From contig NZ_SAVB01000028.1 in NCBI RefSeq assembly GCF_004022265.1, positions 1 through 64,000 of the forward strand: 64,000 nt of DNA. The letters run 5' to 3'. Positions 1 through 64,000 of the stretch are shown here, in pieces. The number at the start of each line of letters is the position of its first letter. The first letter of the stretch is position 1. The translations under genes were made by a program, and so were the position numbers. This DNA is from Paenirhodobacter ferrireducens (GTDB lineage Bacteria; Pseudomonadota; Alphaproteobacteria; Rhodobacterales; Rhodobacteraceae). The notes below the pieces were generated by a model that searched no databases, was not told the DNA's origin, and saw nothing but the letters and a program-made list of their open reading frames with translations.

Positions 1-597
<597 letters not shown>

Positions 598-624
598 GAT
601 GCTCCATCCTGCTCAGGAGTTGGA

Positions 625-650
625 GCCTCCGGCAAACCCGGAGCGGTTCA
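625..650. repeat. Right terminal inverted repeat of the IS3-family element
   Basis: Read on the minus strand, this stretch starts TGAACCGCTCCGGGTTTGCC, which matches the usual TGAACCGCCCCGGG-type end of IS407-group IS3 elements. It lies just upstream of OrfA, so the element boundary is placed at about 650. This is 72 bases before the -35 box of the folE promoter. The other end of the element is outside the window, so a target duplication cannot be checked. Confidence 0.65.
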
Positions 651-721
651 AGGCTCGATCGGGCAAGCGGTGGATCGACCGCATCGACTTGGCCTGAAAG
701 GCACCGCAAGATCGCCAGGAA

Positions 722-751
722 TGATCCGAAAACCTCCTTGCCGCGTAAGGC
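722..751 (+). promoter_or_regulatory. Candidate RpoE (sigma-E) promoter for folE
   Basis: TGATCC at 722-727, a spacer of exactly 18 bases, then TAAGGC at 746-751. This fits the RpoE consensus known from Rhodobacter (TGATCC-N18-TAAGA). Transcription would begin near 757 and leave about a 108-base leader before folE. Two more copies of the same architecture sit between rpoE and the fatty-acid operon. Confidence 0.75.
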
Positions 752-864
752 TTCCAAGGGCGCCGCGGCAATCGGCCTGACCGTCACAGCGAGCTTCCTG
801 CCGCCGGCCCTGACGGAAACGAAACATTCACCGGGTGCAGCCCGCTTCACGGAGGAAAGAAGAG

Positions 865-1596
865 ATGCTGGATCGTTCCATGGTTGACGCGAAAACCCGC
901 CCGGAGGCAGGCCCGGCGATGCCGGTCTCCGAGAGCATCCGCGCGCGCCTGGTCGAAAGCGGGCAGCGTTTCCACGCCAACGACAATATCTCGGCGGTCC
1001 TGCGCGAGGGCGAGCTCGAGGCGCTGCGCCGCGAGGTGGCCGAGCGGATGCAGGGCGTGCTGAGCGCGCTGGTGATCGACACCGCCGCCGACCACAACAC
1101 CGCCGAGACCGCCAAGCGGGTCGCGAAGATGTTCGTCGACGAGGTCTTCGCCGGTCGCTATCGCCCCGCGCCCGAGCTGACCACCTTTCCCAATGTGTCC
1201 CACCTGAACGAGCTGATGATCGTCGGGCCGATTACCGTGCGCAGCGCCTGTTCGCACCATCTGTGCCCGATCATGGGTCGGGTCTGGATCGGCGTTCTGC
1301 CCAATGCCTCATCCGAACTGATCGGGCTGTCGAAATATGCGCGCCTGACCGACTGGATCATGTCGCGCCCGCAGATCCAGGAAGAGGCCGTCGTCATGCT
1401 CGCCGACGAGCTCGAGGCGCGGATCCGTCCCGACGGGCTGGCCGTGGTGATGGAGGCCGATCACTTCTGCATGCATTGGCGCGGGATCAAGGACGATCAG
1501 TCGGTGATGACCAATTCGGTGATGCGCGGCGCATTCCAGACCAAATCGGATCTGCGGCGCGAATTCCTGAGCCTGCGCCGCACCGCGCGCGACTGA
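865..1596 (+). CDS. folE: GTP cyclohydrolase I
   Basis: This enzyme converts GTP to 7,8-dihydroneopterin triphosphate, the entry step to folate and pterins, in the cytoplasm. The protein has 243 residues. The zinc-site motifs are CSHHLCP (Cys129, His132) and HFCMHWRG (Cys202). The conserved GLSKYARL follows the first motif. The ATG at 865 is chosen because GGAGG lies about ten bases upstream; an open frame extends to 835. The N-terminal 40 residues are poorly conserved. A small membrane gene follows after 25 bases, likely in one operon. The upstream TGATCC-N18-TAAGG promoter puts it under RpoE. A link to pterin or folate supply during photo-oxidative stress (for example for photolyase) is inference only. 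Confidence 0.9.
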   Translation: MLDRSMVDAKTRPEAGPAMPVSESIRARLVESGQRFHANDNISAVLREGELEALRREVAERMQGVLSALVIDTAADHNTAETAKRVAKMFVDEVFAGRYRPAPELTTFPNVSHLNELMIVGPITVRSACSHHLCPIMGRVWIGVLPNASSELIGLSKYARLTDWIMSRPQIQEEAVVMLADELEARIRPDGLAVVMEADHFCMHWRGIKDDQSVMTNSVMRGAFQTKSDLRREFLSLRRTARD

Positions 1597-1621
1597 CCCG
1601 AGTGCCGCCACGGAGCCCCAG

Positions 1622-2026
1622 ATGCCGACCTATGCCCTGCTGTACCTGATCACCACGGCCGCGTTCCTCGGGGCCGATATCGTCGGCATCCGACTGCTGA
1701 TCCGCCCGGTTTTCGAGCGTCATGTCGGGCATCTGCTGGCCGATCCGCTGCGGCTCGGCCCGGCGGCGCTGTTCTATCTGGCCTATGTCGCGGGGGTGCT
1801 GTGGTTCGTCTCGATCCCCGCGCTCCGGGCCGGGGCGCCGGTACAGGCGCTGGCGGGCGGGATGGTGTTGGGGCTGCTGTGCTACGGCACTTACGAGATG
1901 ACGAACTATGCTACCCTGCGCGACTGGTCGGTGCAGCAAGTGGTGATCGACGGGCTTTGGGGGATTGCGCTGACCGGCTTCGCGGCCTGGGCGGGGGTCG
2001 CGGCCCTCAGCGGCAAGCTGGCCTGA
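1622..2026 (+). CDS. DUF2177 family membrane protein
   Basis: A 134-residue integral membrane protein with about four hydrophobic segments. The conserved GTYEMTNYATLRDWS and the following VVIDGLWG are typical of the DUF2177 family, whose biochemical role is unknown to me. Genes of this family are often found near cyclopropane-fatty-acid-synthase/RpoE-ChrR loci in proteobacteria, which is the setting here. It starts 25 bases after folE and should be co-transcribed with it. It converges with the SDR gene with only eight bases between the stops, and no clear terminator is visible in that gap. Confidence 0.78.
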   Translation: MPTYALLYLITTAAFLGADIVGIRLLIRPVFERHVGHLLADPLRLGPAALFYLAYVAGVLWFVSIPALRAGAPVQALAGGMVLGLLCYGTYEMTNYATLRDWSVQQVVIDGLWGIALTGFAAWAGVAALSGKLA

Positions 2027-2034
2027 CCGGAGCC

Positions 2035-2772
2035 TCAGCCCAACCGGCGCAGCAGGGGCAGGGTTAGTGCGTAGGGCATGAGGCGCAGCGCCTTGAGGAC
2101 AAGGGTGAAGCGGCGCGGGAAGTGGATCTCGAAGCCGCGTCCAGCCATCCCGCGCAGCACTGCCTTGGCCGCCTCTTCCGGGGTGATGATCGCAGGCATC
2201 GCGAAACTGTTCTTCTCGGTCAGGCGGGTCGCCACGAAGCCCGGACAGACCAGCCGCACATCGACCCGAGGTGCGAGTTCGACGGCGAGGCTCTCGGCCA
2301 GATTGTTGATCGCCGCCTTGGTCGCGGAATAGGGCTGGCCGCCGGGCAGACCCAGATAGCCCGCGACCGAGCCGAAGAGCACCATCTGTCCTCCGTCGCG
2401 GATCAGCGGCGGGCACAGCCGCGCAACGTCGAGCGTGCCCAGCAGGTTGACGCGCACCATCGCCTCGACCCGTTCGGGGGCCAGATCGGCGACCCGCCCC
2501 GGATCGTAGAGCGCGGCGGTGCAGATGATCGCGTCAAAGGGGGCCTCCGCCCGCAGCCGGTCGCAGGCCGCCGCCAGCTGACCCGCCTGCCCAAGATCGA
2601 GCGCGACGATCTCGGCCCCGCCGCAGTCTGCGGCAAGCCGGCTCAGCGCCGCTTCGTCGCGCGCCGACAGGACGAGCTGCGCCCCGCGCGCCACCAGTGC
2701 GCGCGAGAGCGCTGCACCGATCCCCGCACTCGCGCCGATGATCCAGACACGCTGGGGGCGCGCGCCGCTCAT
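2035..2772 (-). CDS. Short-chain dehydrogenase/reductase (third gene of the rpoE-chrR operon)
   Basis: An NAD(P)-dependent oxidoreductase of 245 residues. The nucleotide-binding motif GASAGIG is at residues 13-19. The catalytic residues are Ser135, Tyr148 and Lys152 (YSATK). The usual NNAG motif is replaced by CTAA around residues 84-87, which is unusual for a classical SDR. Its ATG overlaps the chrR stop (ATGA), so it is translationally coupled as the third gene of rpoE-chrR-SDR. SDR genes in this place are common in RpoE-ChrR loci and are thought to act on membrane lipid or fatty-acid derivatives. The substrate is unknown. Confidence 0.85.
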   Translation of the reverse strand: MSGARPQRVWIIGASAGIGAALSRALVARGAQLVLSARDEAALSRLAADCGGAEIVALDLGQAGQLAAACDRLRAEAPFDAIICTAALYDPGRVADLAPERVEAMVRVNLLGTLDVARLCPPLIRDGGQMVLFGSVAGYLGLPGGQPYSATKAAINNLAESLAVELAPRVDVRLVCPGFVATRLTEKNSFAMPAIITPEEAAKAVLRGMAGRGFEIHFPRRFTLVLKALRLMPYALTLPLLRRLG

Positions 2773-3401
2773 ATCCGGAAGATCGGCTGCAACAGGCTCG
2801 GCAGCATCGCGTGGAAGCGCAATGGTGCGTCGGTCGCGGCCAGACAGATGCAGGGCTCGCCGGGGCCGGCGATGGGCTGGTGGTCGATATCGTCATGCGC
2901 CGTCTCGACATCGCCGCGCCGGAAGGCGCCTTCGCTGTCGGCGAAGCTGCCCTGCAGCACCAGCGTCAGTTCGAGCCCGCGGTGCCCATGTTCGGGCACC
3001 GCCTTGCCCGGCGGAATGTAGAGGAGCCGCAGCGACCCTTCGCGATCGGCCGACAGGATCTGCTGGCGGATGCCGCCGCCCAGCATGCGCCAGCGCGGCG
3101 GGCGTCCGCCCAGTTCGGCCATCACCGGCGCGGGAAACACGCCCGAGCCGCGGGGCGCGGGTGCGGGCGCGGGAGTGTCGAGCGCGGCCATGATCCGCGC
3201 ACGTGCGTCGGTTCCGAGCTGCGCCGTCTCGGCGCCCGCGAGCAGCGCGCCCCCGATCATGTCGCGCGCCTCCTGCCGGGCGCGGCAGTCGTCGCAGAGC
3301 GACAGATGCGCGGCCACCACGACCGAGAAGGCATGCGGCAAGGCCCCGGCGCGATAGTCGTCGAGAAGCTCGTCAGAGATATGATGCTGGATGTCCGTCA
3401 T
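2769..3401 (-). CDS. chrR: ChrR-type zinc-binding anti-sigma factor
   Basis: It binds and silences the RpoE sigma factor until singlet oxygen triggers its loss. The 210-residue protein has the two-domain ChrR layout. The N-terminal anti-sigma zinc domain has His6 or His7, His32, Cys36 and Cys39 (HLSLCDDC). The C-terminal cupin has His138, His140, Glu144 and His174 as probable metal ligands. The CIC motif (Cys184, Cys186) near the C-terminus is also known in Rhodobacter sphaeroides ChrR. All the ligands of the characterised protein seem to be kept, so a working sensor is expected. The ATG overlaps the rpoE stop by four bases. Confidence 0.93.
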   Translation of the reverse strand: MTDIQHHISDELLDDYRAGALPHAFSVVVAAHLSLCDDCRARQEARDMIGGALLAGAETAQLGTDARARIMAALDTPAPAPAPRGSGVFPAPVMAELGGRPPRWRMLGGGIRQQILSADREGSLRLLYIPPGKAVPEHGHRGLELTLVLQGSFADSEGAFRRGDVETAHDDIDHQPIAGPGEPCICLAATDAPLRFHAMLPSLLQPIFRI

Positions 3402-3949
3402 GGGGCTATGCTCCTCAGTTCGTGTCTGAGGCGGTCGAGGCCGAGGCGGATGCGGGACTTGATCGTGCCGAGCGGCAGTCCGGTGATCTCGCTGATGCGG
3501 CTGTGGGGGATGTCGTCGAAATAGGCCGCGCGCAAGGCGTCGGCCTGTTCGGGGGCGAGGCGGGCGAGCGCCGCGGCGAGGTGGCTCGCCTCCTGTTGCA
3601 GGGCCAGAACCTGACCGGCGTCGGGATCGAGGCTCGGCAGATCGGGCATCTCCTCGGGCTGCGACAGCGGCTTGCGGCGCGCCATGTCGATGCGGCGGTT
3701 GCGGGCGATGCCATAGATCCAGCCGGCTGCGTCGGCGCGATGCGGGTCGAACTGCGCGGCCTTGTGCCAGACCGCCAGCATGACGTCCTGCACCACGTCC
3801 TCGGCGCTACCATCGGTCAACCCGCCCCGCAGCAGCATGGATTTCAGCCGGGGCGCAAAATGGTCGAAGAGCCGCCCGAAGGCCGCGCGATCGCGTTGGT
3901 CCCGCACGGCGATCAAGTCACGGCTGAGGTCGGACAGCTCTGTCGTCAC
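3398..3949 (-). CDS. rpoE: RpoE-type ECF sigma factor (singlet oxygen response)
   Basis: This alternative sigma factor, paired with ChrR, directs transcription of photo-oxidative stress genes. It is 183 residues when started at the GTG at 3949, with AAGGTGGAG just upstream. Region 2 contains DVVQDVMLAVWHKAAQFDPHR and region 4 contains GLPLGTIKSRIRLGLDRLRH. An ATG at 4060 would add 37 proline-rich residues not expected in the family. That ATG lies only about five bases after the -10 box of the likely autoregulated promoter, so it would need a leaderless message. The GTG at 3949 is therefore preferred. The gene is first in rpoE-chrR-SDR. Confidence 0.92.
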   Translation of the reverse strand: MTTELSDLSRDLIAVRDQRDRAAFGRLFDHFAPRLKSMLLRGGLTDGSAEDVVQDVMLAVWHKAAQFDPHRADAAGWIYGIARNRRIDMARRKPLSQPEEMPDLPSLDPDAGQVLALQQEASHLAAALARLAPEQADALRAAYFDDIPHSRISEITGLPLGTIKSRIRLGLDRLRHELRSIAP

Positions 3950-4064
3950 CGGAGTCTCCACCTTGACCGACACCTCTGGCTCGCCCTTTCGCCCGGTCGG
4001 GGGCGAAGGCGTCACAAAGGTATGGGCTTTCGGCCGGACGGGCGCAACGACGGTTTCCATGAGG

Positions 4065-4094
4065 CTGTTACGCGCCGTCCCCGGCCGTGGATCA
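4065..4094 (-). promoter_or_regulatory. Candidate autoregulated RpoE promoter of rpoE-chrR-SDR
   Basis: On the minus strand TGATCC (4094-4089) is followed after 18 bases by TAACAG (4070-4065). This matches the Rhodobacter RpoE consensus TGATCC-N18-TAAGA except late in the -10 box. The start site would be near 4058, downstream of most of the ATG-4060 Shine-Dalgarno region, which supports the later GTG start of rpoE. Confidence 0.78.
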
Positions 4095-4121
4095 CTCGTC
4101 GATGAAAAATCGTCGGCGCAG

Positions 4122-4151
4122 TGATCCGGGAGCGGCCCTGTCCCGTATCGA
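4122..4151 (+). promoter_or_regulatory. Candidate RpoE promoter of the fatty-acid modification operon
   Basis: TGATCC at 4122-4127, an 18-base spacer, then TATCGA at 4146-4151. It is divergent from the rpoE promoter, with only 27 bases between the two -35 boxes. The start site would be near 4158, leaving a 20-base leader with AAAGAAG before the ATG at 4178. Confidence 0.75.
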
Positions 4152-4177
4152 AGAGGCACAGCAAGCAAAGAAGTTCC

Positions 4178-5461
4178 ATGGCATTCGATCTGACCCAAGG
4201 CGCCCCGCAACGCATCGCGATCGTCGGCGGCGGCATTTCCGGCCTCTCGGCGGCCTGGCTGCTCGCACGGGACCACAGCGTCACCCTGTTCGAGGCCGAG
4301 CCGCGGCTGGGGGGGCATGCGCGCACCGTCGTGGCCGGGCGGCGCGGCGATCAGCCGGTCGATACCGGGTTCATCGTCTTCAACTACACCAACTATCCGC
4401 ATCTGACCGGGCTCTTCCGAGATCTCGACGTGCCGGTGATCCGCTCCGACATGAGCTTCGGGGTGTCGCTGAACGGCGGGCGGATCGAATATGCGCTGCG
4501 CTCTCTCGATACGCTGTTCGCGCAGCGTCGCAACCTCCTCGATCCCCGGTTTTACGGGATGATCCGCGATATCCTGCGCTTCAACGCGGGGGCCGAGGCG
4601 GCGGTCGCGGCCACGCCGGATGTGACCATCGCCGAGCTGGTCGCGCGCATGGGCCTCGGGGGGCAGTTTCGCGATGCCTATCTTTACCCGTTCTGCGGCG
4701 CGATCTGGTCGACGCCGGATCGCGGGATCGGCGCCTTCCCGGCGCAGGCGCTGGTGCGGTTCATGCGCAACCACGGGCTGATGTCCAAGGGCCAGCATCA
4801 CCAATGGTGGACGGTCGAGGGCGGCTCGATTTCCTATGTGAGACGGCTTGCCGACGCGTTGACGTGCGCCGGGGTCAGCTTGCGCACGGGCGCGCCGGTG
4901 CGCGCGATCCACCGCGACGGCAAGGGGGTGCAGGTCCGCGCCGAGGGAGCCGGGCCCGAGGACTTCGACCATGTGATCCTTGCTACCCACCCCGATCAGT
5001 CGCTGAGGATGCTGGCAGACGCCGATGAGGGCGAACGCGCCGCGCTTTCCGCGATCCGCTTCCAGCCCAACCGCACCGTCCTGCATGCCGATCCGCGGGT
5101 GATGCCGCGGCGGCGCAAATGCTGGAGTTCCTGGGTCAGCCGGGGCGATACCGGATCGGGCGCGGTCGATGTCAGCTATTGGATGAACCGTCTGCAAGGC
5201 ATCCCCGAGAACGATCCGCTCTTCGTCAGCCTGAACCCGGCGCAGGAGATCGACGCGCGCCTGATCTACGACGAGGTGTCGTTCAGCCACCCGGTCTTCG
5301 ATCTGCCGGCACTGGCGGCACAACGGCAGATCGCCACGATGCAGGGGGCGCGCAACACCTGGTTCGCCGGGGCCTGGCTGCGCAACGGCTTCCACGAGGA
5401 CGGCTTTGCCAGCGCCTGGCGCGTCGCGCGCGCGCGTCCCTTCGCCCGGGTGCGGACATGA
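4178..5461 (+). CDS. FAD/NAD(P)-dependent oxidoreductase, amine-oxidase-like (UfaD-like)
   Basis: A flavoprotein of 427 residues with the dinucleotide motif GGGISGL at residues 17-23, Glu39 ending the second strand, and PRLGGH next. It is of the FAD amine-oxidase/desaturase superfamily. The start at 4178 follows an AAAGAAG Shine-Dalgarno. It heads an RpoE-controlled operon with DUF1365 and a cyclopropane-fatty-acid-synthase-like gene, a set conserved in many proteobacteria. In Rhodobacter sphaeroides a similar RpoE-dependent set has been linked to furan fatty acids, where a flavoprotein desaturates a methylated fatty acid. Assigning that role here is inference from family and neighbours. The stop overlaps the next start (ATGA). 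Confidence 0.85.
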   Translation: MAFDLTQGAPQRIAIVGGGISGLSAAWLLARDHSVTLFEAEPRLGGHARTVVAGRRGDQPVDTGFIVFNYTNYPHLTGLFRDLDVPVIRSDMSFGVSLNGGRIEYALRSLDTLFAQRRNLLDPRFYGMIRDILRFNAGAEAAVAATPDVTIAELVARMGLGGQFRDAYLYPFCGAIWSTPDRGIGAFPAQALVRFMRNHGLMSKGQHHQWWTVEGGSISYVRRLADALTCAGVSLRTGAPVRAIHRDGKGVQVRAEGAGPEDFDHVILATHPDQSLRMLADADEGERAALSAIRFQPNRTVLHADPRVMPRRRKCWSSWVSRGDTGSGAVDVSYWMNRLQGIPENDPLFVSLNPAQEIDARLIYDEVSFSHPVFDLPALAAQRQIATMQGARNTWFAGAWLRNGFHEDGFASAWRVARARPFARVRT

Positions 5462-6237
5462 CGCTGGCGGCGCGACTGGCGGCGGGCGAGGTTCTGGCGC
5501 TCGATGCCGTGATCACCCATGCCCGCCGCGGCGCGCTGCGCCACAGTTTTCGCACGCGCGCCGATCACGTGATGCTGGCGCCGGCAACCGCGCGACCGCC
5601 GCGGGGGCTGTCGCTTGACCGGTTCAACCTGCTCGCGCTCTACCGGCGCGATCACGGGGGCGCACGCGGGGCGGGCACCGGCACAGATTGGCCCTGGGAT
5701 CAGTTTGCTCAGGCGGGGCTTGACCGCGCCCCCGGCCGGGTGCTCGCGCTGCTCACCCAGCCGCGGTTCCTCGGCTATTGGTTCAACCCTGTCAGCTTCT
5801 GGATGCTGCTCGAAGGCGATGCGCTCTGCGCCGTCATCGCCGAGGTCAACAATACCTTCGGTCAGCGCCACAGCTATCTTCTTGCGCCGCCCGACGGTGC
5901 CCCGATCACCGCCGCCACGCGGCTGAGCGCGCGCAAGGTCTTCCACGTTTCGCCGTTTCAGGACGTGGCGGGCGAGTATCGCTTTCGCTTTGCGCTGCGC
6001 CCCGACAGCCTCTCGATCCTGATCGCGCAGATCGACGGCGAGGCCGGGGTCGAGACCGCGATGACCGGCGCGCTGCGCCCGCTGACCACCAAGGCGATCG
6101 TCGCAGGCGCGCTGCGCCGTCCGGGCGGGGCGCTGCGGGTCATTGCCCAGATCTACTGGCACGCGCTTCGCCTGAAACTGAAAGGCGCCGCCTATCGCCC
6201 GCTTCCGCCCGCCCCACACGAGGAGATCAGCCGATGA
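5458..6237 (+). CDS. DUF1365 family protein
   Basis: A 259-residue protein of the DUF1365 family. Recognisable segments are LTQPRFLGYWFNPVSFW in the middle and KVFHVSPFQDVAGEYRFRF later. The family has no settled biochemistry, but it almost always sits between an FAD oxidoreductase and a cyclopropane-fatty-acid synthase, as here. It overlaps the upstream stop and the downstream start by four bases each, so the three proteins are probably made in step. No signal peptide or clear membrane segment is evident. A role in altering membrane fatty acids is inferred from context. Confidence 0.85.
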   Translation: MTLAARLAAGEVLALDAVITHARRGALRHSFRTRADHVMLAPATARPPRGLSLDRFNLLALYRRDHGGARGAGTGTDWPWDQFAQAGLDRAPGRVLALLTQPRFLGYWFNPVSFWMLLEGDALCAVIAEVNNTFGQRHSYLLAPPDGAPITAATRLSARKVFHVSPFQDVAGEYRFRFALRPDSLSILIAQIDGEAGVETAMTGALRPLTTKAIVAGALRRPGGALRVIAQIYWHALRLKLKGAAYRPLPPAPHEEISR

Positions 6238-7394
6238 CCATCGCGACCCGCGCGCTCCAGACCCGCTTCTTCTCGGCCCTCGAAGGGATCGGCGAGGGGC
6301 GATTGATCGTCACCACCCCGGACGGGGCGCGGCTGAATTTCGGCTCGCAGGGGCCGGAGGCCGAGGTGCGCATCCGCGACTGGCGCCTGCTGCGGCGGCT
6401 CGCGATGCGCGGGGATGTGGGGTTGGCCGAGGGCTGGATCTCGGGCGAGTGGCACAGCGACACGCTCGAGGGGGCGCTGGCGATCGCGATGCGCAATCAG
6501 GCGGGCCTTGCGCAGTGGTCCGAGCCCACGCGGCTGCAAAGCTGGCGGATGCGGTTGATCGACCGGCTGATGCGCGCCAACAGCCTGCGCGGCGCGTCGC
6601 GCAATATCCGCGCGCATTACGACGTGGGCAACGAATTCTATCAGCTCTGGCTCGACCGCGGCATGACCTATTCCTCGGCGCTCTTCGCCGGCACCGACGA
6701 TCTCGAGGACGCGCAGGCGCGCAAGAACGACCGCATCCTGTCGCAGCTCGCCCCCGGCGAGAGCCTGCTCGAGATCGGCTGCGGCTGGGGCGGGTTTGCC
6801 GAAGCCGCAAGCGAGCACGGCCACCGCGTGACGGGCATCACGCTTTCGCCCTCGCAGAAGGGCTATGCCGATGCGCGCCTCGACGGACGCGCCGAGATCC
6901 GGCTTCAGGATTACCGCGCGGTCACGGGCCAGTTCGACAATCTGGTCTCGATCGAGATGGTCGAGGCCGTGGGCGAGAGGTATTGGCCGACCTATTTCGC
7001 CACCCTCAAGGCCCGGCTGGCGATGGGCGGGCGCGCCGTGCTCCAGGCGATCACCGTGCCCGATGCCGAGTTCTGGGTCTATCGGCAGCGCTCGGATTTC
7101 ATCCGCCAGCATGTCTTCCCGGGCGGCATGCTGCCCTGTTCGGCCAGCATCGCGCATGCCGCCGGGCAGGCGGGGCTCCGGGTGCAGGAGAGCTTCGCCT
7201 TCGGTCAGGATTACGCCCGCACCTGCCGGATCTGGGCAGAGCGGATGATGGAGCAACGCGCACGGATCCATCGGCTTGGCTATGGCGAGGCCTTCCTGCG
7301 CAGCTGGCAATTCTATCTCGAGGGCTGTGCCGCGGCCTTCGCCACCGGGCGCTGCGACGTGGTTCAGGTCACGCTGCGCCACGGCGGCGCGTGA
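6234..7394 (+). CDS. Cyclopropane-fatty-acyl-phospholipid synthase family methyltransferase (CfaA/UfaM-like)
   Basis: An S-adenosylmethionine-dependent methyltransferase acting on unsaturated acyl chains of membrane phospholipids, 386 residues. The family motifs are HYDVGNEFYQLWLD (128-141), MTYSSALF (144-151), and the SAM-binding LLEIGCGWGGFA (178-189). It could make cyclopropane fatty acids, or add a methyl group as the first step toward furan fatty acids. The neighbouring flavoprotein and DUF1365 suit the second reading, but the sequence alone does not decide it. It overlaps DUF1365 by ATGA and is inferred to be RpoE-controlled. A 58-base gap leads to the TspO-like gene. Confidence 0.9.
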   Translation: MTIATRALQTRFFSALEGIGEGRLIVTTPDGARLNFGSQGPEAEVRIRDWRLLRRLAMRGDVGLAEGWISGEWHSDTLEGALAIAMRNQAGLAQWSEPTRLQSWRMRLIDRLMRANSLRGASRNIRAHYDVGNEFYQLWLDRGMTYSSALFAGTDDLEDAQARKNDRILSQLAPGESLLEIGCGWGGFAEAASEHGHRVTGITLSPSQKGYADARLDGRAEIRLQDYRAVTGQFDNLVSIEMVEAVGERYWPTYFATLKARLAMGGRAVLQAITVPDAEFWVYRQRSDFIRQHVFPGGMLPCSASIAHAAGQAGLRVQESFAFGQDYARTCRIWAERMMEQRARIHRLGYGEAFLRSWQFYLEGCAAAFATGRCDVVQVTLRHGGA

Positions 7395-7452
7395 CGCCCG
7401 GTCGGGAGCCCCCCGCCACGTGCGTTTCGCGTCTGATTTTCGGAGACAGAAC

Positions 7453-8151
7453 ATGACTGACCGCATCACGCGGCTTGCGATCCTGATCCTTGCGGTGGGA
7501 TTTGCCGCCGCGCCGATCTTCTCGAACGGATTTGGCGGCTTCTCCCGCGAGAGCTTTCCCGTGCAGGTGGAGCGTTGGCCCGCGCAGCCGGTGGGCTGGG
7601 CCTTCTCGGTCTGGGGGCTGATCTATCTGGCCCTGATCGCGACCTCCGCCTGGGCGGTCGCACGCCCGGCCGAGACGCCGGGTTGGAGCCGCGCCGCGTG
7701 GCCCATGGGGGCGAGCCTCTTCATCGGCCTCTTCTGGATCGAGGCGGCGATGCGCTCGCCGGCGCTGGCGACGGCGATGATCCTGCCGATGGCCGTGGGC
7801 GCGATCATCGCGATGCGCCGGTTGGGGCCGACCTGGCGCGAGACGGCGGCAGTCGGGCTCTATGCGGGCTGGCTGACGGCGGCCTCGGGGGCGGCGGTGT
7901 CAGTGGTGCTGACGGGCTATGGCGTTCTGCCGCCCCGGATCGCGGCGATCGCGCTTATCGGCGTCGTGCTGGCCGTTGCGGTCGGGGTCGCGGCCAGCCG
8001 TCCGATGGTCTGGAGCTACCGCGCCGGGGTGATCTGGGCGCTCCTCGGTGTGATCGTCGCCAATGTCTCGGCGGGGGATTGGCTGATCGCGGGGCTCTGT
8101 GCGGTGGGGGTGGCGCTCATGGGGGGTGTCGCAAAGTTTCAAACAGGTTGA
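7453..8151 (+). CDS. TspO/MBR-like membrane protein with IS-derived C-terminus
   Basis: A membrane protein of 232 residues with several hydrophobic segments. The tryptophan-rich opening (PVGWAFSVWGLIYLAL) recalls the tryptophan-rich sensory protein (TspO) group, whose members bind porphyrins. It is the last gene of the RpoE-controlled operon. The IS6-family element begins at about 8122, exactly at a codon boundary, so the last nine residues (GGVAKFQTG) and the stop codon are encoded by the element. The native C-terminus has been lost. Since only the end is changed, the protein may still work. The family assignment is moderate; the truncation is directly visible. Confidence 0.7.
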   Translation: MTDRITRLAILILAVGFAAAPIFSNGFGGFSRESFPVQVERWPAQPVGWAFSVWGLIYLALIATSAWAVARPAETPGWSRAAWPMGASLFIGLFWIEAAMRSPALATAMILPMAVGAIIAMRRLGPTWRETAAVGLYAGWLTAASGAAVSVVLTGYGVLPPRIAAIALIGVVLAVAVGVAASRPMVWSYRAGVIWALLGVIVANVSAGDWLIAGLCAVGVALMGGVAKFQTG

Positions 8152-8939
8152 GAGGGGCCGGCCGCCAGACACAATTATGCTGTCAGCGCGGCAAACACCT
8201 TAAAGGCGCTGGCGCCGTTGGCCGGGATCTGCCCCTCGCGGATCATGTGCGCGGTCTCGATGCCGGCGATGGTTGCCGCAGCCGAGTGGGAGGCCTTGAA
8301 GCCCATCATCGGCCCGGTGATCCGCTTGATGAAGCGATGGTCCTGTTCAAGGATATTGTTCAGATATTTGGCCTGTCGGATCGCGACTGTGCGGCCCCCG
8401 CCGGTAAATTGCAGGATCGTGTTCACCGCCTGCAAATCGGCCAGGTTGGCACTACTCTTGTCTATGACGACCCGGTCGGGCACGCCGTTCGAACCAATCG
8501 CCCGCTTGAAGAAGCACCGGGCGACGGCAAAGTCTCGGCGCTCGGACAGCATGAAATCAAGGGTTTGTCCGTCGCGATCCACCGCCCGGTAAAGGTAAGT
8601 CCAGCGCCCCTTCACCTTGATGTATGTTTCGTCCATCCGCCAGGAGTTCGTGGTCGGTCGCTTACGGGACTGCGCCCTGACGGCGATGAGCGGCGCGAAC
8701 TTCACCACCCAGCGGTTTAGGGGGGCGTGGTCAACCATGATGCCGCGCTCGGCCAGAATTTCTTCAAGATCACGATAGGACACGGCGTAGCGGAGGTAGA
8801 AGAAAACTGCGTGCAGGATCACAGACTTCGGATAGTGCACGCCCTTAAACTCGATCACGTCAACCGCCTTTCGCCAACTCACTGACAATGCTTGCATATT
8901 CTGGGACACCAAAGGAACCGGAAACTTTGCGACACTACC
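8122..8939. mobile_element. IS6-family insertion sequence
   Basis: An 818-base element with one transposase gene. The ends carry an inverted repeat: GTGTCGCAAAGTTTC at 8126-8140 is matched by its complement at 8921-8935. Boundaries at 8122 and 8939 assume the usual GG-N2 start of the family. The flanking eight bases (CGCTCATG on the left, GGCCGCAA on the right) do not match, so there is no target duplication. This fits replicative, cointegrate-type movement with later deletion, as is common for IS6 elements. It lies between the TspO-like gene and a truncated IS5-family remnant. Confidence 0.88.
8175..8897 (-). CDS. IS6-family transposase
   Basis: A DDE transposase of 240 residues when started at the ATG at 8897 (MQALSVSWRKAVDVIEFKG). 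The frame stays open beyond the element end, so a longer start is not natural. Typical family blocks are FKGVHYPKSVILHAVFFYLR, WRMDETYIKVKGRW (first catalytic Asp), VIDKSSANL (second Asp) and NNILEQDHRFIKR (Glu). The reading frame is intact and all three catalytic acids are present, so the element is probably still active. Confidence 0.93.
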   Translation of the reverse strand: MQALSVSWRKAVDVIEFKGVHYPKSVILHAVFFYLRYAVSYRDLEEILAERGIMVDHAPLNRWVVKFAPLIAVRAQSRKRPTTNSWRMDETYIKVKGRWTYLYRAVDRDGQTLDFMLSERRDFAVARCFFKRAIGSNGVPDRVVIDKSSANLADLQAVNTILQFTGGGRTVAIRQAKYLNNILEQDHRFIKRITGPMMGFKASHSAAATIAGIETAHMIREGQIPANGASAFKVFAALTA

Positions 8940-9272
8940 GGCCGCAATGGCCTGGACCGACACCCTGCGGGCGACCCGACACTATGGCCGGGCGTTCTGG
9001 AAGCGCTGGACCGGAGACCACGTCCGAAGCCGGATCGAGGCGAAGAGGCGCTGCCTCAAGTCCTTCGGTGAGCGGATCGCTGCAAGAGACCCCGACCGCC
9101 AAACCGCCGAAATCCAAATCCGCATCCTTCGCGGCTGCGCTCGGACCAATGGCGCTTGCCGCTCAGTCACCAATCGCTTCAACTCCCTCGGAGCCGCCGA
9201 GATCGTTCGCGTGGCATGACGCCACTGGAGTAAGGGGCAGCCGCGCCACAAGCCGCAGTTCTGCATCAATGC
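8940..9272 (+). pseudogene. IS5-family transposase remnant (C-terminal part)
   Basis: The frame from about 8947 reads HYGRAFWKRWTGDHVRSRIE, then CLKSFGERIAARDPDRQTAE, and ends NSLGAAEIVRVA with a stop at 9217-9219. This is the typical C-terminus of an IS5-family transposase. One part (CARTNGACRSVTNRF) departs from the family and may mark a small rearrangement. The N-terminal part is absent because the IS6 element abuts it. The TTCTGCATCAATGCC near 9260-9274 resembles an IS5 end and probably marks the right border. Confidence 0.75.
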
Positions 9273-9466
9273 CCATGGATCGTCGACTTGTCCCATTTGC
9301 CGGCGCGTGGGCCGGGGATGCCTTCGCGGTTCAGCTGGTCGGCGATCCGGTTCGGCGACATCCCATCGGCATAGGCTGCGAAAATCCGCTGCACGACGGC
9401 GGCTTCATCCGCATTGATCGCGCGGTCACCGCGTGTGATCTCGCCGTCGTCGCCGATGTGGCGCAC
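9273..9466 (-). pseudogene. Serine recombinase (resolvase) remnant
   Basis: Sixty-odd codons read GDDGEITRGDRAINADEAAV, then RIFAAYADGMSPNRIADQLN and STIHG. This is the recombinase-domain region of a large serine recombinase. Family proteins continue beyond STIxGN, but here the frame ends within two codons where the IS5-type end begins. The N-terminal catalytic domain is also absent. It is a fragment left after an IS5-type insertion. It could be a scar of an old integrated element. Confidence 0.7.
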
Positions 9467-9600
9467 TCAGTCTTCCCCGAGCCCGTTCACGGCTGCGTGC
9501 GTGGCGGGATAAGGTTTCGTTGCAAAACGTCAGTCTTCCCAGATCACCGCATTCGCGGGATCGATGACCGGCCGGTTCGGCCGAAGGGGGAGAGACTCAC
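9467..9600. other. Upstream region of the second ECF sigma unit
   Basis: This is the leader before the COG4315-type gene. I see no TGATCC-type RpoE box. The best Shine-Dalgarno is GGGGGAGAG just before the start at 9601. Any promoter used by the downstream ECF factor itself cannot be recognised from a single copy. Confidence 0.4.
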
Positions 9601-9993
9601 ATGCCGATGACACGCAAATCCATTGCCATACCTCTTGCGCTGGCGGCGGTGCTCGCCGCCGCAGCGGCCCATGCGGAGGTGCCGATCGGGCAGCAGAACA
9701 GCGCCAAGGGCAAGGTGCTGAGCGACACGAGGGGGATGACGCTCTACACCTTCGACAACGATCAGGGCGGGATCCCCAGCTGCTACGCCGGCTGTGCCAG
9801 GAACTGGCCGCCGCTGCTTGCCGCGACCGGCGCCATGGCCGAGGGCGATTTCGGCCTGGCCCGGCGCAGCGATGGCGCGGCGCAATGGACCTATCACGGC
9901 CGGCCGCTCTACACTTGGATCAACGATCACAAGGCCGGCGACATCACCGGCGACGGGATCAAGGGGCTGTGGCACATTGCCCAACCGAAGTGA
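9601..9993 (+). CDS. Secreted COG4315-type repeat protein
   Basis: A 130-residue exported protein. A signal peptide (AIPLALAAVLAAAAAHAEV) is cleaved after about residue 25. The mature part holds two copies of the family repeat: one has LYTFDNDQGG followed by CYAGCARNWPP, the other has LYTWINDHKAGDITGDG. The two cysteines in CYAGCARNWPP could form a disulfide. The biochemical role of this family is unknown. It lies 12 bases ahead of an ECF sigma factor and its membrane anti-sigma factor, so it is probably their target or signal partner in the periplasm. Confidence 0.83.
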   Translation: MPMTRKSIAIPLALAAVLAAAAAHAEVPIGQQNSAKGKVLSDTRGMTLYTFDNDQGGIPSCYAGCARNWPPLLAATGAMAEGDFGLARRSDGAAQWTYHGRPLYTWINDHKAGDITGDGIKGLWHIAQPK

Positions 9994-10005
9994 GGCGCGG
10001 CGCCG

Positions 10006-10518
10006 ATGACGCTTCTGGACGAAATCGAGACCGCCATCCCGGCCCTGCGGCGCTATGCCCATGCGCTGACGCGCAACCGGGACGAGGCGGACGATCTTGT
10101 CCAGGATTGTCTGGAGCGCGCGGTGGCGCGGCGCCATCTGTGGCGCGGCGAGGGCGAGGTGCGGGGCTGGCTGTTCCGCATCCTGCTCAACCGGTTTCGC
10201 GACCGGCTGCGCAGCCTGCGCCTGCGCCCGCAGCTTCTGCCGCTGGAAAGCGCGGGCGGCATCGGGCAGGCGGGGGCGCAGGAAGGCCATCTGGCGCTGA
10301 GCGAGGTGCACGCGGCGATGGGGCGTCTGCCCGAAGATCAGCGTGCCGCGCTGCTGCTGATTGCGGTCGAGGGGCTGAGCCTTGCCGAGGCCGCGCAGGT
10401 GCTGGGGCAGCCGCCGGGCACCGTCGCCTCGCGGGTCGCCCGGGCGCGCGAGAGCCTGCGCCGGATGACCGACCGGGGCGAGACGATTTCCATTCAGACA
10501 CAGGACAGGCAGCGGTGA
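10006..10518 (+). CDS. ECF-family RNA polymerase sigma factor
   Basis: A 170-residue sigma-70-family factor of the extracytoplasmic-function type. Region 2 contains YAHALTRNRDEADDLVQDCLER and region 4 contains GQPPGTVASRVARARESLRRM. It is distinct from the ChrR-linked factor and lacks the zinc-cupin partner. The stop overlaps the GTG start of the anti-sigma gene (GTGA), so the two are coupled. With the secreted protein upstream it probably forms a three-gene envelope-stress unit. The inducing signal is unknown. Confidence 0.9.
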   Translation: MTLLDEIETAIPALRRYAHALTRNRDEADDLVQDCLERAVARRHLWRGEGEVRGWLFRILLNRFRDRLRSLRLRPQLLPLESAGGIGQAGAQEGHLALSEVHAAMGRLPEDQRAALLLIAVEGLSLAEAAQVLGQPPGTVASRVARARESLRRMTDRGETISIQTQDRQR

Positions 10519-11285
10519 CGGAGCGGGATCACATCGAGAGCGCGGCGCAGATGCGGTTGCGCCACGGCAGCCCGGCCGAGCAGGCGGAGCTGGCCGCGCG
10601 GGCGGCGCAGGATCCGGCGTTGCGCAACGATCTTGCGGCCTGGGACCGGCAGGATGCGGCGCTGCGTGCCCTTTACGATCCGGTTGCCCAGGAGCCGGTG
10701 CCGGCGGCGCTGCAAGCTGTTCTGCGTCGCGCCGAACGCCGGGCCGAGCGCCGATCCGGTCTGCCGGTCTGGTCGCAGCTGGTCGCCGCCTGTCTGCTGC
10801 TCGCGGTCGGGGCGACCGGCGGTGCGCTCGGCGCGCGTTGGGCGGAGCGGGCGGAGACCCCGCTTGCGATGGCGGCGTTTCGCGCCTTTGCGACCTATTC
10901 GGTGGAAACCGTTCACCCGGTCGAGGTCGCGGCCACGCAGGAGCCGCATCTGAGCACCTGGCTGTCGAACCGGCTGGGGCGGCAGATCGCGCCGCCCGAT
11001 CTCAGCCGCAGCGGCTTCAGCCTGATGGGGGGGCGGGTCCTGCCCGGCGTCAACGGTCCCGCGGTTCTGATGATGTATCGCGATGCGCAGGGGCGACGGC
11101 TGACGCTCTATGTCGCGCCGGAGCCCGGCCGGGCAGAGCAGCCGCCAGAATTCGCGCAGCGCGATACCGCCCGCAGTTACTGGTGGTTCGACGACAGCCT
11201 TGGTTGCGCCGTGGTCGGCGATCTCACGCGCGAGGTGCTGCACGGCGTGGCGATGGAGGCCTATCGGCAGATCACCGGCGCGTGA
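10515..11285 (+). CDS. Membrane-anchored anti-sigma factor
   Basis: A 256-residue protein started at the GTG that overlaps the sigma-factor stop. The cytoplasmic N-terminal part (about 1-95) is rich in Arg, Glu and Ala. One membrane segment, roughly LVAACLLLAVGATGGALGA, follows near residues 90-110. A periplasmic domain of about 140 residues follows, with NRLGRQIAPPDLSRSGFSLMG and a C-terminal SYWWFDDSLGCAVVGDL. This layout is that of transmembrane anti-sigma regulators of the RskA/DUF4179-like kind. No zinc HxxxCxxC motif is present. Control of the adjacent ECF factor is inferred from the overlap. Confidence 0.82.
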   Translation: MTERDHIESAAQMRLRHGSPAEQAELAARAAQDPALRNDLAAWDRQDAALRALYDPVAQEPVPAALQAVLRRAERRAERRSGLPVWSQLVAACLLLAVGATGGALGARWAERAETPLAMAAFRAFATYSVETVHPVEVAATQEPHLSTWLSNRLGRQIAPPDLSRSGFSLMGGRVLPGVNGPAVLMMYRDAQGRRLTLYVAPEPGRAEQPPEFAQRDTARSYWWFDDSLGCAVVGDLTREVLHGVAMEAYRQITGA

Positions 11286-11424
11286 CGTGAACCGCCTGCC
11301 GGGGCGAGACGCGCCGTGGTCCTGCCGGCGCTGAGGGGGGGCAGGGACAGATCATCGGCCCCGGGCTCTGGCAATTCGCCGGCCGGCTCCCCATCTTGGG
11401 CCGGGAACGGAAAAAGGAAATGAC

Positions 11425-12588
11425 GTGGAAATCCGCCATCTGCAACCTCGCGCGACCTGGCGCGAGATCGCCGAAGAGGCGGGGTTCGACTTCCATACGA
11501 TGTATGGCGAACCCTATTGGAACGAGGCCCGGGCCTATCGCTTCTCGCTGCGCGAGATCGAGGCGGAGATCGAGGATCCGGTGACCGAGCTGCATGCGCT
11601 GTGCCTCGACGCGGTCGGGCGCATCCTCGGTTCCGAGGAGCTGATGGCGCGGATGGGCCTGCCGCGCGAGCATTGGGACTATGTCGCGCAAAGCTGGCGC
11701 GACGGCGATCCGACGCTCTATGGCCGGATGGACCTTGCCTATGACAGCACGGGCCCGGCGAAGCTTCTGGAATACAACGCCGACACGCCGACCTCGCTGT
11801 TCGAGAGCACCTCGTTCCAGTGGCGCTGGCTCGAGGACCAGATCGGCGCCGGCGTGCTGCCGGACGGGGCCGACCAGTTCAACGGCACCTGGGAGGCGCT
11901 GGTCGCCCGCTTTGCCGAGATCTTCCCGGACGACCAGACCGTGTGGTTCACCTCGGTCGCCGACAACAGCGAGGATTACGGCACCACCGAGACGCTCGCC
12001 TGGGCGGCGAAGGAGGCGGGGATCAACCCGGTCTATCTGACCCTCGACAAGCTCGGGATCACCCCCGAGGGTCGTTTCGCCGATGCCGAGGGCTGGCCGG
12101 TGCGGTACCTCTTCAAGCTCTACCCCTGGGAGAACCTGTTGCGCGAGCCCTTTGCCGAATACCTCGCGGGCAGCGGCTGCACCTTCCTCGAACCGCCGTG
12201 GAAGGCACTTGTGTCGAACAAGGCGATCCTGCCGATGCTGTGGCGCTTCAACCCCGGCCACCCGAACCTGCTGCCCGCCGTGTTCGAGGACGAGCCGGGC
12301 GATTTCCCGGACGGCGTGGTGATCAAGCCGCTCTTCTCGCGCGAGGGGGCATCGCTGCGCATCCTCGATGGCTTCGGGCAGGAGATCGCGGCCTCTGACG
12401 ATCGCGATTATGACGCCTGGCCGAAGATCCGTCAGGCCTATCACCCGTTGCCGGTCTTCGACGGCAGGCGCCCGGTGATCGGCGCCTGGGTGGTGGGCGA
12501 GCGCTGCACCGGCATGGGGTTGCGCGAGGATGCCGGGCTGATTACCCAGAACCTGAGCCAGTTCGTGCCGCATTACATCGAGGGGTGA
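11425..12588 (+). CDS. Glutathionylspermidine synthase family protein (YgiC-like)
   Basis: A 387-residue ATP-grasp protein of the glutathionylspermidine-synthase preATP-grasp family. It starts at a GTG with AAAAAGGAAA upstream. Characteristic segments are LLEYNADTPTSLFESTSFQW, the FTSVADNSEDYGTTE block, YPWENLLREPF, and the C-terminal GVVIKPLFSREGAS. It lacks the amidase half of bifunctional Gsp enzymes, like E. coli YgiC/YjfC, whose in vivo substrate is unsettled. It lies three bases ahead of a YgiB-like lipoprotein. Peptide-amine ligation is inferred from the fold only. Confidence 0.88.
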   Translation: MEIRHLQPRATWREIAEEAGFDFHTMYGEPYWNEARAYRFSLREIEAEIEDPVTELHALCLDAVGRILGSEELMARMGLPREHWDYVAQSWRDGDPTLYGRMDLAYDSTGPAKLLEYNADTPTSLFESTSFQWRWLEDQIGAGVLPDGADQFNGTWEALVARFAEIFPDDQTVWFTSVADNSEDYGTTETLAWAAKEAGINPVYLTLDKLGITPEGRFADAEGWPVRYLFKLYPWENLLREPFAEYLAGSGCTFLEPPWKALVSNKAILPMLWRFNPGHPNLLPAVFEDEPGDFPDGVVIKPLFSREGASLRILDGFGQEIAASDDRDYDAWPKIRQAYHPLPVFDGRRPVIGAWVVGERCTGMGLREDAGLITQNLSQFVPHYIEG

Positions 12589-12591
12589 CAG

Positions 12592-13191
12592 ATGAAACGA
12601 TCCCGGGCGATGCGCCCCCTGACCATCGGGCTGATCGGGGCCTCGGCCTTCGCGCTGGCGGCCTGCAAGCCGCAGACGGAAGAGGCGACGGCCTTCCCGG
12701 ACCTGAAATCCTGCCTTGCGGAAACGGCGAAGCCCGGCGCGACGATGACCGAGGACGACTGCACCACCGCCTATGCGCAGGCGGTGCAGACCAACATGGA
12801 ATCGGCGCCGCGCTATGACGCGATGACCGCCTGCGAGGAACAGCACGGCGTCGGCAATTGTGAGGCACAGGTGAACCCGAACGGTGGCGGCGGCAGCATC
12901 TTCATGCCGCTGCTCACCGGTTTCCTGCTCGGCAAGATGCTGTCGGGCGGCGGCGGGCTGATGTCGCAGCCGCTCTATCCGCAGCGCGGCGGCGGCTTTG
13001 CCACCCCGGGCGGGCAGGTCTTCGGCAACAACCGCGGCTCGGCCACGGTGCCGGCCGCGACCTTCAACAAGCCCGCGACGACCTTCGACAAGGCGCCGCT
13101 GTCGTCGAAGCCCGCAAGCGGGTGGAGCAACAAGTCGACGGTGAAGTCGACCGGCGGCTTCGGCTCGTCGCTGCGCAGCTCGGGCGGCTAA
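12592..13191 (+). CDS. DUF1190 lipoprotein, YgiB-like
   Basis: A 199-residue secreted lipoprotein. The lipobox is LAAC with the acylated cysteine at residue 25. Four further cysteines are paired along the mature N-terminal half. A glycine-rich hydrophobic segment (FMPLLTGFLLGKMLSGGGG) is followed by a low-complexity Ser/Lys/Gly tail. DUF1190 (YgiB) genes usually sit next to ygiC-like genes, as here with a three-base gap. The function is unknown; an envelope role is implied by the location. Confidence 0.85.
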   Translation: MKRSRAMRPLTIGLIGASAFALAACKPQTEEATAFPDLKSCLAETAKPGATMTEDDCTTAYAQAVQTNMESAPRYDAMTACEEQHGVGNCEAQVNPNGGGGSIFMPLLTGFLLGKMLSGGGGLMSQPLYPQRGGGFATPGGQVFGNNRGSATVPAATFNKPATTFDKAPLSSKPASGWSNKSTVKSTGGFGSSLRSSGG

Positions 13192-13251
13192 AGCGCGCAG
13201 GAGCCGGGCGGGGTGTCTGGACCTGCGCAAGCCGATTGATGGCAGCTGCCC

Positions 13252-14124
13252 CTAGGCGATGCTCGCGCTCAGCTGTGCGATCAGTTCCTGAGCTGCGCCG
13301 CGCAGGGTCTGACCGCGGCGATAGAACAGGATCAGCGGCACCCCGGGCAGATGCGCGACGGGGCGCACCGCCAGGCTGTCGGACCGGATATTGTCCGCGG
13401 TGAGCTGGTCGATGACGCCGACGCCGCCACAGGCCTCAACCAGCTGGCAGACGGTCGAGCAGAACGGCACCTCGCAGGAGGGATCGTAGGCGAGGTGGAA
13501 TTTCTGCAGGGTCGAGCGGATCGTGTCGCCCATCGGCGACCAGGCCGGGTCGTAGGCGATCAGGCGGCTTGCGGCCAGCGTCGGCAAGGGGATTTCCGCG
13601 CTGCGCGCCAGAGGGTCCTTGCGCTGCATCACCGCCACCAGCGGAATCGTGGCAAGCGTCTGAGCCTGGAAATCGGCCTTGGCGGGGAAGGCCATCTGCA
13701 TGCCGAAATCGGCACGGCCGCTGCGCACGTCCTCCTCTGGGTCGGTCACCCACAGGCGCAGCCGCCGTTTCCAGTCGCGAAATCCCGCCTGCGCCAGCCG
13801 GGTGCTGAGAAACCCTTCGACGATCGCCGGGGTGGCCGAGATCGTGACACTGGTGGTGTCGCGCTGCTGGAGCGCGCGCACCCGGGCATTCACCCGCGCC
13901 TGGGTCGCAAAGATCGCGGCGGCGTCGGAAAACAGCGCCTGCGCCTCGGCCGTGGGCATCAGCCGGTTGCCGGTGCGCTCGAACAGCCGCAGCCCGAGCC
14001 GGCTTTCCAGCCGCTTGAGCTGGGCGCTGACCGCAGGTTGCGACAGGCCCAGCACGCGGGCCGTCTCGATCGTCGTGCCGACCCGCATCAGCGTGCCGAA
14101 CAGCTCCATCTCGCGCAGGTTCAC
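13252..14124 (-). CDS. LysR-family transcriptional regulator
   Basis: A 290-residue DNA-binding regulator. The N-terminal winged helix reads ETARVLGLSQPAVSAQLKRL followed by GLRLFERTGNRL; the rest is the usual effector-binding domain. The GTG at 14124 (VNLREMELF) is preferred because it gives the standard LysR N-terminus; the frame extends 68 residues further upstream without similarity. It is divergent from the serine hydrolase/peptidase/oligopeptide-importer operon, with 103 bases between, and is its likely regulator. The inducer is unknown, though a peptide or amino-acid product is plausible. Confidence 0.9.
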   Translation of the reverse strand: MNLREMELFGTLMRVGTTIETARVLGLSQPAVSAQLKRLESRLGLRLFERTGNRLMPTAEAQALFSDAAAIFATQARVNARVRALQQRDTTSVTISATPAIVEGFLSTRLAQAGFRDWKRRLRLWVTDPEEDVRSGRADFGMQMAFPAKADFQAQTLATIPLVAVMQRKDPLARSAEIPLPTLAASRLIAYDPAWSPMGDTIRSTLQKFHLAYDPSCEVPFCSTVCQLVEACGGVGVIDQLTADNIRSDSLAVRPVAHLPGVPLILFYRRGQTLRGAAQELIAQLSASIA

Positions 14125-14125
14125 T

Positions 14126-14139
14126 ATCTGAAATCCGAT
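14126..14139. promoter_or_regulatory. Candidate LysR operator between lysR and the peptidase operon
   Basis: ATCTGAAATCCGAT is an imperfect inverted repeat with ten of fourteen positions symmetric. It touches the start of the regulator gene in an AT-rich divergent intergenic region. LysR proteins usually bind such dyads near their own promoter. It is only one of several possible sites. Confidence 0.35.
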
Positions 14140-14227
14140 ACTAGATGCATTCTTAATAATTTTACTGATCGGTGGGGCGGATGCTATCGAAAAGCGACAC
14201 GTTTCAGTCAGTCGGAAAGCCTCGCTC

Positions 14228-15175
14228 ATGTTTCTTACCCAGACCCCGGAATGGACCCGCCGCGGCACCGCGCTTGTCGCACGGATCGAGGCCGCGTTCG
14301 GCGCCCGGGGGGTGCATGGCGAGACCATGGGGCTGGTGCTGGTCGAACGCGGTGCCGATGGCCGGCCGCAGGGGTTTTCCTGGCGCGGTGACTGGCGCTG
14401 CTATCCGTGCAGTCTGGTCAAGAGCTTCCATCTGCTGCATGCGCTCGATCAGCTGGCGCAGGGGCGGCTGAAGATGCACACCGATCTGGATCGCGCCCTG
14501 CGCGACATGATCCTGTGGTCGTCGAACACGGCGACGAACTACGTGATCGACCTGCTCAGCGGCACCACCGGCGACACGCTGCTCGAGGGGGCGGCCCTCG
14601 AGGCCTGGCGCGACGCGCGCGAGGGGCTGAACCGGTATTTCGCCGCGCGGGACTGGCCCGAATTCGCGGGCTGCAACATCACCCAGAAGCTGATGGACGA
14701 CATGCGCTACGGGCGCGAGGCGCAATATGCCGGGGCCGCGGGGGAATACCTCAACGTGCTGACGCCGCTCGCCTGCGCCCGGCTGATGTGGGAGCTGTAC
14801 GAGGGCACCGACCTTGGCCTGCCGCCGGCGGAAACGGCGCGCGCCCGGGATGAGATGGCGCGCGACCGGCGCGATCCGCGGGCCTCGATGTCCGCCTATC
14901 AGCTGTCGGAATATCTGGGCGGCGGCATGTCCGAGGGCACGCGGCTGTGGTCGAAGGCCGGGCACAACACCTGGACCGGCGATGCGGCCAGCTCGTATTT
15001 CAAGCATGACATGATGCGCTGGATCCGCCCCGACGGGCGCGCGCTGATCGTGGTGCTGATGACCCAGGGCGAGGAGACCAGCGTCGACGACCCGATGATC
15101 TTCCCCGAGATCGGCGCCCTGCTCGAGGCCGAATTCGCGGCCCCCGTCCCGCAGACCGCCGAGGCGCTGGCATGA
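14228..15175 (+). CDS. Serine hydrolase, class A beta-lactamase-like fold
   Basis: A 315-residue serine hydrolase of the penicillin-recognising type. The SxxK motif is CSLVK with Ser62 and Lys65. The SxN-like motif is SSN at 98-100. A KTG-like KAG occurs in RLWSKAGHNTWTG. No signal peptide is present, so the enzyme should stay in the cytoplasm, unlike true beta-lactamases. It overlaps proline iminopeptidase by ATGA and heads an operon for peptide import. A role in cleaving an imported amide or peptide is more likely than drug resistance, but the substrate is unknown. Confidence 0.82.
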   Translation: MFLTQTPEWTRRGTALVARIEAAFGARGVHGETMGLVLVERGADGRPQGFSWRGDWRCYPCSLVKSFHLLHALDQLAQGRLKMHTDLDRALRDMILWSSNTATNYVIDLLSGTTGDTLLEGAALEAWRDAREGLNRYFAARDWPEFAGCNITQKLMDDMRYGREAQYAGAAGEYLNVLTPLACARLMWELYEGTDLGLPPAETARARDEMARDRRDPRASMSAYQLSEYLGGGMSEGTRLWSKAGHNTWTGDAASSYFKHDMMRWIRPDGRALIVVLMTQGEETSVDDPMIFPEIGALLEAEFAAPVPQTAEALA

Positions 15176-16146
15176 CCGCGCGGCGCCCGCTGTTCCCCCC
15201 CTGCGAGCCCTATCACGAGGGCCATCTGCAGGTCTCGGCGCTGCACCGGATCTATTATCAGGAGGCCGGAAACCCCCGCGGCAAGCCGGCACTGGTGCTG
15301 CATGGCGGCCCGGGCGGGTCGATCGGCGAGGCGATGCGCCGGATGCACGACCCCGAGGCCTACCGGATCATCCTCTTCGATCAGCGCGGCTGCGGCCGCT
15401 CGACGCCCTATGCCGAGATCGCCGAGAACACGACCTGGGATCTTCTGGCCGACATCGAGGCGCTGCGGGTGCATCTGGGCATCGGTCGCTGGCAGGTGGT
15501 GGGCGGTTCCTGGGGGTCGACGCTGGGTCTGGCCTATGCGGTGCGCCACCCGGAGGCAGTGACTGAGCTGATCCTGCGCGGCATCTTCCTGATGAGCGAT
15601 GCGGAGCTGGGCTGGTTCTACCAATCGGGCGCCTCGCTGATCCATCCCGAGGCCTTCGAGGCCTTCGTGGCGCCGATCCCGCCGGCCGAACGTGGCGATC
15701 TGCTGGGCGCCTATCACCGGCGGCTGTTCGGCGGCACGCCCGAGGAACAGCTGATCTGCGCCCGGGCCTGGGCGCGCTGGGAGGGGGCGACGCTGTCGCT
15801 GCTGCCCGATCCGGCGCGGGCCGAGGCCTTCGAGGAACCCGAGACCGCGGTCGCGCTGGCCCGGCTCGAGGCGCATTACTTCGTCAACCGCGGCTTCTTC
15901 CCGAAGCCCGACTGGCTGCTTGGCCAGGTCGCGCGGCTTGCCGGCTTGCCGGTCACGCTGGTGCAGGGACGCTATGACATGGTGACGCCGATGATCGGCG
16001 CGCATCGGCTGGCGCGGGCCCTGCCGCAGGCCGAGCTGATCGTGGTGCCCGATGCGGGGCACGCCGGCTCCGAGCCCGGGATCATCGACGCCATGGTCGC
16101 CACCACCGAACGCCATTCGCCGCGCGCGCCGGTGCCGGGCGGCTGA
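15172..16146 (+). CDS. pip: Proline iminopeptidase
   Basis: A 324-residue alpha/beta hydrolase that removes N-terminal proline from peptides in the cytoplasm. The oxyanion motif HGGPGG is at 44-49 and DQRGCGRS follows. The nucleophile Ser113 lies in GGSWGSTLG. A later Asp in GRYDMVTP and the His in DAGHAGSEPG complete the triad. Length and motifs fit the peptidase S33 family. The gene is coupled to the serine hydrolase upstream and lies 63 bases ahead of a dipeptide/oligopeptide binding protein, so it probably digests the imported peptides. Confidence 0.92.
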   Translation: MTARRPLFPPCEPYHEGHLQVSALHRIYYQEAGNPRGKPALVLHGGPGGSIGEAMRRMHDPEAYRIILFDQRGCGRSTPYAEIAENTTWDLLADIEALRVHLGIGRWQVVGGSWGSTLGLAYAVRHPEAVTELILRGIFLMSDAELGWFYQSGASLIHPEAFEAFVAPIPPAERGDLLGAYHRRLFGGTPEEQLICARAWARWEGATLSLLPDPARAEAFEEPETAVALARLEAHYFVNRGFFPKPDWLLGQVARLAGLPVTLVQGRYDMVTPMIGAHRLARALPQAELIVVPDAGHAGSEPGIIDAMVATTERHSPRAPVPGG

Positions 16147-16209
16147 CCCCTTTTCCACCACAGACCCCCGGCCAAACGGGGGCACCCTTCCCAACCGAGA
16201 GGATCTTCC

Positions 16210-17805
16210 ATGCAATACCGCTTCCTGCGCTCCACCCCCTCGATGCTGGCGCTGCTGGCCACGCTGGCCCTGCCCTCGGCGGGCCTTGCCGAAACCGTGC
16301 TGAACCGCGGCAACCTTGACGATCCGGAATCGCTCGATCCGCATCGCACCTCGACGCTGGCCGAGGCGAACCTGATGCGCGACCTGTTCAGCGGTCTGAT
16401 CGGCCTCGATGCCGATGCGCGCCTCGTGCCGGACGCGGCCGAAAGCTGGACCGTTTCCGATGACGGGCTGGTCTATACCTTCACGCTGCGCGCCGACGGC
16501 AAGTGGTCGGACGGCAGCCCGGTCACGGCGCAGGATTTCGTGTTCTCCTGGCAGCGCGTGGTCAGCCCCGAGACCGCGGCCGAATATGCCTACATGCTGG
16601 CGCCGGTGAAGAACGCGACCGAGATCACCGCGGGCACGCTGCCGCCCGAGGCGCTGGGCATCCGTGCGCTCGACGATCGCCGGCTCGAGGTGACGCTGAA
16701 CGCGCCGACGCCCTATTTCCTGAAGATGCTGACGCATCAGTCGACCTATCCGGTGCAGCCCGCCAATGTCGCCAAGTTCGGCGCGGCTTTCACCAAGCCC
16801 GGCAATCTGGTCAGCAACGGCGCCTATACGCTGACCGATTTCGTGCCCAACGATCACATCACTCTGACCAAGAATCCCGATTTCTGGGATGCGGCAGAGG
16901 TGGCGATCGACCGGGTCGACTATTACCCCACCGCCGACACCGCCGCTGCGGTCAAGCGCTTCGAGGCGGGCGAGCTCGACACCAACCGCGATTTCCCGAC
17001 CAGCCAGACCGAGGACCTGCGCGCGAAATTCGGCGATCAGGTGCGGGTGGGGCCGACGCTCGGCACCTATTACTACGGCTTCAAGACCGACAAGGCGCCG
17101 TGGAACGATCCGGCGTTGCGCCAGGCGATCTCGATGCTGATCGACCGGGACTTCCTGTCGCAGAAGGTCTGGCAGGATACGATGCTGCCCGCCTATTCCT
17201 TCGTGCCGCCGGGGATCGAGGGCTATCAGAGCGCGCTTCTCGATTATGCGGCTCAAGGCCAGATCGACCGCGAGGATGCCGCGACCGAGATCCTGACCAA
17301 GCTCGGCATCACGCCCGAGACCCCGATCAAGCTGGAGCTGCGCTACAACACCTCCGACAACAACACCAACACGGCCGTGGCGGTGCAGGAGATGCTGGCC
17401 CCCTTCGGCATCGAGGTGAGCCTCGTCAATCTGGATACCAAATCGCACTACGGCTATCTCGAGCAGAAGGGCGATTACGATCTGGCGCGGGCCGCATGGT
17501 TTGCCGATTATGCCGACCCCGAGAACTTCCTGTCGCTGTGCAGCAGCGGCACCGGGAACAACATGACCAATTATGCCAACCCCGAGTTCGACGCGCTGAT
17601 GGCCAAGGCCGCGGCCGCGGCCGAGACCGACCCGCAGGTGCGGATGCAGACCCTGCATCAGGCCGAGGCGGTCGGGGTGGCGCGCGATCTGTGTGTCATG
17701 CCGCTGATGTTCTACAGCTATCACAACCTGGTTTCGGACCGGGTCGGGGGCTGGAACGACAATGTGCTCGACGTGCATCCGAGCCGCTTCCTGAGCGTGA
17801 AATGA
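16210..17805 (+). CDS. Oligopeptide ABC transporter, periplasmic binding protein (OppA-like)
   Basis: A 531-residue family-5 solute-binding protein with a signal peptide ending near LAETVLNRG. Family signatures include NRGNLDDPESLDPHRTSTL, AESWTVSDDGLVYTFTLR, and LRQAISMLIDRDFL. It captures peptides in the periplasm for the permeases next door. It is the third gene of a seven-gene operon (counting the two hydrolases), and a hairpin separates it from the permeases. Ligand specificity cannot be read from the sequence, although the peptidase neighbours support peptides. Confidence 0.92.
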   Translation: MQYRFLRSTPSMLALLATLALPSAGLAETVLNRGNLDDPESLDPHRTSTLAEANLMRDLFSGLIGLDADARLVPDAAESWTVSDDGLVYTFTLRADGKWSDGSPVTAQDFVFSWQRVVSPETAAEYAYMLAPVKNATEITAGTLPPEALGIRALDDRRLEVTLNAPTPYFLKMLTHQSTYPVQPANVAKFGAAFTKPGNLVSNGAYTLTDFVPNDHITLTKNPDFWDAAEVAIDRVDYYPTADTAAAVKRFEAGELDTNRDFPTSQTEDLRAKFGDQVRVGPTLGTYYYGFKTDKAPWNDPALRQAISMLIDRDFLSQKVWQDTMLPAYSFVPPGIEGYQSALLDYAAQGQIDREDAATEILTKLGITPETPIKLELRYNTSDNNTNTAVAVQEMLAPFGIEVSLVNLDTKSHYGYLEQKGDYDLARAAWFADYADPENFLSLCSSGTGNNMTNYANPEFDALMAKAAAAAETDPQVRMQTLHQAEAVGVARDLCVMPLMFYSYHNLVSDRVGGWNDNVLDVHPSRFLSVK

Positions 17806-17814
17806 TCGCCCGGT

Positions 17815-17835
17815 GCCCGGCCCTCGCGGTCGGGC
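17815..17835 (+). terminator. Intercistronic hairpin after the binding-protein gene
   Basis: GCCCGGCC, loop CTCGC, GGTCGGGC: an 8-bp stem with one G-U pair, 10 bases after the binding-protein stop and 30 bases before the permease. No run of T follows. Such hairpins stabilise or attenuate the message so that the binding protein is made in excess over the permeases. Confidence 0.6.
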
Positions 17836-17865
17836 GCCCCCTCTGACCGTCGCGAGGGACACTCG

Positions 17866-18789
17866 ATGACACGCTATATCTTCTGGCGATTGCTGACCGC
17901 GGTGCCGACGCTGGTCGTCGTGGTCACGCTGACCTTCTTCATGATGCGCGTGGCGCCCGGCGGCCCGTTCGATCAGGAGCGTGCGCTGGATCCGGTGATC
18001 CGCGCCAATCTCGAACGCGCCTATCATCTCGATCTGCCGCTGGTGCAGCAATACGCGATCTATCTGGGCAATCTGGCCCGGGGCGATCTGGGGCCCAGCT
18101 TCACCATGCCCGAGTTCAGCGTGGCCGAACTCCTGGCTGCGGGGCTGCCGGTGTCGGTGCGGCTGGGCGGCTGGGCGCTCGTGATGGCGCTGGTGCTGGG
18201 CGGCGGACTGGGCGTCTGGGCGGCGCTGCGTCGCAATGGCTGGGTCGACCGGCTGGTGGTGGCGCTGGCCACCGCGGGCAGCACGATCCCGACCTTCGTC
18301 GTCGCCCCGGTGTTCCAGCTCGTCTTCGCTCTCAGCCTGCGCTGGCTGCCGGTGGGCGGCTGGGAGGGCGGGGCGTTCCGCAACCTGATCGGGCCGGTGA
18401 TCTGCCTGATGCTGCCACAGCTTGCGGTCGTCGCGCGGCTGATGCGCTCCTCGATGATCGAGGCGCTGCACAGCCATCACATCCGCACCGCCCGCGCATT
18501 GGGGCTGAGCGAGCTCGCTGTGGTGCTGCGCCATGCGCTGCGCTCGGCGCTGCTGCCGGTGGTGTCCTATGCCGGGCCCGCGGCGGCGGCGCTGATGACC
18601 GGCTCGGTCGTGGTCGAGACGATCTTCTCGATCCCCGGAGTCGGGCGCTACTTCGTCGATGCCGCGCTGAACCGCGACTACACCGTGGTGATGGGCGCGG
18701 TCGTGGTGCTGGCGGTCTTCACCATCCTGTTCAACCTGATCGTGGACATCGTCTACACGATCATCGACCCGAGGGTGCGCTATGACTGA
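17866..18789 (+). CDS. Oligopeptide ABC transporter permease (OppB-like)
   Basis: A 307-residue inner-membrane permease with about six membrane segments. The N-terminal part has LTAVPTLVVVVTLTFFMMR. The inner-membrane EAA-type loop is HHIRTARALGLSELAVVLRH, and SIPGVGRYFVDAALNRDY follows in the family position. It pairs with the OppC-like protein whose start overlaps its end by eight bases. It is the first of the two permeases of the peptide importer. Confidence 0.93.
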   Translation: MTRYIFWRLLTAVPTLVVVVTLTFFMMRVAPGGPFDQERALDPVIRANLERAYHLDLPLVQQYAIYLGNLARGDLGPSFTMPEFSVAELLAAGLPVSVRLGGWALVMALVLGGGLGVWAALRRNGWVDRLVVALATAGSTIPTFVVAPVFQLVFALSLRWLPVGGWEGGAFRNLIGPVICLMLPQLAVVARLMRSSMIEALHSHHIRTARALGLSELAVVLRHALRSALLPVVSYAGPAAAALMTGSVVVETIFSIPGVGRYFVDAALNRDYTVVMGAVVVLAVFTILFNLIVDIVYTIIDPRVRYD

Positions 18790-19909
18790 TGCCGCGATCG
18801 TGCCGGAACCGGCCCCCGAGGGGCGCGGGCTGTCGTTCTGGGGCAATGCCTGGGCGCGGCTCAGCCGCAACCGGCTGGCGATGGCAAGCCTCGTCTATCT
18901 GGTGCTGATGGTGCTGGCCTGCGTCTTCGGGCCGATGCTGGTGCCCAACAGCTATGACCGGATCTTTCAGAACTACACCAGCCTGCCCGCAAGTCTGGCA
19001 AGCCACCCCCGCGCCGAGGCGGTGGGCCCCGCCTTCGAGGCGGCAGCGCGGCGAGCCCGGCTCGAGGTGACCGACTGGCGCCGCGAGGGCGACGTGATCC
19101 GGGCCACCATCGCCACCGCAGGCCGCACGGTCGACCCGCGCGCGGCGCGCTATTTCGACCGCTCGGACCTGTTCGAGGGCACCGAGATCGGGGCCCCGGG
19201 CCCAAGCGGCACCGAGCTGACCACGCGGATCGAGCGGCACCATTTCCTCTTCGGCACCGATACGACGGGGCGCGATCTGATGGCGCGCACGCTGATCGCG
19301 GGGCGGGTGTCGCTGTCGATCGGGCTGCTGTCGGGGCTGGTCGCGATGGTGATCGGGGTGCTTTACGGCGCGATCTCTGGCTTTGCCGGCCGGATCGTCG
19401 ATCAGGTGATGATGCGGATCGTCGACGTGCTCTATTCGCTGCCCTTCATCTTCTTCGTGATCATGCTGGTGGTGTTCTTCGGCCGCAATTTCCTGCTGAT
19501 GTTCGTGGCGGTCGGCGCGGTGCTGTGGCTCGACATGGCGCGGATCGTGCGTGGGCAGACGCTGTCTTTGCGGCGGCGCGAATTCGTCGAGGCGGCCGAG
19601 GCGCTGGGCGTCAGCCGGTCGCGCATCCTGCTGCGGCACATCGTGCCGAACCTTCTGGGCCCGGTGATCGTGTTCATGACGCTGCTGGTGCCCAATGTGA
19701 TCATTCTGGAAAGCTTCCTGTCCTATCTCGGCTTCGGGGTGCAGGAACCGATGTCGAGCTGGGGCGTGCTGATCGCGCAGGGCGCCCGTGCGATGCCCTC
19801 GGCGAACTGGATGCTGCTGTTTCCCTCGCTGTTCCTGATCTCGACGCTGTTTGCACTGAATTTCCTCGGCGACGGGCTGCGCGATGCGCTCGACCCGCGC
19901 GACCATTGA
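18782..19909 (+). CDS. Oligopeptide ABC transporter permease (OppC-like)
   Basis: A 375-residue inner-membrane permease. It is longer than common OppC/DppC proteins (about 280-300) because of an insert of some 70-80 residues between the first membrane segment (LVYLVLMVLACVFGPMLV) and the DTTGRDLMARTLIAGRVSLS motif. The insert is probably periplasmic. The EAA-type loop is EFVEAAEALGVSRSRILLRH. Such long forms occur with YejE-like microcin/peptide importers, which suggests the Yej type for this system. It overlaps the upstream gene and lies 13 bases before the ATPase. Confidence 0.9.
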   Translation: MTDAAIVPEPAPEGRGLSFWGNAWARLSRNRLAMASLVYLVLMVLACVFGPMLVPNSYDRIFQNYTSLPASLASHPRAEAVGPAFEAAARRARLEVTDWRREGDVIRATIATAGRTVDPRAARYFDRSDLFEGTEIGAPGPSGTELTTRIERHHFLFGTDTTGRDLMARTLIAGRVSLSIGLLSGLVAMVIGVLYGAISGFAGRIVDQVMMRIVDVLYSLPFIFFVIMLVVFFGRNFLLMFVAVGAVLWLDMARIVRGQTLSLRRREFVEAAEALGVSRSRILLRHIVPNLLGPVIVFMTLLVPNVIILESFLSYLGFGVQEPMSSWGVLIAQGARAMPSANWMLLFPSLFLISTLFALNFLGDGLRDALDPRDH

Positions 19910-19922
19910 AGGGAGAGGCCGG

Positions 19923-21557
19923 ATGACCGAGCTGGACGAGATGGGGACCATGCCGCCGCTTCTGTCGGTCGAGGGGCTGTCGATCCGCTATCGCGGTGCG
20001 GGGGCGCCGGTGCTGGCGGTGCGCGACGTGTCCTTTCACGTGAACCCCGGCGAGATCGTGGCGATCGTCGGCGAGAGCGGATCGGGCAAGAGCCAGTCGA
20101 TGCTCGCCGCGATGGGCCTTTTGCCGCACAATGCCACCGCCGAGGGGCGCATCGCCTTTCAGGGGCGCGACCTTCTGGGGATGTCGCGCAGCGACCTGCG
20201 GGCCCTGCGCGGGTCGCAGATGTCGATGATCTTCCAGGAGCCGATGACCTCGCTCGATCCGCTGTACCGGATCGGCGATCAGATCATGGAACCGATCCTG
20301 CGCCATCAGCGGATCGGACGCCGGGCGGCGCGGGCGCGGGCGCTCGAGATGCTCGAGCTGGTGCAGATGCCCGAGCCCGAGCGCAAGATGCGCGCCTATC
20401 CGCATGAGCTTTCGGGCGGACAGCGGCAGCGGGTGATGATCGCGATGGCGCTGGCCAATCGTCCGTCGCTGCTGATCGCGGACGAGCCGACGACGGCGCT
20501 GGACGTGACGATCCAGGCCGAGATCATCGCCTTGATGCGCGATCTGCAGCGGCAAAACGGCATGGGGGTGGTGTTCATCACCCATGATCTGGGGCTGGTG
20601 CGCCATATCGCCGACCGGGTCTATGTGATGCGCGCGGGCGAGGTGGTCGAGCAGGGCGCGACCGGCGCGCTGTTCTCCGCCCCGACCCATCCCTACACGC
20701 GCGCGCTCCTTGATGCCGAGCCGAACGGGCACAAGGCCCCGCCCGCCGCCGGAGCCCCCGAGATCCTGCGCACCCGGGCGTTGCGTGTCAGCTTCGGCAG
20801 CGGACGCTCGCGGCTGGAGATCCTGCACGGCATCGACCTCGATCTGAAGGCGGGCGAGACGCTGGGCATCGTTGGCGAGAGCGGCTCGGGCAAATCGACG
20901 CTGGCGCGGGCCATCCTTCGGCTGATCGACGCGCGTGGCGAGATCCGCTTCGACGGGCAGGATCTGACGGCGCTGAGCGCGCGCGCATTGCGGCCCTGGC
21001 GGGCGCAGATCCAGGTCGTGTTCCAGGACCCGTTCGGCGCGCTCAGCCCGCATCTGAGCGCGGGGCAGATCGTGACCGAAGGCCTGCTCGTGCATCGCCC
21101 CGATCTGGATGCGGCCGCCCGCGACCGCGCCGCCATCGCGGCGCTGGAAGAGGTCGGGCTGCCCGGCGCGGCGCGGCACCGCTATATCCACGAATTCTCG
21201 GGCGGACAGCGCCAGCGCATCGCGATCGCCCGTGCGCTGATCCTCAAGCCGCGGCTTCTGGTGCTGGATGAGCCGACCTCGGCGCTCGACCGGATGGTGC
21301 AGCGTCAGGTGATCGACCTGCTGCGCGATCTGCAGGCACGGCATGGGCTGGCCTATGTCTTCGTCAGCCACGATCTGGCGGTGGTGCGGGCGCTGGCGGA
21401 TCGGGTGATCGTGATGAAGCAGGGCGAGGTGGTCGAGCAAGGACCTGTCGAACAGGTTCTGACCGCGCCGCGGACGCCCTATGCGCGCAGGCTGATGGCG
21501 GCGGCGGGGCTCGAAGACCCGGGGCGCGTCGGCAGCCGCCAGGGGCATCGGTCCTGA
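19923..21557 (+). CDS. Oligopeptide ABC transporter, fused dual ATP-binding protein (OppDF/YejF-like)
   Basis: A 544-residue protein with two complete ABC domains in tandem. Walker A motifs are GESGSGKSQ and GESGSGKST. The signature motifs are ELSGGQRQRV and EFSGGQRQRI. Walker B segments are LLIADEPTTALD and LLVLDEPTSALD. It energises the two permeases on the cytoplasmic side. The start at 19923 has GGGAGAGG upstream. The fusion of the two ATPases agrees with a YejF-like system. It ends the operon; no strong terminator follows directly. Confidence 0.93.
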   Translation: MTELDEMGTMPPLLSVEGLSIRYRGAGAPVLAVRDVSFHVNPGEIVAIVGESGSGKSQSMLAAMGLLPHNATAEGRIAFQGRDLLGMSRSDLRALRGSQMSMIFQEPMTSLDPLYRIGDQIMEPILRHQRIGRRAARARALEMLELVQMPEPERKMRAYPHELSGGQRQRVMIAMALANRPSLLIADEPTTALDVTIQAEIIALMRDLQRQNGMGVVFITHDLGLVRHIADRVYVMRAGEVVEQGATGALFSAPTHPYTRALLDAEPNGHKAPPAAGAPEILRTRALRVSFGSGRSRLEILHGIDLDLKAGETLGIVGESGSGKSTLARAILRLIDARGEIRFDGQDLTALSARALRPWRAQIQVVFQDPFGALSPHLSAGQIVTEGLLVHRPDLDAAARDRAAIAALEEVGLPGAARHRYIHEFSGGQRQRIAIARALILKPRLLVLDEPTSALDRMVQRQVIDLLRDLQARHGLAYVFVSHDLAVVRALADRVIVMKQGEVVEQGPVEQVLTAPRTPYARRLMAAAGLEDPGRVGSRQGHRS

Positions 21558-21894
21558 GCCTGCGCGGCAATTCCGCCCGGGCCAGCCCGCGGTTCGGTCC
21601 GGCCCCGTGGACGCCGCGGGGCTGGCTCCGGGATTCGTCGGGTATGCTGCGGCGACCTGCGTGCCACCCCATGTCGGGATCGAAGTGGCTCGGCAGAGCC
21701 CCCCGACACCTCAGCGAGGCATTGTCGTCGGACCAGGTCGTTCCACGGCCGCGGGGGGCGGGAAGTTTCGCCATGCAACCGATCTGACCTGCTGTGCCCC
21801 CCGATAACTCGTCCCTCTGATGATTTCCGCCGGGCCGCGACATCGCGCTTCCGGTGACGGCCGATGCCGCGGCCTTTCTGGCCGCGGCGAAGTG
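21558..21894. other. Non-coding interval with a strong hairpin
   Basis: This lies between the ends of two convergent operons. I recognise no gene in it. The one clear structure is a perfect hairpin, GCCGCGGCC (21866-21874), loop TTTCT, GGCCGCGGC (21880-21888), six bases before the NCS1 permease stop. It probably terminates the leftward operon, although no T run follows. Short open frames here resemble nothing I know. Confidence 0.5.
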
Positions 21895-23241
21895 TCATGC
21901 GTTGCGCACGGCTGTCCGCATTCTGATGAGGGGATGAAGGATGATATAGGCCACGGCAGCGACCATGAACGTCGCCGGTGCTGAGGCTGCGGCCCAGGCC
22001 CCACCCAGAACGTGCAAGACAAGACCGGCCCCCGCGCTCAAGAGCCATGCCGTCATCCCTGCGCGATTGACGCTCGGCGTTTCGGCGAGGCTCGAATGCA
22101 GCCTGTCCTCGTTGGCGCCGCCGCGGCCCTCGGTCAGGATATGGGTCATCGCCACCGCGACCCAGGCCACGACGAAGATCCCCTGCCAGGCCAGCGCCTG
22201 CAGGATGTAGGCAAAGACATCCGCCATCATCAGCACATAGACCACGACCCCGGTCACGCAGGCCCAGACCACGCGCGGCAGGTGCAGCCGGAAGGCGGTC
22301 TCGGCGAAGCTCTCCATGTTCACCGCAGCGAGGTAATAGTTCGCGGTGTTGATCCGGGTCTGCGAGATCCAGACGAAGCCAAGCCCGGCAAAGCCCATCA
22401 GCTTGATCAGCGCGAGCACCACCGAGACCTCGCTCACCGCGCCGCCGGTGGGCAGACTGGCGGCGAGGAAGATGCCGGCCAGGCCGTTGAGCAGGAAGGC
22501 CACGGTGTAGAAGGGCGCGCCGAAGGTGAAGCCCGCGTGAAAGCCCGCGTCCTCGGTCTTGCCGAAGCGGGCATAGTCGTAGGTGTACATCATCAGCACC
22601 CACACGCCCATGTAGGCGACGAAGCAGTCCCACCAGCCGCCGGCAGGCGCACCGCCCTCGGGGCCAAGCGCCAGCCAGGCGTCGGAATAGCCGTATTCGG
22701 CAATCGCCAGCCCGATCGCGGCCAGGAGCCCCAGCACGTAGAAGGGCAGCAGCACGCCATTGAGCTTGTCGAGCCAGTTCTGGATCGAACCGAAGATCAG
22801 GGCGACCGAATAGACGACGACGATGCCCGCGGCGAGCGGATAGGCCAGCCCGGCATAATCCTGCAGCGCGAGCGCCATCACCGAGCCCTCGAAGACCGCA
22901 TAATAGATCGCCGTGGCAAAGAAGATCAGCGTCGCCACCGCGGCGCCGGTGCGCCCGAGCAGGATGCGCGAGAACAGCGACACGCTCAGCCCGGTGCGGA
23001 TCGCGTGGCGGGCAAGCACCGCGTTCACCACCGCATAGGCGATCACCGACAGCACCAGCCCGATGATCGCGTTGCGCGCGCCATAGGCAAGCGCGAGCGA
23101 GGCGGCCACCACGAGATAGAACATCGCCGAGCAGACCGACCACCAGGCCATCGTCAGCGGCAGCCGCCCCATCCGCGCGTCGCGCGGCACCGGGCGGTCG
23201 GAGAATTCGAGCTCTTCCGAGCCCTCCAGTTTTCCGGCCAT
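21895..23241 (-). CDS. NCS1-family permease (purine/cytosine/hydantoin type)
   Basis: A 448-residue inner-membrane permease with about twelve membrane segments. Segments such as MAWWSVCSAMFYLVVAAS, YGARNAIIGLVLSVIAY and FGSIQNWLDKLNGVLLP fit the nucleobase:cation symporter-1 family. Members take up cytosine, purines, allantoin or hydantoins by proton or sodium symport. It is the last gene of a leftward operon behind HyuA- and HyuB-like genes, so hydantoin- or lactam-like substrates are likely. Substrate identity is inference from the neighbours. Confidence 0.85.
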   Translation of the reverse strand: MAGKLEGSEELEFSDRPVPRDARMGRLPLTMAWWSVCSAMFYLVVAASLALAYGARNAIIGLVLSVIAYAVVNAVLARHAIRTGLSVSLFSRILLGRTGAAVATLIFFATAIYYAVFEGSVMALALQDYAGLAYPLAAGIVVVYSVALIFGSIQNWLDKLNGVLLPFYVLGLLAAIGLAIAEYGYSDAWLALGPEGGAPAGGWWDCFVAYMGVWVLMMYTYDYARFGKTEDAGFHAGFTFGAPFYTVAFLLNGLAGIFLAASLPTGGAVSEVSVVLALIKLMGFAGLGFVWISQTRINTANYYLAAVNMESFAETAFRLHLPRVVWACVTGVVVYVLMMADVFAYILQALAWQGIFVVAWVAVAMTHILTEGRGGANEDRLHSSLAETPSVNRAGMTAWLLSAGAGLVLHVLGGAWAAASAPATFMVAAVAYIILHPLIRMRTAVRNA

Positions 23242-23318
23242 TGCGGAAACTCCCTGTTGTTGTGTGTTTTGTCGTTCGGGGGCGGGGGGCCGGCGTGCGG
23301 CCCCGCCGCAAGGCGCGC

Positions 23319-25445
23319 TTACGCGTCTTCGGTCTGCGCCGCAGCGGCCTCGGCCGCGGCCGGCTCCGCCTCGCTGAGCGTCAGGACATAGACGCCCGTC
23401 GGGTCGAGCTCGGCCGTCCAGCCCGGTTCGATCACGATCGTCGTCGTCACCTCCTGGATCACCGCCGGCCCGAGGATGCGGTCGCCCGCACCGAGCTTCG
23501 CGCCCTCGTAAACGGGGGTGTCCTGATGCGTGCCGTCGGCCGCGAAGATCATTTCGCGGGTGCCGGCGAGGGCCGCATGCGCCCCCTGTCCCGGTGCGAT
23601 CGTCATCCGCGCGGGCTTGTCAACGGCGCCGGTCAGCGCGCTTTCGACGTTCACCACCTCGACCACGCTGCCCGGTTCCGAATAGGTGTAAAGCTCTTCG
23701 TGGCGGGCGTGGAAGGCGGCCTTGAGACGCGCAAGCGCGGCCTCGGTCACCTCGAAAGGCTCGACCGAGACGGTGCATTCATGCACCTGTCCGACATAGC
23801 GCATGTCGAGCGAGCGCAGCACCGAGACGCGCTCGGCGCCGAAGCCGTCGCCGGCCAGATCGGCGCGGCCCTTCGCTTCGAGCTCCTTGAAGAGCGCATC
23901 GAGCTTCGCCGCGGCATCTGCCCCTTCAAGCCGCACCGGCGCCGGTGCCATGTAGTTGTATTTCACGTCCGAGATGATCTGGCCGAAGGCGCACAGCCCC
24001 GAGGCAAGCTTCGAGATCAGCACCTTGCGGATCCCCATCTCGCGGGCAAGCGCGGTGATATGGGCGGCCGTCGCCCCGCCGGCGCAGTTCAGCACGAAGT
24101 CGCGCGGGTCATAGCCGCGCTCGACCGAGACGCGCCGGATCGCGTTCACCATGTTGTTGTTGACGATGGTGAACATGCCATGCGCCGCCTTCTCGACGCT
24201 GATGCCGAGCGGCTTGGCCAGATGCGTCTCGATCGCGCGGCGGGCTTTTTCGACGTTCAGCGGCAGCCGCCCGCCGACGAGCCCGTCGGGGTTCAGATAG
24301 CCCAGAACCAGGTTCGCGTCGGTGGTGGTCGGCTGTTCGCCGCCCTGGTCATAGCAGGCCGGCCCGGGCTCGGACCCGGCCGATTGCGGCCCCATCTGCA
24401 ACAGCCCGATCTCGTCGATCCAGCCGATCGAGCCGCCGCCCGCGCCCAGGGTCTCGACCTGGATCATCGGGATGCCGATGCGGTAGCGCAGGAAGTCGAT
24501 GTCCTTCGAGACATTGGCGCGGCCGTTGCGGGTCAGGGTGATGTCGAAGGAGGTGCCGCCCATGTCGACGGTGATGATGTCCTCCATCCCCCAGGGCTCG
24601 CCGAGATAGAGCGCCGCCTGCGGTGCCGAAGCCGGGCCCGAGTTGATCGCATAGACCGACTGGTCCGACACCACCCGGCCAAGCGCCAGCCCGCCGTTCG
24701 ACTGGAAGTAGCGCACCGGGGCGCGCGCGCCGAGCGACTGGAAATAGCCGTCGACCTTCTCGACATAGCCCGCGAGAATCGGCGCCAGATAGGCGTTCAC
24801 GATCGCGGTCGAGGTGCGGGTATATTCGCGCACCTGCGGATAGAGCGCACTGCCCAGCGTGAGGCGCACGCCCGGCATCATCTCGCGCACGATCTCGCCG
24901 GCGCGGCGCTCGTGGGCGGGGTGCAGCACCGACCAGACGAAGGAGATCGCGACCGACTCGACGCCCTCGGCGAGGAAATGGCGGCAGGCCTCGCGCACGT
25001 CCTCCTCGTTCAGCGCGCTGTGCACGGTGCCGGTCGACAGCACCCGTTCGCGCACGCCGCGGCGCAGATAGCGCGGCACCAGCATCCGCGCCGGCGGATA
25101 GTCGGGGTCGTAACGATAGCCGTCTTCCTTGTGGCCGAGGCGGATCTCGATGCTGTCCTGATGGCCGGCCGTGGCGATCAGCCCGGTGCGCGCGCCCTTG
25201 TGCTGGATCAGCGCGTTCAGCCCGACGGTGGTGCCGTTGATGCACAGATCGGCGTTCGAGACGATCTCGCGCGGGGTGATGCCGGTCTCTTCCTCGATCA
25301 GCGCGAGGCCGTTCTCGATCGCGCGGGTCGGGTCCTGCGGCGTCGAGAGCGCCTTGAAGATCCGCACGCCGCCGCTGCGGTCGGCCAGGATGAAGTCGGT
25401 GAAGGTGCCGCCGGCGTCGATGCCGAGGCGGTATTGGTTCTGCAT
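23319..25445 (-). CDS. hyuA: Hydantoinase/oxoprolinase subunit A
   Basis: A 708-residue ATP-using subunit of the HyuA family. The N-terminal phosphate-binding motif is LGIDAGGTFTDFILAD. Other family marks are INGTTVGLNALIQHKGARTG, VDMGGTSFDITLTRNG and VETLGAGGGSIGW. With HyuB it cleaves a cyclic amide or carboxylates a ketone at the cost of ATP (N-methylhydantoinase, 5-oxoprolinase, caprolactamase and acetophenone carboxylase share this fold). The start at 25445 gives the standard N-terminus. HyuB is upstream in the same operon, 88 bases away, with a structured repeat between. Confidence 0.92.
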   Translation of the reverse strand: MQNQYRLGIDAGGTFTDFILADRSGGVRIFKALSTPQDPTRAIENGLALIEEETGITPREIVSNADLCINGTTVGLNALIQHKGARTGLIATAGHQDSIEIRLGHKEDGYRYDPDYPPARMLVPRYLRRGVRERVLSTGTVHSALNEEDVREACRHFLAEGVESVAISFVWSVLHPAHERRAGEIVREMMPGVRLTLGSALYPQVREYTRTSTAIVNAYLAPILAGYVEKVDGYFQSLGARAPVRYFQSNGGLALGRVVSDQSVYAINSGPASAPQAALYLGEPWGMEDIITVDMGGTSFDITLTRNGRANVSKDIDFLRYRIGIPMIQVETLGAGGGSIGWIDEIGLLQMGPQSAGSEPGPACYDQGGEQPTTTDANLVLGYLNPDGLVGGRLPLNVEKARRAIETHLAKPLGISVEKAAHGMFTIVNNNMVNAIRRVSVERGYDPRDFVLNCAGGATAAHITALAREMGIRKVLISKLASGLCAFGQIISDVKYNYMAPAPVRLEGADAAAKLDALFKELEAKGRADLAGDGFGAERVSVLRSLDMRYVGQVHECTVSVEPFEVTEAALARLKAAFHARHEELYTYSEPGSVVEVVNVESALTGAVDKPARMTIAPGQGAHAALAGTREMIFAADGTHQDTPVYEGAKLGAGDRILGPAVIQEVTTTIVIEPGWTAELDPTGVYVLTLSEAEPAAAEAAAAQTEDA

Positions 25446-25478
25446 GGGATGGGTCCTTGACTGTGGCCGGGGTCGCGC

Positions 25479-25530
25479 GGGGGGCTGCCTGCCCCCCGGT
25501 CCCCCCGGAGGTATTTCGGGCAAGATGAAG
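25479..25530. repeat. Intergenic hairpin-plus-motif repeat between hyuB and hyuA
   Basis: GGGGGG (25479-25484), loop CTGCCTG, CCCCCC (25492-25497), then CCCCCCGGAGGTATTTCGGG and CAAGATGAAG. Repeats of this layout, a G/C hairpin next to GGAG(G)TATTT...AAGATGAA(G), are widespread between genes in Rhodobacteraceae genomes. I find one copy in this window. It may work as a partial terminator or message stabiliser between the two subunit genes. Confidence 0.6.
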
Positions 25531-25533
25531 GGA

Positions 25534-27282
25534 TCAGGCCGAGCGCAGCGCGCGCGTCGCCTCGGCATCGACGGCAAGCGTCGCGCGGTCGGTGATGACG
25601 ACGCCGTAATCGAGTCGCGCACCCTCGAGGCTGACGAGGCCGTTCTTCACGTCCTCGACCACGCGGGCGATGTCGCGCTCGAACGGGTTGCCATAGCCGC
25701 CGCCGCCGGGGTTCATGTTGGCGGCACGCTCGCCCGGGCGGATCGTCTCGATCACGTTCTCGGTGATCACGGTGGTCTCGCCGCCGCGCGTCACCTCGAG
25801 CCGGCCGACCTTCGGCGGCACCAGTGCCGAGCGTGCCCCCGAGGCGCCCATGGCCGGGATCCGCCGGCCCTCGCCGAAGGTGACGAGGGTCATCGGCGCG
25901 TCGAGCGGCTCGACCTCCCAGCGGGTGCCGGAGCCGCCGCGGTTGCGCCCGGCCCCGCCCGAATCCTCCATCAGCCCGTATTCGTGGATGATGATCGGAT
26001 AGGAATGTTCGAGCATCTCGATATCGCCCGAATGCAGCGCGCCGAAGCAGCATTCCGGCCCGCAGGCGTGCCAGCCGTCCTGCGTCGCGGTGGCGCCCGC
26101 GCCCGAGATGATCGAGGCCAGCACCATCGTCACGTATTCCTCGTCGTGGCGCTTGTCCCAGCCGGCGATGTTGCAGCCGTTGGCATGGCCCCAGCTTGCC
26201 GCGACCTTGGCCGGCGCCGCCTGCTCGAAGGCCAGACGCACGGCGTCGGTCAGGGTCTCCATCGGCGTCGTGGTGCAGTTCATGTGCGGCGCCGGGGATT
26301 GCGCGTTGCACAGCGTGCCCTTCGGCCCCATGTCGGTCGAGACGCAGCGATAGAGCCCCTCGTTGTAGGGCGGCGGCAGCTGCGCGAACATCATCAGCCC
26401 GAGATAGACGCCCGAGTGGCTGTTGCCCTCGTAGGAGTTGATGAAATAGGGCACCTGCGGCGGCGAGCTGACGGCGATGTGGCAATTGTCGCCGGTGATG
26501 GTGACGGTCGCGGTGATCTCGAAATCGCCCAGACCGTGGCCCGCATCCTCGAGGATCGCGGTGCCCGAATAGGTGCCGTCGGGCACCGCCGCGATCAGCT
26601 TGCGCATATGCGCCTCGGCCATGTCGAGCAGCTCGGCGATGCAGTCCTGCACCACCTGCTTGCCGTATTTGTCCATCATCCCCTTGAGGTTGCGCGCCCC
26701 CACCTGACAGGCGCCGATCAGCGCGTTGAAATCGCCCTCCTGATCGCGGCGGGCGCGCATGTTGGTCAGGATCATGTTCATCACGTCATGGCGCGGCACG
26801 CCGCGGTCCCAGATCTTCACCGGCGGAATCCGCAGCCCCTCGGCGAAGATCTCGGTGGCGTTCGGGTTGTAGCCCGCCGGCACCGGCCCGCCGACATCGG
26901 TCAGATGGCCCTTGCACACCGTCCAGAACACCAGCTCGCCCTCGTAGAACACCGGCATATACATGCAGGTGTCGATGATGTGGCTGCCGCCATAGGCGGG
27001 GTCGTTGTGCAAGATCAGGTCGCCCTCGTGGATCTCGCCCTTGAAGAAATGCGCCACCGATTTCATCGCCGGGATCAGCGAGCCGAGGTGGATCGGGATG
27101 TCCTGGCCCTGCAAGATCATCTCGGGCGCGCCGTTGAAGAGCGCGGTCGAATAGTCATGCGCCAGGTTGAAGACGGAGCTGCGCGCCGTCTGCTCGAGCG
27201 CGAGCGTCATCTCGCGCTGTGTCGTTTCCAGAACGCCCCGCACCACGGAAAGCGTGATCGGGTCCACCTTGCGTCTTGTCAT
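25534..27282 (-). CDS. hyuB: Hydantoinase/oxoprolinase subunit B
   Basis: A 582-residue subunit of the HyuB family, the partner of HyuA. It starts at the ATG at 27282 (MTRRKVDPITLSVVRG). Family signatures include FNLAHDYSTALFNGAPEMIL, DLILHNDPAYGGSHIIDTCM, DVGGPVPAGYNPNATEIFAE and RGGSGTRWEVEPLD. It is first in the leftward operon hyuB-hyuA-NCS1 permease and divergent from an AraC-family regulator. Together they look like a module for uptake and ATP-dependent opening of a cyclic amide. The exact substrate is unknown. Confidence 0.92.
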   Translation of the reverse strand: MTRRKVDPITLSVVRGVLETTQREMTLALEQTARSSVFNLAHDYSTALFNGAPEMILQGQDIPIHLGSLIPAMKSVAHFFKGEIHEGDLILHNDPAYGGSHIIDTCMYMPVFYEGELVFWTVCKGHLTDVGGPVPAGYNPNATEIFAEGLRIPPVKIWDRGVPRHDVMNMILTNMRARRDQEGDFNALIGACQVGARNLKGMMDKYGKQVVQDCIAELLDMAEAHMRKLIAAVPDGTYSGTAILEDAGHGLGDFEITATVTITGDNCHIAVSSPPQVPYFINSYEGNSHSGVYLGLMMFAQLPPPYNEGLYRCVSTDMGPKGTLCNAQSPAPHMNCTTTPMETLTDAVRLAFEQAAPAKVAASWGHANGCNIAGWDKRHDEEYVTMVLASIISGAGATATQDGWHACGPECCFGALHSGDIEMLEHSYPIIIHEYGLMEDSGGAGRNRGGSGTRWEVEPLDAPMTLVTFGEGRRIPAMGASGARSALVPPKVGRLEVTRGGETTVITENVIETIRPGERAANMNPGGGGYGNPFERDIARVVEDVKNGLVSLEGARLDYGVVITDRATLAVDAEATRALRSA

Positions 27283-27600
27283 GCCCTGTCGGTCCTTGTG
27301 TTCAGGGACAGCGGGCATGCGAAAACCGGGCCGCCGGGGCGGATCATGTCAGTTCTCCCTGTTCGCACGGGCCGCTGTCCGGCCTCGCATTGTCCCTTCA
27401 GGCTGCGCGACTCGGGGGGGTGCGATCTTGCACGGGGATGCGCAAAAACTTGTCACTCAGCGCGCCGGGCGGCCGGTTTTGTTCCTCCGCGCACCGGGAT
27501 TTGTCGCCGGGTGCACCCGCCGGCCGGTTGTCGCGAAAACGTCTTGATCGACAGGGCGCGGCGCGGTTACCGATTCGAAAAGCGCAACGGGAGACTGCGC
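27283..27600. promoter_or_regulatory. Divergent control region between hyuB and the AraC-family gene
   Basis: This 318-base interval holds no gene. AAAACCGGGCCGCCGG (27322-27337) and CCGGGCGGCCGGTTTT (27465-27480) are near inverted copies 127 bases apart. A third GGCCGGTT lies near 27523. Such spaced half-sites could be AraC-family binding sites that allow looping between the two promoters. The evidence is the repeat pattern alone. Confidence 0.4.
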
Positions 27601-28545
27601 ATGGAGGTCGTTGCCCGCCACACCGACGAGGTTGCCCCGCCGCTGCGCGCGCGGTTCTGGTCCGGCACCATCGCCGAGGCCTATTTCCCGCTCGACCTCA
27701 CCTTCCGCGACGCCGCCCGCTTCTCGGGCCGGATCGAGCGGCGCGCGATGGGGCCGGTGTCGCTGTCGCGGCTGATGACCGAGCCCGCGCAATACGAACG
27801 CCTGCCCAGCCACATCCGCGCCGGCGCCGAGGAGGAGTTCCTGATCACCATCCCGCGGCTGAGCCCGGTAGCCTTCCGCCAGCTCGGCCGCGAGGTGGTC
27901 TGCGACCCGGGCGGCTTCCTGATCGAGCGCGGCGACGCGCCCTATCGCTTTTCCTATGGCGCGACGAACGAGCTGTGTGTGCTGAAGATCTCGAAACGCG
28001 GCTTGTCAGAGAAACTGCGCGGCCCCGACCGCTTCTGCGCCCGGGTCTTCGACGGGCGCGACGGGGTGGCGGGGCTCTTCACCCAGACGGTGCGGGCGCT
28101 GCAGATGCTGCCGCGGGCCGACGAATACGCGGCCGAGGTGCTGGGCCGGCAGGTGGTTGAGCTGCTGGCGCTGGCGCTCGACGGTCAATCCGAAGCGGTC
28201 GAGGGGGCGACGAGCGCCGTTCGCGCTGCGCATCTGCGCCGGGCCGAGCAGGTGATCCGCGCCCGCCTCTCCGACCCCGATCTGACGCCCGAGACCGTGG
28301 CGCAGGCCTGCGCGATCTCGAAACGCTACCTGCACGAGCTCTTTGGCGAGACCAATGCGACGGTGGCGCAGTTCATCCGCGAAAGCCGGCTGATTGCCGC
28401 GCGCGACGCGCTGCGCACCACCCCCGGCGCCTCGATCGCCGACATCGCCTATCGCTTCGGCTTTTCCGATCAGGCGCAGTTCTCGCGCCTGTTCCGCGCG
28501 ATGTTCGGGCTGACCCCTTCGGCCTGTCGCCGCGGCGAGGACTAG
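27601..28545 (+). CDS. AraC-family transcriptional regulator
   Basis: A 314-residue regulator. The N-terminal two thirds resemble the AraC-binding-like domain. The C-terminal DNA-binding domain has two helix-turn-helix units, TVAQACAISKRYLHELFGE and SIADIAYRFGFSDQAQFSRL, ending FGLTPSACRR. The ATG at 27601 gives the usual length; the same frame is open far upstream, but that is antisense to hyuB. The divergent position marks it as the probable regulator of the hydantoinase operon. The inducer may be the cyclic-amide substrate. Confidence 0.88.
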   Translation: MEVVARHTDEVAPPLRARFWSGTIAEAYFPLDLTFRDAARFSGRIERRAMGPVSLSRLMTEPAQYERLPSHIRAGAEEEFLITIPRLSPVAFRQLGREVVCDPGGFLIERGDAPYRFSYGATNELCVLKISKRGLSEKLRGPDRFCARVFDGRDGVAGLFTQTVRALQMLPRADEYAAEVLGRQVVELLALALDGQSEAVEGATSAVRAAHLRRAEQVIRARLSDPDLTPETVAQACAISKRYLHELFGETNATVAQFIRESRLIAARDALRTTPGASIADIAYRFGFSDQAQFSRLFRAMFGLTPSACRRGED

Positions 28546-28974
28546 ACCGCGACGCGCCCGGGCGCGGGCCGATGCGCAACCTGTGGCTCAAAGAGGGGGG
28601 CCGCCCCGATGGCGTCTGTGTGCCACGGTGGAGCTGCCGCGATCCAGCAAGGAGCGCAGTCCTGCCGGAGACGACCACGATCGTCTTGGTTGCGGCGTTC
28701 GCGGCGCCTGAAATCAAGGGGTCCTGAGCCTGGCGAGATGCCCGGCTTTCGGCGCGCCAGATCAGACCGTTGCGCGACACCGCCGATGCGGGTGGGGAAT
28801 AACCCTCGCTGCTGCAGCGGTGTCTGCGGTTGACGGAAAAATATTTTTCGATAATTAATCGATTCTAGGCGCTCGATTCGCTTTTTCGGTGCCGTGTGGC
28901 GCTGGACCTGGATGGGAGGGGGCCGGGGACGGCAGCGCGCAGCCATTCAGCTTTGTTTACGGGAGGAGACAGCA
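28546..28974. other. Non-coding interval before the TRAP operon
   Basis: I find no convincing gene here. The right half is unusually AT-rich for this genome. It contains a perfect 12-base palindrome AAAAATATTTTT (28837-28848), directly followed by the dyad TCGAT-AATTA-ATCGA (28848-28862). This is a likely operator and promoter region for the TRAP transporter. The GntR regulator encoded after the TRAP genes is the natural candidate to bind it. A GGGAGGAG Shine-Dalgarno precedes the start at 28975. Confidence 0.45.
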
Positions 28975-30180
28975 ATGAAGATCACGATGACGGGGGTCGC
29001 GCTGACGGCGGCGCTCTTTGCCCCCCTGGCCGTTTCGGCCGAAACTCTGGCGGATATGAAGCCGATGACGTTGCGCGTGGCCTCGCTTTACGGACCCGAC
29101 AACTGGTTCACGGCGCCGATGGAGGCCTATACCGCGCGGCTGGAAAAGCGCAGCGGAGGCAAGCTGAAATTCGAGTATTACTACGCCGGCAGTCTTGTGC
29201 CGGCGCAGGAGCTGACCTCGGGGCTCGGGGCAGGGCTGTTCGATTTCGGCTTCGTTCTGCCGGCCTATGAGCCGGCGAAATTCTCGGTGGACGAGTGGCA
29301 GGGCAGTCTGGCGATTCCGAGCGAACAGAACCCGATCCTCGAAGTGGCGACCGCCGCATTGGCCGGGTATGAATGGAACGCCGGCCTGACCGCGCACACT
29401 CAGCAGCTGCTGGATGCCGGGATCATGCCGGTGATGCCGTCTTTCTCGATCACCGGCCCCTATGGTCTGCTGTGCAAGGAAGACAATTCAAGCCTTTCTG
29501 AGCTCGCGGGCAAACGCAGCCGGGTCGCGGGGGAGACCTGGACCAAAGAGGCGCAGAACCTGGGGCTGACTCCGGTCGCGCTGCCGATCACCGAGGTCTA
29601 TCAGGCCTTCCAGTCCGGCGTGATCGACTGCTGGATGGGGGGGCTTGCCGATGCGGGGGCCAACGGGTTCTTCGATCACGGCAAGTACTTCAACCTGGGG
29701 ATGGGGCTGACGGCCTATGCGCAGGCGGTCTATGGATTCAATCTCGAGACGTGGAATGCCTTCCCGCAGGATCTGAAGGAGATCATCTGGGACGAGACCG
29801 CGCAATATGCCTCGGAGCTGCTGGAAGCCGCACTGCGGCAGCAGTTGCGCGCGGCGAAGTCCAGCATCGAAAGCGGGGTCGTCTATACGACGCCGGATGC
29901 CGGCATGCGTCAGAAGGTCGATGCCCATCACGATGCCGTCCGCGCCGATGCCGTCGCCACCAGCCCGGCAGAGGTTGCCGATCCCGGCCGCGAGGTTGCG
30001 CGCCTGACGGAGCTGCGGGCGAAATGGCGTGCCTTGCTCAGCGACAACCTCGGGTTCGGGGGGGATTACACCTCCTGGGGCGATTTCGTGGCCAAGGGCG
30101 GAGAGCTGCCGGATTTCGCCCCGCTTAAGGCGCAGATCCTGGCCGAGATCGTCACTCCGTACAGCGCAACGCAGCCCTGA
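28975..30180 (+). CDS. TRAP transporter substrate-binding protein (DctP type)
   Basis: A 401-residue periplasmic binding protein with a signal peptide (ALTAALFAPLAVSAETL). Family features are KRSGGKLKFEYYYAGSLVPAQELTSGLGAG in two blocks and the segment GVIDCWMGGLADAGANGFFD. TRAP binding proteins usually hold organic acids through a conserved arginine. It is followed by the small and large membrane subunits. In the 119-base gap, GGGCGGGC (30192-30199) can pair with GCCCGCCC (30259-30266), another intercistronic hairpin behind a binding protein. Ligand unknown; an organic or keto acid is expected. Confidence 0.9.
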   Translation: MKITMTGVALTAALFAPLAVSAETLADMKPMTLRVASLYGPDNWFTAPMEAYTARLEKRSGGKLKFEYYYAGSLVPAQELTSGLGAGLFDFGFVLPAYEPAKFSVDEWQGSLAIPSEQNPILEVATAALAGYEWNAGLTAHTQQLLDAGIMPVMPSFSITGPYGLLCKEDNSSLSELAGKRSRVAGETWTKEAQNLGLTPVALPITEVYQAFQSGVIDCWMGGLADAGANGFFDHGKYFNLGMGLTAYAQAVYGFNLETWNAFPQDLKEIIWDETAQYASELLEAALRQQLRAAKSSIESGVVYTTPDAGMRQKVDAHHDAVRADAVATSPAEVADPGREVARLTELRAKWRALLSDNLGFGGDYTSWGDFVAKGGELPDFAPLKAQILAEIVTPYSATQP

Positions 30181-30299
30181 CGCACCGCTGCGGGCGGGCT
30201 GGGCACGGCCCATGTCGCCCGCGCTGCCGCGCTGCATGCCCCCCATCCGCCATTGCCTGCCCGCCCGAGGCTGCGCAATCGCCATTTGCGAGAACTTCC

Positions 30300-30839
30300 A
30301 TGATATCGATCCCAGGCAAACGAAAGCTGCCAATCTGGCGCGTGGGGAAGGCCGCGCTCACCGGACTGGGGAGCGTCTGTCTTTACGTGCTGATCTTGCT
30401 GACCTTCGCCGACGTCGTGTCGCGCAACATGTTCAATACGCCCATTCCCGGGGCGCTCGAGGTCACGGAATACTGGCTGATGGTGCCGATGGTCTTTGTC
30501 GGCATCTGGTGGGCCGGCGTCAGCCATGAACACGTGCGGGTCTCGATGCTGACCGAAGTTCTGGGCCGCAATGCGCTGAAACTGGCGGACGGTATCGTGG
30601 CGGTGCTGTCGATCCTGATCTTGCTGAAGATGGCGTGGCTTGGCTTTCACGTCGCGTTCGAGAGCATGACCGACGGCGAGTATGCCGGTGCCTACAAGAT
30701 CGCCATCTGGCCCGTGCGCTTTGTGACGGCCGTGGGCTTTCTGAGCTTCGCGCTGGTCATTGCACAGTATCTCTACGTCGTTCTGTCCGGGGCGAGCCCC
30801 GATGCGGATGAGCCCATGGAAAGCCCGGAGGCCCTGTGA
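30300..30839 (+). CDS. TRAP transporter small permease (DctQ type)
   Basis: A 179-residue membrane protein with four membrane segments, typical of the DctQ subunit. Family marks include LTFADVVSRNMFNTPIPGA and EYWLMVPMVFVGIWWAG near the first two helices. It joins the large subunit in the inner membrane and shapes the binding-protein contact. The ATG follows no strong Shine-Dalgarno. Its stop overlaps the start of the large subunit (TGATG). Confidence 0.9.
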   Translation: MISIPGKRKLPIWRVGKAALTGLGSVCLYVLILLTFADVVSRNMFNTPIPGALEVTEYWLMVPMVFVGIWWAGVSHEHVRVSMLTEVLGRNALKLADGIVAVLSILILLKMAWLGFHVAFESMTDGEYAGAYKIAIWPVRFVTAVGFLSFALVIAQYLYVVLSGASPDADEPMESPEAL

Positions 30840-32344
30840 TGACCCAGCAGATGACACCGATTTCTGACCTTGCCACCCCTGTCCCGGCCGATGTGCAGCC
30901 GTGGAAGGGCGTGTCCTGGGTGATCTTGCTGACCGTGCTCGGCGCGGTCTGTGGCGCGCTGTTCTTCGTCGATATGGCGCGGGAGCTGCGTGCGATCGTG
31001 GCACTGGGCATGATGTTCGCGCTGATGGGGCTGGGCATGAGTGTCGGGCTCGCGATGGGGGTCTCGGGCGCGCTCGGCCTTTATGCCGTGATGGGCCCGC
31101 GTGCGCTTGACACGACGCTGTCGCAGGTGCCCTTCACCACCGCCTCCGGTTCGACCTTCGTCGTGCTGCCGATGTTCGTCTTCATGGGGCTGATGCTCTG
31201 GTATTCGGGGATCACCACCAAGCTTTACGCCGCCGCGCGCATCCTGTTCTTCTGGCTGCCCGGCAATCTGGCCGCGACGACCAATATCGCCGGGGCGGGC
31301 CTCGGCGCGATCAGCGGCTCGACCGTGGGCAGCACCTATGCGCTTGGCCGGATCGCGATCGCCGAGATGCTGCGCGTTGGCTATGACAAGCGCCTTGCGG
31401 TTGGTGCGGTGCTCAGCGCCGGCACCATCGGCCAGTTGATCCCGCCGAGCATCATGATGGTGATCTTCGCGGGCTTCGCCGAGGTGCCGGTCGGGCCGCA
31501 GCTGCTCGCGGGCACGATCCCGGGGATCCTGCTGACCCTCGCCTATGTGCTGACCGTGGTGGCAATCGCCGTGCTCCGCCCCGACTGGGTCGGCGCCACG
31601 GGGCGCGGCGCGAAGGCCGCGACGGTCGCGGCGGCCCCGGCCCTGAGCCCGCGCGAGAAGCTGCGCATCGTCGCCGCCGCCTGGCCGGTGCCGCTGCTGA
31701 TCGCGGTGATCTTCGGCGGCCTCGGCGGCGGGTTCCTGACGGTGACCGAATGCGCATCGGTGGGGGCGGTGGGCGCGGCGCTCTATTGCCTTGCCGTGCA
31801 GGACGCCCGCAGCTTCCTGCGCTCGCTGTTCGGGGCGGCGCGTGGCACGCTGTCGGCGGTGGGCTCGGTGCTGATCCTGGTCATCGGCGCGGCCATCCTC
31901 AGCCGCCTGCTGGCCGTCACCGGCGCCGCGCAATGGCTGTCGCAGAGCATGCGGGAGGTCTCGGGCAATGTCGTCGTGTTCTTCGGCCTGCTGATCCTGC
32001 TCTATCTCGTGCTCGGGATGTTCATGGATGCGATCGCGATGATGCTGCTGACGGTTCCGCTGATCATGCCGATCGTGGTCGCAGCGGGCTATGATCCGAT
32101 GTGGTTCGGCGTCTTTCTGGTGCTGATGGCGGAAATCAGCATCCTGACGCCGCCTGTTGGCTTGCTGGTGTTCATCGGTCATCGCATGGCGCAGGATCCC
32201 GAGATCAACATTGGCCATCGGATCTCTCTCAAGGACGTTTTTTCCGGCGTCTTGCTGTTCGTGCCGCTGGCTCTGGCCGTGGTGATCGTCATCACGGTTT
32301 TCCCGGGGCTCGTCACCTGGCTGCCGTCGCAGATGATCCGCTGA
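30839..32344 (+). CDS. TRAP transporter large permease (DctM type)
   Basis: A 501-residue sodium-coupled permease with about twelve membrane segments and the translocation path. Family features are LGMSVGLAMGVSGALGLYAV, the AISGSTVGSTYALGRIAI loop, LIPPSIMMVIFAG and MDAIAMMLLTVPLIMPIV. The ATG at 30839 is preferred to the GTG three bases earlier. The three TRAP genes and the downstream GntR, FAH and SDR genes run in one direction and probably form one catabolic unit. Confidence 0.92.
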   Translation: MTQQMTPISDLATPVPADVQPWKGVSWVILLTVLGAVCGALFFVDMARELRAIVALGMMFALMGLGMSVGLAMGVSGALGLYAVMGPRALDTTLSQVPFTTASGSTFVVLPMFVFMGLMLWYSGITTKLYAAARILFFWLPGNLAATTNIAGAGLGAISGSTVGSTYALGRIAIAEMLRVGYDKRLAVGAVLSAGTIGQLIPPSIMMVIFAGFAEVPVGPQLLAGTIPGILLTLAYVLTVVAIAVLRPDWVGATGRGAKAATVAAAPALSPREKLRIVAAAWPVPLLIAVIFGGLGGGFLTVTECASVGAVGAALYCLAVQDARSFLRSLFGAARGTLSAVGSVLILVIGAAILSRLLAVTGAAQWLSQSMREVSGNVVVFFGLLILLYLVLGMFMDAIAMMLLTVPLIMPIVVAAGYDPMWFGVFLVLMAEISILTPPVGLLVFIGHRMAQDPEINIGHRISLKDVFSGVLLFVPLALAVVIVITVFPGLVTWLPSQMIR

Positions 32345-32396
32345 GCTGCATGCACAAATGTCATTTTTTCCAAGATACAGATAGGAGCGCTGGGCG

Positions 32397-33113
32397 ATGT
32401 CGAAACGGGGAGAAGCAAAGTCACTGGCGCTGGATGTCTATCAGCGGATACGTCAGGGCATTTTTGACGGTCAGATCACGCCGGGCACCCGGCTGCAGCC
32501 TGCGGTTCTGAGCAAGGAATACAACGCCAGCACGACCGTCGTGCGCGAGGCGCTGATCTTGCTGAGCGGAGACCGTCTGGTCAGCTCGACGACGGGGCAG
32601 GGGTTTTCCGTGCCCGAACTCGACCGCAAGGAACTGCTCGATCTGACGTTGTTGCGCTGCCATAACGAAAAGCTGGCGCTGACGCTGGCCATCGAGCGCG
32701 GGGACATGGACTGGGAGACCGAGGTGCTGGCGGCCCATCACAGGCTGTCGCGCACGCAGCGCCGTCTGCCCGGCGACCAGCTGCACGGCAACCCCGAATG
32801 GTTCAACGCGCACCGCGCATTTCACGCAAAGCTGGTCGAGGCCTGTGGCATCCCGGCGCTGATCGACATTTGCGAAAAACTCGCGGCGGCGACCGAGATC
32901 TACCGTGTCACCTCGGGGCCGGTCACGACCACGAGTGCGCGCAACGTGGAGCAGGAACATGCCGACATTCTGGAGGCAGTGCTGCACCGCGATGCGGCGC
33001 GGGCCACGGCGCTGCTGCTGGAACACTATCAGGCGACGGCGGACAAGCTGCTTGCCCGTTGGCCCGGCGCGGCCGCGGACGGAGAGCGCGTCGCGCCCCC
33101 GTCCGATCGGTGA
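32397..33113 (+). CDS. GntR-family transcriptional regulator (FCD type)
   Basis: A 238-residue regulator. The N-terminal winged helix includes VYQRIRQGIFDGQITPGTRL and EYNASTTVVREALILLSGD. The C-terminal helical FCD-type effector domain contains NPEWFNAHRAFHAKLVEACG and NVEQEHADILEAVLHRDA, with histidines that may bind metal. It lies between the TRAP genes and two catabolic enzymes and should control the set. AT-rich dyads upstream of the TRAP operon are candidate targets. Confidence 0.9.
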   Translation: MSKRGEAKSLALDVYQRIRQGIFDGQITPGTRLQPAVLSKEYNASTTVVREALILLSGDRLVSSTTGQGFSVPELDRKELLDLTLLRCHNEKLALTLAIERGDMDWETEVLAAHHRLSRTQRRLPGDQLHGNPEWFNAHRAFHAKLVEACGIPALIDICEKLAAATEIYRVTSGPVTTTSARNVEQEHADILEAVLHRDAARATALLLEHYQATADKLLARWPGAAADGERVAPPSDR

Positions 33114-33176
33114 CCGTGTCCACGCGCGGCAATCATCATCAGATTTCCCTTATCCCAGACTCTGCAGGAGCGACGA

Positions 33177-34016
33177 ATGCGTCTTGTTTCTTTCATCACC
33201 CCCTCGGGGACGGCCAGCTATGGCACCGTTGCCGGGTCCGACGTTCTGGATGCCGGGGCCGTTCTGGGGGCGCAATATGCCGACCTGCGTCAGGTGATCG
33301 CTGCCGACGCAGTGCCCGGGCTGGCCGGGGTCGGCACGGCCCTTCCGCTGGCCGATGTCACGCTGCTGCCGCCGGTTCCGACCCCGGAAAAGATCCTCTG
33401 TGTCGGGCTGAACTACCTGTCACACATCGCTGAGACCGGCCGCGACCGGCCCCGCCATCCCTCGATCTTCACCCGCTACCCGTCCTCGCTGGTCGGGCAC
33501 GGCACGCCGCTGGTGCGTCCGAAGGTCAGCAAGGACTTCGATTATGAGGGCGAGCTGGCGGTAATCATCGGCAAGGCGGGGCGTCACATTCCGGCCGAGG
33601 CGGCTTTCGATCATGTGGCGGGCTATACCTGCGTGAACGAAGGGTCGATCCGCGACTATCAGATCCACACGACCCAGTTCTGGCCGGGCAAGAGCTTCGA
33701 GGCCTCGGGCTCCATCGGGCCGTGGATCGTGACCGCCGATGAATTGGAGGATATCACCGCGCAGACCCTGACCACCCGGGTTGACGGCGTGGTGGTGCAG
33801 CAGGCCGGGCTCGACGATCTGGCGATCTCGATCCCCGAGATGATCGCCTATATCTCGAGCGTGCTCACCTTGCAGCCGGGCGATGTGATCGCGACGGGCA
33901 CGCCGGGCGGGGTCGGCAAATTCCGCAAGCCGCAGCTTTACCTCGCCCCGGGGATGCAGGTCGAGGTGGAGATCACCGGCATCGGCACGCTGGGCAATGG
34001 TGTCGTCGACGAATGA
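33177..34016 (+). CDS. Fumarylacetoacetate hydrolase family protein
   Basis: A 279-residue protein of the FAH superfamily, which cleaves or isomerises 2,4-diketo acids using a divalent metal. Family blocks are ILCVGLNYLSHIAETG, KDFDYEGELAVIIGKAGR, DYQIHTTQFWPGKSFEASG and QPGDVIATGTPGGVGKFRKP. In non-phosphorylative L-fucose or L-rhamnose breakdown, an FAH hydrolase splits a 2,4-diketo-3-deoxy sugar acid made by an SDR. The SDR gene lies 60 bases downstream, so such a sugar-acid path is plausible but unproven. An aromatic meta-cleavage path is the alternative. Confidence 0.88.
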   Translation: MRLVSFITPSGTASYGTVAGSDVLDAGAVLGAQYADLRQVIAADAVPGLAGVGTALPLADVTLLPPVPTPEKILCVGLNYLSHIAETGRDRPRHPSIFTRYPSSLVGHGTPLVRPKVSKDFDYEGELAVIIGKAGRHIPAEAAFDHVAGYTCVNEGSIRDYQIHTTQFWPGKSFEASGSIGPWIVTADELEDITAQTLTTRVDGVVVQQAGLDDLAISIPEMIAYISSVLTLQPGDVIATGTPGGVGKFRKPQLYLAPGMQVEVEITGIGTLGNGVVDE

Positions 34017-34076
34017 CTGCCACGGCCCGTGCCCCGCACCGGGCCCGGGCGGATTTCAAAGAAGGATACAGACCGA

Positions 34077-34856
34077 ATGGACAAAAGGTTTGCAGGCAAG
34101 ACCGCCTTCATCACCGGCGGCACCGGGGCGCTTGGCACCGCGATCGGCAAGCGCATCGCGCAGGAGGGCGGCAAGGTCTATCTTGCCGATCTGAAGCCGG
34201 AACCGACCGACAGCATCGCGGCGGCCTTCGAGGGGCTTGTCGCGCCGGTCATCGTGCCGCTCGACGTCACATCGGATGCGGATTGGCGCCAGACCCTCGA
34301 TGCGGTTGTGGCCGAGGCCGGCAAGCTTGACGTTCTGGTCAATGCCGCCGGGGTCGTGGGCAATGGCAGCTTCCTGATCGACGCGCTGCCGACCGCCGAC
34401 TGGCAGCGGATCATGTCGGTGAACGTGGACGGCACCTTTCTGGGCACCCGCGAAGCGATCCGGGTGATGAAGGACAGCGGCGGTGGTGCCGTCGTCAATA
34501 TCGGCTCGACCACGGCCTTCGTCAGCAGTCTGGATGCGATCCCCTACAATGTCAGCAAGGCAAGCGTGCGGGCACTGACGCGCAACGCTGCCTTCAGCGC
34601 GGGCAAGAGTGGCTATCGCGTGCGGGTCAATGCGGTGCATCCGACCTGGGTCTGGACGCCGCTGGTCGAGGCGATGCTGGTCAAGCGCTTCGGATCGAAA
34701 GAAAAGGCGCTTGAGGTTCTGCTGGCCCAGCATTGCGTCGACCGCCTGCCCGAACCTGCCGATATCGCCAATGCCGTGGCCTTCCTCGCATCGGACGAGG
34801 CGGCGATCATCACCGGCGCGGATCTGGTGGTGGACGGCGGCCGCACCTTGGGGTGA
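34077..34856 (+). CDS. Short-chain dehydrogenase/reductase
   Basis: A 259-residue NAD(P)-dependent oxidoreductase. The nucleotide site is TGGTGALG, followed by NAAG, a serine in VNIGSTTAFVSS, and the catalytic YNVSK. The ATG at 34077 is chosen because it gives the usual N-terminus (RFAGKTAFITGG); GAAGGA lies upstream. It follows the FAH gene and likely oxidises the intermediate that the FAH protein then cleaves. The substrate is inferred to be a deoxy keto acid or a related hydroxy acid. Confidence 0.88.
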   Translation: MDKRFAGKTAFITGGTGALGTAIGKRIAQEGGKVYLADLKPEPTDSIAAAFEGLVAPVIVPLDVTSDADWRQTLDAVVAEAGKLDVLVNAAGVVGNGSFLIDALPTADWQRIMSVNVDGTFLGTREAIRVMKDSGGGAVVNIGSTTAFVSSLDAIPYNVSKASVRALTRNAAFSAGKSGYRVRVNAVHPTWVWTPLVEAMLVKRFGSKEKALEVLLAQHCVDRLPEPADIANAVAFLASDEAAIITGADLVVDGGRTLG

Positions 34857-34871
34857 AAGCCTGCGTCTCCT

Positions 34872-34911
34872 GTTTCCGCGCGCGGGTGGCGCCCCCCCGT
34901 TGCGCGGAAAC
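34872..34911 (+). terminator. Inverted repeat after the SDR gene
   Basis: GTTTCCGCGC (34872-34881) and GCGCGGAAAC (34902-34911) form a perfect 10-bp stem with a 20-base loop, 15 bases after the SDR stop. There is no T run, so it may be a terminator of the GntR-FAH-SDR message or a message-end stabiliser. Confidence 0.5.
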
Positions 34912-35074
34912 GGCGAGGCCTGCCGGCCTGATCTGATGCCCGGAGAACCGGACAGTTTGACGCCGGAGTTTCCCGCTCTGCCTTTTCGGGTCGGGAAGGG
35001 GCCCGTTGCGGCCCTGACCGCCATGCTCGGGTGCGGGGCTGCGGAGTGTTGTGGCGATCGGCTCCGCGCCGCCC

Positions 35075-36295
35075 TCAACGATCCTGCGGCCGCAGAAACT
35101 CAGACAGCGCCTGAAGAAGAGCCTCGTCCTGATAGTGCCCGGCGGCGAAGGACAGCCCGACCGGGCATCCCTCGACCGTCAGCAGCGGCGCCGAGATCTC
35201 GGGAAGGCGGGCAACACCGGAAAACGCGGTGAGGGTCATCGTGGGATCGTAGAAGGCCGTTACCGCCTCGAGCGTCCTGAGCGAGCCTTTTGGCGGCGCG
35301 ATGCAGGGGGTGGTGGGGAAGCAGATGATCGTGCCCGCGGGAAGCGCCGCGTTGATCTGTTCGAACAGCCGCTCACAGCGCTTCAGGCTTTCCAATGCGG
35401 CGATCCGGTCGAACCGGAGCACATTGCCATAAGCCAGCGAGAAGGTGGTGCCGAGCTCGGGTCGGGCGGTCTCGATCCAGTTGCCGATCGTGCTTTGGAC
35501 TTCCGCCGTCTGCAGGTCGCGCAGCGCCTTCAGATTGCAGTCGCTCAGAGGCCGGTCCTCGCCGATGAGCTGCGCGAAACGGATCGGCTCGGCGACAAGG
35601 CCGGTGCGCCGCGCGATGTCATCCAGAGCCGCGCGCACCTGTGTCTGCACGGCGGGGGCGGCAAGCTCGACCGCGTCGCTCAGCACCAGCAGGCGGCGTC
35701 TGGAGGGCGCCGGCCTTGTCCCGCTGCGCAGCAGAACACGCGCCACGGATTCGAGCAGCGGCAGGCCCGCGGCGAGGATCCCCACCGTGCTGACGCTCGG
35801 CATGAAGGGCAGCACCCCGGCCTCGGAGATGCGATGCAGCGAGGGGCGCATGCCCCAGATCCCGCACAGGCTTGCCGGAACCCGCACCGAGCCCCCCGAA
35901 TCCGTGCCGATCGAGAAATCGGCCAGCCCGTTGGCGACGGAGGCGGCCGAACCGCTCGACGATCCGCCGGGGATCCGGTCCGGAGCCCGTGCATTGCGCG
36001 GCGTGCCGAAGAACTGGCTCTCGCCATCGAGGCTGTAGGTGAATTCATCCGCGATGGCCTTGCCCACGCAGCGCGCCCCGGCGGCCAGCAGCTGATCGAC
36101 GCAAAGGGCGTTGTGGACCGGCGCGGGATGGGCATCGCGCCAGGCGGGGCTGCCGTAAGAAGTGCGATGTCCGGCGAGGTCGATATTGTCCTTCACCGTG
36201 AAGCGCGCGCCGCTCAGCGGGCCGTCTCCCCGCGGCGGAAGGTCGAGCGCCTCCACAAGAGCGTTGAACGGGTCGGGAGGGGGGAGCGGAGACAT
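35075..36295 (-). CDS. Amidase (amidase signature family)
   Basis: A 406-residue hydrolase of the amidase-signature family. The catalytic lysine is Lys35 in VKDNID. The serine-rich motif is GGSSSGS (110-116), and the nucleophile is probably Ser136 in GTDSGGSVR. The ATG at 36295 is chosen; the open frame extends 12 codons further. It releases ammonia from an amide, but family members range from indoleacetamide to allophanate hydrolases. It stands alone on this strand between the SDR operon and kdp. A link with the TRAP module is possible but not shown. Confidence 0.88.
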   Translation of the reverse strand: MSPLPPPDPFNALVEALDLPPRGDGPLSGARFTVKDNIDLAGHRTSYGSPAWRDAHPAPVHNALCVDQLLAAGARCVGKAIADEFTYSLDGESQFFGTPRNARAPDRIPGGSSSGSAASVANGLADFSIGTDSGGSVRVPASLCGIWGMRPSLHRISEAGVLPFMPSVSTVGILAAGLPLLESVARVLLRSGTRPAPSRRRLLVLSDAVELAAPAVQTQVRAALDDIARRTGLVAEPIRFAQLIGEDRPLSDCNLKALRDLQTAEVQSTIGNWIETARPELGTTFSLAYGNVLRFDRIAALESLKRCERLFEQINAALPAGTIICFPTTPCIAPPKGSLRTLEAVTAFYDPTMTLTAFSGVARLPEISAPLLTVEGCPVGLSFAAGHYQDEALLQALSEFLRPQDR

Positions 36296-36468
36296 ACCCG
36301 CCCGGGTAGCACGTCGCGGCCGAAGAACCAAGCGGCAACACTCCGTTCCGGCCCCGAACTGGCGCTCGTCAGTGGCTCGGACGGCAGGGCCGAAGCCCTG
36401 GAGGCGCGCGGTCGCAAGCCACTGCAGCCGCGCTCTGCGCTCCCGACCTTGCGCGCTCGCGGCGCCCC

Positions 36469-36484
36469 TTTACGCGATCTTTAT
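36469..36484 (+). promoter_or_regulatory. Candidate KdpE operator upstream of kdp
   Basis: TTTAC (36469-36473), six bases, then TTTAT (36480-36484): two half-sites with an 11-base period, as expected for a tandem dimer of an OmpR-family regulator. The E. coli KdpE site is also T-rich and of the TTTA type. It sits 80 bases before the first small gene of the operon. The next stretch (TTTCATATATCC) may hold the -10 region. Confidence 0.4.
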
Positions 36485-36563
36485 GCGCCTGCGCTGCCTT
36501 TCATATATCCCCTTCACGCCTGTCCGAGCGATCCCCCTACCATGACAACAGCGGGAGACTGCC

Positions 36564-36647
36564 ATGGCAGACCTCATCTATCTCGCGCTCGGGCTGGCGG
36601 GCTTTTGCCTTTTCGCCGGTGCCCTGCGCCTCATCGACAGGATGTGA
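36564..36647 (+). CDS. 27-residue membrane peptide upstream of kdpF
   Basis: A tiny gene reading MADLIYLALGLAGFCLFAGA and ending LRLIDRM. It would be one membrane helix with a basic and acidic end, like KdpF in form. A Shine-Dalgarno (GGGAG) lies 9 bases upstream, and the stop lies seven bases before kdpF. Peptides of this kind are seen ahead of kdpF in other proteobacteria, but to my knowledge without an assigned role. It could stabilise the Kdp complex in the manner of KdpF. It is too short for usual gene finders. Confidence 0.7.
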   Translation: MADLIYLALGLAGFCLFAGALRLIDRM

Positions 36648-36654
36648 GGACGAC

Positions 36655-36741
36655 ATGTTCGACATCCTCCTGGGCCTCGCCGTCGCGGCGGGAGTTTTCG
36701 GTTTCCTGATCCTCGCGCTGTTGCGCCCCGACCGGTTCTGA
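36655..36741 (+). CDS. kdpF: Potassium-transporting ATPase subunit F
   Basis: A 28-residue single-helix peptide, [20 protein letters not shown] with the family end ALLRPDRF. KdpF stabilises the KdpABC potassium pump in the inner membrane. The (L/I)RPERF-like end is diagnostic. The gene lies nine bases before kdpA and seven bases after another membrane peptide gene. A weak GAGGA Shine-Dalgarno precedes it. Confidence 0.88.
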
Positions 36742-36750
36742 GGCGCGACG

Positions 36751-38436
36751 ATGCACGATCTTCTGGGATATCTCCTCTTTTGCGCGGTGCTGACGGCGGG
36801 TGGATGGGCGCTGGCCGGCCTGATGACGCGCGTCTACGCGGCCGAACGAACGCCACTTTCGCCCGTTTTCGACCCGCTCGAGCGGGGGTTCTATCGCCTT
36901 GCCGGCATCCGCGCCGATGTCTCGCAGGGCTGGAAGGCCTATGCACTCGCCGTACTGGTCTTCAACCTGACGGGGTTCGTTGCTCTCTATGCGATCTTGC
37001 GCCTGCAAGGCGCCTTGCCGCTGAATCCCGATGGCATTGCCGGCATGCCGGCGGATCTCGCCTTCAACACGGCAATCAGCTTCGTCACCAACACCAACTG
37101 GCAGGCCTATTCCGGCGAGGCACAGCTCAGCTATCTCGCGCAGATGGCCGGCCTGACGGTGCAGAACTTCGTCTCGGCGGCGACCGGCATGGCGGTCGGC
37201 ATCGCGGTGATCCGCGGCTTCACCGGCGAAAGGGGAGCGGGGCTTGGCAATTTCTGGGCCGACATGACGCGTTCGGTCCTCTATGTGCTGATGCCGCTGT
37301 CGGTGGTGGTGGCGCTGGTGCTGGCCGTGCAGGGCGTGCCGCAGACGCTGCTGGGCGCGGTGCACGCGACAACGGTCGAAGGCGCCGATCAGGTGATCGC
37401 GCGCGGCCCCGCCGCCGCACAGATCGCCATCAAGCAGCTTGGCACCAATGGCGGCGGCTTCTTCGGCGTGAACTCGGCCCATCCGTTCGAGAACCCGACG
37501 GTGCTGTCGAACATGGTCCAGTGCCTGTCGATCCTGCTCATTCCCGTCGCCTTCTGCTTCGTCTTCGGCCGGATGGCGCAAGACCGCCGGCAGGGATGGG
37601 CGATCTTTGCCGCCATGGGCGTGATGTTCGTCCTTGGCCTCGTGGTGATCTGGTGGGGCGAAACGGGCGGCACCGCGGTCCTTGGTCTCGGCACCAACAT
37701 GGAGGGCAAGGAACAGCGCTTCGGTGCCGGTCTCTCGGCCCTTTGGGCCGCGGCGACCACGGCGGCCTCGAATGGCTCGGTCAATGCGATGCACGACAGT
37801 TTCATGCCGCTCTCGGGCCTTGTCGAGATGGTCAACATGATGATCGGCGAGGTGGTCTTCGGCGGCGTCGGCGCCGGGCTTTACGGGATGCTGCTCTATG
37901 TCGTTCTGGCGGTTTTCCTGGCCGGGCTGATGGTCGGGCGCACGCCGGAATACCTCGGCCGCAAGATCGAGGCGCGCGAGGTGACGCTCGCGATGCTGGC
38001 CTTCCTGTCGATGCCCTTCGGCATTCTGGCGGGCGGGGCGATCTCGGCCTCGGTGCCGGCGGCGCTGGCCTCGGTGCAGGAGGCGGGGCCGCATGGGCTG
38101 AGCGAGATCCTCTATGCCTATTCCTCGGCGATCGGCAACAACGGCTCGGCCTTCGGGGGCTTCGGCGCCGCGACGCAGTGGCAGACGACGACCCTTGGCC
38201 TGCTGATGCTCCTCGGCCGCTATGCCATCATCGTGCCGATGCTGTCGATTGCCGGCTCGCTCGGCGCGAAGCAGCGCGCCGCCGTCACCTCGGGGACTTT
38301 CCCGACGCACGGGCCGCTGTTCGTGACGCTGCTGATCTTGACCGTCGCGATCCTGGGCGCGCTGACGTTCTTCCCCGTTCTGGCACTTGGCCCGATCGCG
38401 GAACAGACCGCCCTGGCGGCGGGACACAGCTTCTGA
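36751..38436 (+). CDS. kdpA: Potassium-transporting ATPase subunit A
   Basis: A 561-residue inner-membrane subunit that binds and conducts potassium. The four selectivity-filter regions can be seen, for example [13 protein letters not shown], the [19 protein letters not shown] block, [16 protein letters not shown] and [16 protein letters not shown]. The length is typical. It is the first large gene of kdpFABCDE. A perfect hairpin follows (38441-38462) before kdpB. Confidence 0.97.
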
Positions 38437-38440
38437 TCCC

Positions 38441-38462
38441 GCGCGGCCCCGCCGGGCCGCGC
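38441..38462 (+). terminator. Hairpin between kdpA and kdpB
   Basis: GCGCGGCCC, loop CGCC, GGGCCGCGC: a perfect 9-bp stem five bases after the kdpA stop, followed by CTTCCCCCTTC. It lies inside the operon, so it is more likely a message-processing or attenuation element than a full stop. Confidence 0.5.
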
Positions 38463-38489
38463 CTTCCCCCTTCAGTTCAGGGACACCCC

Positions 38490-40514
38490 ATGTCCATCTC
38501 CCCGAGCGCCCATCCGGGCCTTTATGCGGCGGCGCTGAAAGCCGCCTTCGCCAAGCTTCACCCCCGCGCCCTGATCGGCAATGCGGTGATCTTCGTCACC
38601 GCCGTCACCGCCGGGCTGACCACCGTTCTCGCCCTGCGTGACCTTGCCATCGGCGCGCCGGGCTGGGGCGTGACCCTTCAGCTGGCCTTCTGGCTCTGGG
38701 TCTGCGTCCTTTTCGCCAATTTCGCCGAGGCGCTCGCCGAAGGCCGCGGCAAGGCCCGCGCCGACAGCCTGCGCGCGACCAAGGCCGAAACCATGGTCCG
38801 GTTGCTCGCCCGCGAGGACGACCCCGCGCCGAAACCGGTGCCGTCCTCGGCGCTGCGGGCCGGGCAGCTTGTGCGCGTCGAGGCCGGGGACCTGATCCCG
38901 ACCGACGCCGAGGTGATCCGCGGCGTCGCCTCGGTCGACGAAAGCGCGATCACCGGCGAAAGCGCGCCCGTCATCCGCGACTCCGGCGGCGACCGCTGCT
39001 CGGTCACCGGCGGCACCCGGATTGTTTCCGACAGCCTGATCCTGAGGATCACCGCCGAACCGGGCAAAAGCTTCCTCGACCGGATGATCGCGCTGGTCGA
39101 GGGCGCGGAGCGGCAGAAGACCCCGAACGAGATCGCGCTGAACATCCTGCTTGCCGGGCTGACGCTGATCTTCCTCTTCGTCGTGGTCACGCTCGCCCCC
39201 TTCGCCCGCTATTCGGGCATCGCGATCCCGGTCGTGACGCTTGCGGCGCTGTTCGTGACGCTGATCCCCACCACCATCGGCGGGCTGCTGTCCGCGATCG
39301 GCATCGCCGGCATGGACCGGCTGGTGCGCGCCAATGTCATCGCCAAATCCGGGCGCGCGGTCGAGGCTGCGGGGGATGTCGATACGCTGCTGCTCGACAA
39401 GACCGGCACCATCACCTTCGGCAACCGGATGGCCGATGCTTTCTATCCGGCCCGGGGCGTGAGCGAGACACAACTGGTCCGTGCCGCCTGGCTTGCCTCG
39501 CTCAGCGACGCCACGCCGGAAGGCAAGTCGATCGTCGATCTGGCGCGCCGGCTGCTCCCTGCCCTGACCGGCGAGACCCCGGACATGGGCGAGTCCGTCG
39601 CCTTCTCCGCCCAGACCCGGCTTTCCGGCGTCGATCTGCCGGGCCGGCAGCTGCGCAAGGGCGCGGTGGATGCCGTGGAGCGGTTCGTGGGGCGCTCCGC
39701 CGATCCGGCGTTGCGCGCGAAGATCGACGAGATTGCCCGTTCGGGCGGCACGCCGCTGCTGGTGGCGCAAGACGACGTGATCCTCGGCGCGATCCATCTG
39801 AAGGACGTCATCAAACCTGGCGTGCGCGAGCGCTTCGCGGAACTGCGCGCGATGGGCATCCGCACGGTGATGATCACCGGCGACAATCCCCTGACCGCTG
39901 CCGCGATTGCCGCCGAGGCGGGGGTGGATGATTTCCTGGCCGAAGCGACGCCCGAGATGAAGCTCGACTACATCCGCCGCGAACAGGCGGGCGGGCGGCT
40001 GGTCGCGATGTGCGGCGACGGCTCGAACGACGCGCCCGCCCTGGCGCAGGCGGATGTGGGGGTGGCGATGAACTCGGGCACGCCCGCCGCGAAGGAGGCG
40101 GCGAACCTGATCGACCTCGACAGCGATCCGACCAAGCTGATCGAGGTGGTGTTGGTGGGCAAGCAGCTGCTGATCTCGCGCGGCGCGCTGACCACCTTCT
40201 CGATCGCCAATGACGTGGCGAAATACTTCGCCATCCTGCCCGCGATCTTCGTCGCCGCCTTTCCGGGGCTCGGCGTTCTGAACGTCATGGGGCTCGCCTC
40301 GCCGCAAAGCGCGCTTCTGTCGGCGGTGATCTTCAACGCGCTGATCATCGTCGCGCTGATCCCGCTGGCGCTGCGCGGGGTGAAATACCAGCCCTCGAGC
40401 GCCGCGGCGCTCTTGCGGCGCAACCTGTCGATCTACGGGCTGGGCGGGCTGATCGTGCCCTTCATCGGGATCAAGGCCATCGACATCGCCGTCACCGCCC
40501 TTGGCCTTGTGTAA
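38490..40514 (+). CDS. kdpB: Potassium-transporting ATPase subunit B
   Basis: A 674-residue P-type ATPase subunit that powers potassium uptake. The phosphorylated aspartate is Asp303 in DKTGTITF. Other P-type motifs are [23 protein letters not shown] and [20 protein letters not shown]. The ATG at 38490 is chosen because it gives the family N-terminus; the same frame is open through kdpA but is not coding there. It lies between kdpA and kdpC, ten bases before the latter. Confidence 0.97.
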
Positions 40515-40524
40515 GGAGACATCC

Positions 40525-41103
40525 ATGCTGACCCTGTTCCGCCCCGCCCTCGTCCTGCTTGCGGGCATGACCCTTCTCACCGGCCTCGCCTATCCGCTGG
40601 CGATCACCGCCATCGCGCAGGCGCTGGTGCCCGCCGCCGCCAACGGCAGCCTGATCGTGCAGGACGGCAGCGTGATCGGCTCGCGGCTGATCGCGCAGGA
40701 CTTCGCGGGCGCGCGCTATCTGCATCCGCGCCCCTCGGCCGCGGCGTTCAGCGCCATGCCCTCGGGCGCCTCGAACCTCGGCCCGAGCTCGGCGACGCTG
40801 CGCCGCGAGGTGGCCGCCCGGCGCAGCGCCTGGGAGGCCGCGAATGGCGGCACGGCCCCCGTGGACGCGGTCACCGCGTCGGGGTCCGGCCTCGATCCGC
40901 AGATCTCGCCCGCCAACGCCCATGGGCAAGCGGCCCGCATCGCTGCGGCCCGCGGCCTTCCCCTTGCCGAGGTGAGCCGGATCATCGCCGCCCATACCGA
41001 AAGCCGATGGCTCGGCCTTTATGGCGAGCCGCGCGTCAACGTCCTGCTGACCAACCTTGCCCTTGACGCGGCGACGCCGGTGGCGCCTGCTGCGGCGAAC
41101 TGA
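40525..41103 (+). CDS. kdpC: Potassium-transporting ATPase subunit C
   Basis: A 192-residue subunit with one N-terminal membrane segment (LVLLAGMTLLTGLAYPLAIT) and a periplasmic-side domain. Family motifs are LHPRPSAA, SNLGPSS and SGSGLDPQISPANA. It assembles with KdpA and KdpB and helps potassium binding. AAGGAGA precedes the ATG at 40525. The next gene, kdpD, starts eight bases after the stop. Confidence 0.96.
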   Translation: MLTLFRPALVLLAGMTLLTGLAYPLAITAIAQALVPAAANGSLIVQDGSVIGSRLIAQDFAGARYLHPRPSAAAFSAMPSGASNLGPSSATLRREVAARRSAWEAANGGTAPVDAVTASGSGLDPQISPANAHGQAARIAAARGLPLAEVSRIIAAHTESRWLGLYGEPRVNVLLTNLALDAATPVAPAAAN

Positions 41104-41111
41104 GAGGTCAG

Positions 41112-43805
41112 ATGTCCGAACCCTCCCGCCCCGAACCCGAGGCCCTTCTGCCCGAAGCCCGCCGCGAAGGCCGGGGCCGGCTGAAGGTCTTTCTCGGCGC
41201 CGCGCCCGGTGTGGGCAAGACCTTCGCCATGCTGCAGGCCGCGCGCGATCGCGCGGCCGAAGGCGTCAGCGTGCTGGCCGCCGTGGTGGAAACCCATGGC
41301 CGCGCCGAGACCGAGGCGATGCTGCGCGGCGTCGAGGTCCTGCCGCGCCGGACGGTCTATCATCAGGGCCATATCCTGCAGGAGATGGATGTCGACGCCC
41401 TGATCGCCCGCCTTCCCGGCCTCGCGCTGATCGACGAGCTGGCGCATTCGAACCTGTCGGGGGGCCGGCACGAGAAGCGCTGGCAGGATGTCGAGGATGT
41501 GCTCGCCGCCGGGATCGACGTCTACACGACGATGAATGTCCAGCATGTCGAGACGCTGAACGACACCGTCGCGCGGATCACCGGGATCCGGGTGCGCGAG
41601 ACGGTGCCCGATCAGGTGCTTGAACTCGCCGACGAGATCGAGCTGATCGACCTGCCGCCGGACGAGCTGATCGCGCGGCTGCGTGCGGGCAAGGTCTATG
41701 TGCAGGACCAGGCGGCGCGGGCGGTGGCGAACTTCTTCGCCAAGGGCAACCTGACGGCGCTGCGCGAGCTTGCCATGCGCACCGCCGCCGACCGCGTCGA
41801 TGCGCAGCTCAAGGAACACATGGCGGCAAACGCGATCGAGGGCCCCTGGCCGACGCAGGAGCGGATCCTCGTCGTCCTGCCCGAAGGCGCCGTCGGCCGC
41901 GACGCGGTGCGGATCGCCCGGCGCTCGGCCGACCGGGCGCGGGTCGAGTGGCTGGCGGTGGCGCTGACCAGCCTGCGCGCCGAGACGCGGCGCGATCTTG
42001 CGGGCGATCCGGGCACGTCCTCGCTGCGTCTGGCCGAACGGCTGGGGGCCGAGGTGACGGTGCTGCAGACCGAACGCGACGCCGCCCAGGACGTGCTGGA
42101 CTTCGCGCAAAGGTACAATGTCCGCCGTATCGTTGTGCCGCGGCCCGCCCCCAGGGCGCGGCTTGCGCGCTGGCTGTCGCCCTCGCCGCATGAGGCCGTG
42201 GTCGCCGGCCTGTTGCGCGGCGCGACGCAGTTCGAGCTGACCCTCGTCACCGACGAGGAAAGCCCGGCGCGCCAGCGTCAGCGCCGTCGGCCGGCCCGGG
42301 CCGATCTGCGTGCCCAGCTGCGCCCGCTCGGCCTTGTCGCGCTGGCGGTTGGCGCGACGACGCTGCTCGCCCTTGGCGCCGAGCGGCTGATCCCGGTGCT
42401 GAGCCTGTCGCTGCTCTACATGACGGTGGTGGTGGCGGTTGCGGCGACGCTCGGGCGCCGGCCGTCGGTTGCGGCTGCGGTGCTCAGCTTCCTGGCCTAC
42501 AATCTGTTTTTCACCGACCCGCGGATGACGCTGCAGATCTGGAACCGGGGCCAGTTCGTGACGCTGCTGCTGTTCCTTGCGGTCTCGATCCTGACCGGCA
42601 ATCTCGCCGCACGGCTGCGCGACCGGGCCGTTGCGCAGCGGGCGATCTCGGACCGGACGCGCAAGCTTTATGACTTTTCGCGCCGGGCGGCGGCGGCGGC
42701 CTCCGTCGACGATGTGGTCTGGGCGGCGGTCAGCCATGTCGCCGCGGTGCTCGAATGCCACTCGATCCTGCTGTTGCCCGACGAAAACGGGCAGCTTGCG
42801 ATTGTCGGGGCCTTTCCGCCCGAGGACCGGATGGAGCCGCGCGAACTGTCTGCGGCGACCTACGCCCATGCGCATGGCGAACCCGCGGGCAAGGGCTCGG
42901 AGACCTTGCCCGCCTCGCGCTGGCTGTTCCTGCCGCTGCTGGCCGCCGAGCGGCGGATCGGCGTCCTGGGCCTTGCCTACGAGGACGGGCGCGAGCCGCC
43001 CCCCGGCGACCGGCGGCTGGTCGAAGCGCTGGCCGATCAGGTGGCGCTGGCGCTGGAGCGGGTGCGGCTTGCCGATGATCTGGCGCAGATCCGCGTGGCA
43101 AGCGAGACCGAACGGCTGCGCACCGCGCTGCTGTCCTCGGTCAGTCACGATCTGCGCACGCCGCTGGTGTCGATCCTCGGTGCGGCGGAGGGGCTGACGC
43201 AACCCGGCCTGACCGCCGAGGCGCGCGGCACCCTTGCCGAGACCATCCGCGACGAGGGCGACCGGCTCGACCGCTATATCCAGAACCTGCTCGACATGAC
43301 CCGTCTCGGCCATGGCGCGCTGACGCTGAAGACCCATGCCACCGACCTGCGGGAGCTGGTGGGATCGGCCCGCAACCGGCTGCGCGGCCCGCTGCGGGGC
43401 CATCCGATGGAGGTGGCGATCCCCGTCGACATGGCGCCGGCGCAGGTCGATCCGGTGCTGATCGAACAGGTTCTGGTCAATATCTTCGAGAATGCCTGCA
43501 AATATGCCGGGCCGGGCCGCGCGATCCGGATCGCTGCGCGTCCGTCGCGCGGGCGAGCGGTGCTGTCGGTCGAGGACGAGGGGCCGGGCCTGCCACCGGG
43601 CGCGGCCGCCCATGTCTTCGACATGTTCTGGCGCGCCGAGCAGGGCGACGGCGGACAGGCGGGAACCGGCCTCGGCCTTGCCATCTGCAAGGGGATCGTG
43701 GAAGCCCATGGCGGCACGATCCGCGCCGGGGCCGTGCATCCCGACGGGCGCGGCACGCGGATCGTGATGGAACTGCCGCTCTGGAACCCGGAGGTATCCG
43801 CTTGA
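41112..43805 (+). CDS. kdpD: Osmosensitive potassium sensor histidine kinase
   Basis: An 897-residue membrane histidine kinase that controls kdp through KdpE. The N-terminal KdpD domain has GAAPGVGKTF (Walker A type) and IDELAHSNLSGG. A USP-like domain follows at about residues 245-375. Next come four clustered membrane segments (about 400-500), a GAF-like region, and the catalytic core. The phosphorylated residue is His679 in SVSHDLRTPL; ATP-binding motifs are FENACKYA, DEGPGLPPG and GTGLGLAICKG. All parts appear intact. Confidence 0.96.
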   Translation: MSEPSRPEPEALLPEARREGRGRLKVFLGAAPGVGKTFAMLQAARDRAAEGVSVLAAVVETHGRAETEAMLRGVEVLPRRTVYHQGHILQEMDVDALIARLPGLALIDELAHSNLSGGRHEKRWQDVEDVLAAGIDVYTTMNVQHVETLNDTVARITGIRVRETVPDQVLELADEIELIDLPPDELIARLRAGKVYVQDQAARAVANFFAKGNLTALRELAMRTAADRVDAQLKEHMAANAIEGPWPTQERILVVLPEGAVGRDAVRIARRSADRARVEWLAVALTSLRAETRRDLAGDPGTSSLRLAERLGAEVTVLQTERDAAQDVLDFAQRYNVRRIVVPRPAPRARLARWLSPSPHEAVVAGLLRGATQFELTLVTDEESPARQRQRRRPARADLRAQLRPLGLVALAVGATTLLALGAERLIPVLSLSLLYMTVVVAVAATLGRRPSVAAAVLSFLAYNLFFTDPRMTLQIWNRGQFVTLLLFLAVSILTGNLAARLRDRAVAQRAISDRTRKLYDFSRRAAAAASVDDVVWAAVSHVAAVLECHSILLLPDENGQLAIVGAFPPEDRMEPRELSAATYAHAHGEPAGKGSETLPASRWLFLPLLAAERRIGVLGLAYEDGREPPPGDRRLVEALADQVALALERVRLADDLAQIRVASETERLRTALLSSVSHDLRTPLVSILGAAEGLTQPGLTAEARGTLAETIRDEGDRLDRYIQNLLDMTRLGHGALTLKTHATDLRELVGSARNRLRGPLRGHPMEVAIPVDMAPAQVDPVLIEQVLVNIFENACKYAGPGRAIRIAARPSRGRAVLSVEDEGPGLPPGAAAHVFDMFWRAEQGDGGQAGTGLGLAICKGIVEAHGGTIRAGAVHPDGRGTRIVMELPLWNPEVSA

Positions 43806-44488
43806 CCGCCGCTGCCCGCATCCTGATCGTCGAGGACGAGGCGCCGATCCGGCGCTTTCTGCGCGTCGCGCTGGAGACCGAAGGCCATGTCGTCTCCGAG
43901 GCGGCGACGGCGCGGGACGGCATTGCACTGGCCGCGCGCGAGGCGCCGGCGGCGATCATTCTCGATCTCGGCCTGCCGGATGCGGACGGGATCTCGGTGC
44001 TGAAGACGGTTCGCGAATGGTCACAGGTGCCGGTTCTGGTGCTGTCGGTGCGCAGCGACGAGGCCGGCAAGATCGCTGCGCTGGATGCCGGAGCGCAAGA
44101 CTATGTCACCAAGCCGTTCTCGACCGGAGAGCTGCTGGCACGCCTGCGCGGACTGCTGCGCGACCGGGCGCGGGACGCGGCTCCCGCCATCCTGACTCTG
44201 GGGCCGCTGGTCATTGATGCGGCCGAGCACCGCGCCAGCCTGTCGGGCGAGGACCTGAAGCTGACGCGCAAGGAATTCGATCTCTTGTGGCTTCTGGCCG
44301 GCCACGCCGGGCGGCTGGTCACGCGGGACATGATCCTGAAGGCGATCTGGGGGCCGGCCCATGCCGAGGACAGCCAGTATCTGCGCGTCTATATCCGCCA
44401 GCTGCGCGCCAAGCTCGGCGATGATGCCGCCGACCCGCGCTGGATCTTCACCGAGCCGGGGGCCGGCTATCGCCTGGCCGACAGATAG
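43802..44488 (+). CDS. kdpE: Potassium-responsive response regulator
   Basis: A 228-residue OmpR-family regulator phosphorylated by KdpD. The receiver has the acidic pair in LIVEDEAPIRR, the phosphorylated Asp55 (ILDLGLPDADG), and the lysine in YVTKPFSTGELLARLR. The C-terminal winged helix includes KLTRKEFDLLWLLAGHAGRL and DSQYLRVYIRQLRAKL. It begins at a TTG that overlaps the kdpD stop (TTGA). It likely activates the kdp promoter upstream. A hairpin covers the stop codon. Confidence 0.95.
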   Translation: MTAAARILIVEDEAPIRRFLRVALETEGHVVSEAATARDGIALAAREAPAAIILDLGLPDADGISVLKTVREWSQVPVLVLSVRSDEAGKIAALDAGAQDYVTKPFSTGELLARLRGLLRDRARDAAPAILTLGPLVIDAAEHRASLSGEDLKLTRKEFDLLWLLAGHAGRLVTRDMILKAIWGPAHAEDSQYLRVYIRQLRAKLGDDAADPRWIFTEPGAGYRLADR

Positions 44489-44496
44489 GCCAGGCG
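44471..44496 (+). terminator. Hairpin at the end of the kdp operon
   Basis: CGCCTGGCC, loop GACAGATA, GGCCAGGCG: a perfect 9-bp stem that includes the last codons and stop of kdpE. No T run follows. It is the only strong structure after kdpE and probably marks the end of the operon. Confidence 0.6.
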
Positions 44497-44878
44497 CGGA
44501 CCACGCTTCGCCAAAGCATACAGAGGCGGGTGGGGGGAGGGGCGTATGAGCGGATGAAAGACCCGCCCATTTGCGAGAGCCCGGATCCCGCCCTTGCCGC
44601 GGTGCGACTTTCCCCCGCCGGCCGTTCATCTGCTGCGCCGCGCCCGGCCAGGATTATGGCCGCGATGACGTCACCATGGCCCAGCCGAGAGCGAAGCGCT
44701 GGAGGTGTTTCCGCAAGCGGTCGGCATCATTCGTGCTCGTTCTGTGGCCGCGCGACATCGCGAACAGACGCGCGGCCCGGCATCGCTCAGACTGGTCGAG
44801 CCGCGCCAGCCCCGGATAGTGTCCCCGCCGGTGGTGTCACTTTCGGTGGGCCTCGCGCTCTGATGCGGGCCGGGTTGG
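44497..44878. other. Non-coding interval after kdp
   Basis: I recognise no gene in these 380 bases. GGATAGTGTCCCC and GGTGTCACTTTCGG (about 44814-44845) resemble the ends of IS256-family elements and may be the outer border of the transposase remnant that follows. The rest shows no similarity to proteins that I know. Confidence 0.35.
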
Positions 44879-45352
44879 TCAGTTGCGCTGCGCAGCAGGC
44901 AGGCTGACCATGACACCCTCACAGACCGGCGCGAGCGTTTCGGGCGTCATGTAACGGCCTCTCTGGTCGGTCCATTCCTCGGTCTGCCCAACACGTCGCG
45001 GCGGCCATCGGTGTTCACGCCCGCCGCGATCGTCACGGCGACGGAGACGATCCGGCCAGCTGGATGACGGCCGTCAGCGCCCGCTCCACCGAGCGCCGGG
45101 GCTCGAGAGCGGATGGAGAACAGGTGCCGGTGCGCAGCTCGACGCTGCCGGCCCGCGTCTGCCGGTCTCGCCCGCGCTGGCCGTTATACTGCGCCAGCCG
45201 CTCGGGGTCTTCTCGCCGTAGTCGGTGCAGGTCTTGGCGCCGACCTCCAACTCCCTCAGACGTTCGGCCGCAAAGCCGATCCTCTCACGCGGCAGACCGG
45301 CATCTCCGTTCCTCTTCAGGAGCGCGCGGAGATCCATCATGGGGTTGGTCAT
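44879..45352 (-). pseudogene. IS256-family (mutator) transposase remnant
   Basis: The start is clear: MTNPMMDLRALLKRNGDAGL, then RIGFAAERLRELEVGAK, is the usual IS256-type N-terminus. After YGEK the family sequence goes on in another frame (RRSVERALTAVIQ). Farther on, a short block (AAGVNTDGRRDVLG) matches the catalytic region. The end (WTDQRGRYMTPETLAPVCEG, then SLPAAQRN) matches the C-terminus. Only about 470 of the usual 1200 bases remain, so large internal deletions and frameshifts have occurred. Confidence 0.78.
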
Positions 45353-45660
45353 CGGGGCTGTCCTTCGGGGCAGGCTGGTTGTCGCAACCCGACCCTGCCG
45401 GGAACCCCGATGGCCACCGACACCTATAACCACGACAACGGACGTCCCCCCGGCGGCAAACCTGCGGCGGTTCACCGGCCCGGTCTGCCGCAGCAAGAAG
45501 AAAAATATTCGTCTGCGCGATGCAACGTCGCGCGTCCTTTTTCTTGCAACCATCGTCCGGCAGAACAGATTCAGCGAATTCGCCCACATCATTCATCTAT
45601 AATTGCGATCGTTATTATCGTCTTTAATCTGGCGTCAGATCCAACCAGCCGGAGATGACG
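45353..45660. promoter_or_regulatory. Leader region of the ABC-ferredoxin-flavoprotein operon
   Basis: There is no convincing gene. The last 60 bases are AT-rich and contain TATAAT at 45598-45603, a good -10 box without a clear -35 partner. A GGAG Shine-Dalgarno at 45651-45654 fits the ATG at 45661 better than the one at 45655. The left part adjoins the IS256-type remnant, so the control region may have been changed by that insertion. Confidence 0.4.
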
Positions 45661-46710
45661 ATGTTCAGGAAATTTACAGTGCTGTCGGCCCTTGCGGCTG
45701 CGTTGATGTCGGGTGCCGCCGCGATTGCCGGCGGGCTTCCGCAGGAGATCCGCTTCGGCGATGTCGGCTTCGGGTTCGGCAAGCCGTTCGGCGTCGGGCT
45801 GCTGGCGATCGCCGATGCCAAGGGCTTCATCGCCGAGGAGTTCAAGGGCACCGGGGTCAAGCTCGACTGGACCTATTTCACCGGCACCGGCCCGGCGATC
45901 AACGAGGCCTTCGCCAACGGGCAGGTGGACTTTGCCTCCTATGGTGCGGTGCCGAACATCGTCGGCGCGGCGAACGGGCTCGACACCGTGATCGTCGCCT
46001 CGACGCAGGGCACCAACATCTTCGCCGTCGCGCGCACCGGCAGCGGCATCGAGAGCCTCGCCGACCTGAAAGGCAAGCGCGTCGCGCTGCAGAAGGCGAC
46101 GATCATCCACTGGGCGGCGCTCGAGGCGCTGCGGCACGCCGGGCTGAGCGAAAAGGATATCACGCTGATCGACCTCAAGAACGCCGATCAGCTCGCCGCG
46201 ATCAGTGCGGGCAGTGTCGACGCGGTGTTCGGCGCCGATTTCCTGCTGCCGCTCGAGCAGAAGGGGGTGGCGAAGGTGGTCTTCTCTTCGGCCCGCGACG
46301 ACCGCGAGGTCTCGGGTTTCGGCGGCTTCCTCGTGTCGCGGCAGTTCCGCGACGCCTATCCCGAGGCCACGCAGAAGGTCGTCGACGGCTATGTCAGGGC
46401 GGCTGCCTGGCTGGCCGATCCGGCGAACCGCGAAGAGGCCTTCCGGATCTGGAACCGGGCGGGCACACCGGTCGATCTCATTCGCCGGTCGAACGCCGAT
46501 ACCGACTTCCGGCAGGCCTATGATCCGCGCCTCGATGCGGTGTTCGAGCAGCGCTTCGCAAGTGCGCTCGCGTTCACCAGAGCGCAGAAACTGACCCGCA
46601 AGACCCTGGATCTTGCCGCCTGGGCGGATGGCCGTTTCCTTGCGAAGTCGCTCGAGGACGAGGGGCTCGCGGCGGTCTGGCCCGACCGGCCTGCCACCGG
46701 TACGAACTGA
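45661..46710 (+). CDS. ABC transporter substrate-binding protein (nitrate/sulfonate/taurine type)
   Basis: A 349-residue periplasmic binding protein with a signal peptide (TVLSALAAALMSGAAAIAGG). It belongs to the SsuA/TauA/NrtA-like family, as shown by the segments YFTGTGPAINEAFANGQVDF, LADLKGKRVALQKAT and LIDLKNADQLAAISAGSVDA. Start 45661 is chosen by Shine-Dalgarno spacing. It is first of six genes in one direction: binding protein, two permeases, ATPase, ferredoxin, flavoprotein. A sulfonate or another small organosulfur/nitrogen ligand is expected from the family. Confidence 0.9.
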   Translation: MFRKFTVLSALAAALMSGAAAIAGGLPQEIRFGDVGFGFGKPFGVGLLAIADAKGFIAEEFKGTGVKLDWTYFTGTGPAINEAFANGQVDFASYGAVPNIVGAANGLDTVIVASTQGTNIFAVARTGSGIESLADLKGKRVALQKATIIHWAALEALRHAGLSEKDITLIDLKNADQLAAISAGSVDAVFGADFLLPLEQKGVAKVVFSSARDDREVSGFGGFLVSRQFRDAYPEATQKVVDGYVRAAAWLADPANREEAFRIWNRAGTPVDLIRRSNADTDFRQAYDPRLDAVFEQRFASALAFTRAQKLTRKTLDLAAWADGRFLAKSLEDEGLAAVWPDRPATGTN

Positions 46711-46719
46711 GGCGGGACG

Positions 46720-47583
46720 ATGAGCGATCTTTCCGTCAGCACCGTTCCCGGGCAGGGCGCGGCGCCCCTCGCGCGGCGCGCGCGGCCTGCGCGGCAACCG
46801 GCCCTGCGGCGCGCGCGGACCCTGCAGCGCGCGGCCTTCCGGGCGCTGCCCTGGCTCTCGCCGCTCGCCGGCCTGCTGCTGTGGCAGCTCGCGGCGGAAT
46901 GCGCTCTGGTCTCCGAGCATATCCTGCCGGCACCCGGCCGCGTTCTCGCGACACTCGGCGAGCTGTCGCACAGCGGCGAGCTGTGGTCGGCCGCCCGCAT
47001 CAGCCTGTGGCGGCTGACGGTGGGGTTGCTGATCGGCGCGCCGCTCGGATTTCTCTTCGGCCTGCTGCTCGGCGCCTCGCCGCGCGCCGAAGACTGGCTT
47101 GGCCCCAGTTTCCGCGCCATCGCCGCGGTGCCGGCCCTGGGCTGGATTCCGGTGCTGATCCTGCTTGTCGGCATTGACGAGGTGCTGAAGGTCATCATCC
47201 TGATCAAGGCCTGCTTCGTGCCGGTGGCGATTGCCAGCCGCGACGCCTGGCGCGCGGTGCCGGCGCGCTACGCCGAGCTTGGGCGCGTGCTCGGGCTCTC
47301 GCCGCTGCGGCAGCTCTGGAGGATCCGCCTGCCGGCGATGGTGCCGACGCTGTTTTCGGGCCTGCGCCTCGCCTCCGGTCAGGCCTTCGTGTCGCTCGTC
47401 ACCTGCGAGATGCTCGCCGCCACCGATGGCCTTGGTTATCTCATGGTCTGGGGCCGGACGCTCTTCCAGATGGACCTGGTCATCGTCGGGATGATCGCCG
47501 TCGGTTCCGCCGGCATCGCGCTCGACCGGCTGCTGCGCGGAGGCGAGCGGGCCTTGCGCGCAAGGATGGGCGACGATGGCTGA
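46720..47583 (+). CDS. ABC transporter permease (SsuC/TauC type), first of two
   Basis: A 287-residue inner-membrane permease with an Arg-rich cytoplasmic N-terminus and about six membrane segments. The EAA-type loop is ARYAELGRVLGLSPLRQLWR. AVPALGWIPVLILLVG fits the SsuC/TauC family. Most relatives work as a homodimer of one permease, but here a second, different permease gene overlaps the end by eight bases. A heterodimeric pore is therefore likely. Confidence 0.9.
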   Translation: MSDLSVSTVPGQGAAPLARRARPARQPALRRARTLQRAAFRALPWLSPLAGLLLWQLAAECALVSEHILPAPGRVLATLGELSHSGELWSAARISLWRLTVGLLIGAPLGFLFGLLLGASPRAEDWLGPSFRAIAAVPALGWIPVLILLVGIDEVLKVIILIKACFVPVAIASRDAWRAVPARYAELGRVLGLSPLRQLWRIRLPAMVPTLFSGLRLASGQAFVSLVTCEMLAATDGLGYLMVWGRTLFQMDLVIVGMIAVGSAGIALDRLLRGGERALRARMGDDG

Positions 47584-48322
47584 GCTGTCCTGGAAGGGGC
47601 TGGTGCTCCCCGCGGCCGCGCTGGCCGCCTGGTCGCTTGCCGTCGAAAACCACCTGCTGGGCGGTCCGATGGCGGTGTCTCCCGTCGCGCTTCTGCAGGT
47701 GCCCGTCACCGACCCGGACGGGCGCGAGATCTGGGCCGCCCTTGGCGCCAGCCTGGTGCGGCTTGCCCTTGGCGGCAGTCTCGGCGCCGTCGCCGGGATC
47801 GGCCTTGGCCTCGCCCTCGGCCTGTCGCGGCCCCTCGGCCGGGCGCTGTCGCCAAGCATCGACACCCTGCGCCAGATCGCGCTTTTCGCCTGGATCCCAC
47901 TGCTGACGGCGTGGTTCGGCACCAGCGAGACGGCGAAGATCGTCTTCATCGCCCTCGGCACGTTCTTCCCGCTGGTGCTGGCGACGCAGCAGGGGGTGCG
48001 CGCGACCCCGGCCGGGCTCGTCGAGCTGGTGCAGGTGCTCGGCCTGTCGCCGCGGCGGCGGATCACCGCGCTCTATCTGCCCGCGGCCTTGCCCTCGATC
48101 GCCGTGGGCGTGCAGATCGCGCTGATCTCCGCCTGGATCGGAACCGTGGGCGCGGAATACGCGATCGGCAACGGCCGCGGCCTTGGCGCCTATATCGCGA
48201 GCGGGCGCGAGCAGTTCCGCATGGATATCACCCTCGTGGGCGTGCTCGCGCTCGCCCTGATCGGTGTCGCGCTCCACGCGCTCGGCGCCCGTCTGATCCG
48301 TCACCTCGACAAGGCAACCTGA
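47576..48322 (+). CDS. ABC transporter permease (SsuC/TauC type), second of two
   Basis: A 248-residue inner-membrane permease. It has the family segments LRQIALFAWIPLLTAWFGT and PAGLVELVQVLGLSPRRRIT (EAA-type loop), with IALISAWIGTVGAEYAIG later. It overlaps the first permease and ends one base before the ATPase start. The two permeases are only distantly similar, consistent with distinct halves of one channel. Confidence 0.9.
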   Translation: MAELSWKGLVLPAAALAAWSLAVENHLLGGPMAVSPVALLQVPVTDPDGREIWAALGASLVRLALGGSLGAVAGIGLGLALGLSRPLGRALSPSIDTLRQIALFAWIPLLTAWFGTSETAKIVFIALGTFFPLVLATQQGVRATPAGLVELVQVLGLSPRRRITALYLPAALPSIAVGVQIALISAWIGTVGAEYAIGNGRGLGAYIASGREQFRMDITLVGVLALALIGVALHALGARLIRHLDKAT

Positions 48323-48323
48323 C

Positions 48324-49097
48324 ATGAAAACCTCCCCACTTCTGTCCGTTTCCGGCGTCTCTAAATCCTTCCCCGTGAACGGCGTGCCCTTCCGCGCACT
48401 CGCGGATGTCGGACTGGAGCTCCGGCGCAACGAGATCATCGCCGTGATCGGCGCATCCGGCTGCGGCAAGTCGACCTTGCTGCGCTGCATCGCCGGGCTT
48501 GAAACCCCGGACAGCGGCACGCTTGCGATTGCGGGCGTGCCGGTGACCACGGCCGGGCAGGGCAGCGCGGTGGTGTTTCAGGACCATCGTCTGCTGCCCT
48601 GGCTCACGGTGCGCGGCAATGTCGAGCTTGCGCTCGAGCCGCTCGCCATGACCGCGGCCGAGCGGCAGGCGCGGGCGGCGCGCTATATCGCCCTCGTCGG
48701 GCTCGACGCCTTTGCAGAAAGCTATCCGCGGCAGCTTTCGGGCGGCATGGCGCAGCGCGCCGCGATCGCCCGGGCGCTGGCGGTGGAAACCGATCTCGTG
48801 CTGATGGACGAGCCGTTCGGGGCGCTCGATTCGATCCTGCGCACCCGGATGCAGGAAGAGCTGCTGAAGATCTGGCGGGCCCATCAGGTCTCGATCCTGA
48901 TCGTCACCCATGACATCGAGGAGGCGCTCTATCTGGCGGATCGGGTGGTCGTCATGCGGCCCGGCCCCGGCCATGTGCACGAGGTGGTCGAACTCGCCCT
49001 GCCGCGGCCGCGCAGTCGCGACACCGAGGCGTTCTCGCAGCTGCGCGGCCATCTTCTGGCGGCGCTGGCCCAAACGCCTGCGGAGGTCGTGGCATGA
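48324..49097 (+). CDS. ABC transporter ATP-binding protein (SsuB/TauB type)
   Basis: A 257-residue ATPase on the cytoplasmic side of the importer. Walker A is GASGCGKST, the signature is QLSGGMAQRAAIARAL, Walker B is LVLMDEPFGALD, and the switch histidine lies in IVTHDIEEALYLADRVVVM. Its last bases overlap the ferredoxin start (ATGA), which ties the redox genes to the transporter by translational coupling. Confidence 0.93.
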   Translation: MKTSPLLSVSGVSKSFPVNGVPFRALADVGLELRRNEIIAVIGASGCGKSTLLRCIAGLETPDSGTLAIAGVPVTTAGQGSAVVFQDHRLLPWLTVRGNVELALEPLAMTAAERQARAARYIALVGLDAFAESYPRQLSGGMAQRAAIARALAVETDLVLMDEPFGALDSILRTRMQEELLKIWRAHQVSILIVTHDIEEALYLADRVVVMRPGPGHVHEVVELALPRPRSRDTEAFSQLRGHLLAALAQTPAEVVA

Positions 49098-49492
49098 TCG
49101 AGCTTGTGTCCCTCAGCCGCTGCGTGCGCTGCGATCTGTGCTTCGGGGTCTGCCCGATGGATGTGTTCGACCGGGCCGAGGACGGGCTTCCGGTGATCGC
49201 CCGCAAGGAGGATTGCCAGACCTGCTTCCTGTGCGAGGCGCATTGCCCGACCGATGCGCTCTATGTGGCGGCCGAACGGCGGCCGGCCCTGACGCCGACC
49301 GAGGCGGAGCTGGCGGAGCGTCAGCTTCTCGGCAGCTATCGGGCGCGGCTTGGCTGGGGCAAGGGCCGCCGTCCGCCCCGAAGTTTCGACGAGGCGCTCG
49401 CGCTCTCACAACGGCCGGAGGCCGCCCCCGGGGTTTCGCCCATGGCGCTGCAACCGGGCGCACAGCCCGGGAAGGAGGCATATCATGGCTGA
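49094..49492 (+). CDS. Two-cluster 4Fe-4S ferredoxin-like protein (AprB-like)
   Basis: A 132-residue cytoplasmic iron-sulfur protein. Two motifs, CVRCDLCFGVCP (Cys10, 13, 16, 20) and CQTCFLCEAHCP, bind two 4Fe-4S clusters. After about residue 60 there is a tail without cysteines. It resembles the iron-sulfur subunit of the adenylylsulfate-reductase/fumarate-reductase-like pairs. It overlaps the ATPase gene and its stop lies just past the flavoprotein start, so it should be the electron partner of that flavoprotein. Confidence 0.88.
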   Translation: MIELVSLSRCVRCDLCFGVCPMDVFDRAEDGLPVIARKEDCQTCFLCEAHCPTDALYVAAERRPALTPTEAELAERQLLGSYRARLGWGKGRRPPRSFDEALALSQRPEAAPGVSPMALQPGAQPGKEAYHG

Positions 49493-51047
49493 CGGAGCCG
49501 GGCATTTCGGCGCGGAGCTGCATCTTGCGACAGATGTCCTCGTGATCGGCGGCGGCCCGGCCGGCACCTGGGCCGCCCTCGCGGCCCGCGCGGCCGGGGC
49601 CGAGGTGATCTTGGTGGACAAAGGCTGGTGCGGGGCTTCCGGCGTTGGCGCCGCGGCGACCATCGGCCATTGGTGGGTGGCGCCGGAAGGGCGCGCCGCG
49701 GCGATGGCGGCAAAGGCCGTCGATGCCTGCGGGCTTGCCGACGAGGCCTGGATGGAGCGCGTTCTTGCGGAGACATGGGCCAGCTGGCCGCGCTTTGCCG
49801 AGAGCCGCGGCTATGTCGGCGATCCGACCTATCGCAGCGGGCGCGGCGGGCAGGTGGTGGTGCAGGGGCCAGTCTATCTGCGCGAGATGCGCCGGCTCGT
49901 GCTGCGGGCGGGGGTCACCATCCTCGATCATGCGCCGGCGGTCTCGCTGCTGATGGATGCCGCCTGGCGCTGCGCCGGTGCCGAGGGGGTGCTGCGGCAG
50001 AAGGACCAGCGCTGGCGGGTCGACGCCCGTGCCGTGGTGATGGCGGCCGGCGGGTCGGCGCTGCGCAGCGGCTGCATCGGCTCGAGCGTCAATACCGGCG
50101 ATGCGCTGCTGATGGCGGCCGAGCTTGGTGCCGAGTGGTCGGGGATGGAATTCTCGAACTATTACGGCATCGTGCCGAAAGGCGGGTCGGTCGACAAGAA
50201 CGGCTATCTGCTGCAGGCGGCGTTCTTCGATGCGGCCGGGCATCAGGTGCATCTCGGCTGGTCCTCGCCCTATGGCGTCATGGGCACCGCGGCCGCCCCG
50301 CTCTTCGGGCACGAACCGGTCTTTTGCCAGTTCACCCAGGTGCCCGAGGCGAACCGCCCGTTCCTGCGGGCCGGGCAGCCCAATCTCTTCACCCAGTTCG
50401 ACCGGCTTGGCGTGGACCCGTTCACCCAGAAATTCGAGGTCGAGCCGATGTTCGAAGGCTCGGTGCGCGGTTCGGGCGGGATCGTCGTCAAAGGACCGGA
50501 CTGCGCCTCGTCGGTGCCGGGGCTTTGGGTGGCGGGCGATGCCGCCTCGCGCGAGATGCTGGTCGGGGCCTCGTCGGGGGCGGGCGCGATCAACGCGGCC
50601 TGGACGCTTGCCTCCGGCAGATGGGCGGGGCTGGCAGCTGCGCGCTCGGCCCGCGAGGGCGCGCCGGGGCGCGGGGAGCGGGCAAGGGAGCCCGTGTCCG
50701 GGCGCCGGATCGCGGCGGTGCGGCCGCTGCTGCAGGCGCTTCAGGCTGAGGTCCTGCCGATCCGCCGCAATGGCTTTCGCTGCGACCGGACACTCAACGA
50801 GACTCTGGCGCTCACCGCCGAACTTGAAGATGAGCTGCAGACCGCCCCGCGCGCCGCGGATGCGCGCAGCGCGCTTTTTGCGCGGGAACTGTCGGGCATG
50901 CTGTTCCACGCCCGGACAGGCGCCAGCGCCGCCCTTGCCAGGACGGAAAGCCGGGGCGTGCATCAGCGCACGGATTTTCCCGCGACATCTCCTTGCACAT
51001 GGCAGAGGCGGCTTGCGGGGCGGGGGCTCGACATGACGCTTCGGTGA
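49485..51047 (+). CDS. FAD-dependent oxidoreductase, fumarate-reductase/AprA-like
   Basis: A 520-residue flavoprotein. The FAD motif is VIGGGPAGTWAALAARAAGAE near residue 20, then DKGWCGASGVGAAATIG; GLWVAGDAASREMLVGASSG and the C-terminal ESRGVHQR fit the fumarate-reductase/succinate-dehydrogenase flavoprotein family, which includes adenylylsulfate reductase AprA. The ATG at 49485 follows GGAAGGAGG; it overlaps the ferredoxin gene by eight bases. With an organosulfur-type importer it may oxidise or reduce the imported compound. The substrate is not known. Confidence 0.87.
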   Translation: MADGAGHFGAELHLATDVLVIGGGPAGTWAALAARAAGAEVILVDKGWCGASGVGAAATIGHWWVAPEGRAAAMAAKAVDACGLADEAWMERVLAETWASWPRFAESRGYVGDPTYRSGRGGQVVVQGPVYLREMRRLVLRAGVTILDHAPAVSLLMDAAWRCAGAEGVLRQKDQRWRVDARAVVMAAGGSALRSGCIGSSVNTGDALLMAAELGAEWSGMEFSNYYGIVPKGGSVDKNGYLLQAAFFDAAGHQVHLGWSSPYGVMGTAAAPLFGHEPVFCQFTQVPEANRPFLRAGQPNLFTQFDRLGVDPFTQKFEVEPMFEGSVRGSGGIVVKGPDCASSVPGLWVAGDAASREMLVGASSGAGAINAAWTLASGRWAGLAAARSAREGAPGRGERAREPVSGRRIAAVRPLLQALQAEVLPIRRNGFRCDRTLNETLALTAELEDELQTAPRAADARSALFARELSGMLFHARTGASAALARTESRGVHQRTDFPATSPCTWQRRLAGRGLDMTLR

Positions 51048-51072
51048 AGGGGACGTCTCGCTTATCGCAGCG

Positions 51073-51087
51073 ATAGCTCAGGCCTAT
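51073..51087. promoter_or_regulatory. Candidate LysR box upstream of the second peptide-type importer
   Basis: ATAG-CTCAGGC-CTAT, a T-N11-A dyad with 4-base arms, lies 109 bases before the binding-protein gene and is followed by TTGCG. The same ATAG-N7-CTAT form lies ahead of ridA (62095-62109), and CCTATTTG recurs at 58762-58769. It is probably a target of the LysR regulator at 61105-62040. Confidence 0.5.
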
Positions 51088-51195
51088 TTGCGCCGCTGAC
51101 GGCGATGGCCGAATGATTTCTCCATCCTCGGGCGCGGAGGCGACTTCGCGCCGTGAAGGCACAAGAATATGTCCAAACGACAAGGGAGAATTTTC

Positions 51196-52743
51196 ATGAA
51201 GCGCATTCTGGCGGCCGTCGTCGCGAGTTTCCTGGCCGTGGCGCCATCGCTGGCTGATCCGGTCGCCGGCGGGCGGGCGAATGTCGTCATCCAGCCCGAA
51301 CCGCCGAGCCTGATGCTCGGCCTCGTGCAGAACGCTCCGGCCCAGCAGGTCGCGGGCAACATCTACGAAGGGCTGCTGCGCTACGACACCAAGCTGAACC
51401 CGATGCCCTCGCTGGCGAAAAGCTGGGAGGTCTCGGACGACGGTCTGACCTATACCTTCCACCTCCAGAGCGGGGTGACGTGGCATGACGGACAGCCGTT
51501 CTCGGCCGATGACGTGGTGTTCAGCGCCGACGTGTTCCTGCGCAAGACCCATCCGCGGTTCCGCGCCGTGCTCGATCATGTCGAAAGCATCACCGCGCCC
51601 GACGCGGGTACCGTGGTGTTCCGCCTGAAATCGCCCTTCGGCCCGTTCCTGAACAGCTTCGAGGTCGGTTCGATGCCGATCGTGCCGAAGCACATCTACG
51701 AAGGCACCGATTTCGCCACCAACCCGGCCAACAACACCCCCATCGGCACCGGCCCGTTCAAGTTCGCCGAATGGGTGAAGGGGTCGTATATCAAGCTGGT
51801 GAAGAACCCCGATTACTGGGATCAGGGCAAGCCTTACCTCGACGAGGTTTACTGGCACGTGATCCCCGATGCCGCCTCGCGCGCGGTGGCCTACGAGACC
51901 GGACAGGTCGACATCCTGCCCGCCGGCTCGATCGAGAATTTCGACATCGACCGGGTGAAGGCGCTGCCCAATACCTGCATCACCCAATCCGGCTGGGAGT
52001 TCTTCGGCCCGCAGTCCTGGGTGTGGCTGAACAACCGTCAGGGCCCGACCGCGAGCAAGGAATTCCGTCAGGCGATCCTGTATGCGCTCGACCGCGAGTT
52101 CATCCGCGATTCGCTGTTCAACGGCCTCGGGCAGATCCCGAACGGCCCCTTCGCCGGCTCCACCCGCTACAACGACACCGACCTGAAGCCCTGGCCCTAC
52201 GATCCGGAGAAGGCGAAGGCACTGGTCAAGGCCTCGGGCTACAAGGGCGAGGTGCTGAAGCTGGTGCCGATGCCCTATGGCGAGACCTGGATGCGCCTCG
52301 CCGAGGTCATCAAGCAGAACCTCGCCGATGTGGGCATCAAGGTCGAGATCGTCTCGACCGACGTGGCGGGCTGGAACCAGCATCTGTCGGACTGGGATTA
52401 CGACCTGTCGACGACCTATCTGTATCAGTATGGCGATCCGGCGCTTGGGGTGTCGCGCAGCTACGTGTCGGGCAACATCAAGAAGGGCTCGCCCTGGAAC
52501 AACGTCGAGGGCTATTCGAACCCGAAGGTCGATGCGCTGTTCGACACGGGTGCGGGCACCGTCGATCCGGCTGAACGCAAGGCCGCTTATGACGCGGTGC
52601 AGAAGATCCTCGTCGACGAGGTGCCGAACGCCTGGCTGCTCGACATGGGGATGCCGACGATCAGCCGCTGCTCGGTCAAGGATCTCGTCACCACGGGCAT
52701 CGGCCTGAACGACGGGTTCAAGAACGCCTGGATCCAGAAGTGA
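51196..52743 (+). CDS. ABC transporter binding protein, SBP family 5 (peptide/opine type)
   Basis: A 515-residue periplasmic binding protein with a signal peptide (ILAAVVASFLAVAPSLADP). Family blocks are SLAKSWEVSDDGLTYTFHLQ, TWHDGQPFSADDVVFSADVF, TPIGTGPFKFAEWVKGSYI and FRQAILYALDREFIRDSLF. The ATG at 51196 has AAGGGAGAA upstream. It heads an operon with two permeases, a fused ATPase, an FAD oxidase and an acetylpolyamine-amidohydrolase-like enzyme. The ligand may be an N-acylated amine or peptide; this is inference. Confidence 0.9.
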   Translation: MKRILAAVVASFLAVAPSLADPVAGGRANVVIQPEPPSLMLGLVQNAPAQQVAGNIYEGLLRYDTKLNPMPSLAKSWEVSDDGLTYTFHLQSGVTWHDGQPFSADDVVFSADVFLRKTHPRFRAVLDHVESITAPDAGTVVFRLKSPFGPFLNSFEVGSMPIVPKHIYEGTDFATNPANNTPIGTGPFKFAEWVKGSYIKLVKNPDYWDQGKPYLDEVYWHVIPDAASRAVAYETGQVDILPAGSIENFDIDRVKALPNTCITQSGWEFFGPQSWVWLNNRQGPTASKEFRQAILYALDREFIRDSLFNGLGQIPNGPFAGSTRYNDTDLKPWPYDPEKAKALVKASGYKGEVLKLVPMPYGETWMRLAEVIKQNLADVGIKVEIVSTDVAGWNQHLSDWDYDLSTTYLYQYGDPALGVSRSYVSGNIKKGSPWNNVEGYSNPKVDALFDTGAGTVDPAERKAAYDAVQKILVDEVPNAWLLDMGMPTISRCSVKDLVTTGIGLNDGFKNAWIQK

Positions 52744-52747
52744 CCCC

Positions 52748-52779
52748 GTTCCCCGGTGCGTGGCAAGCGCGCCGGGGAC
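52748..52779 (+). terminator. Intercistronic hairpin after the binding-protein gene
   Basis: GTTCCCCGGTGC (52748-52759) pairs with GCGCCGGGGAC (52769-52779) with one bulged T and one G-U pair, giving an 11-bp stem a few bases after the binding-protein stop. TTTC follows. As in the first peptide importer, it may let the binding protein be made in excess. Confidence 0.6.
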
Positions 52780-52801
52780 TTTCATGCGCGGAACGACATT
52801 C

Positions 52802-53776
52802 ATGAAGATCGCTACCCGTATCGCCGCCCGGCTGGCCAAGGCAGCCGTGGTGCTGCTGGCCATTCTGGTGCTGAATTTCCTGCTGATCCATGCCGCACCG
52901 GGAGATCCGGCGGTGGTAATGGCCGGCGAGGCCGGGGCCACGGATGACGTGTTCCTCGCGCAGCTGCGCGAGAAGTTCGGCCTCGACCAGCCGCTTTACA
53001 TGCAGCTCGGCAAATATGTCTGGGATGTGCTGCATCTCGATCTCGGCTTCTCCTATCGCCAGCAGATGCCGGTGTTCGATCTGCTGATGGACCGGCTTCC
53101 GGCGACGCTGTTGCTGACCGGCTCGGCCTTTGCGGTGTCGCTGATCCTCGGCGTCGCGGCGGGGGTGCTGGCGGCGTCGCGGGTGGGGAAATGGTCCGAC
53201 ACGCTGATCTCGACCGTGGCGCTGCTGTTTTACGCCACGCCGCTGTTCTGGGCGGCGCTGATGGGGGTGCTGCTGTTTTCGGTGGTGCTCGGCTGGCTGC
53301 CGCCCTTCGGTTACGAGACGGTGGGATCGGGCTTCACCGGGATTCGCCGCGCGCTCGACATTGCGCAGCATCTGGCGCTGCCGGCGCTGTCGCTCGGTCT
53401 GTTCTTCATGGCGGTCTATTCGCGCATGACCCGGGCCTCGATGCTCGAGGTGGCGCAGCTCGATTTCGTCAAGACCGCGCGCGCCAAGGGCCTGTCCCGC
53501 GCCGTGATCGAACGGCGCCACATCCTGCGCAACGCGCTGTTGCCGATCGTGACGCTGGCGGGGCTGCAGGCCGGCCAGCTGGTCGGCGGCGCGGTGCTGA
53601 CCGAGACCGTCTTCGCCTGGCCCGGCATCGGCCGGCTGATGTTCGAGGCGCTGACACAGCGCGATTACAACGTTCTGCTCGGGGTGTTCTTCGTCTCGGC
53701 GGCGATGGTGATCGTGTTCAACCTGATCACCGATCTGATCTACGGGATCGTCGATCCCCGCATCCGCGCGCAGTGA
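52802..53776 (+). CDS. Peptide-type ABC transporter permease (DppB/OppB-like)
   Basis: A 324-residue inner-membrane permease with about six membrane segments. The N-terminal segment contains AVVLLAILVLNFLLIHAAPGDP. The EAA-type loop is LDFVKTARAKGLSRAVIERR, and FAWPGIGRLMFEALTQRDYN follows in the usual place. The ATG at 52802 (MKIATRIAARL) is preferred; ATG at 52784 is possible. It pairs with the DppC-like permease 19 bases downstream. Confidence 0.92.
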   Translation: MKIATRIAARLAKAAVVLLAILVLNFLLIHAAPGDPAVVMAGEAGATDDVFLAQLREKFGLDQPLYMQLGKYVWDVLHLDLGFSYRQQMPVFDLLMDRLPATLLLTGSAFAVSLILGVAAGVLAASRVGKWSDTLISTVALLFYATPLFWAALMGVLLFSVVLGWLPPFGYETVGSGFTGIRRALDIAQHLALPALSLGLFFMAVYSRMTRASMLEVAQLDFVKTARAKGLSRAVIERRHILRNALLPIVTLAGLQAGQLVGGAVLTETVFAWPGIGRLMFEALTQRDYNVLLGVFFVSAAMVIVFNLITDLIYGIVDPRIRAQ

Positions 53777-53795
53777 CAGGGACAGGAGACTTGTG

Positions 53796-54635
53796 ATGAA
53801 AGATTTCTGGCACCGTTTCCGCGCCAACAAGGGCGGGATCATCGGGCTGGCGCTGCTGGCGGCGATCGTGGCGGTCGCGCTGCTGGCGCCGCTGCTGTTT
53901 CCGGGCAACCCGTGGAAGATGGTGGCGCGTCCCTTCGTGCCGCCGTTCGAGGGGATGAAATTCCCGCTCGGCACCGATACGGTCGGGCGCAACGTGGCGG
54001 CGGGGCTGGCCTATGGCGGGCGGGTGTCGCTGCTGGTGGGGCTGGTCTCGACGCTTGCCGCGTTGCTGATCGGCATCCCGGTCGGCGCGCTCGCGGGCTA
54101 TTTCGGCGGCCGCATCGACGATCTGCTGATGCGCGTGACCGAGTTCTTCCAGACCGTGCCGAGCTTCGCCCTCGCCATCGTGATCGTGGCGATCTTCCAG
54201 CCCTCGGTGGTGTCGATCACGCTTGCCATCGGCATCGTGTCCTGGCCGCCGGTGGCGCGGCTGGTGCGCGGCGAGGTGATGTCGCTGCGCCAGCGCGAAT
54301 ATATCGAGGCGGCGATCTTGCAGGGCCTGTCGACGCCGGCGATCATCTTGCGCCAGATCCTGCCCAACGCGGTTTCGCCGATCATCGTGATGGCCTCGCT
54401 GATGGTGGCCTCGGCGATCCTGCTGGAAAGCTCGCTGTCGTTTCTCGGCCTCGGCGATCCCAACCTGATGAGCTGGGGCTACATGATCGGCGCGGCGCGC
54501 ACGGTGATCCGTCAGGCGTGGTGGCTGTCGCTGTTTCCGGGCGTGGCGATCGTGCTGACGGTGCTGGCGCTGAACCTGATCGGCGAAAGCCTGAATGACG
54601 CGCTGAACCCGCGCCTGTCGCGCCGGAGGAGCTGA
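53796..54635 (+). CDS. Peptide-type ABC transporter permease (DppC/OppC-like)
   Basis: A 279-residue inner-membrane permease of normal DppC length, unlike the long form in the first peptide importer. It has the motifs LGTDTVGRNVAAGLAYGGRV and QREYIEAAILQGLSTPAIIL (EAA-type loop). The ATG at 53796 with AGGAG at a good distance is preferred to the GTG three bases earlier. The ATPase gene starts one base after the stop. Confidence 0.92.
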   Translation: MKDFWHRFRANKGGIIGLALLAAIVAVALLAPLLFPGNPWKMVARPFVPPFEGMKFPLGTDTVGRNVAAGLAYGGRVSLLVGLVSTLAALLIGIPVGALAGYFGGRIDDLLMRVTEFFQTVPSFALAIVIVAIFQPSVVSITLAIGIVSWPPVARLVRGEVMSLRQREYIEAAILQGLSTPAIILRQILPNAVSPIIVMASLMVASAILLESSLSFLGLGDPNLMSWGYMIGAARTVIRQAWWLSLFPGVAIVLTVLALNLIGESLNDALNPRLSRRRS

Positions 54636-54636
54636 G

Positions 54637-56223
54637 ATGGACATCGAACCCACCCTGAGCATCGAACATCTGACCGTCGATCTGCCCGAGGGCGCCGACC
54701 GTCCGCACGCGATCCGCGACGTCTCGCTGCAGTTGTGGCCCGGGCGCACGCTGTGCATCGTGGGCGAATCCGGTTCCGGCAAGTCGATGTCGGCGAATGC
54801 GGTGATGGGGCTGTTGCCGAAGGGCGTCAGCGTCGGCGCCGGCCGCATCCTGTTCGGCGGCCGCGACATCACCCACCTGAGCGAGGCGCAGTATCAGGAG
54901 CTGCGCGGTCAGGGCATCGCGATGATCTTCCAGGAGCCGATGACCGCGCTCAACCCGCTGATGCGGATCGGTGCGCAGATCGCTGAGGTGTTCGAGGCCC
55001 ATGGTCGCCTCGCCCCCGCCGAGCGCGCGGCCCGGGCGCTGCAGCTGCTGCGCGAGGTCGGCATCCCCGACCCAGAGCGCGCTCAGTTCGCCTATCCGTT
55101 CCAGCTCTCGGGCGGGCAGCGCCAGCGCGTGGTGATCGCGATGGCGCTGGCGCTGGAGCCGCGGGTGCTGATCGCGGACGAGCCGACGACCGCCCTCGAT
55201 GTCACCACGCAGGCGCAGATCCTGCGCCTCATCAAGGACTTGCAGACCCGGCACGGGATGGCGGTGATGTTCGTCACCCACGATTTCGGCGTCGTGTCCG
55301 AGATCGCCGATGACGTCGCGGTGATCGAGCTGGGCGAGCTGGTCGAGCAGGGCCCGGCCGAAAAGGTGCTGAAGGCGCCCGATCACCCCTATACCCGCCG
55401 GCTGATCGCCGCGATCCCGACGGTCGAGTTCCGCGACGAACCGGCGCGCGAGGAACCGCTGCTGCGGGTGCGCGATCTGGTCAAGGAATTCCGCACCGGG
55501 GCGCGGGTGGTGAAGGCCTCGGATCACGTCACGCTCGATCTGATGCGGGGCGAGACGCTGGGGATCGTGGGCGAATCCGGCTCAGGCAAGTCGACGCTCG
55601 GGCGCGCCATCGTGCAGCTGGTCACACCCGATTCCGGCACGATCGAGATGGACGGCAAGGATATCTCGCATCTCAGGGGCGCAGCGCTGCGCGCGCATCG
55701 CAAGCGGATCCAGATGATCTTTCAGGATCCCTATGCCTCGCTCAATCCGCGCGCGCGCATCGGCCGCATTCTGACCGAAGGCCCCATCGCCCACGGCCGC
55801 CCCCGCGCCGAGGCCGAGGCACGGGCCCGCGAACTGCTGAGCCTCGTCGGGCTGAAGGCCTCGGCGATGGAGCGTTTCCCGCACGAATTCTCGGGCGGTC
55901 AGCGCCAGCGCATCGGCATCGCCCGGGCGCTCGCCCTCGAACCCGAGATCATCGTCGCCGACGAGGCGGTTTCGGCGCTTGATGTCTCGGTGCAGGCGCA
56001 GGTGCTCGATCTGCTCGAGGATCTGAAGCAGCGGCTCGGTCTGACCTTGCTGTTCGTCACCCATGACCTGCGTGTCGCGGGCAAGATCTGCGACCGGATC
56101 GCGGTGATGCAGAAGGGGCGCGTGGTCGAACTCGGCTCCGTCGAACAGGTCTTCCGCGCCCCGCGCGAGGCCTATACGCGCAGCCTGCTCGATGCCGCGC
56201 CGGGGCTGGAGGTGCAGCCATGA
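54637..56223 (+). CDS. Peptide-type ABC transporter, fused dual ATP-binding protein
   Basis: A 528-residue protein with two ABC domains. Walker A motifs are GESGSGKSM and GESGSGKST. The signature motifs are QLSGGQRQRV and EFSGGQRQRI. Walker B segments are VLIADEPTTALD and IIVADEAVSALD; the second has Ala-Val in place of Pro-Thr, which is common in such proteins. It powers the two permeases. The last four bases overlap the start of the FAD oxidase (ATGA), so transport and oxidation are coupled in expression. Confidence 0.93.
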   Translation: MDIEPTLSIEHLTVDLPEGADRPHAIRDVSLQLWPGRTLCIVGESGSGKSMSANAVMGLLPKGVSVGAGRILFGGRDITHLSEAQYQELRGQGIAMIFQEPMTALNPLMRIGAQIAEVFEAHGRLAPAERAARALQLLREVGIPDPERAQFAYPFQLSGGQRQRVVIAMALALEPRVLIADEPTTALDVTTQAQILRLIKDLQTRHGMAVMFVTHDFGVVSEIADDVAVIELGELVEQGPAEKVLKAPDHPYTRRLIAAIPTVEFRDEPAREEPLLRVRDLVKEFRTGARVVKASDHVTLDLMRGETLGIVGESGSGKSTLGRAIVQLVTPDSGTIEMDGKDISHLRGAALRAHRKRIQMIFQDPYASLNPRARIGRILTEGPIAHGRPRAEAEARARELLSLVGLKASAMERFPHEFSGGQRQRIGIARALALEPEIIVADEAVSALDVSVQAQVLDLLEDLKQRLGLTLLFVTHDLRVAGKICDRIAVMQKGRVVELGSVEQVFRAPREAYTRSLLDAAPGLEVQP

Positions 56224-57629
56224 GCGAGCTTCTGGCCGCTCTGGCGGCGATCGTCGGGCCGGTGCATGTGCTGACGGGGGCCGACACCGCCCCCTGGGAC
56301 AGCGACTGGACCGGGCATTACCGCGGTGCGCCTCTGGCCGTGGTGCGCCCGGCCGACCGCGACGAGGTGGCGGCGGTGCTGCGTCTGGCCAGTGCGCAGG
56401 GCGTGGCGGTGGTGCCGGTCTCGGGCAACACCGGGCTGAACGGCGGCGCGCTCGGCGAGGGCGCGATTGCGCTGTCGCTCGGGCGGCTGAACCGGCTGCG
56501 CGAGATCCGCGCGGACGCGCGCGTCGCGGTGGTCGAGGCCGGGGTGATCGTCGATGCGCTGAACGCGGCGGCGGCGGAACAGGGGCTGATGTTCCCGCTG
56601 TCCTTCGGCGCCTCGGGTTCGGCGATGATCGGCGGCGTGCTGTCGACCAACGCGGGCGGGGCGAATGTGCTGCGCTACGGCAATACCCGCGATCTGTGTC
56701 TGGGCGTCGAGGTGGTTCTGGCCGACGGCCGGGTGATGGATCTGATGACGGCGCTGCACAAGAACAACTCGGGCTTCGATCTGCGCGATCTGGTGATCGG
56801 CGCCGAGGGGCAGCTTGGCATCATCACCGCGGCGGTGCTGAAACTGCATCCGCTGCCGGCGACGGTGGTCACCGCGATGGTGGCGATGGAGACGCTTGAT
56901 CCCGCACCGGGGCTGCTGAACGCGTTGCAGGATGCCTCGGGCAATGCCGTCGTCGCCTTCGAGTTCATGCCGCGCAGCTTCGTCGAGGGCTATCTGGAGA
57001 TCGTCCCCGACAGCCGCGAGCCGTTCGACGCCCCCCATCCCGTCAACCTGCTGGTCGAGCTTGCCGCGCCGCAGCCGGGCGAGGGGCCGGGCATGGCGCT
57101 CGAATCCGTTCTCGCCGCGGCGATGGAAGAGGGCACTGTCACCGATGCGGTCATCGCCCAGAACGAGGCGCAGCGGCGCCAGATGTGGGCCCGGCGCGAG
57201 GCGGCGGCGGAAATCTCGTTCCGCCGGAACCCGGTGATCGACACCGACATCGCCGTGCCGCGCGACCGGGTGGCGGATTACCTGCGCCGGATCGAACCGC
57301 GCCTTCAGGCCCGCGATCCGGGCTGCGGGCTGATGTCGGTCGCGCATCTGGGCGACGGAAACATCCATTACACCTGCTATCCGACGCGCGACGAGCCCGC
57401 CCTGATGGCCGCTCTGCGCGCCGAGATCGACGCGCTGGCGATGGAGCTGAACGGCACCTTCTCGGCCGAGCACGGGGTGGGGCTGTCGAAGCTCGCCCCG
57501 ATGGCGCGCTACAAGGATCCGGTGGCGCTCGACGCGATGCGGGCGATCAAGGCGGCGCTCGATCCGCGCGGAATTCTCAATCCCGGCAAGACGCTTCCCC
57601 CGGCCGGGGCCAACAGGACAGGAGACTGA
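56220..57629 (+). CDS. FAD-linked oxidase, D-2-hydroxyacid dehydrogenase type (GlcD/D2HGDH-like)
   Basis: A 469-residue flavoprotein of the VAO-type FAD-binding family. The FAD site includes VVRPADRDEVAAVLRLA, VVPVSGNTGLNGGAL and GGVLSTNAGGANVLRYGNT. The C-terminal part has SVAHLGDGNIHYT and the metal-site type FSAEHGVGLSK. Relatives oxidise D-lactate, glycolate or D-2-hydroxyglutarate to keto acids. It is coupled to the ATPase and lies one base before the polyamine-deacetylase-like gene. It probably oxidises a hydroxy acid released from the imported substrate. Confidence 0.87.
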   Translation: MSELLAALAAIVGPVHVLTGADTAPWDSDWTGHYRGAPLAVVRPADRDEVAAVLRLASAQGVAVVPVSGNTGLNGGALGEGAIALSLGRLNRLREIRADARVAVVEAGVIVDALNAAAAEQGLMFPLSFGASGSAMIGGVLSTNAGGANVLRYGNTRDLCLGVEVVLADGRVMDLMTALHKNNSGFDLRDLVIGAEGQLGIITAAVLKLHPLPATVVTAMVAMETLDPAPGLLNALQDASGNAVVAFEFMPRSFVEGYLEIVPDSREPFDAPHPVNLLVELAAPQPGEGPGMALESVLAAAMEEGTVTDAVIAQNEAQRRQMWARREAAAEISFRRNPVIDTDIAVPRDRVADYLRRIEPRLQARDPGCGLMSVAHLGDGNIHYTCYPTRDEPALMAALRAEIDALAMELNGTFSAEHGVGLSKLAPMARYKDPVALDAMRAIKAALDPRGILNPGKTLPPAGANRTGD

Positions 57630-57630
57630 C

Positions 57631-58653
57631 ATGAAGGTCTTTTTCGACGAACGCCAGCGGCTGCACGATCCGCGCTTCCGGTTGCAGGACGGCAAGGTGG
57701 TGCTGAACCCCGACCGCCCCGACCGCGTGGCGGAGCTGTTGCGCGGTGCGCTGGCGGCAGGGCTGACGGCTGCGCCGAGCACCGATCACGGGATGGCGCC
57801 GCTCGCCGCGCTGCACACGCCGCGCTATCTGTCGTTCCTGCGTACGATCTACGACCGGCGTCGTGCCGAGGTGACCGACCTTGTCGAGGTCGTCCCCGGC
57901 CGCATCGTCCCTGAGCGCGAGCGGATCTATGCCTGGACCACCGAGGCGCAGATCGGCTACCACAACACCGATACCTCCTGCCCGATCTCGGCAAAAAGCT
58001 GGGAGGCGATCTACTGGTCGGCGCAGACCGCGCTGAGTGGCGCGGACGAGATCCTGTCGGGCGCACGCCGGGCCTATGCGCTGTCGCGCCCCTCGGGCCA
58101 TCATGCCTATCGCGAGGTCGCGGGCGGGTTCTGCTTCCTCAACAACAGCGGCATCGCGGCCGAGTATCTGCGCGCGCGCGGCCACCGCCCGGCGATCCTC
58201 GATATCGACGTGCATCACGGCAACGGCACGCAGGGCATCTTCTACGAGCGTGACGACGTGCTGACGGTCTCGCTGCATGTCGATCCGGAACAGTTCTACC
58301 CGTTCTATGCCGGCGGCGCGCAGGAGTGCGGCGCCTGCGCGGGGATCGGCTACAATCTGAACCTGCCGCTCGCCCGCGGCACCGATACCGAGGGCTATCT
58401 CGCCGCGCTCGACCGTGCGCTCGATCAGATCGCCTGTTTCGGGGCCTCGGTCGTGGTGGTGGCGCAGGGGCTTGATGCGCATGAGGACGATCCGTTCCAC
58501 GGCCTTGGCGTGACCACGGCGGGCTTCGCGCGCATCGGTCGGGCGATCGCTGGCCTCGGCCTGCCGGTGCTGAGCGTGCAGGAAGGCGGGTACATGCAGC
58601 CGAGCCTGCACGCCAACCTCACCAGCCTTCTCGCAGGGCTGCAATCGGCCTGA
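57631..58653 (+). CDS. Acetylpolyamine amidohydrolase-like histone-deacetylase family enzyme
   Basis: A 340-residue zinc hydrolase of the histone-deacetylase fold. The catalytic His157-His158 pair lies in RPSGHHAY. Zinc ligands are probably Asp193 and His195 (DIDVHHGNGTQ) and Asp282 (QGLDAHEDDPF). Length and residue positions closely match characterised acetylpolyamine amidohydrolases (about 341 residues), which deacetylate acetylputrescine, acetylspermidine and similar amines. It is last in the second peptide-type importer operon, so it may act on an imported N-acylated amine. A good hairpin follows. Confidence 0.9.
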   Translation: MKVFFDERQRLHDPRFRLQDGKVVLNPDRPDRVAELLRGALAAGLTAAPSTDHGMAPLAALHTPRYLSFLRTIYDRRRAEVTDLVEVVPGRIVPERERIYAWTTEAQIGYHNTDTSCPISAKSWEAIYWSAQTALSGADEILSGARRAYALSRPSGHHAYREVAGGFCFLNNSGIAAEYLRARGHRPAILDIDVHHGNGTQGIFYERDDVLTVSLHVDPEQFYPFYAGGAQECGACAGIGYNLNLPLARGTDTEGYLAALDRALDQIACFGASVVVVAQGLDAHEDDPFHGLGVTTAGFARIGRAIAGLGLPVLSVQEGGYMQPSLHANLTSLLAGLQSA

Positions 58654-58679
58654 CGAACCGCCCGGCACCAGCCGGTAGC

Positions 58680-58704
58680 CGCGTCCGGGAAGGCCCCGGG
58701 CGCG
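58680..58704 (+). terminator. Hairpin after the amidohydrolase operon
   Basis: CGCGTCCGGG, loop AAGGC, CCCGGGCGCG: a 10-bp stem with one G-U pair, followed by GTTTCGG. It lies 27 bases after the stop and is the likely end of the operon. Confidence 0.65.
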
Positions 58705-58742
58705 GTTTCGGCATGCCAGATTCCCGGGATAACCTTTCCAGA

Positions 58743-58769
58743 TCATAGGCATAGCCTGCACCTATTTGA
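58743..58769. promoter_or_regulatory. Candidate LysR box upstream of the M20 hydrolase operon
   Basis: CATAGGCATAGCCT (58744-58757) matches CATAGGCAAAGACT at 62094-62107 in 12 of 14 bases. ATAGG (58745-58749) and CCTAT (58761-58765) also form an inverted repeat. It sits about 105 bases before the hydrolase gene. The likely binder is the LysR protein encoded at 61105-62040. Confidence 0.55.
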
Positions 58770-58867
58770 GTTCCGGCGGCCGCGGTGCTTGTCTGGCGGC
58801 GACGGGGAGCCCGCCTCCCGCCCGCTGCCGCGCCCGGTGGCGACATCCGACACTCCAGGAGGTTCCC

Positions 58868-60118
58868 ATGAGCTTTACCCCCGATGCCCGCATCGACCTC
58901 GACCGCTACTGGTCGACCATCCAGCGCTCGGCCGAGATCGGGCAGGGCCGCGAAGGGGGCCTTGCCCGCCTGACCCTGACCGACAGCGACCGCGAGATGC
59001 GCGATCAGTTCGTCGCCTGGTGCGAGGCCGCGGGCCTTGCCGTCCGCGTCGACGAGATGGGCACGATCTACGGCCGGCGCGAGGGCACCGAGCCCGGCCT
59101 GCCGCCGATCCTGATCGGCAGCCACCTTGACACGCAGATCAACGGAGGCCGCTTTGACGGCATCGCAGGGGTGCTGGCCGGGCTCGAGGTGGTCCGGACG
59201 CTGAACGATCTCGGCCATGTGACGAAGCGGCCGATCGTCGTCGTCGACTGGACGAACGAGGAGGGCGCGCGCTTCTCCCCGCCGATGATTGCCTCAGGCG
59301 TCTTCGTCGGGCGCTACACGGCGGACTGGGCGCATGCACTGATCTCGGACGACGGGGCGCGCTTTGGCGACGAGCTTGAACGCATCGGCTACAAGGGGGA
59401 GATGCCCTGCGGTGCGGCGCCCGGGGACGTCGACGCCTATTTCGAGCTGCACATCGAGCAGGGGCCGATCCTCGATGCCGAGAAACGCCAGGTGGGCGTG
59501 GTCACCGGCGGCTATCCGAGCTACGGCATCCGCGTGCGGTTCGACGGCGAGACCGCACACACCGGCCCGACGCCGATGGACCTGCGCCACAATGCGCTGA
59601 TCGCCGGCGCGCGATTCCTGACTGCGGTCGACGATATCGGCTGGGATTTCGCGGTGATGGACGGCAAGGCCACCGGCTCGCGCCTCGCCGCCTGGCCGAA
59701 CAAGCCCGGCATCCTGTCCGAGACCGCGCAATGCGTCGCCGATGTGCGCCACCCGGACCCGATCACCGCCAAGGTGATGGCCGAGAAGATGCGCCGCGCC
59801 GCGCATGAGGCCGGTGCGCGTGCGGGCTGCTCCGTTACCATCGAGGACGAATGGGCCTGGGGCGGTGATATCTTTGACCATGGCATGGTCGACGCGATCC
59901 GCGCCGAGGCGGTGCGCCAGGGCTGGAACTGGCGCGACATCGAGGCCCAGGCCGGCCACGACGCCTATCACATGGCGATGCGCTTTCCGAGTGCGATGAT
60001 CTTCACCCCCTGCAAGGGCGGCATCACCCACAACAACAACGAAAGCTGCACCCCCGGCGATCTTGTTGCCGGGGTGAACATGCTGCTGCATGTGGCCGTG
60101 GCGCGGGCGGATCGCTGA
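58868..60118 (+). CDS. M20-family Zn-dependent amidohydrolase (N-carbamoyl-L-amino-acid hydrolase/allantoate type)
   Basis: A 416-residue metal hydrolase. Ligands of the two-metal site are visible: His86 and Asp88 in GSHLDT, Asp97 in GRFDG, Glu131-Glu132 in NEEG, and a His in ELHIEQGPILD. RFDGETAHTGPTPMDLRHNA and the late AGHDAYHMA fit the hydantoinase/carbamoylase subfamily, which splits N-carbamoyl amino acids, ureido-glycolate or allantoate. The ATG at 58868 follows AGGAGG. It overlaps the next gene by one base and is likely regulated by the LysR protein downstream. Confidence 0.88.
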   Translation: MSFTPDARIDLDRYWSTIQRSAEIGQGREGGLARLTLTDSDREMRDQFVAWCEAAGLAVRVDEMGTIYGRREGTEPGLPPILIGSHLDTQINGGRFDGIAGVLAGLEVVRTLNDLGHVTKRPIVVVDWTNEEGARFSPPMIASGVFVGRYTADWAHALISDDGARFGDELERIGYKGEMPCGAAPGDVDAYFELHIEQGPILDAEKRQVGVVTGGYPSYGIRVRFDGETAHTGPTPMDLRHNALIAGARFLTAVDDIGWDFAVMDGKATGSRLAAWPNKPGILSETAQCVADVRHPDPITAKVMAEKMRRAAHEAGARAGCSVTIEDEWAWGGDIFDHGMVDAIRAEAVRQGWNWRDIEAQAGHDAYHMAMRFPSAMIFTPCKGGITHNNNESCTPGDLVAGVNMLLHVAVARADR

Positions 60119-61047
60119 TGCAGGTCTTCGATCATGCGGCGGTTGAGGCCGCCCTCGACTGGCCGGGCCTGATCGCCGCTTTGCGTGACGGGTTCGCAAG
60201 CGGTGCGGCGATCGCGCCGGCGCGGCAATCCCTGGCCATCGAGCTGCCGGGGGGCGAGACCGCGACGCTGCTGGTGATGCCGGCGTGGGAAGGCGGGCGC
60301 GCGATCGGCGTCAAGGTGGTGACCTTCTTTCCCGGCAATGCCGCGAAGGGGCAGGCGACGATCAACGCGGGCTATCTGCTGTTTGATGGCGCCGACGGCC
60401 ACTGCGTTGCCGCAATCGAGGGCGACGCACTGACCGCACGGCGTACTGCGGCGGCCTCGGCGCTGGCGGCGGAATACCTTGTGCGGCGCGATGCGCGCGT
60501 GCTGACCGTCGTCGGGACCGGGCAACTGGCGATGGCGGTGGCCGAGGCCCATGCGGCGGTGCGCAGCTACGACCGCGTTCTGGTCTGGGGGCGCAGCCCG
60601 GAGAAGGCGCAGCGCGTGGCCCGGGCGCTGGCGGCGAAGGGGCTTGCGGCCGAGGCCGCGGCGGATCTTGAAAGCGCCTGTCGCGCGGCGGATGTGGTGT
60701 CCTGCGTCACCGCATCGACGCAACCGATGATCCGCGGCGCGTGGCTGCGCCCGGGCAGTCACCTTGATCTGATCGGCGCCTTCAAGGCGGACATGCGCGA
60801 AAGCGATACGCTTGCGGTGACGCAGGCGCGGGTCTTCGTCGATGGCCGGCCGGGCGCGCTGCTTGCGGGCGATCTTGCCCAGCCGGCGGCGGAAGGGGCC
60901 TTCGATCCGGCGGCGATCGTCGCGGATCTGGCCGAACTGACGCGCGGCGCTCCGGGGCGCCGCGACGCGACCGAGCGCACGCTCTTCAAGTCGGTCGGGC
61001 TGTCGCAGGAAGACCTGCTGGCCGCGATGCAGGTGGCGGCAGGCTGA
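60118..61047 (+). CDS. Ornithine cyclodeaminase/mu-crystallin family protein
   Basis: A 309-residue NAD(P)-binding protein. The nucleotide motif is VVGTGQLAMAVAEAH in the middle of the chain. KVVTFFPGNAAKGQATINAG and GDALTARRTAAASALAAEYL fit the family. Members deaminate ornithine to proline or act as alanine/imine dehydrogenases. It starts on the last base of the hydrolase stop (TGATG) and is second in the operon. Conversion of an amino acid freed by the hydrolase is a fair guess. Confidence 0.87.
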   Translation: MQVFDHAAVEAALDWPGLIAALRDGFASGAAIAPARQSLAIELPGGETATLLVMPAWEGGRAIGVKVVTFFPGNAAKGQATINAGYLLFDGADGHCVAAIEGDALTARRTAAASALAAEYLVRRDARVLTVVGTGQLAMAVAEAHAAVRSYDRVLVWGRSPEKAQRVARALAAKGLAAEAAADLESACRAADVVSCVTASTQPMIRGAWLRPGSHLDLIGAFKADMRESDTLAVTQARVFVDGRPGALLAGDLAQPAAEGAFDPAAIVADLAELTRGAPGRRDATERTLFKSVGLSQEDLLAAMQVAAG

Positions 61048-61073
61048 CGCCTCGGGCGAAGGCGCGGCGGGCA

Positions 61074-61103
61074 GGGGGGCGATGACGCCCCCCTTTCGGT
61101 TTT
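61074..61103 (+). terminator. Rho-independent terminator after the cyclodeaminase-like gene
   Basis: GGGGGGCG, loop ATGA, CGCCCCCC (61074-61093) followed by TTTCGGTTTT. This is the clearest intrinsic terminator in the window. It lies between convergent genes and may serve both. Confidence 0.85.
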
Positions 61104-61104
61104 C

Positions 61105-62040
61105 TCAGCCCATATCCGGATAGAGCGACAGCAGTTCTTCGAGCAGGTCGATGAATTTCTGCTCGGGCGGGGTGGGCTGCGTCAGCGGGCTGTGGACGAG
61201 AAAGACATCCGCGCCGAGCGGCTGATCGGTCAGCCGCAGCGGCCAGAGCCGCCCGGCCTTCTGCTCGTCGAAGGCCGCGGGCAGAGGCAGGATGCCGATG
61301 CCAAGGCCGGCAGTGATCATCCGCTGCACCTCCTGCAGGTCGGGGCTCGATCCGCCGATCCGGTTGCCGAGGTTCAGCCCCTCGCGCAGCATGATCATCG
61401 GCTCAAGCCCCATGCCTTCGGTGGCGCAGGTGAAGGCGACGAAGGATTCCTGCTGCAGATCCCGCGAGGTCACCTCGGTGCGGCCGTAAAGCGAATGTTC
61501 CGCGCCGCAGAAGATGCCGAACTCCTCGCGGAAGAGGTGGCGGCAGGTCAGCGTGATCAGCGGCTTGGTCAGCAGGCAGATGCCGATGCCGGCCTTCTCG
61601 TTGGTGATCCGGCGCACCGTCTCGGCAGAGTTCTGCACGTCGATCCGCCAGCTGATCGAGGGATGGCGCTGATGATAGAGCCGGATCGCCTCGTCGATCA
61701 GTGGCGAGTGCAGCTGGCTGATGATGCTGAGCCGCAGCTCGCCGAATTCCTCGTCGTTGCGGTCCTCGGTCAGAACCCCGATGCGGTCGACGGCGCGGAA
61801 CATCTCGGCGCATTCCTGATAGATCTTCTCGCCGCGCAGGGTGAGGGCAAAGTGCCGGCTGCCGCGGAAGATCAGCTGGCAGCCGAGCTGGTCTTCCAGC
61901 TTCTGCAGCGCGAGGCTGACCGAGGGCTGGCTCATGTTCAGCCGCTTTGCCGCGCGGGTGAGCCCCTTTTCCTCTGCGATGACGCAGAAGCTGCGCAGCA
62001 GGTTCCAGTTCAGATCGGACAGATCGGGACGCTGAGGCAT
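61105..62040 (-). CDS. LysR-family transcriptional regulator
   Basis: A 311-residue regulator. The N-terminal winged helix reads LTRAAKRLNMSQPSVSLALQ followed by LEDQLGCQLIFRGSRHF. The effector domain follows. The ATG at 62040 gives the normal LysR N-terminus (LNWNLLRSFCVIAEEKG). It is divergent from ridA. Similar ATAG...CTAT motifs lie in its own divergent region, ahead of the M20 hydrolase operon, and ahead of the second peptide-type importer, so it may control all three. The effector is unknown. Confidence 0.9.
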   Translation of the reverse strand: MPQRPDLSDLNWNLLRSFCVIAEEKGLTRAAKRLNMSQPSVSLALQKLEDQLGCQLIFRGSRHFALTLRGEKIYQECAEMFRAVDRIGVLTEDRNDEEFGELRLSIISQLHSPLIDEAIRLYHQRHPSISWRIDVQNSAETVRRITNEKAGIGICLLTKPLITLTCRHLFREEFGIFCGAEHSLYGRTEVTSRDLQQESFVAFTCATEGMGLEPMIMLREGLNLGNRIGGSSPDLQEVQRMITAGLGIGILPLPAAFDEQKAGRLWPLRLTDQPLGADVFLVHSPLTQPTPPEQKFIDLLEELLSLYPDMG

Positions 62041-62094
62041 GGGCGAGTCTCCGGTAGGCTGCATGCTTCTAGCACGGTCTGGCGGGGCCAAAGC

Positions 62095-62109
62095 ATAGGC
62101 AAAGACTAT
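62095..62109. promoter_or_regulatory. Candidate LysR box between lysR and ridA
   Basis: ATAG-GCAAAGA-CTAT is a perfect 4-base-arm dyad of the T-N11-A type, 55 bases before the regulator start and 95 before ridA. It shares 12 of 14 bases with the site at 58744-58757 and its arm layout with the site at 51073-51087. Confidence 0.6.
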
Positions 62110-62203
62110 TCTTCGGATCAAGACCGGAGGCAATTGCCATCTAGGTTCGACGCCGCCCGGTGCGTAGCGTCTGGGGGTCCCCGTGAACATGGAGCCCAGA
62201 GCA

Positions 62204-62554
62204 ATGACCCTCTCCCGCCTGCACCCCGGCCCGCGTATGAGCCAGGCCGTCATCCATGGCGACACAATCTGGCTTGCCGGGCAGGTCGGCGATCCGGCGG
62301 CCGACGTGACCACCCAGGTAAAACAGGCTCTTTCTGCCGTGGATGCGCTGCTGGCCGAGGCCGGAAGCGATCGCGCACATCTTTTGCAGGTGATCGTCTG
62401 GCTGGCCGACATGGCGGATTTCGATGCCATGAACGCGGTCTATGACGCCTGGGTCGACCCGGCGAACCCGCCGGTGCGGGCCTGTGGCGAGGCGCGCCTT
62501 GCCGGGCCCGGATATCGGGTGGAATTCATCGTCACTGCCGCCTGCCATCAATAA
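62204..62554 (+). CDS. RidA family (reactive intermediate deaminase) protein
   Basis: A 116-residue protein of the RidA/YjgF family. Segments WLAGQVGDPAADVTTQVKQA and LLQVIVWLADMADFDAMNAV are typical. The C-terminal part has PPVRACGEARLAGPGYRVEF, where family members keep the catalytic Arg and Glu. They hydrolyse reactive imines and enamines that arise in amino-acid breakdown, which suits the cyclodeaminase-like gene nearby. The ATG at 62204 with GGAG upstream is chosen over two earlier starts. Confidence 0.88.
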   Translation: MTLSRLHPGPRMSQAVIHGDTIWLAGQVGDPAADVTTQVKQALSAVDALLAEAGSDRAHLLQVIVWLADMADFDAMNAVYDAWVDPANPPVRACGEARLAGPGYRVEFIVTAACHQ

Positions 62555-62608
62555 GCACAGCCTATGGCTGCCCCCCTTTCCGCCGGGGCAGCCGGAACCG
62601 GAGATGCC

Positions 62609-63286
62609 ATGCCCCCCGCCCTTTGCCCCGATCTGAGTGCGATCGAGACCGCCACGCTTGGCCATTTCCTCACCGAAGGCTTCATGGCCCCGGCGATCCA
62701 GGCGCTGATCCCCGACCGGCGCATCTGGGGCCCGGCGCTGACCGTGCGGCTGCCGGGGGTCGACGGTTCGGCCCTGGTCGAGGCGCTGTCGATCGCCGCG
62801 CCCGGCGAGGTGATCGTCATCGATCGCTGCGGCGATCTGCGCCACGCCTGTTTCGGTGCGGTGACCGCTCAGGCCGCGGCGTCGCGCGGCGTCGCGGGGG
62901 TGGTGATCGACGGGTTCGTGACCGATCTTTCGGCGCTTCTCGCGCTTGGCCTTCCGATCTGGTGCCGGGGACGCTCGCCGGTCACCACGCGCAACCGGCA
63001 GATGGCCGGCCATGTCGGGGGAACGGTGACCTGTGGCGGCTCGATGGTGAGCCGTGGCGACATCATCCTTGCCGATGAAAGCGGTGTGGTGGTTCTCGAT
63101 CCCGCCACGGTGGCCGAGAACGCCGCCATCGCGCGCCAGATGCAGCATGCCGAAATCGACATCCTCCGCCGGCTGAAGGCGGGAGAAACCCTGAAGGCGA
63201 TCCAGGCCGAAACGAAGCCCGACGACGACGGGACGCGGCGCAGCCTTCTGAACCTGAGCTTCCGTCAACAGAGAGGACAACCATGA
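62609..63286 (+). CDS. RraA-like family protein (4-hydroxy-4-methyl-2-oxoglutarate aldolase type)
   Basis: A 225-residue protein of the RraA/HMG-aldolase family. The segments VEALSIAAPGEVIVIDRCGD, CFGAVTAQAAASRGVAGVVI and DGFVTDLSALLALGLPIW carry the family Asp and Arg that bind metal and substrate. Some members are aldolases or oxaloacetate decarboxylases and others bind RNase E. The ATG at 62609 has GGAG at the right distance; an earlier ATG at 62564 lacks one. The stop overlaps the next gene (ATGA). A role in splitting a hydroxy-oxo acid is inferred from the catabolic setting. Confidence 0.85.
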   Translation: MPPALCPDLSAIETATLGHFLTEGFMAPAIQALIPDRRIWGPALTVRLPGVDGSALVEALSIAAPGEVIVIDRCGDLRHACFGAVTAQAAASRGVAGVVIDGFVTDLSALLALGLPIWCRGRSPVTTRNRQMAGHVGGTVTCGGSMVSRGDIILADESGVVVLDPATVAENAAIARQMQHAEIDILRRLKAGETLKAIQAETKPDDDGTRRSLLNLSFRQQRGQP

Positions 63287-64000
63287 CCCCATCCCTGACG
63301 CAGATCCTGCTTTCGGGCGCCGCAGTCGCGATGCTGGCAACGCCGGTGCTTGCCGACAAGGCGAGCGACACGCTGAACGTCGCCTTTTCGCTCGAGCCCG
63401 AACCGCTCGACACCTACAAGATCGCCGGTCGCGAGGGGCTGATCCTCGCCCGCCACGTCTATGACGGCCTGCTCTACAAAGACATGGACAGCGGCACCTT
63501 CAAGGGCCTTCTGGCCGAAAGCTGGAGCCAGCCCGACCCGCTCACGCTCGAGTTCAAGCTGCGCCGTGACGTCACCTTCCACAATGGTGCGGCCTTCACC
63601 GCCGATGACGTGGTCGACACGCTGAACACCGTCATCAAACCCGATTACGGCACGCGCTACGCGATTTCCGTCGACTGGATCGCGCGCGTCGAAAAGGTTG
63701 ATGACTACACTGTCCGCATCCACATGGCGAAACCCTTCGCCGGCGCCTTCGAGATGCTGGCGGGCTCGCTGCCGATCTATCCGCATGCCTATTTCGACGC
63801 GGTCGGCTCTGCCGGCATGGCCAAGGCGCCGGTCGGCACCGGCCCCTATCGGCTGGTCTCGCAGGAACCCGGGGTGAAATACGTCCTCGAACGCTGGGAC
63901 GGCATCTCCCCCGAAAGCCCGAAGGCCGGGGCGCAGATCAAGACGATCGTCGTGCGCACCATGCCCGAGCTGAACACCCAATATGCCGAGCTGATGTCGG
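63283..64000 (+). CDS. ABC transporter binding protein, SBP family 5, cut by the window edge
   Basis: The first 239 residues of a periplasmic binding protein. A signal peptide (LLSGAAVAMLATPVLADKAS) is followed by NVAFSLEPEPLDTYKIAGRE, LLAESWSQPDPLTLEFKLRR, TFHNGAAFTADDVVDTLNTV and KAPVGTGPYRLVSQE. It is coupled to rraA by an ATGA overlap. A third peptide-type importer therefore begins here; its permeases should lie beyond the right edge. Confidence 0.9.
   Translation, partial: MTPSLTQILLSGAAVAMLATPVLADKASDTLNVAFSLEPEPLDTYKIAGREGLILARHVYDGLLYKDMDSGTFKGLLAESWSQPDPLTLEFKLRRDVTFHNGAAFTADDVVDTLNTVIKPDYGTRYAISVDWIARVEKVDDYTVRIHMAKPFAGAFEMLAGSLPIYPHAYFDAVGSAGMAKAPVGTGPYRLVSQEPGVKYVLERWDGISPESPKAGAQIKTIVVRTMPELNTQYAELMS

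Follow-up and report, generated by a model that had tools for sequence, protein, structure and literature searches.

A coupled importer and AsfA/AsfB-type redox operon in Paenirhodobacter ferrireducens that looks like a divergent variant of the asf system

The asfRABC genes are described as an aryl-desulfonation cluster (PMC4267179, PMC2864759), and asfA mutants of Pseudomonas putida S-313 are reported to lose only the use of aromatic sulfonates, that of aliphatic ones being kept (PMC4267179). In the available text of these and related papers asf is portrayed as an addition to ssu (PMC4267179, PMC10441942), and the asfA gene serves to mark those soil bacteria that can release the sulfur of aromatic sulfonates (PMC4267179, PMC9694294). 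In Cupriavidus metallidurans CH34 asfRAB is located on CHR2, and AsfA/AsfB are termed reductase-ferredoxin (PMC2864759). As far as the available text goes the pair is described only as an electron-transfer chain, without an enzyme assay (PMC4267179, PMC9694294), and no biochemical study of AsfAB was found among the top-ranked open-licence papers. The open-licence literature also gave no paper treating asfA together with Rhodobacter or Paracoccus, sulfonate and FAD-binding protein.

The window, meaning here the whole analysed stretch of 64,000 nucleotides from Paenirhodobacter ferrireducens, contains six genes at 45661–51047, all on the plus strand, that form one coupled operon. It begins with an SsuA-family (NMT1) substrate-binding protein of 349 aa (45661..46710; Pfam PF09084, 4.2e-17; PDB 3uif, 3.4e-38), followed by ABC permease A of 287 aa (46720..47583; PF00528, 4.4e-21), for which SsuC is the top NCBIfam model, under its cut-off, and by permease B of 248 aa (47576..48322; PF00528, 4.6e-26), which overlaps permease A by 8 bases. 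Next come an ABC ATPase of 257 aa (48324..49097; PF00005 (ABC_tran), 2.9e-32), an AsfB-type ferredoxin of 132 aa (49094..49492; Fer4 families) and an AsfA-type FAD flavoprotein of 520 aa (49485..51047; FAD_binding_2 and Succ_DH_flav_C). The six genes of the original prediction, a sulfonate/taurine-type importer with two permeases, a ferredoxin and a flavoprotein, are thus present, and the intergenic spacings of +9, -8, +1, -4 and -8 bases from 5' to 3' support, by the values of -8, -4 and -8, the coupling by gene overlap that it proposed. The gap upstream of the operon holds a decayed IS256-family transposase remnant (44820..45450). Three pieces of it match a Phaeobacter piscinae transposase annotated as IS256 family, at 83.4% identity, and none of the records reached 80% coverage of the query. 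A minus-strand ORF at 45074–45592, also upstream, had no Pfam match, and the promoter scan detected no sigma-70 site.

The binding protein scores 5.9e-44 and 150.4 bits against TIGR01728 (SsuA_fam), under the cut-off of 163.5, and ranks first in the genome for this family, in which no protein of the genome exceeds the cut-off. The top NCBIfam models of the ATPase are nitrate, SaoA and taurine ATPases, each under its cut-off, and the curated cut-offs for SsuABC are not reached, the permeases and the ATPase being far under them.

By sequence, the ferredoxin and flavoprotein are members of the AsfA/AsfB family of the asfRABC cluster. On the CH34 replicon for which asfRAB is reported there is a single place for the flavoprotein and a single one for the ferredoxin, and residues 11–516 of the window flavoprotein are 43.6% identical to the former, residues 1–110 of the ferredoxin 45.5% identical to the latter. 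The CH34 record has no gene table, and the protein taken as AsfA reference was therefore picked by its uniqueness on the replicon and not by a locus tag, the AsfA of S-313 lying outside the comparison. The ferredoxin gene adjoins the flavoprotein gene, and the two CxxCxxCxxxCP motifs noticed earlier in the ferredoxin are both present, their eight cysteines being invariant in all 28 aligned rows. The redox pair is accordingly an already known one, and the view that the system is undescribed fails for that reason; the observation behind it is real and its interpretation partly supported, and the operon looks like a divergent variant of the known asf system.

The same six-gene order, whose conservation the original prediction had proposed as a check, is also found in Paracoccus aminophilus and P. 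limosus. The six proteins are 65–73% identical to those of the same-order cluster on the P. aminophilus plasmid, indicating that the cluster is not due to chance, and the P. aminophilus pAMI5 and P. limosus clusters, with all six genes, are together 65–74% identical to the window, the flavoprotein of P. limosus being cut by a contig end. A LysR gene lies upstream of the pAMI5 cluster, where the window has the IS256 remnant instead, and none was found within 4 kb upstream of the P. limosus cluster. As a query, the pAMI5 LysR had no match beside the window operon, only a weak minus-strand one (24%) some 10 kb further downstream, at 61480–62004. Five other loci contain the same modules in a swapped arrangement. 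Of 33 loci, 31 have ferredoxin and flavoprotein together and the remaining two are interrupted by contig ends, and at 14 of 20 annotated plasmid loci the pair, a binding protein, a permease and an ATPase form one same-strand run; the prediction was to fall if the redox pair was not co-conserved with the importer, and these counts favour it. The neighbours of the relatives include sulfur-scavenging genes, namely those for SfnB, LLM monooxygenases, TauD, rhodanese and arylsulfatase.

Within its family the window flavoprotein is divergent: in an alignment of 29 rows, the 27 that do not belong to its clade are 35–46% identical to it. In an unrooted tree it belongs to a third lineage, well supported and long-branched, whose stem measures 1.35 changes per column. 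This lineage has residues of its own at 17 positions at which 28 or more of the remaining 31 rows agree. The sequence divergence, the long stem and the 17 changed positions indicate that the substrate of the lineage may differ. The family profile matched in at least two of 387 genomes of the class, a lower bound with three candidates scored per genome. A single-protein search at E 0.001 counted 130 of 149 genomes, and the matches listed beyond the window genome and one congener were short or weak (best 9.7e-13).

No oxygenase was found near the operon when 45661–63286 was scanned with families and the upstream genes were read by eye, and no TauD was found in the window genome at E 1e-10. The lack of a usual oxygenase or desulfonase, stated in the original prediction, holds locally but not genome-wide: a different contig of the genome (C2) carries an SsuD gene (582 bits, cut-off 518.2), and an MsuE/SsuE-like FMN reductase gene adjoins it. 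The flavoprotein is present in three and SsuD in four of 18 genomes of the genus, the three falling within the four (chance 0.005), which gives SsuD in 3/3 genomes with the flavoprotein versus 1/15 without it. Among 15 genomes that have the flavoprotein, 14 also have an SsuD above the curated cut-off, the exception being Caulobacter; many of the 15 are pseudomonads, and the count stands without a background rate of SsuD for these. An SsuD-profile match lies within 20 kb of the AsfB match in 10 of the 14 genomes with an AsfB match, a count made without a shuffled control, and in two sister genomes the contig carrying the ferredoxin has no SsuD-profile match.

The operon probably serves sulfur scavenging of the asf kind, with import of a sulfonate and an AsfA/AsfB electron step that lets SsuD split the C–S bond. 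The ABC importer would bring a sulfonate, probably an aromatic one, into the cell, AsfA, a flavoprotein of the AprA/FrdA family wired to the two-[4Fe-4S] ferredoxin AsfB, would handle electrons in one step, and this step would allow SsuD, an FMN-dependent monooxygenase whose gene lies on another contig, to cleave the bond. In our own redox bookkeeping the reaction of an arylsulfonate with O2 to phenol and sulfite is a four-electron one, two electrons more than the alkanesulfonate reaction of SsuD, from which it would follow that aromatic substrates alone require an additional two-electron partner. The earlier guess of an organosulfur compound agrees with sulfonate uptake for sulfur as the best reading. 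The reported loss of aromatic sulfonate use in asfA mutants, the constancy of the ferredoxin-flavoprotein pair across loci and the co-occurrence of the flavoprotein with SsuD speak for the asf-kind reading, and the first rank of the operon binding protein among the SsuA-family matches of the genome points the same way. We infer both the electron step itself and the sharing of the aromatic substrate class by the divergent lineage of the window. Against the asf-kind reading stand the divergence of that lineage, with a substrate that may differ, the lack of an oxygenase gene near the operon and the Caulobacter genome, the one of 15 without SsuD over the cut-off. In addition, SsuD is supplied with reduced FMN by a separate enzyme, an NAD(P)H:FMN reductase, a supply that does not account for electrons passing from AsfB to SsuD.

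AsfAB might instead be catalytic itself, resembling AprAB and acting directly on the sulfonate or an intermediate rather than merely supplying electrons to a monooxygenase, perhaps with no monooxygenase involved at all in the window lineage; we rate this as less likely. The flavoprotein profile aligns with the alpha chain of PAPS reductase (8a8o_A) in one stretch, near end to end (profile 11–508, E 1.3e-30), and the ferredoxin profile matches the beta chain (3.6e-11), which upholds the resemblance to AprA/AprB noticed earlier, with other chains scoring higher: SDH/FrdA chains outscore the alpha chain, L-aspartate oxidase gives an end-to-end alignment as well (9.9e-26), and several polyferredoxins outscore the beta chain. 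To AprAB proper there is a likeness only, the best stretch of AprA covering flavoprotein profile positions 10–218 alone, and this candidate was set aside. PAPS reductase acts on a sulfur group via FAD and two [4Fe-4S] clusters, according to the available text of its description (PMC10322725), which speaks for catalysis by AsfAB. So does the Pfam search of the flavoprotein, in which no additional domain that would serve NAD(P)H was found and the Pyr_redox_2 match was confined to profile 2–120 of 291. Seven of the 20 annotated plasmid loci, like the scanned part of the window, have the pair and a binding protein but no annotated oxygenase, which speaks for it too. The co-occurrence of AsfAB with SsuD across genomes argues against it, as does the origin of the 59 matching plasmid records, all of them from genera taken to be aerobic or facultative, and the structure predicted from 9 sequences had a mean pLDDT of 56, too low for reading its active site. 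An AprAB-like AsfAB would act in a two-electron step, either on the arylsulfonate itself or on its hydroxylated intermediate, explaining the need for the pair with aromatic substrates only, and the window lineage would be a specialised branch, perhaps with a different substrate, which we rate as possible though doubtful. The specialised-branch reading draws on the lineage's own two-permease importer, the lack of an oxygenase nearby and the changed conserved residues.

NMT1/SsuA binding proteins have varied ligands, and the operon could import and convert by redox chemistry another of these, such as a nitrogen compound, a sulfinate, a thioamide or a flavin or thiamine precursor. The binding protein under the SsuA family cut-off and the divergent lineage would fit this, but the SfnB, LLM monooxygenase, TauD, rhodanese and arylsulfatase genes around the relatives and the SsuD co-occurrence in the genus make it unlikely. 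A relative of fumarate reductase, succinate dehydrogenase or L-aspartate oxidase in carbon metabolism, standing beside an unrelated importer, is most improbable. The superfamily is the same, the top NCBIfam scores being to TfrA, NadB and SdhA/FrdA models and the top PDB scores to SDH and FrdA chains, but the flavoprotein is far under the NCBIfam cut-offs (best 82.5 of 718 bits) and the importer is co-conserved with the pair. Moreover, in a comparison of the His, His and Arg positions, Tyr227, invariant in 29/29 rows, takes the place of the His at FrdA chain position 233, Glu324 that of the HYTM His and Ser364 that of the NRLG Arg, the capping-domain Arg not being alignable. These FrdA residues are the catalytic ones, and their replacement, with the low scores, leads us to reject a fumarate reductase or SDH, in line with the original prediction that the flavoprotein is not a simple fumarate reductase.

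With importer and redox pair in six genes, the operon is a compact set for expression and testing, and the partnership proposed for AsfAB and SsuD can be tested, since the operon co-occurs with SsuD. PCR with the primers asfAF1all and asfBtoA would probably miss the window lineage if it relies on asfB following asfA; we infer this from the reversed gene order in the lineage.

PAPS reductase of Methanothermococcus thermolithotrophicus, in the available text of its description, and AprAB likewise combine a fumarate reductase-family FAD flavoprotein with a two-[4Fe-4S] ferredoxin, but they are distant, have a nucleotide substrate and lack an importer. With SsuABC and TauABC the operon shares an SsuA-family binding protein, SsuC-like permeases and an ATPase of the same class, whereas it has two permeases where they have one and every component is under the SsuABC and TauABC model cut-offs; the importer is predicted to be SsuABC-like in its working, but is not classed as SsuABC. 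With asfRABC of P. putida S-313 and CH34 it has in common the flavoprotein family, the adjoining two-cluster ferredoxin and SsuD in the same genome, and a binding protein and ABC transporter are reported in that cluster as well, in the text available (PMC4267179). The order in asfRABC is flavoprotein then ferredoxin, while in the window it is ferredoxin then flavoprotein, with the importer upstream within one coupled operon, no LysR gene (asfR) beside it and the flavoprotein in a separate, long-branched lineage.

The operon at 45661–51047 (+) consists, as the original prediction held, of six co-directional genes, with intergenic gaps of +9, -8, +1, -4 and -8 bases; they encode in order a SsuA-family binding protein, two permeases, an ATPase, a two-cluster ferredoxin (49094–49492) and an FAD flavoprotein (49485–51047). 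The redox pair was put forward as a candidate for an undescribed system but is a member of the already known AsfA/AsfB family, with 43.6% (flavoprotein) and 45.5% (ferredoxin) identity to the pair of Cupriavidus metallidurans CH34. As reviewed for P. putida S-313 (PMC4267179), asfA and asfB are genes of the asfRABC cluster, and asfA insertion mutants reportedly lose the use of aromatic sulfonates and keep that of aliphatic ones; the CH34 proteins are given as Rmet_4334/5 in PMC2864759. The record of the CH34 replicon, NC_007974.2, carries no gene table; the replicon has a single flavoprotein place and a single ferredoxin place, and by this uniqueness, not by locus tag, the two are equated with AsfA and AsfB. 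The arrangement and the lineage are new as far as the literature searches reach, and the AsfAB-type operon is now to hand as a compact test set.

The window covers bases 1–64000 of contig C20 in a genome of 4.07 Mb. A decayed IS256-family element lies upstream of the operon, and the contig start carries an ALIL pseudoknot (197–315 (-), Rfam RF01497, 85.7 bits), a mark of IS3-family frameshifting. The downstream cluster (51169–61047) encodes an oligopeptide-type (Opp/Dpp-type) ABC importer, a GlcD-like FAD oxidase, a histone-deacetylase-fold protein (PF00850), a carbamoylase-type amidohydrolase and a pyrroline-2-carboxylate reductase-like protein, and looks like a system that takes up and degrades an acylated amine or opine-like compound.

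The flavoprotein has its closest named relative in Sinirhodobacter hankyongi, with 94% identity over residues 1–404. These two group with the proteins of the Paracoccus aminophilus plasmid pAMI5 and of P. limosus (100/100) in an unrooted 35-row tree. This group has a stem of 1.35 changes per column and is separate from two others, one of 14 rows with the C. metallidurans protein (97/95) and one of 17 rows with the Pseudomonas proteins (100/98). At 17 positions the group differs from a residue common to 28 or more of the 31 rows outside it. In G540, a different species of the window's genus, AsfA (L058 1510–3048) belongs to the Pseudomonas-type group, suggesting two separate acquisitions.

All six genes are found in the same order on pAMI5, preceded by a LysR gene, with 73, 71, 70, 73, 66 and 65% identity from binding protein to flavoprotein, and in P. 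limosus with 73, 74, 69, 72, 71 and 69%, the flavoprotein there being interrupted by a contig end. A weak match to the pAMI5-cluster LysR regulator (24% over 176 aa, E 3e-7) is located in the window at 61480–62004 (-), about 10 kb downstream of the operon. At a contig start, S. hankyongi retains the ferredoxin and flavoprotein genes together with the last part of the ATPase gene, and no binding-protein match was found in that assembly at E 1e-20. Its AsfA gene (L022 880–2440) is split over two frames near the contig start, which reflects either decay of this copy or misassembly. The six-gene order is kept in pAMI5 and P. limosus. Five other loci (Haematobacter, pAMI6, Roseateles, Shinella and Sinorhizobium RAC02, the last with two binding proteins) have the pair first, as flavoprotein then ferredoxin, and behind it the two-permease importer, as binding protein, permease A, permease B and ATPase. 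The Roseateles binding protein is 65% identical to that of the window, but its flavoprotein just 41%, and falls in another clade. One importer lineage therefore accompanies two lineages of AsfA, in two gene arrangements, and we take this to argue for a working link between importer and AsfA.

From 155 pattern matches in one collection of genomes, bacterial and archaeal, 12 loci were obtained; among plasmid records, 59 have a match to the flavoprotein at E 1e-20. Flavoprotein and ferredoxin adjoin in 31 of 33 loci (L022–L054); the remaining two, L032 and L033, end at contig ends, and for L033 the ferredoxin lies close to the end of a different contig in that genome. Of the 59 plasmid records, 22 were examined for the surroundings of the flavoprotein (flanks of 8 to 12 kb), and 20 of the 22 are annotated. 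In 14 of these 20 loci the pair shares a same-strand run with binding protein, permease and ATPase (in L044 with two genes intervening), in line with the expected co-conservation of importer and pair. An oxygenase gene (LLM, TauD or 2-oxoglutarate, P450, SfnB-type, or annotated monooxygenase) is present in the stretch in 13 of the 20, in L049 at the edges only, and none was found in L035, L038, L042, L048, L050, L051 and L052. Read by eye, loci of Pseudomonas, Azotobacter, Caulobacter and one beta-proteobacterium contain varied combinations of TonB receptors (one confirmed by Pfam), a TauD-like protein, an FMN monooxygenase and an AhpC-like protein. Paenibacillus cellulositrophicus (L038 11977–16944) has a tandem of two AsfAB pairs that differ from each other, placed around a single binding protein. 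On four Paracoccus/Rhizobiaceae plasmids (L036, L043, L045, L046) two ABC importers upstream of AsfAB are separated by CopC/CopD-type genes, in three of the four also by YcnI/DUF1775 genes.

The noted lack of an oxygenase does not hold for the genome as a whole, where one of five luciferase-family matches is the monooxygenase SsuD (582.0 bits to TIGR03565, cut-off 518.2; 582.7 bits to NF001939, cut-off 510). Its gene is adjoined by an NtaA/DmoA-type monooxygenase and a MsuE-like FMN reductase (200.2 bits, below the cut-off of 212.5), and no homologue of the operon was found in the surrounding 19.9 kb. SsuD is over cut-off in 14 of 15 flavoprotein-bearing genomes, the sole exception being Caulobacter sp. 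602-2, and most of the 15 lie outside the window's family. The matched comparison is the window's genus, where SsuD is found in 4 of 18 genomes and the flavoprotein in 3, all within the 4 (chance 0.005). In the wider family SsuD occurs in 4 of 149 genomes, among them both genomes with a strong flavoprotein match, which belong to the window's genus; the other two are without the flavoprotein. In both comparisons the genomes are kin, and the draws are not independent. An SsuD-profile match, mostly below cut-off, lies within 20 kb of AsfB in 10 of 14 genomes with an AsfB match, and none was found within that distance in Pseudomonas sp. dw_358 and in three genomes of the window's clade (the window's own, S. 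hankyongi and P. limosus).

SsuD uses FMNH2, and in the window flavoprotein Pfam finds no additional NAD(P)H domain. For these reasons the published picture of AsfAB as an electron chain to a monooxygenase (PMC4267179, PMC2864759) is left with no obvious donor or acceptor. The arylsulfonate reaction, written as ArSO3- + O2 + 4e- + 3H+ -> ArOH + SO3(2-) + H2O, would need two electrons more than that from alkanesulfonate to aldehyde, and from this count we propose that AsfAB may handle the extra electron pair.

Superfamily flavoproteins handle substrate and exchange electrons with iron-sulfur clusters. Among solved structures, SDH and FrdA chains are the top-scoring ones for the flavoprotein family profile. 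The alignments of this profile with PAPS reductase alpha (1.3e-30) and with L-aspartate oxidase (9.9e-26) run unbroken over nearly the whole length; the ferredoxin profile scores best with polyferredoxins, with the PAPS reductase beta chain at 3.6e-11. FrdA has His233, the His of HYTM and the Arg of NRLG at its catalytic positions, whereas the window flavoprotein has Tyr227, Glu324 and Ser364, respectively, at the aligned ones, indicating, as predicted, that it is not a simple fumarate reductase.
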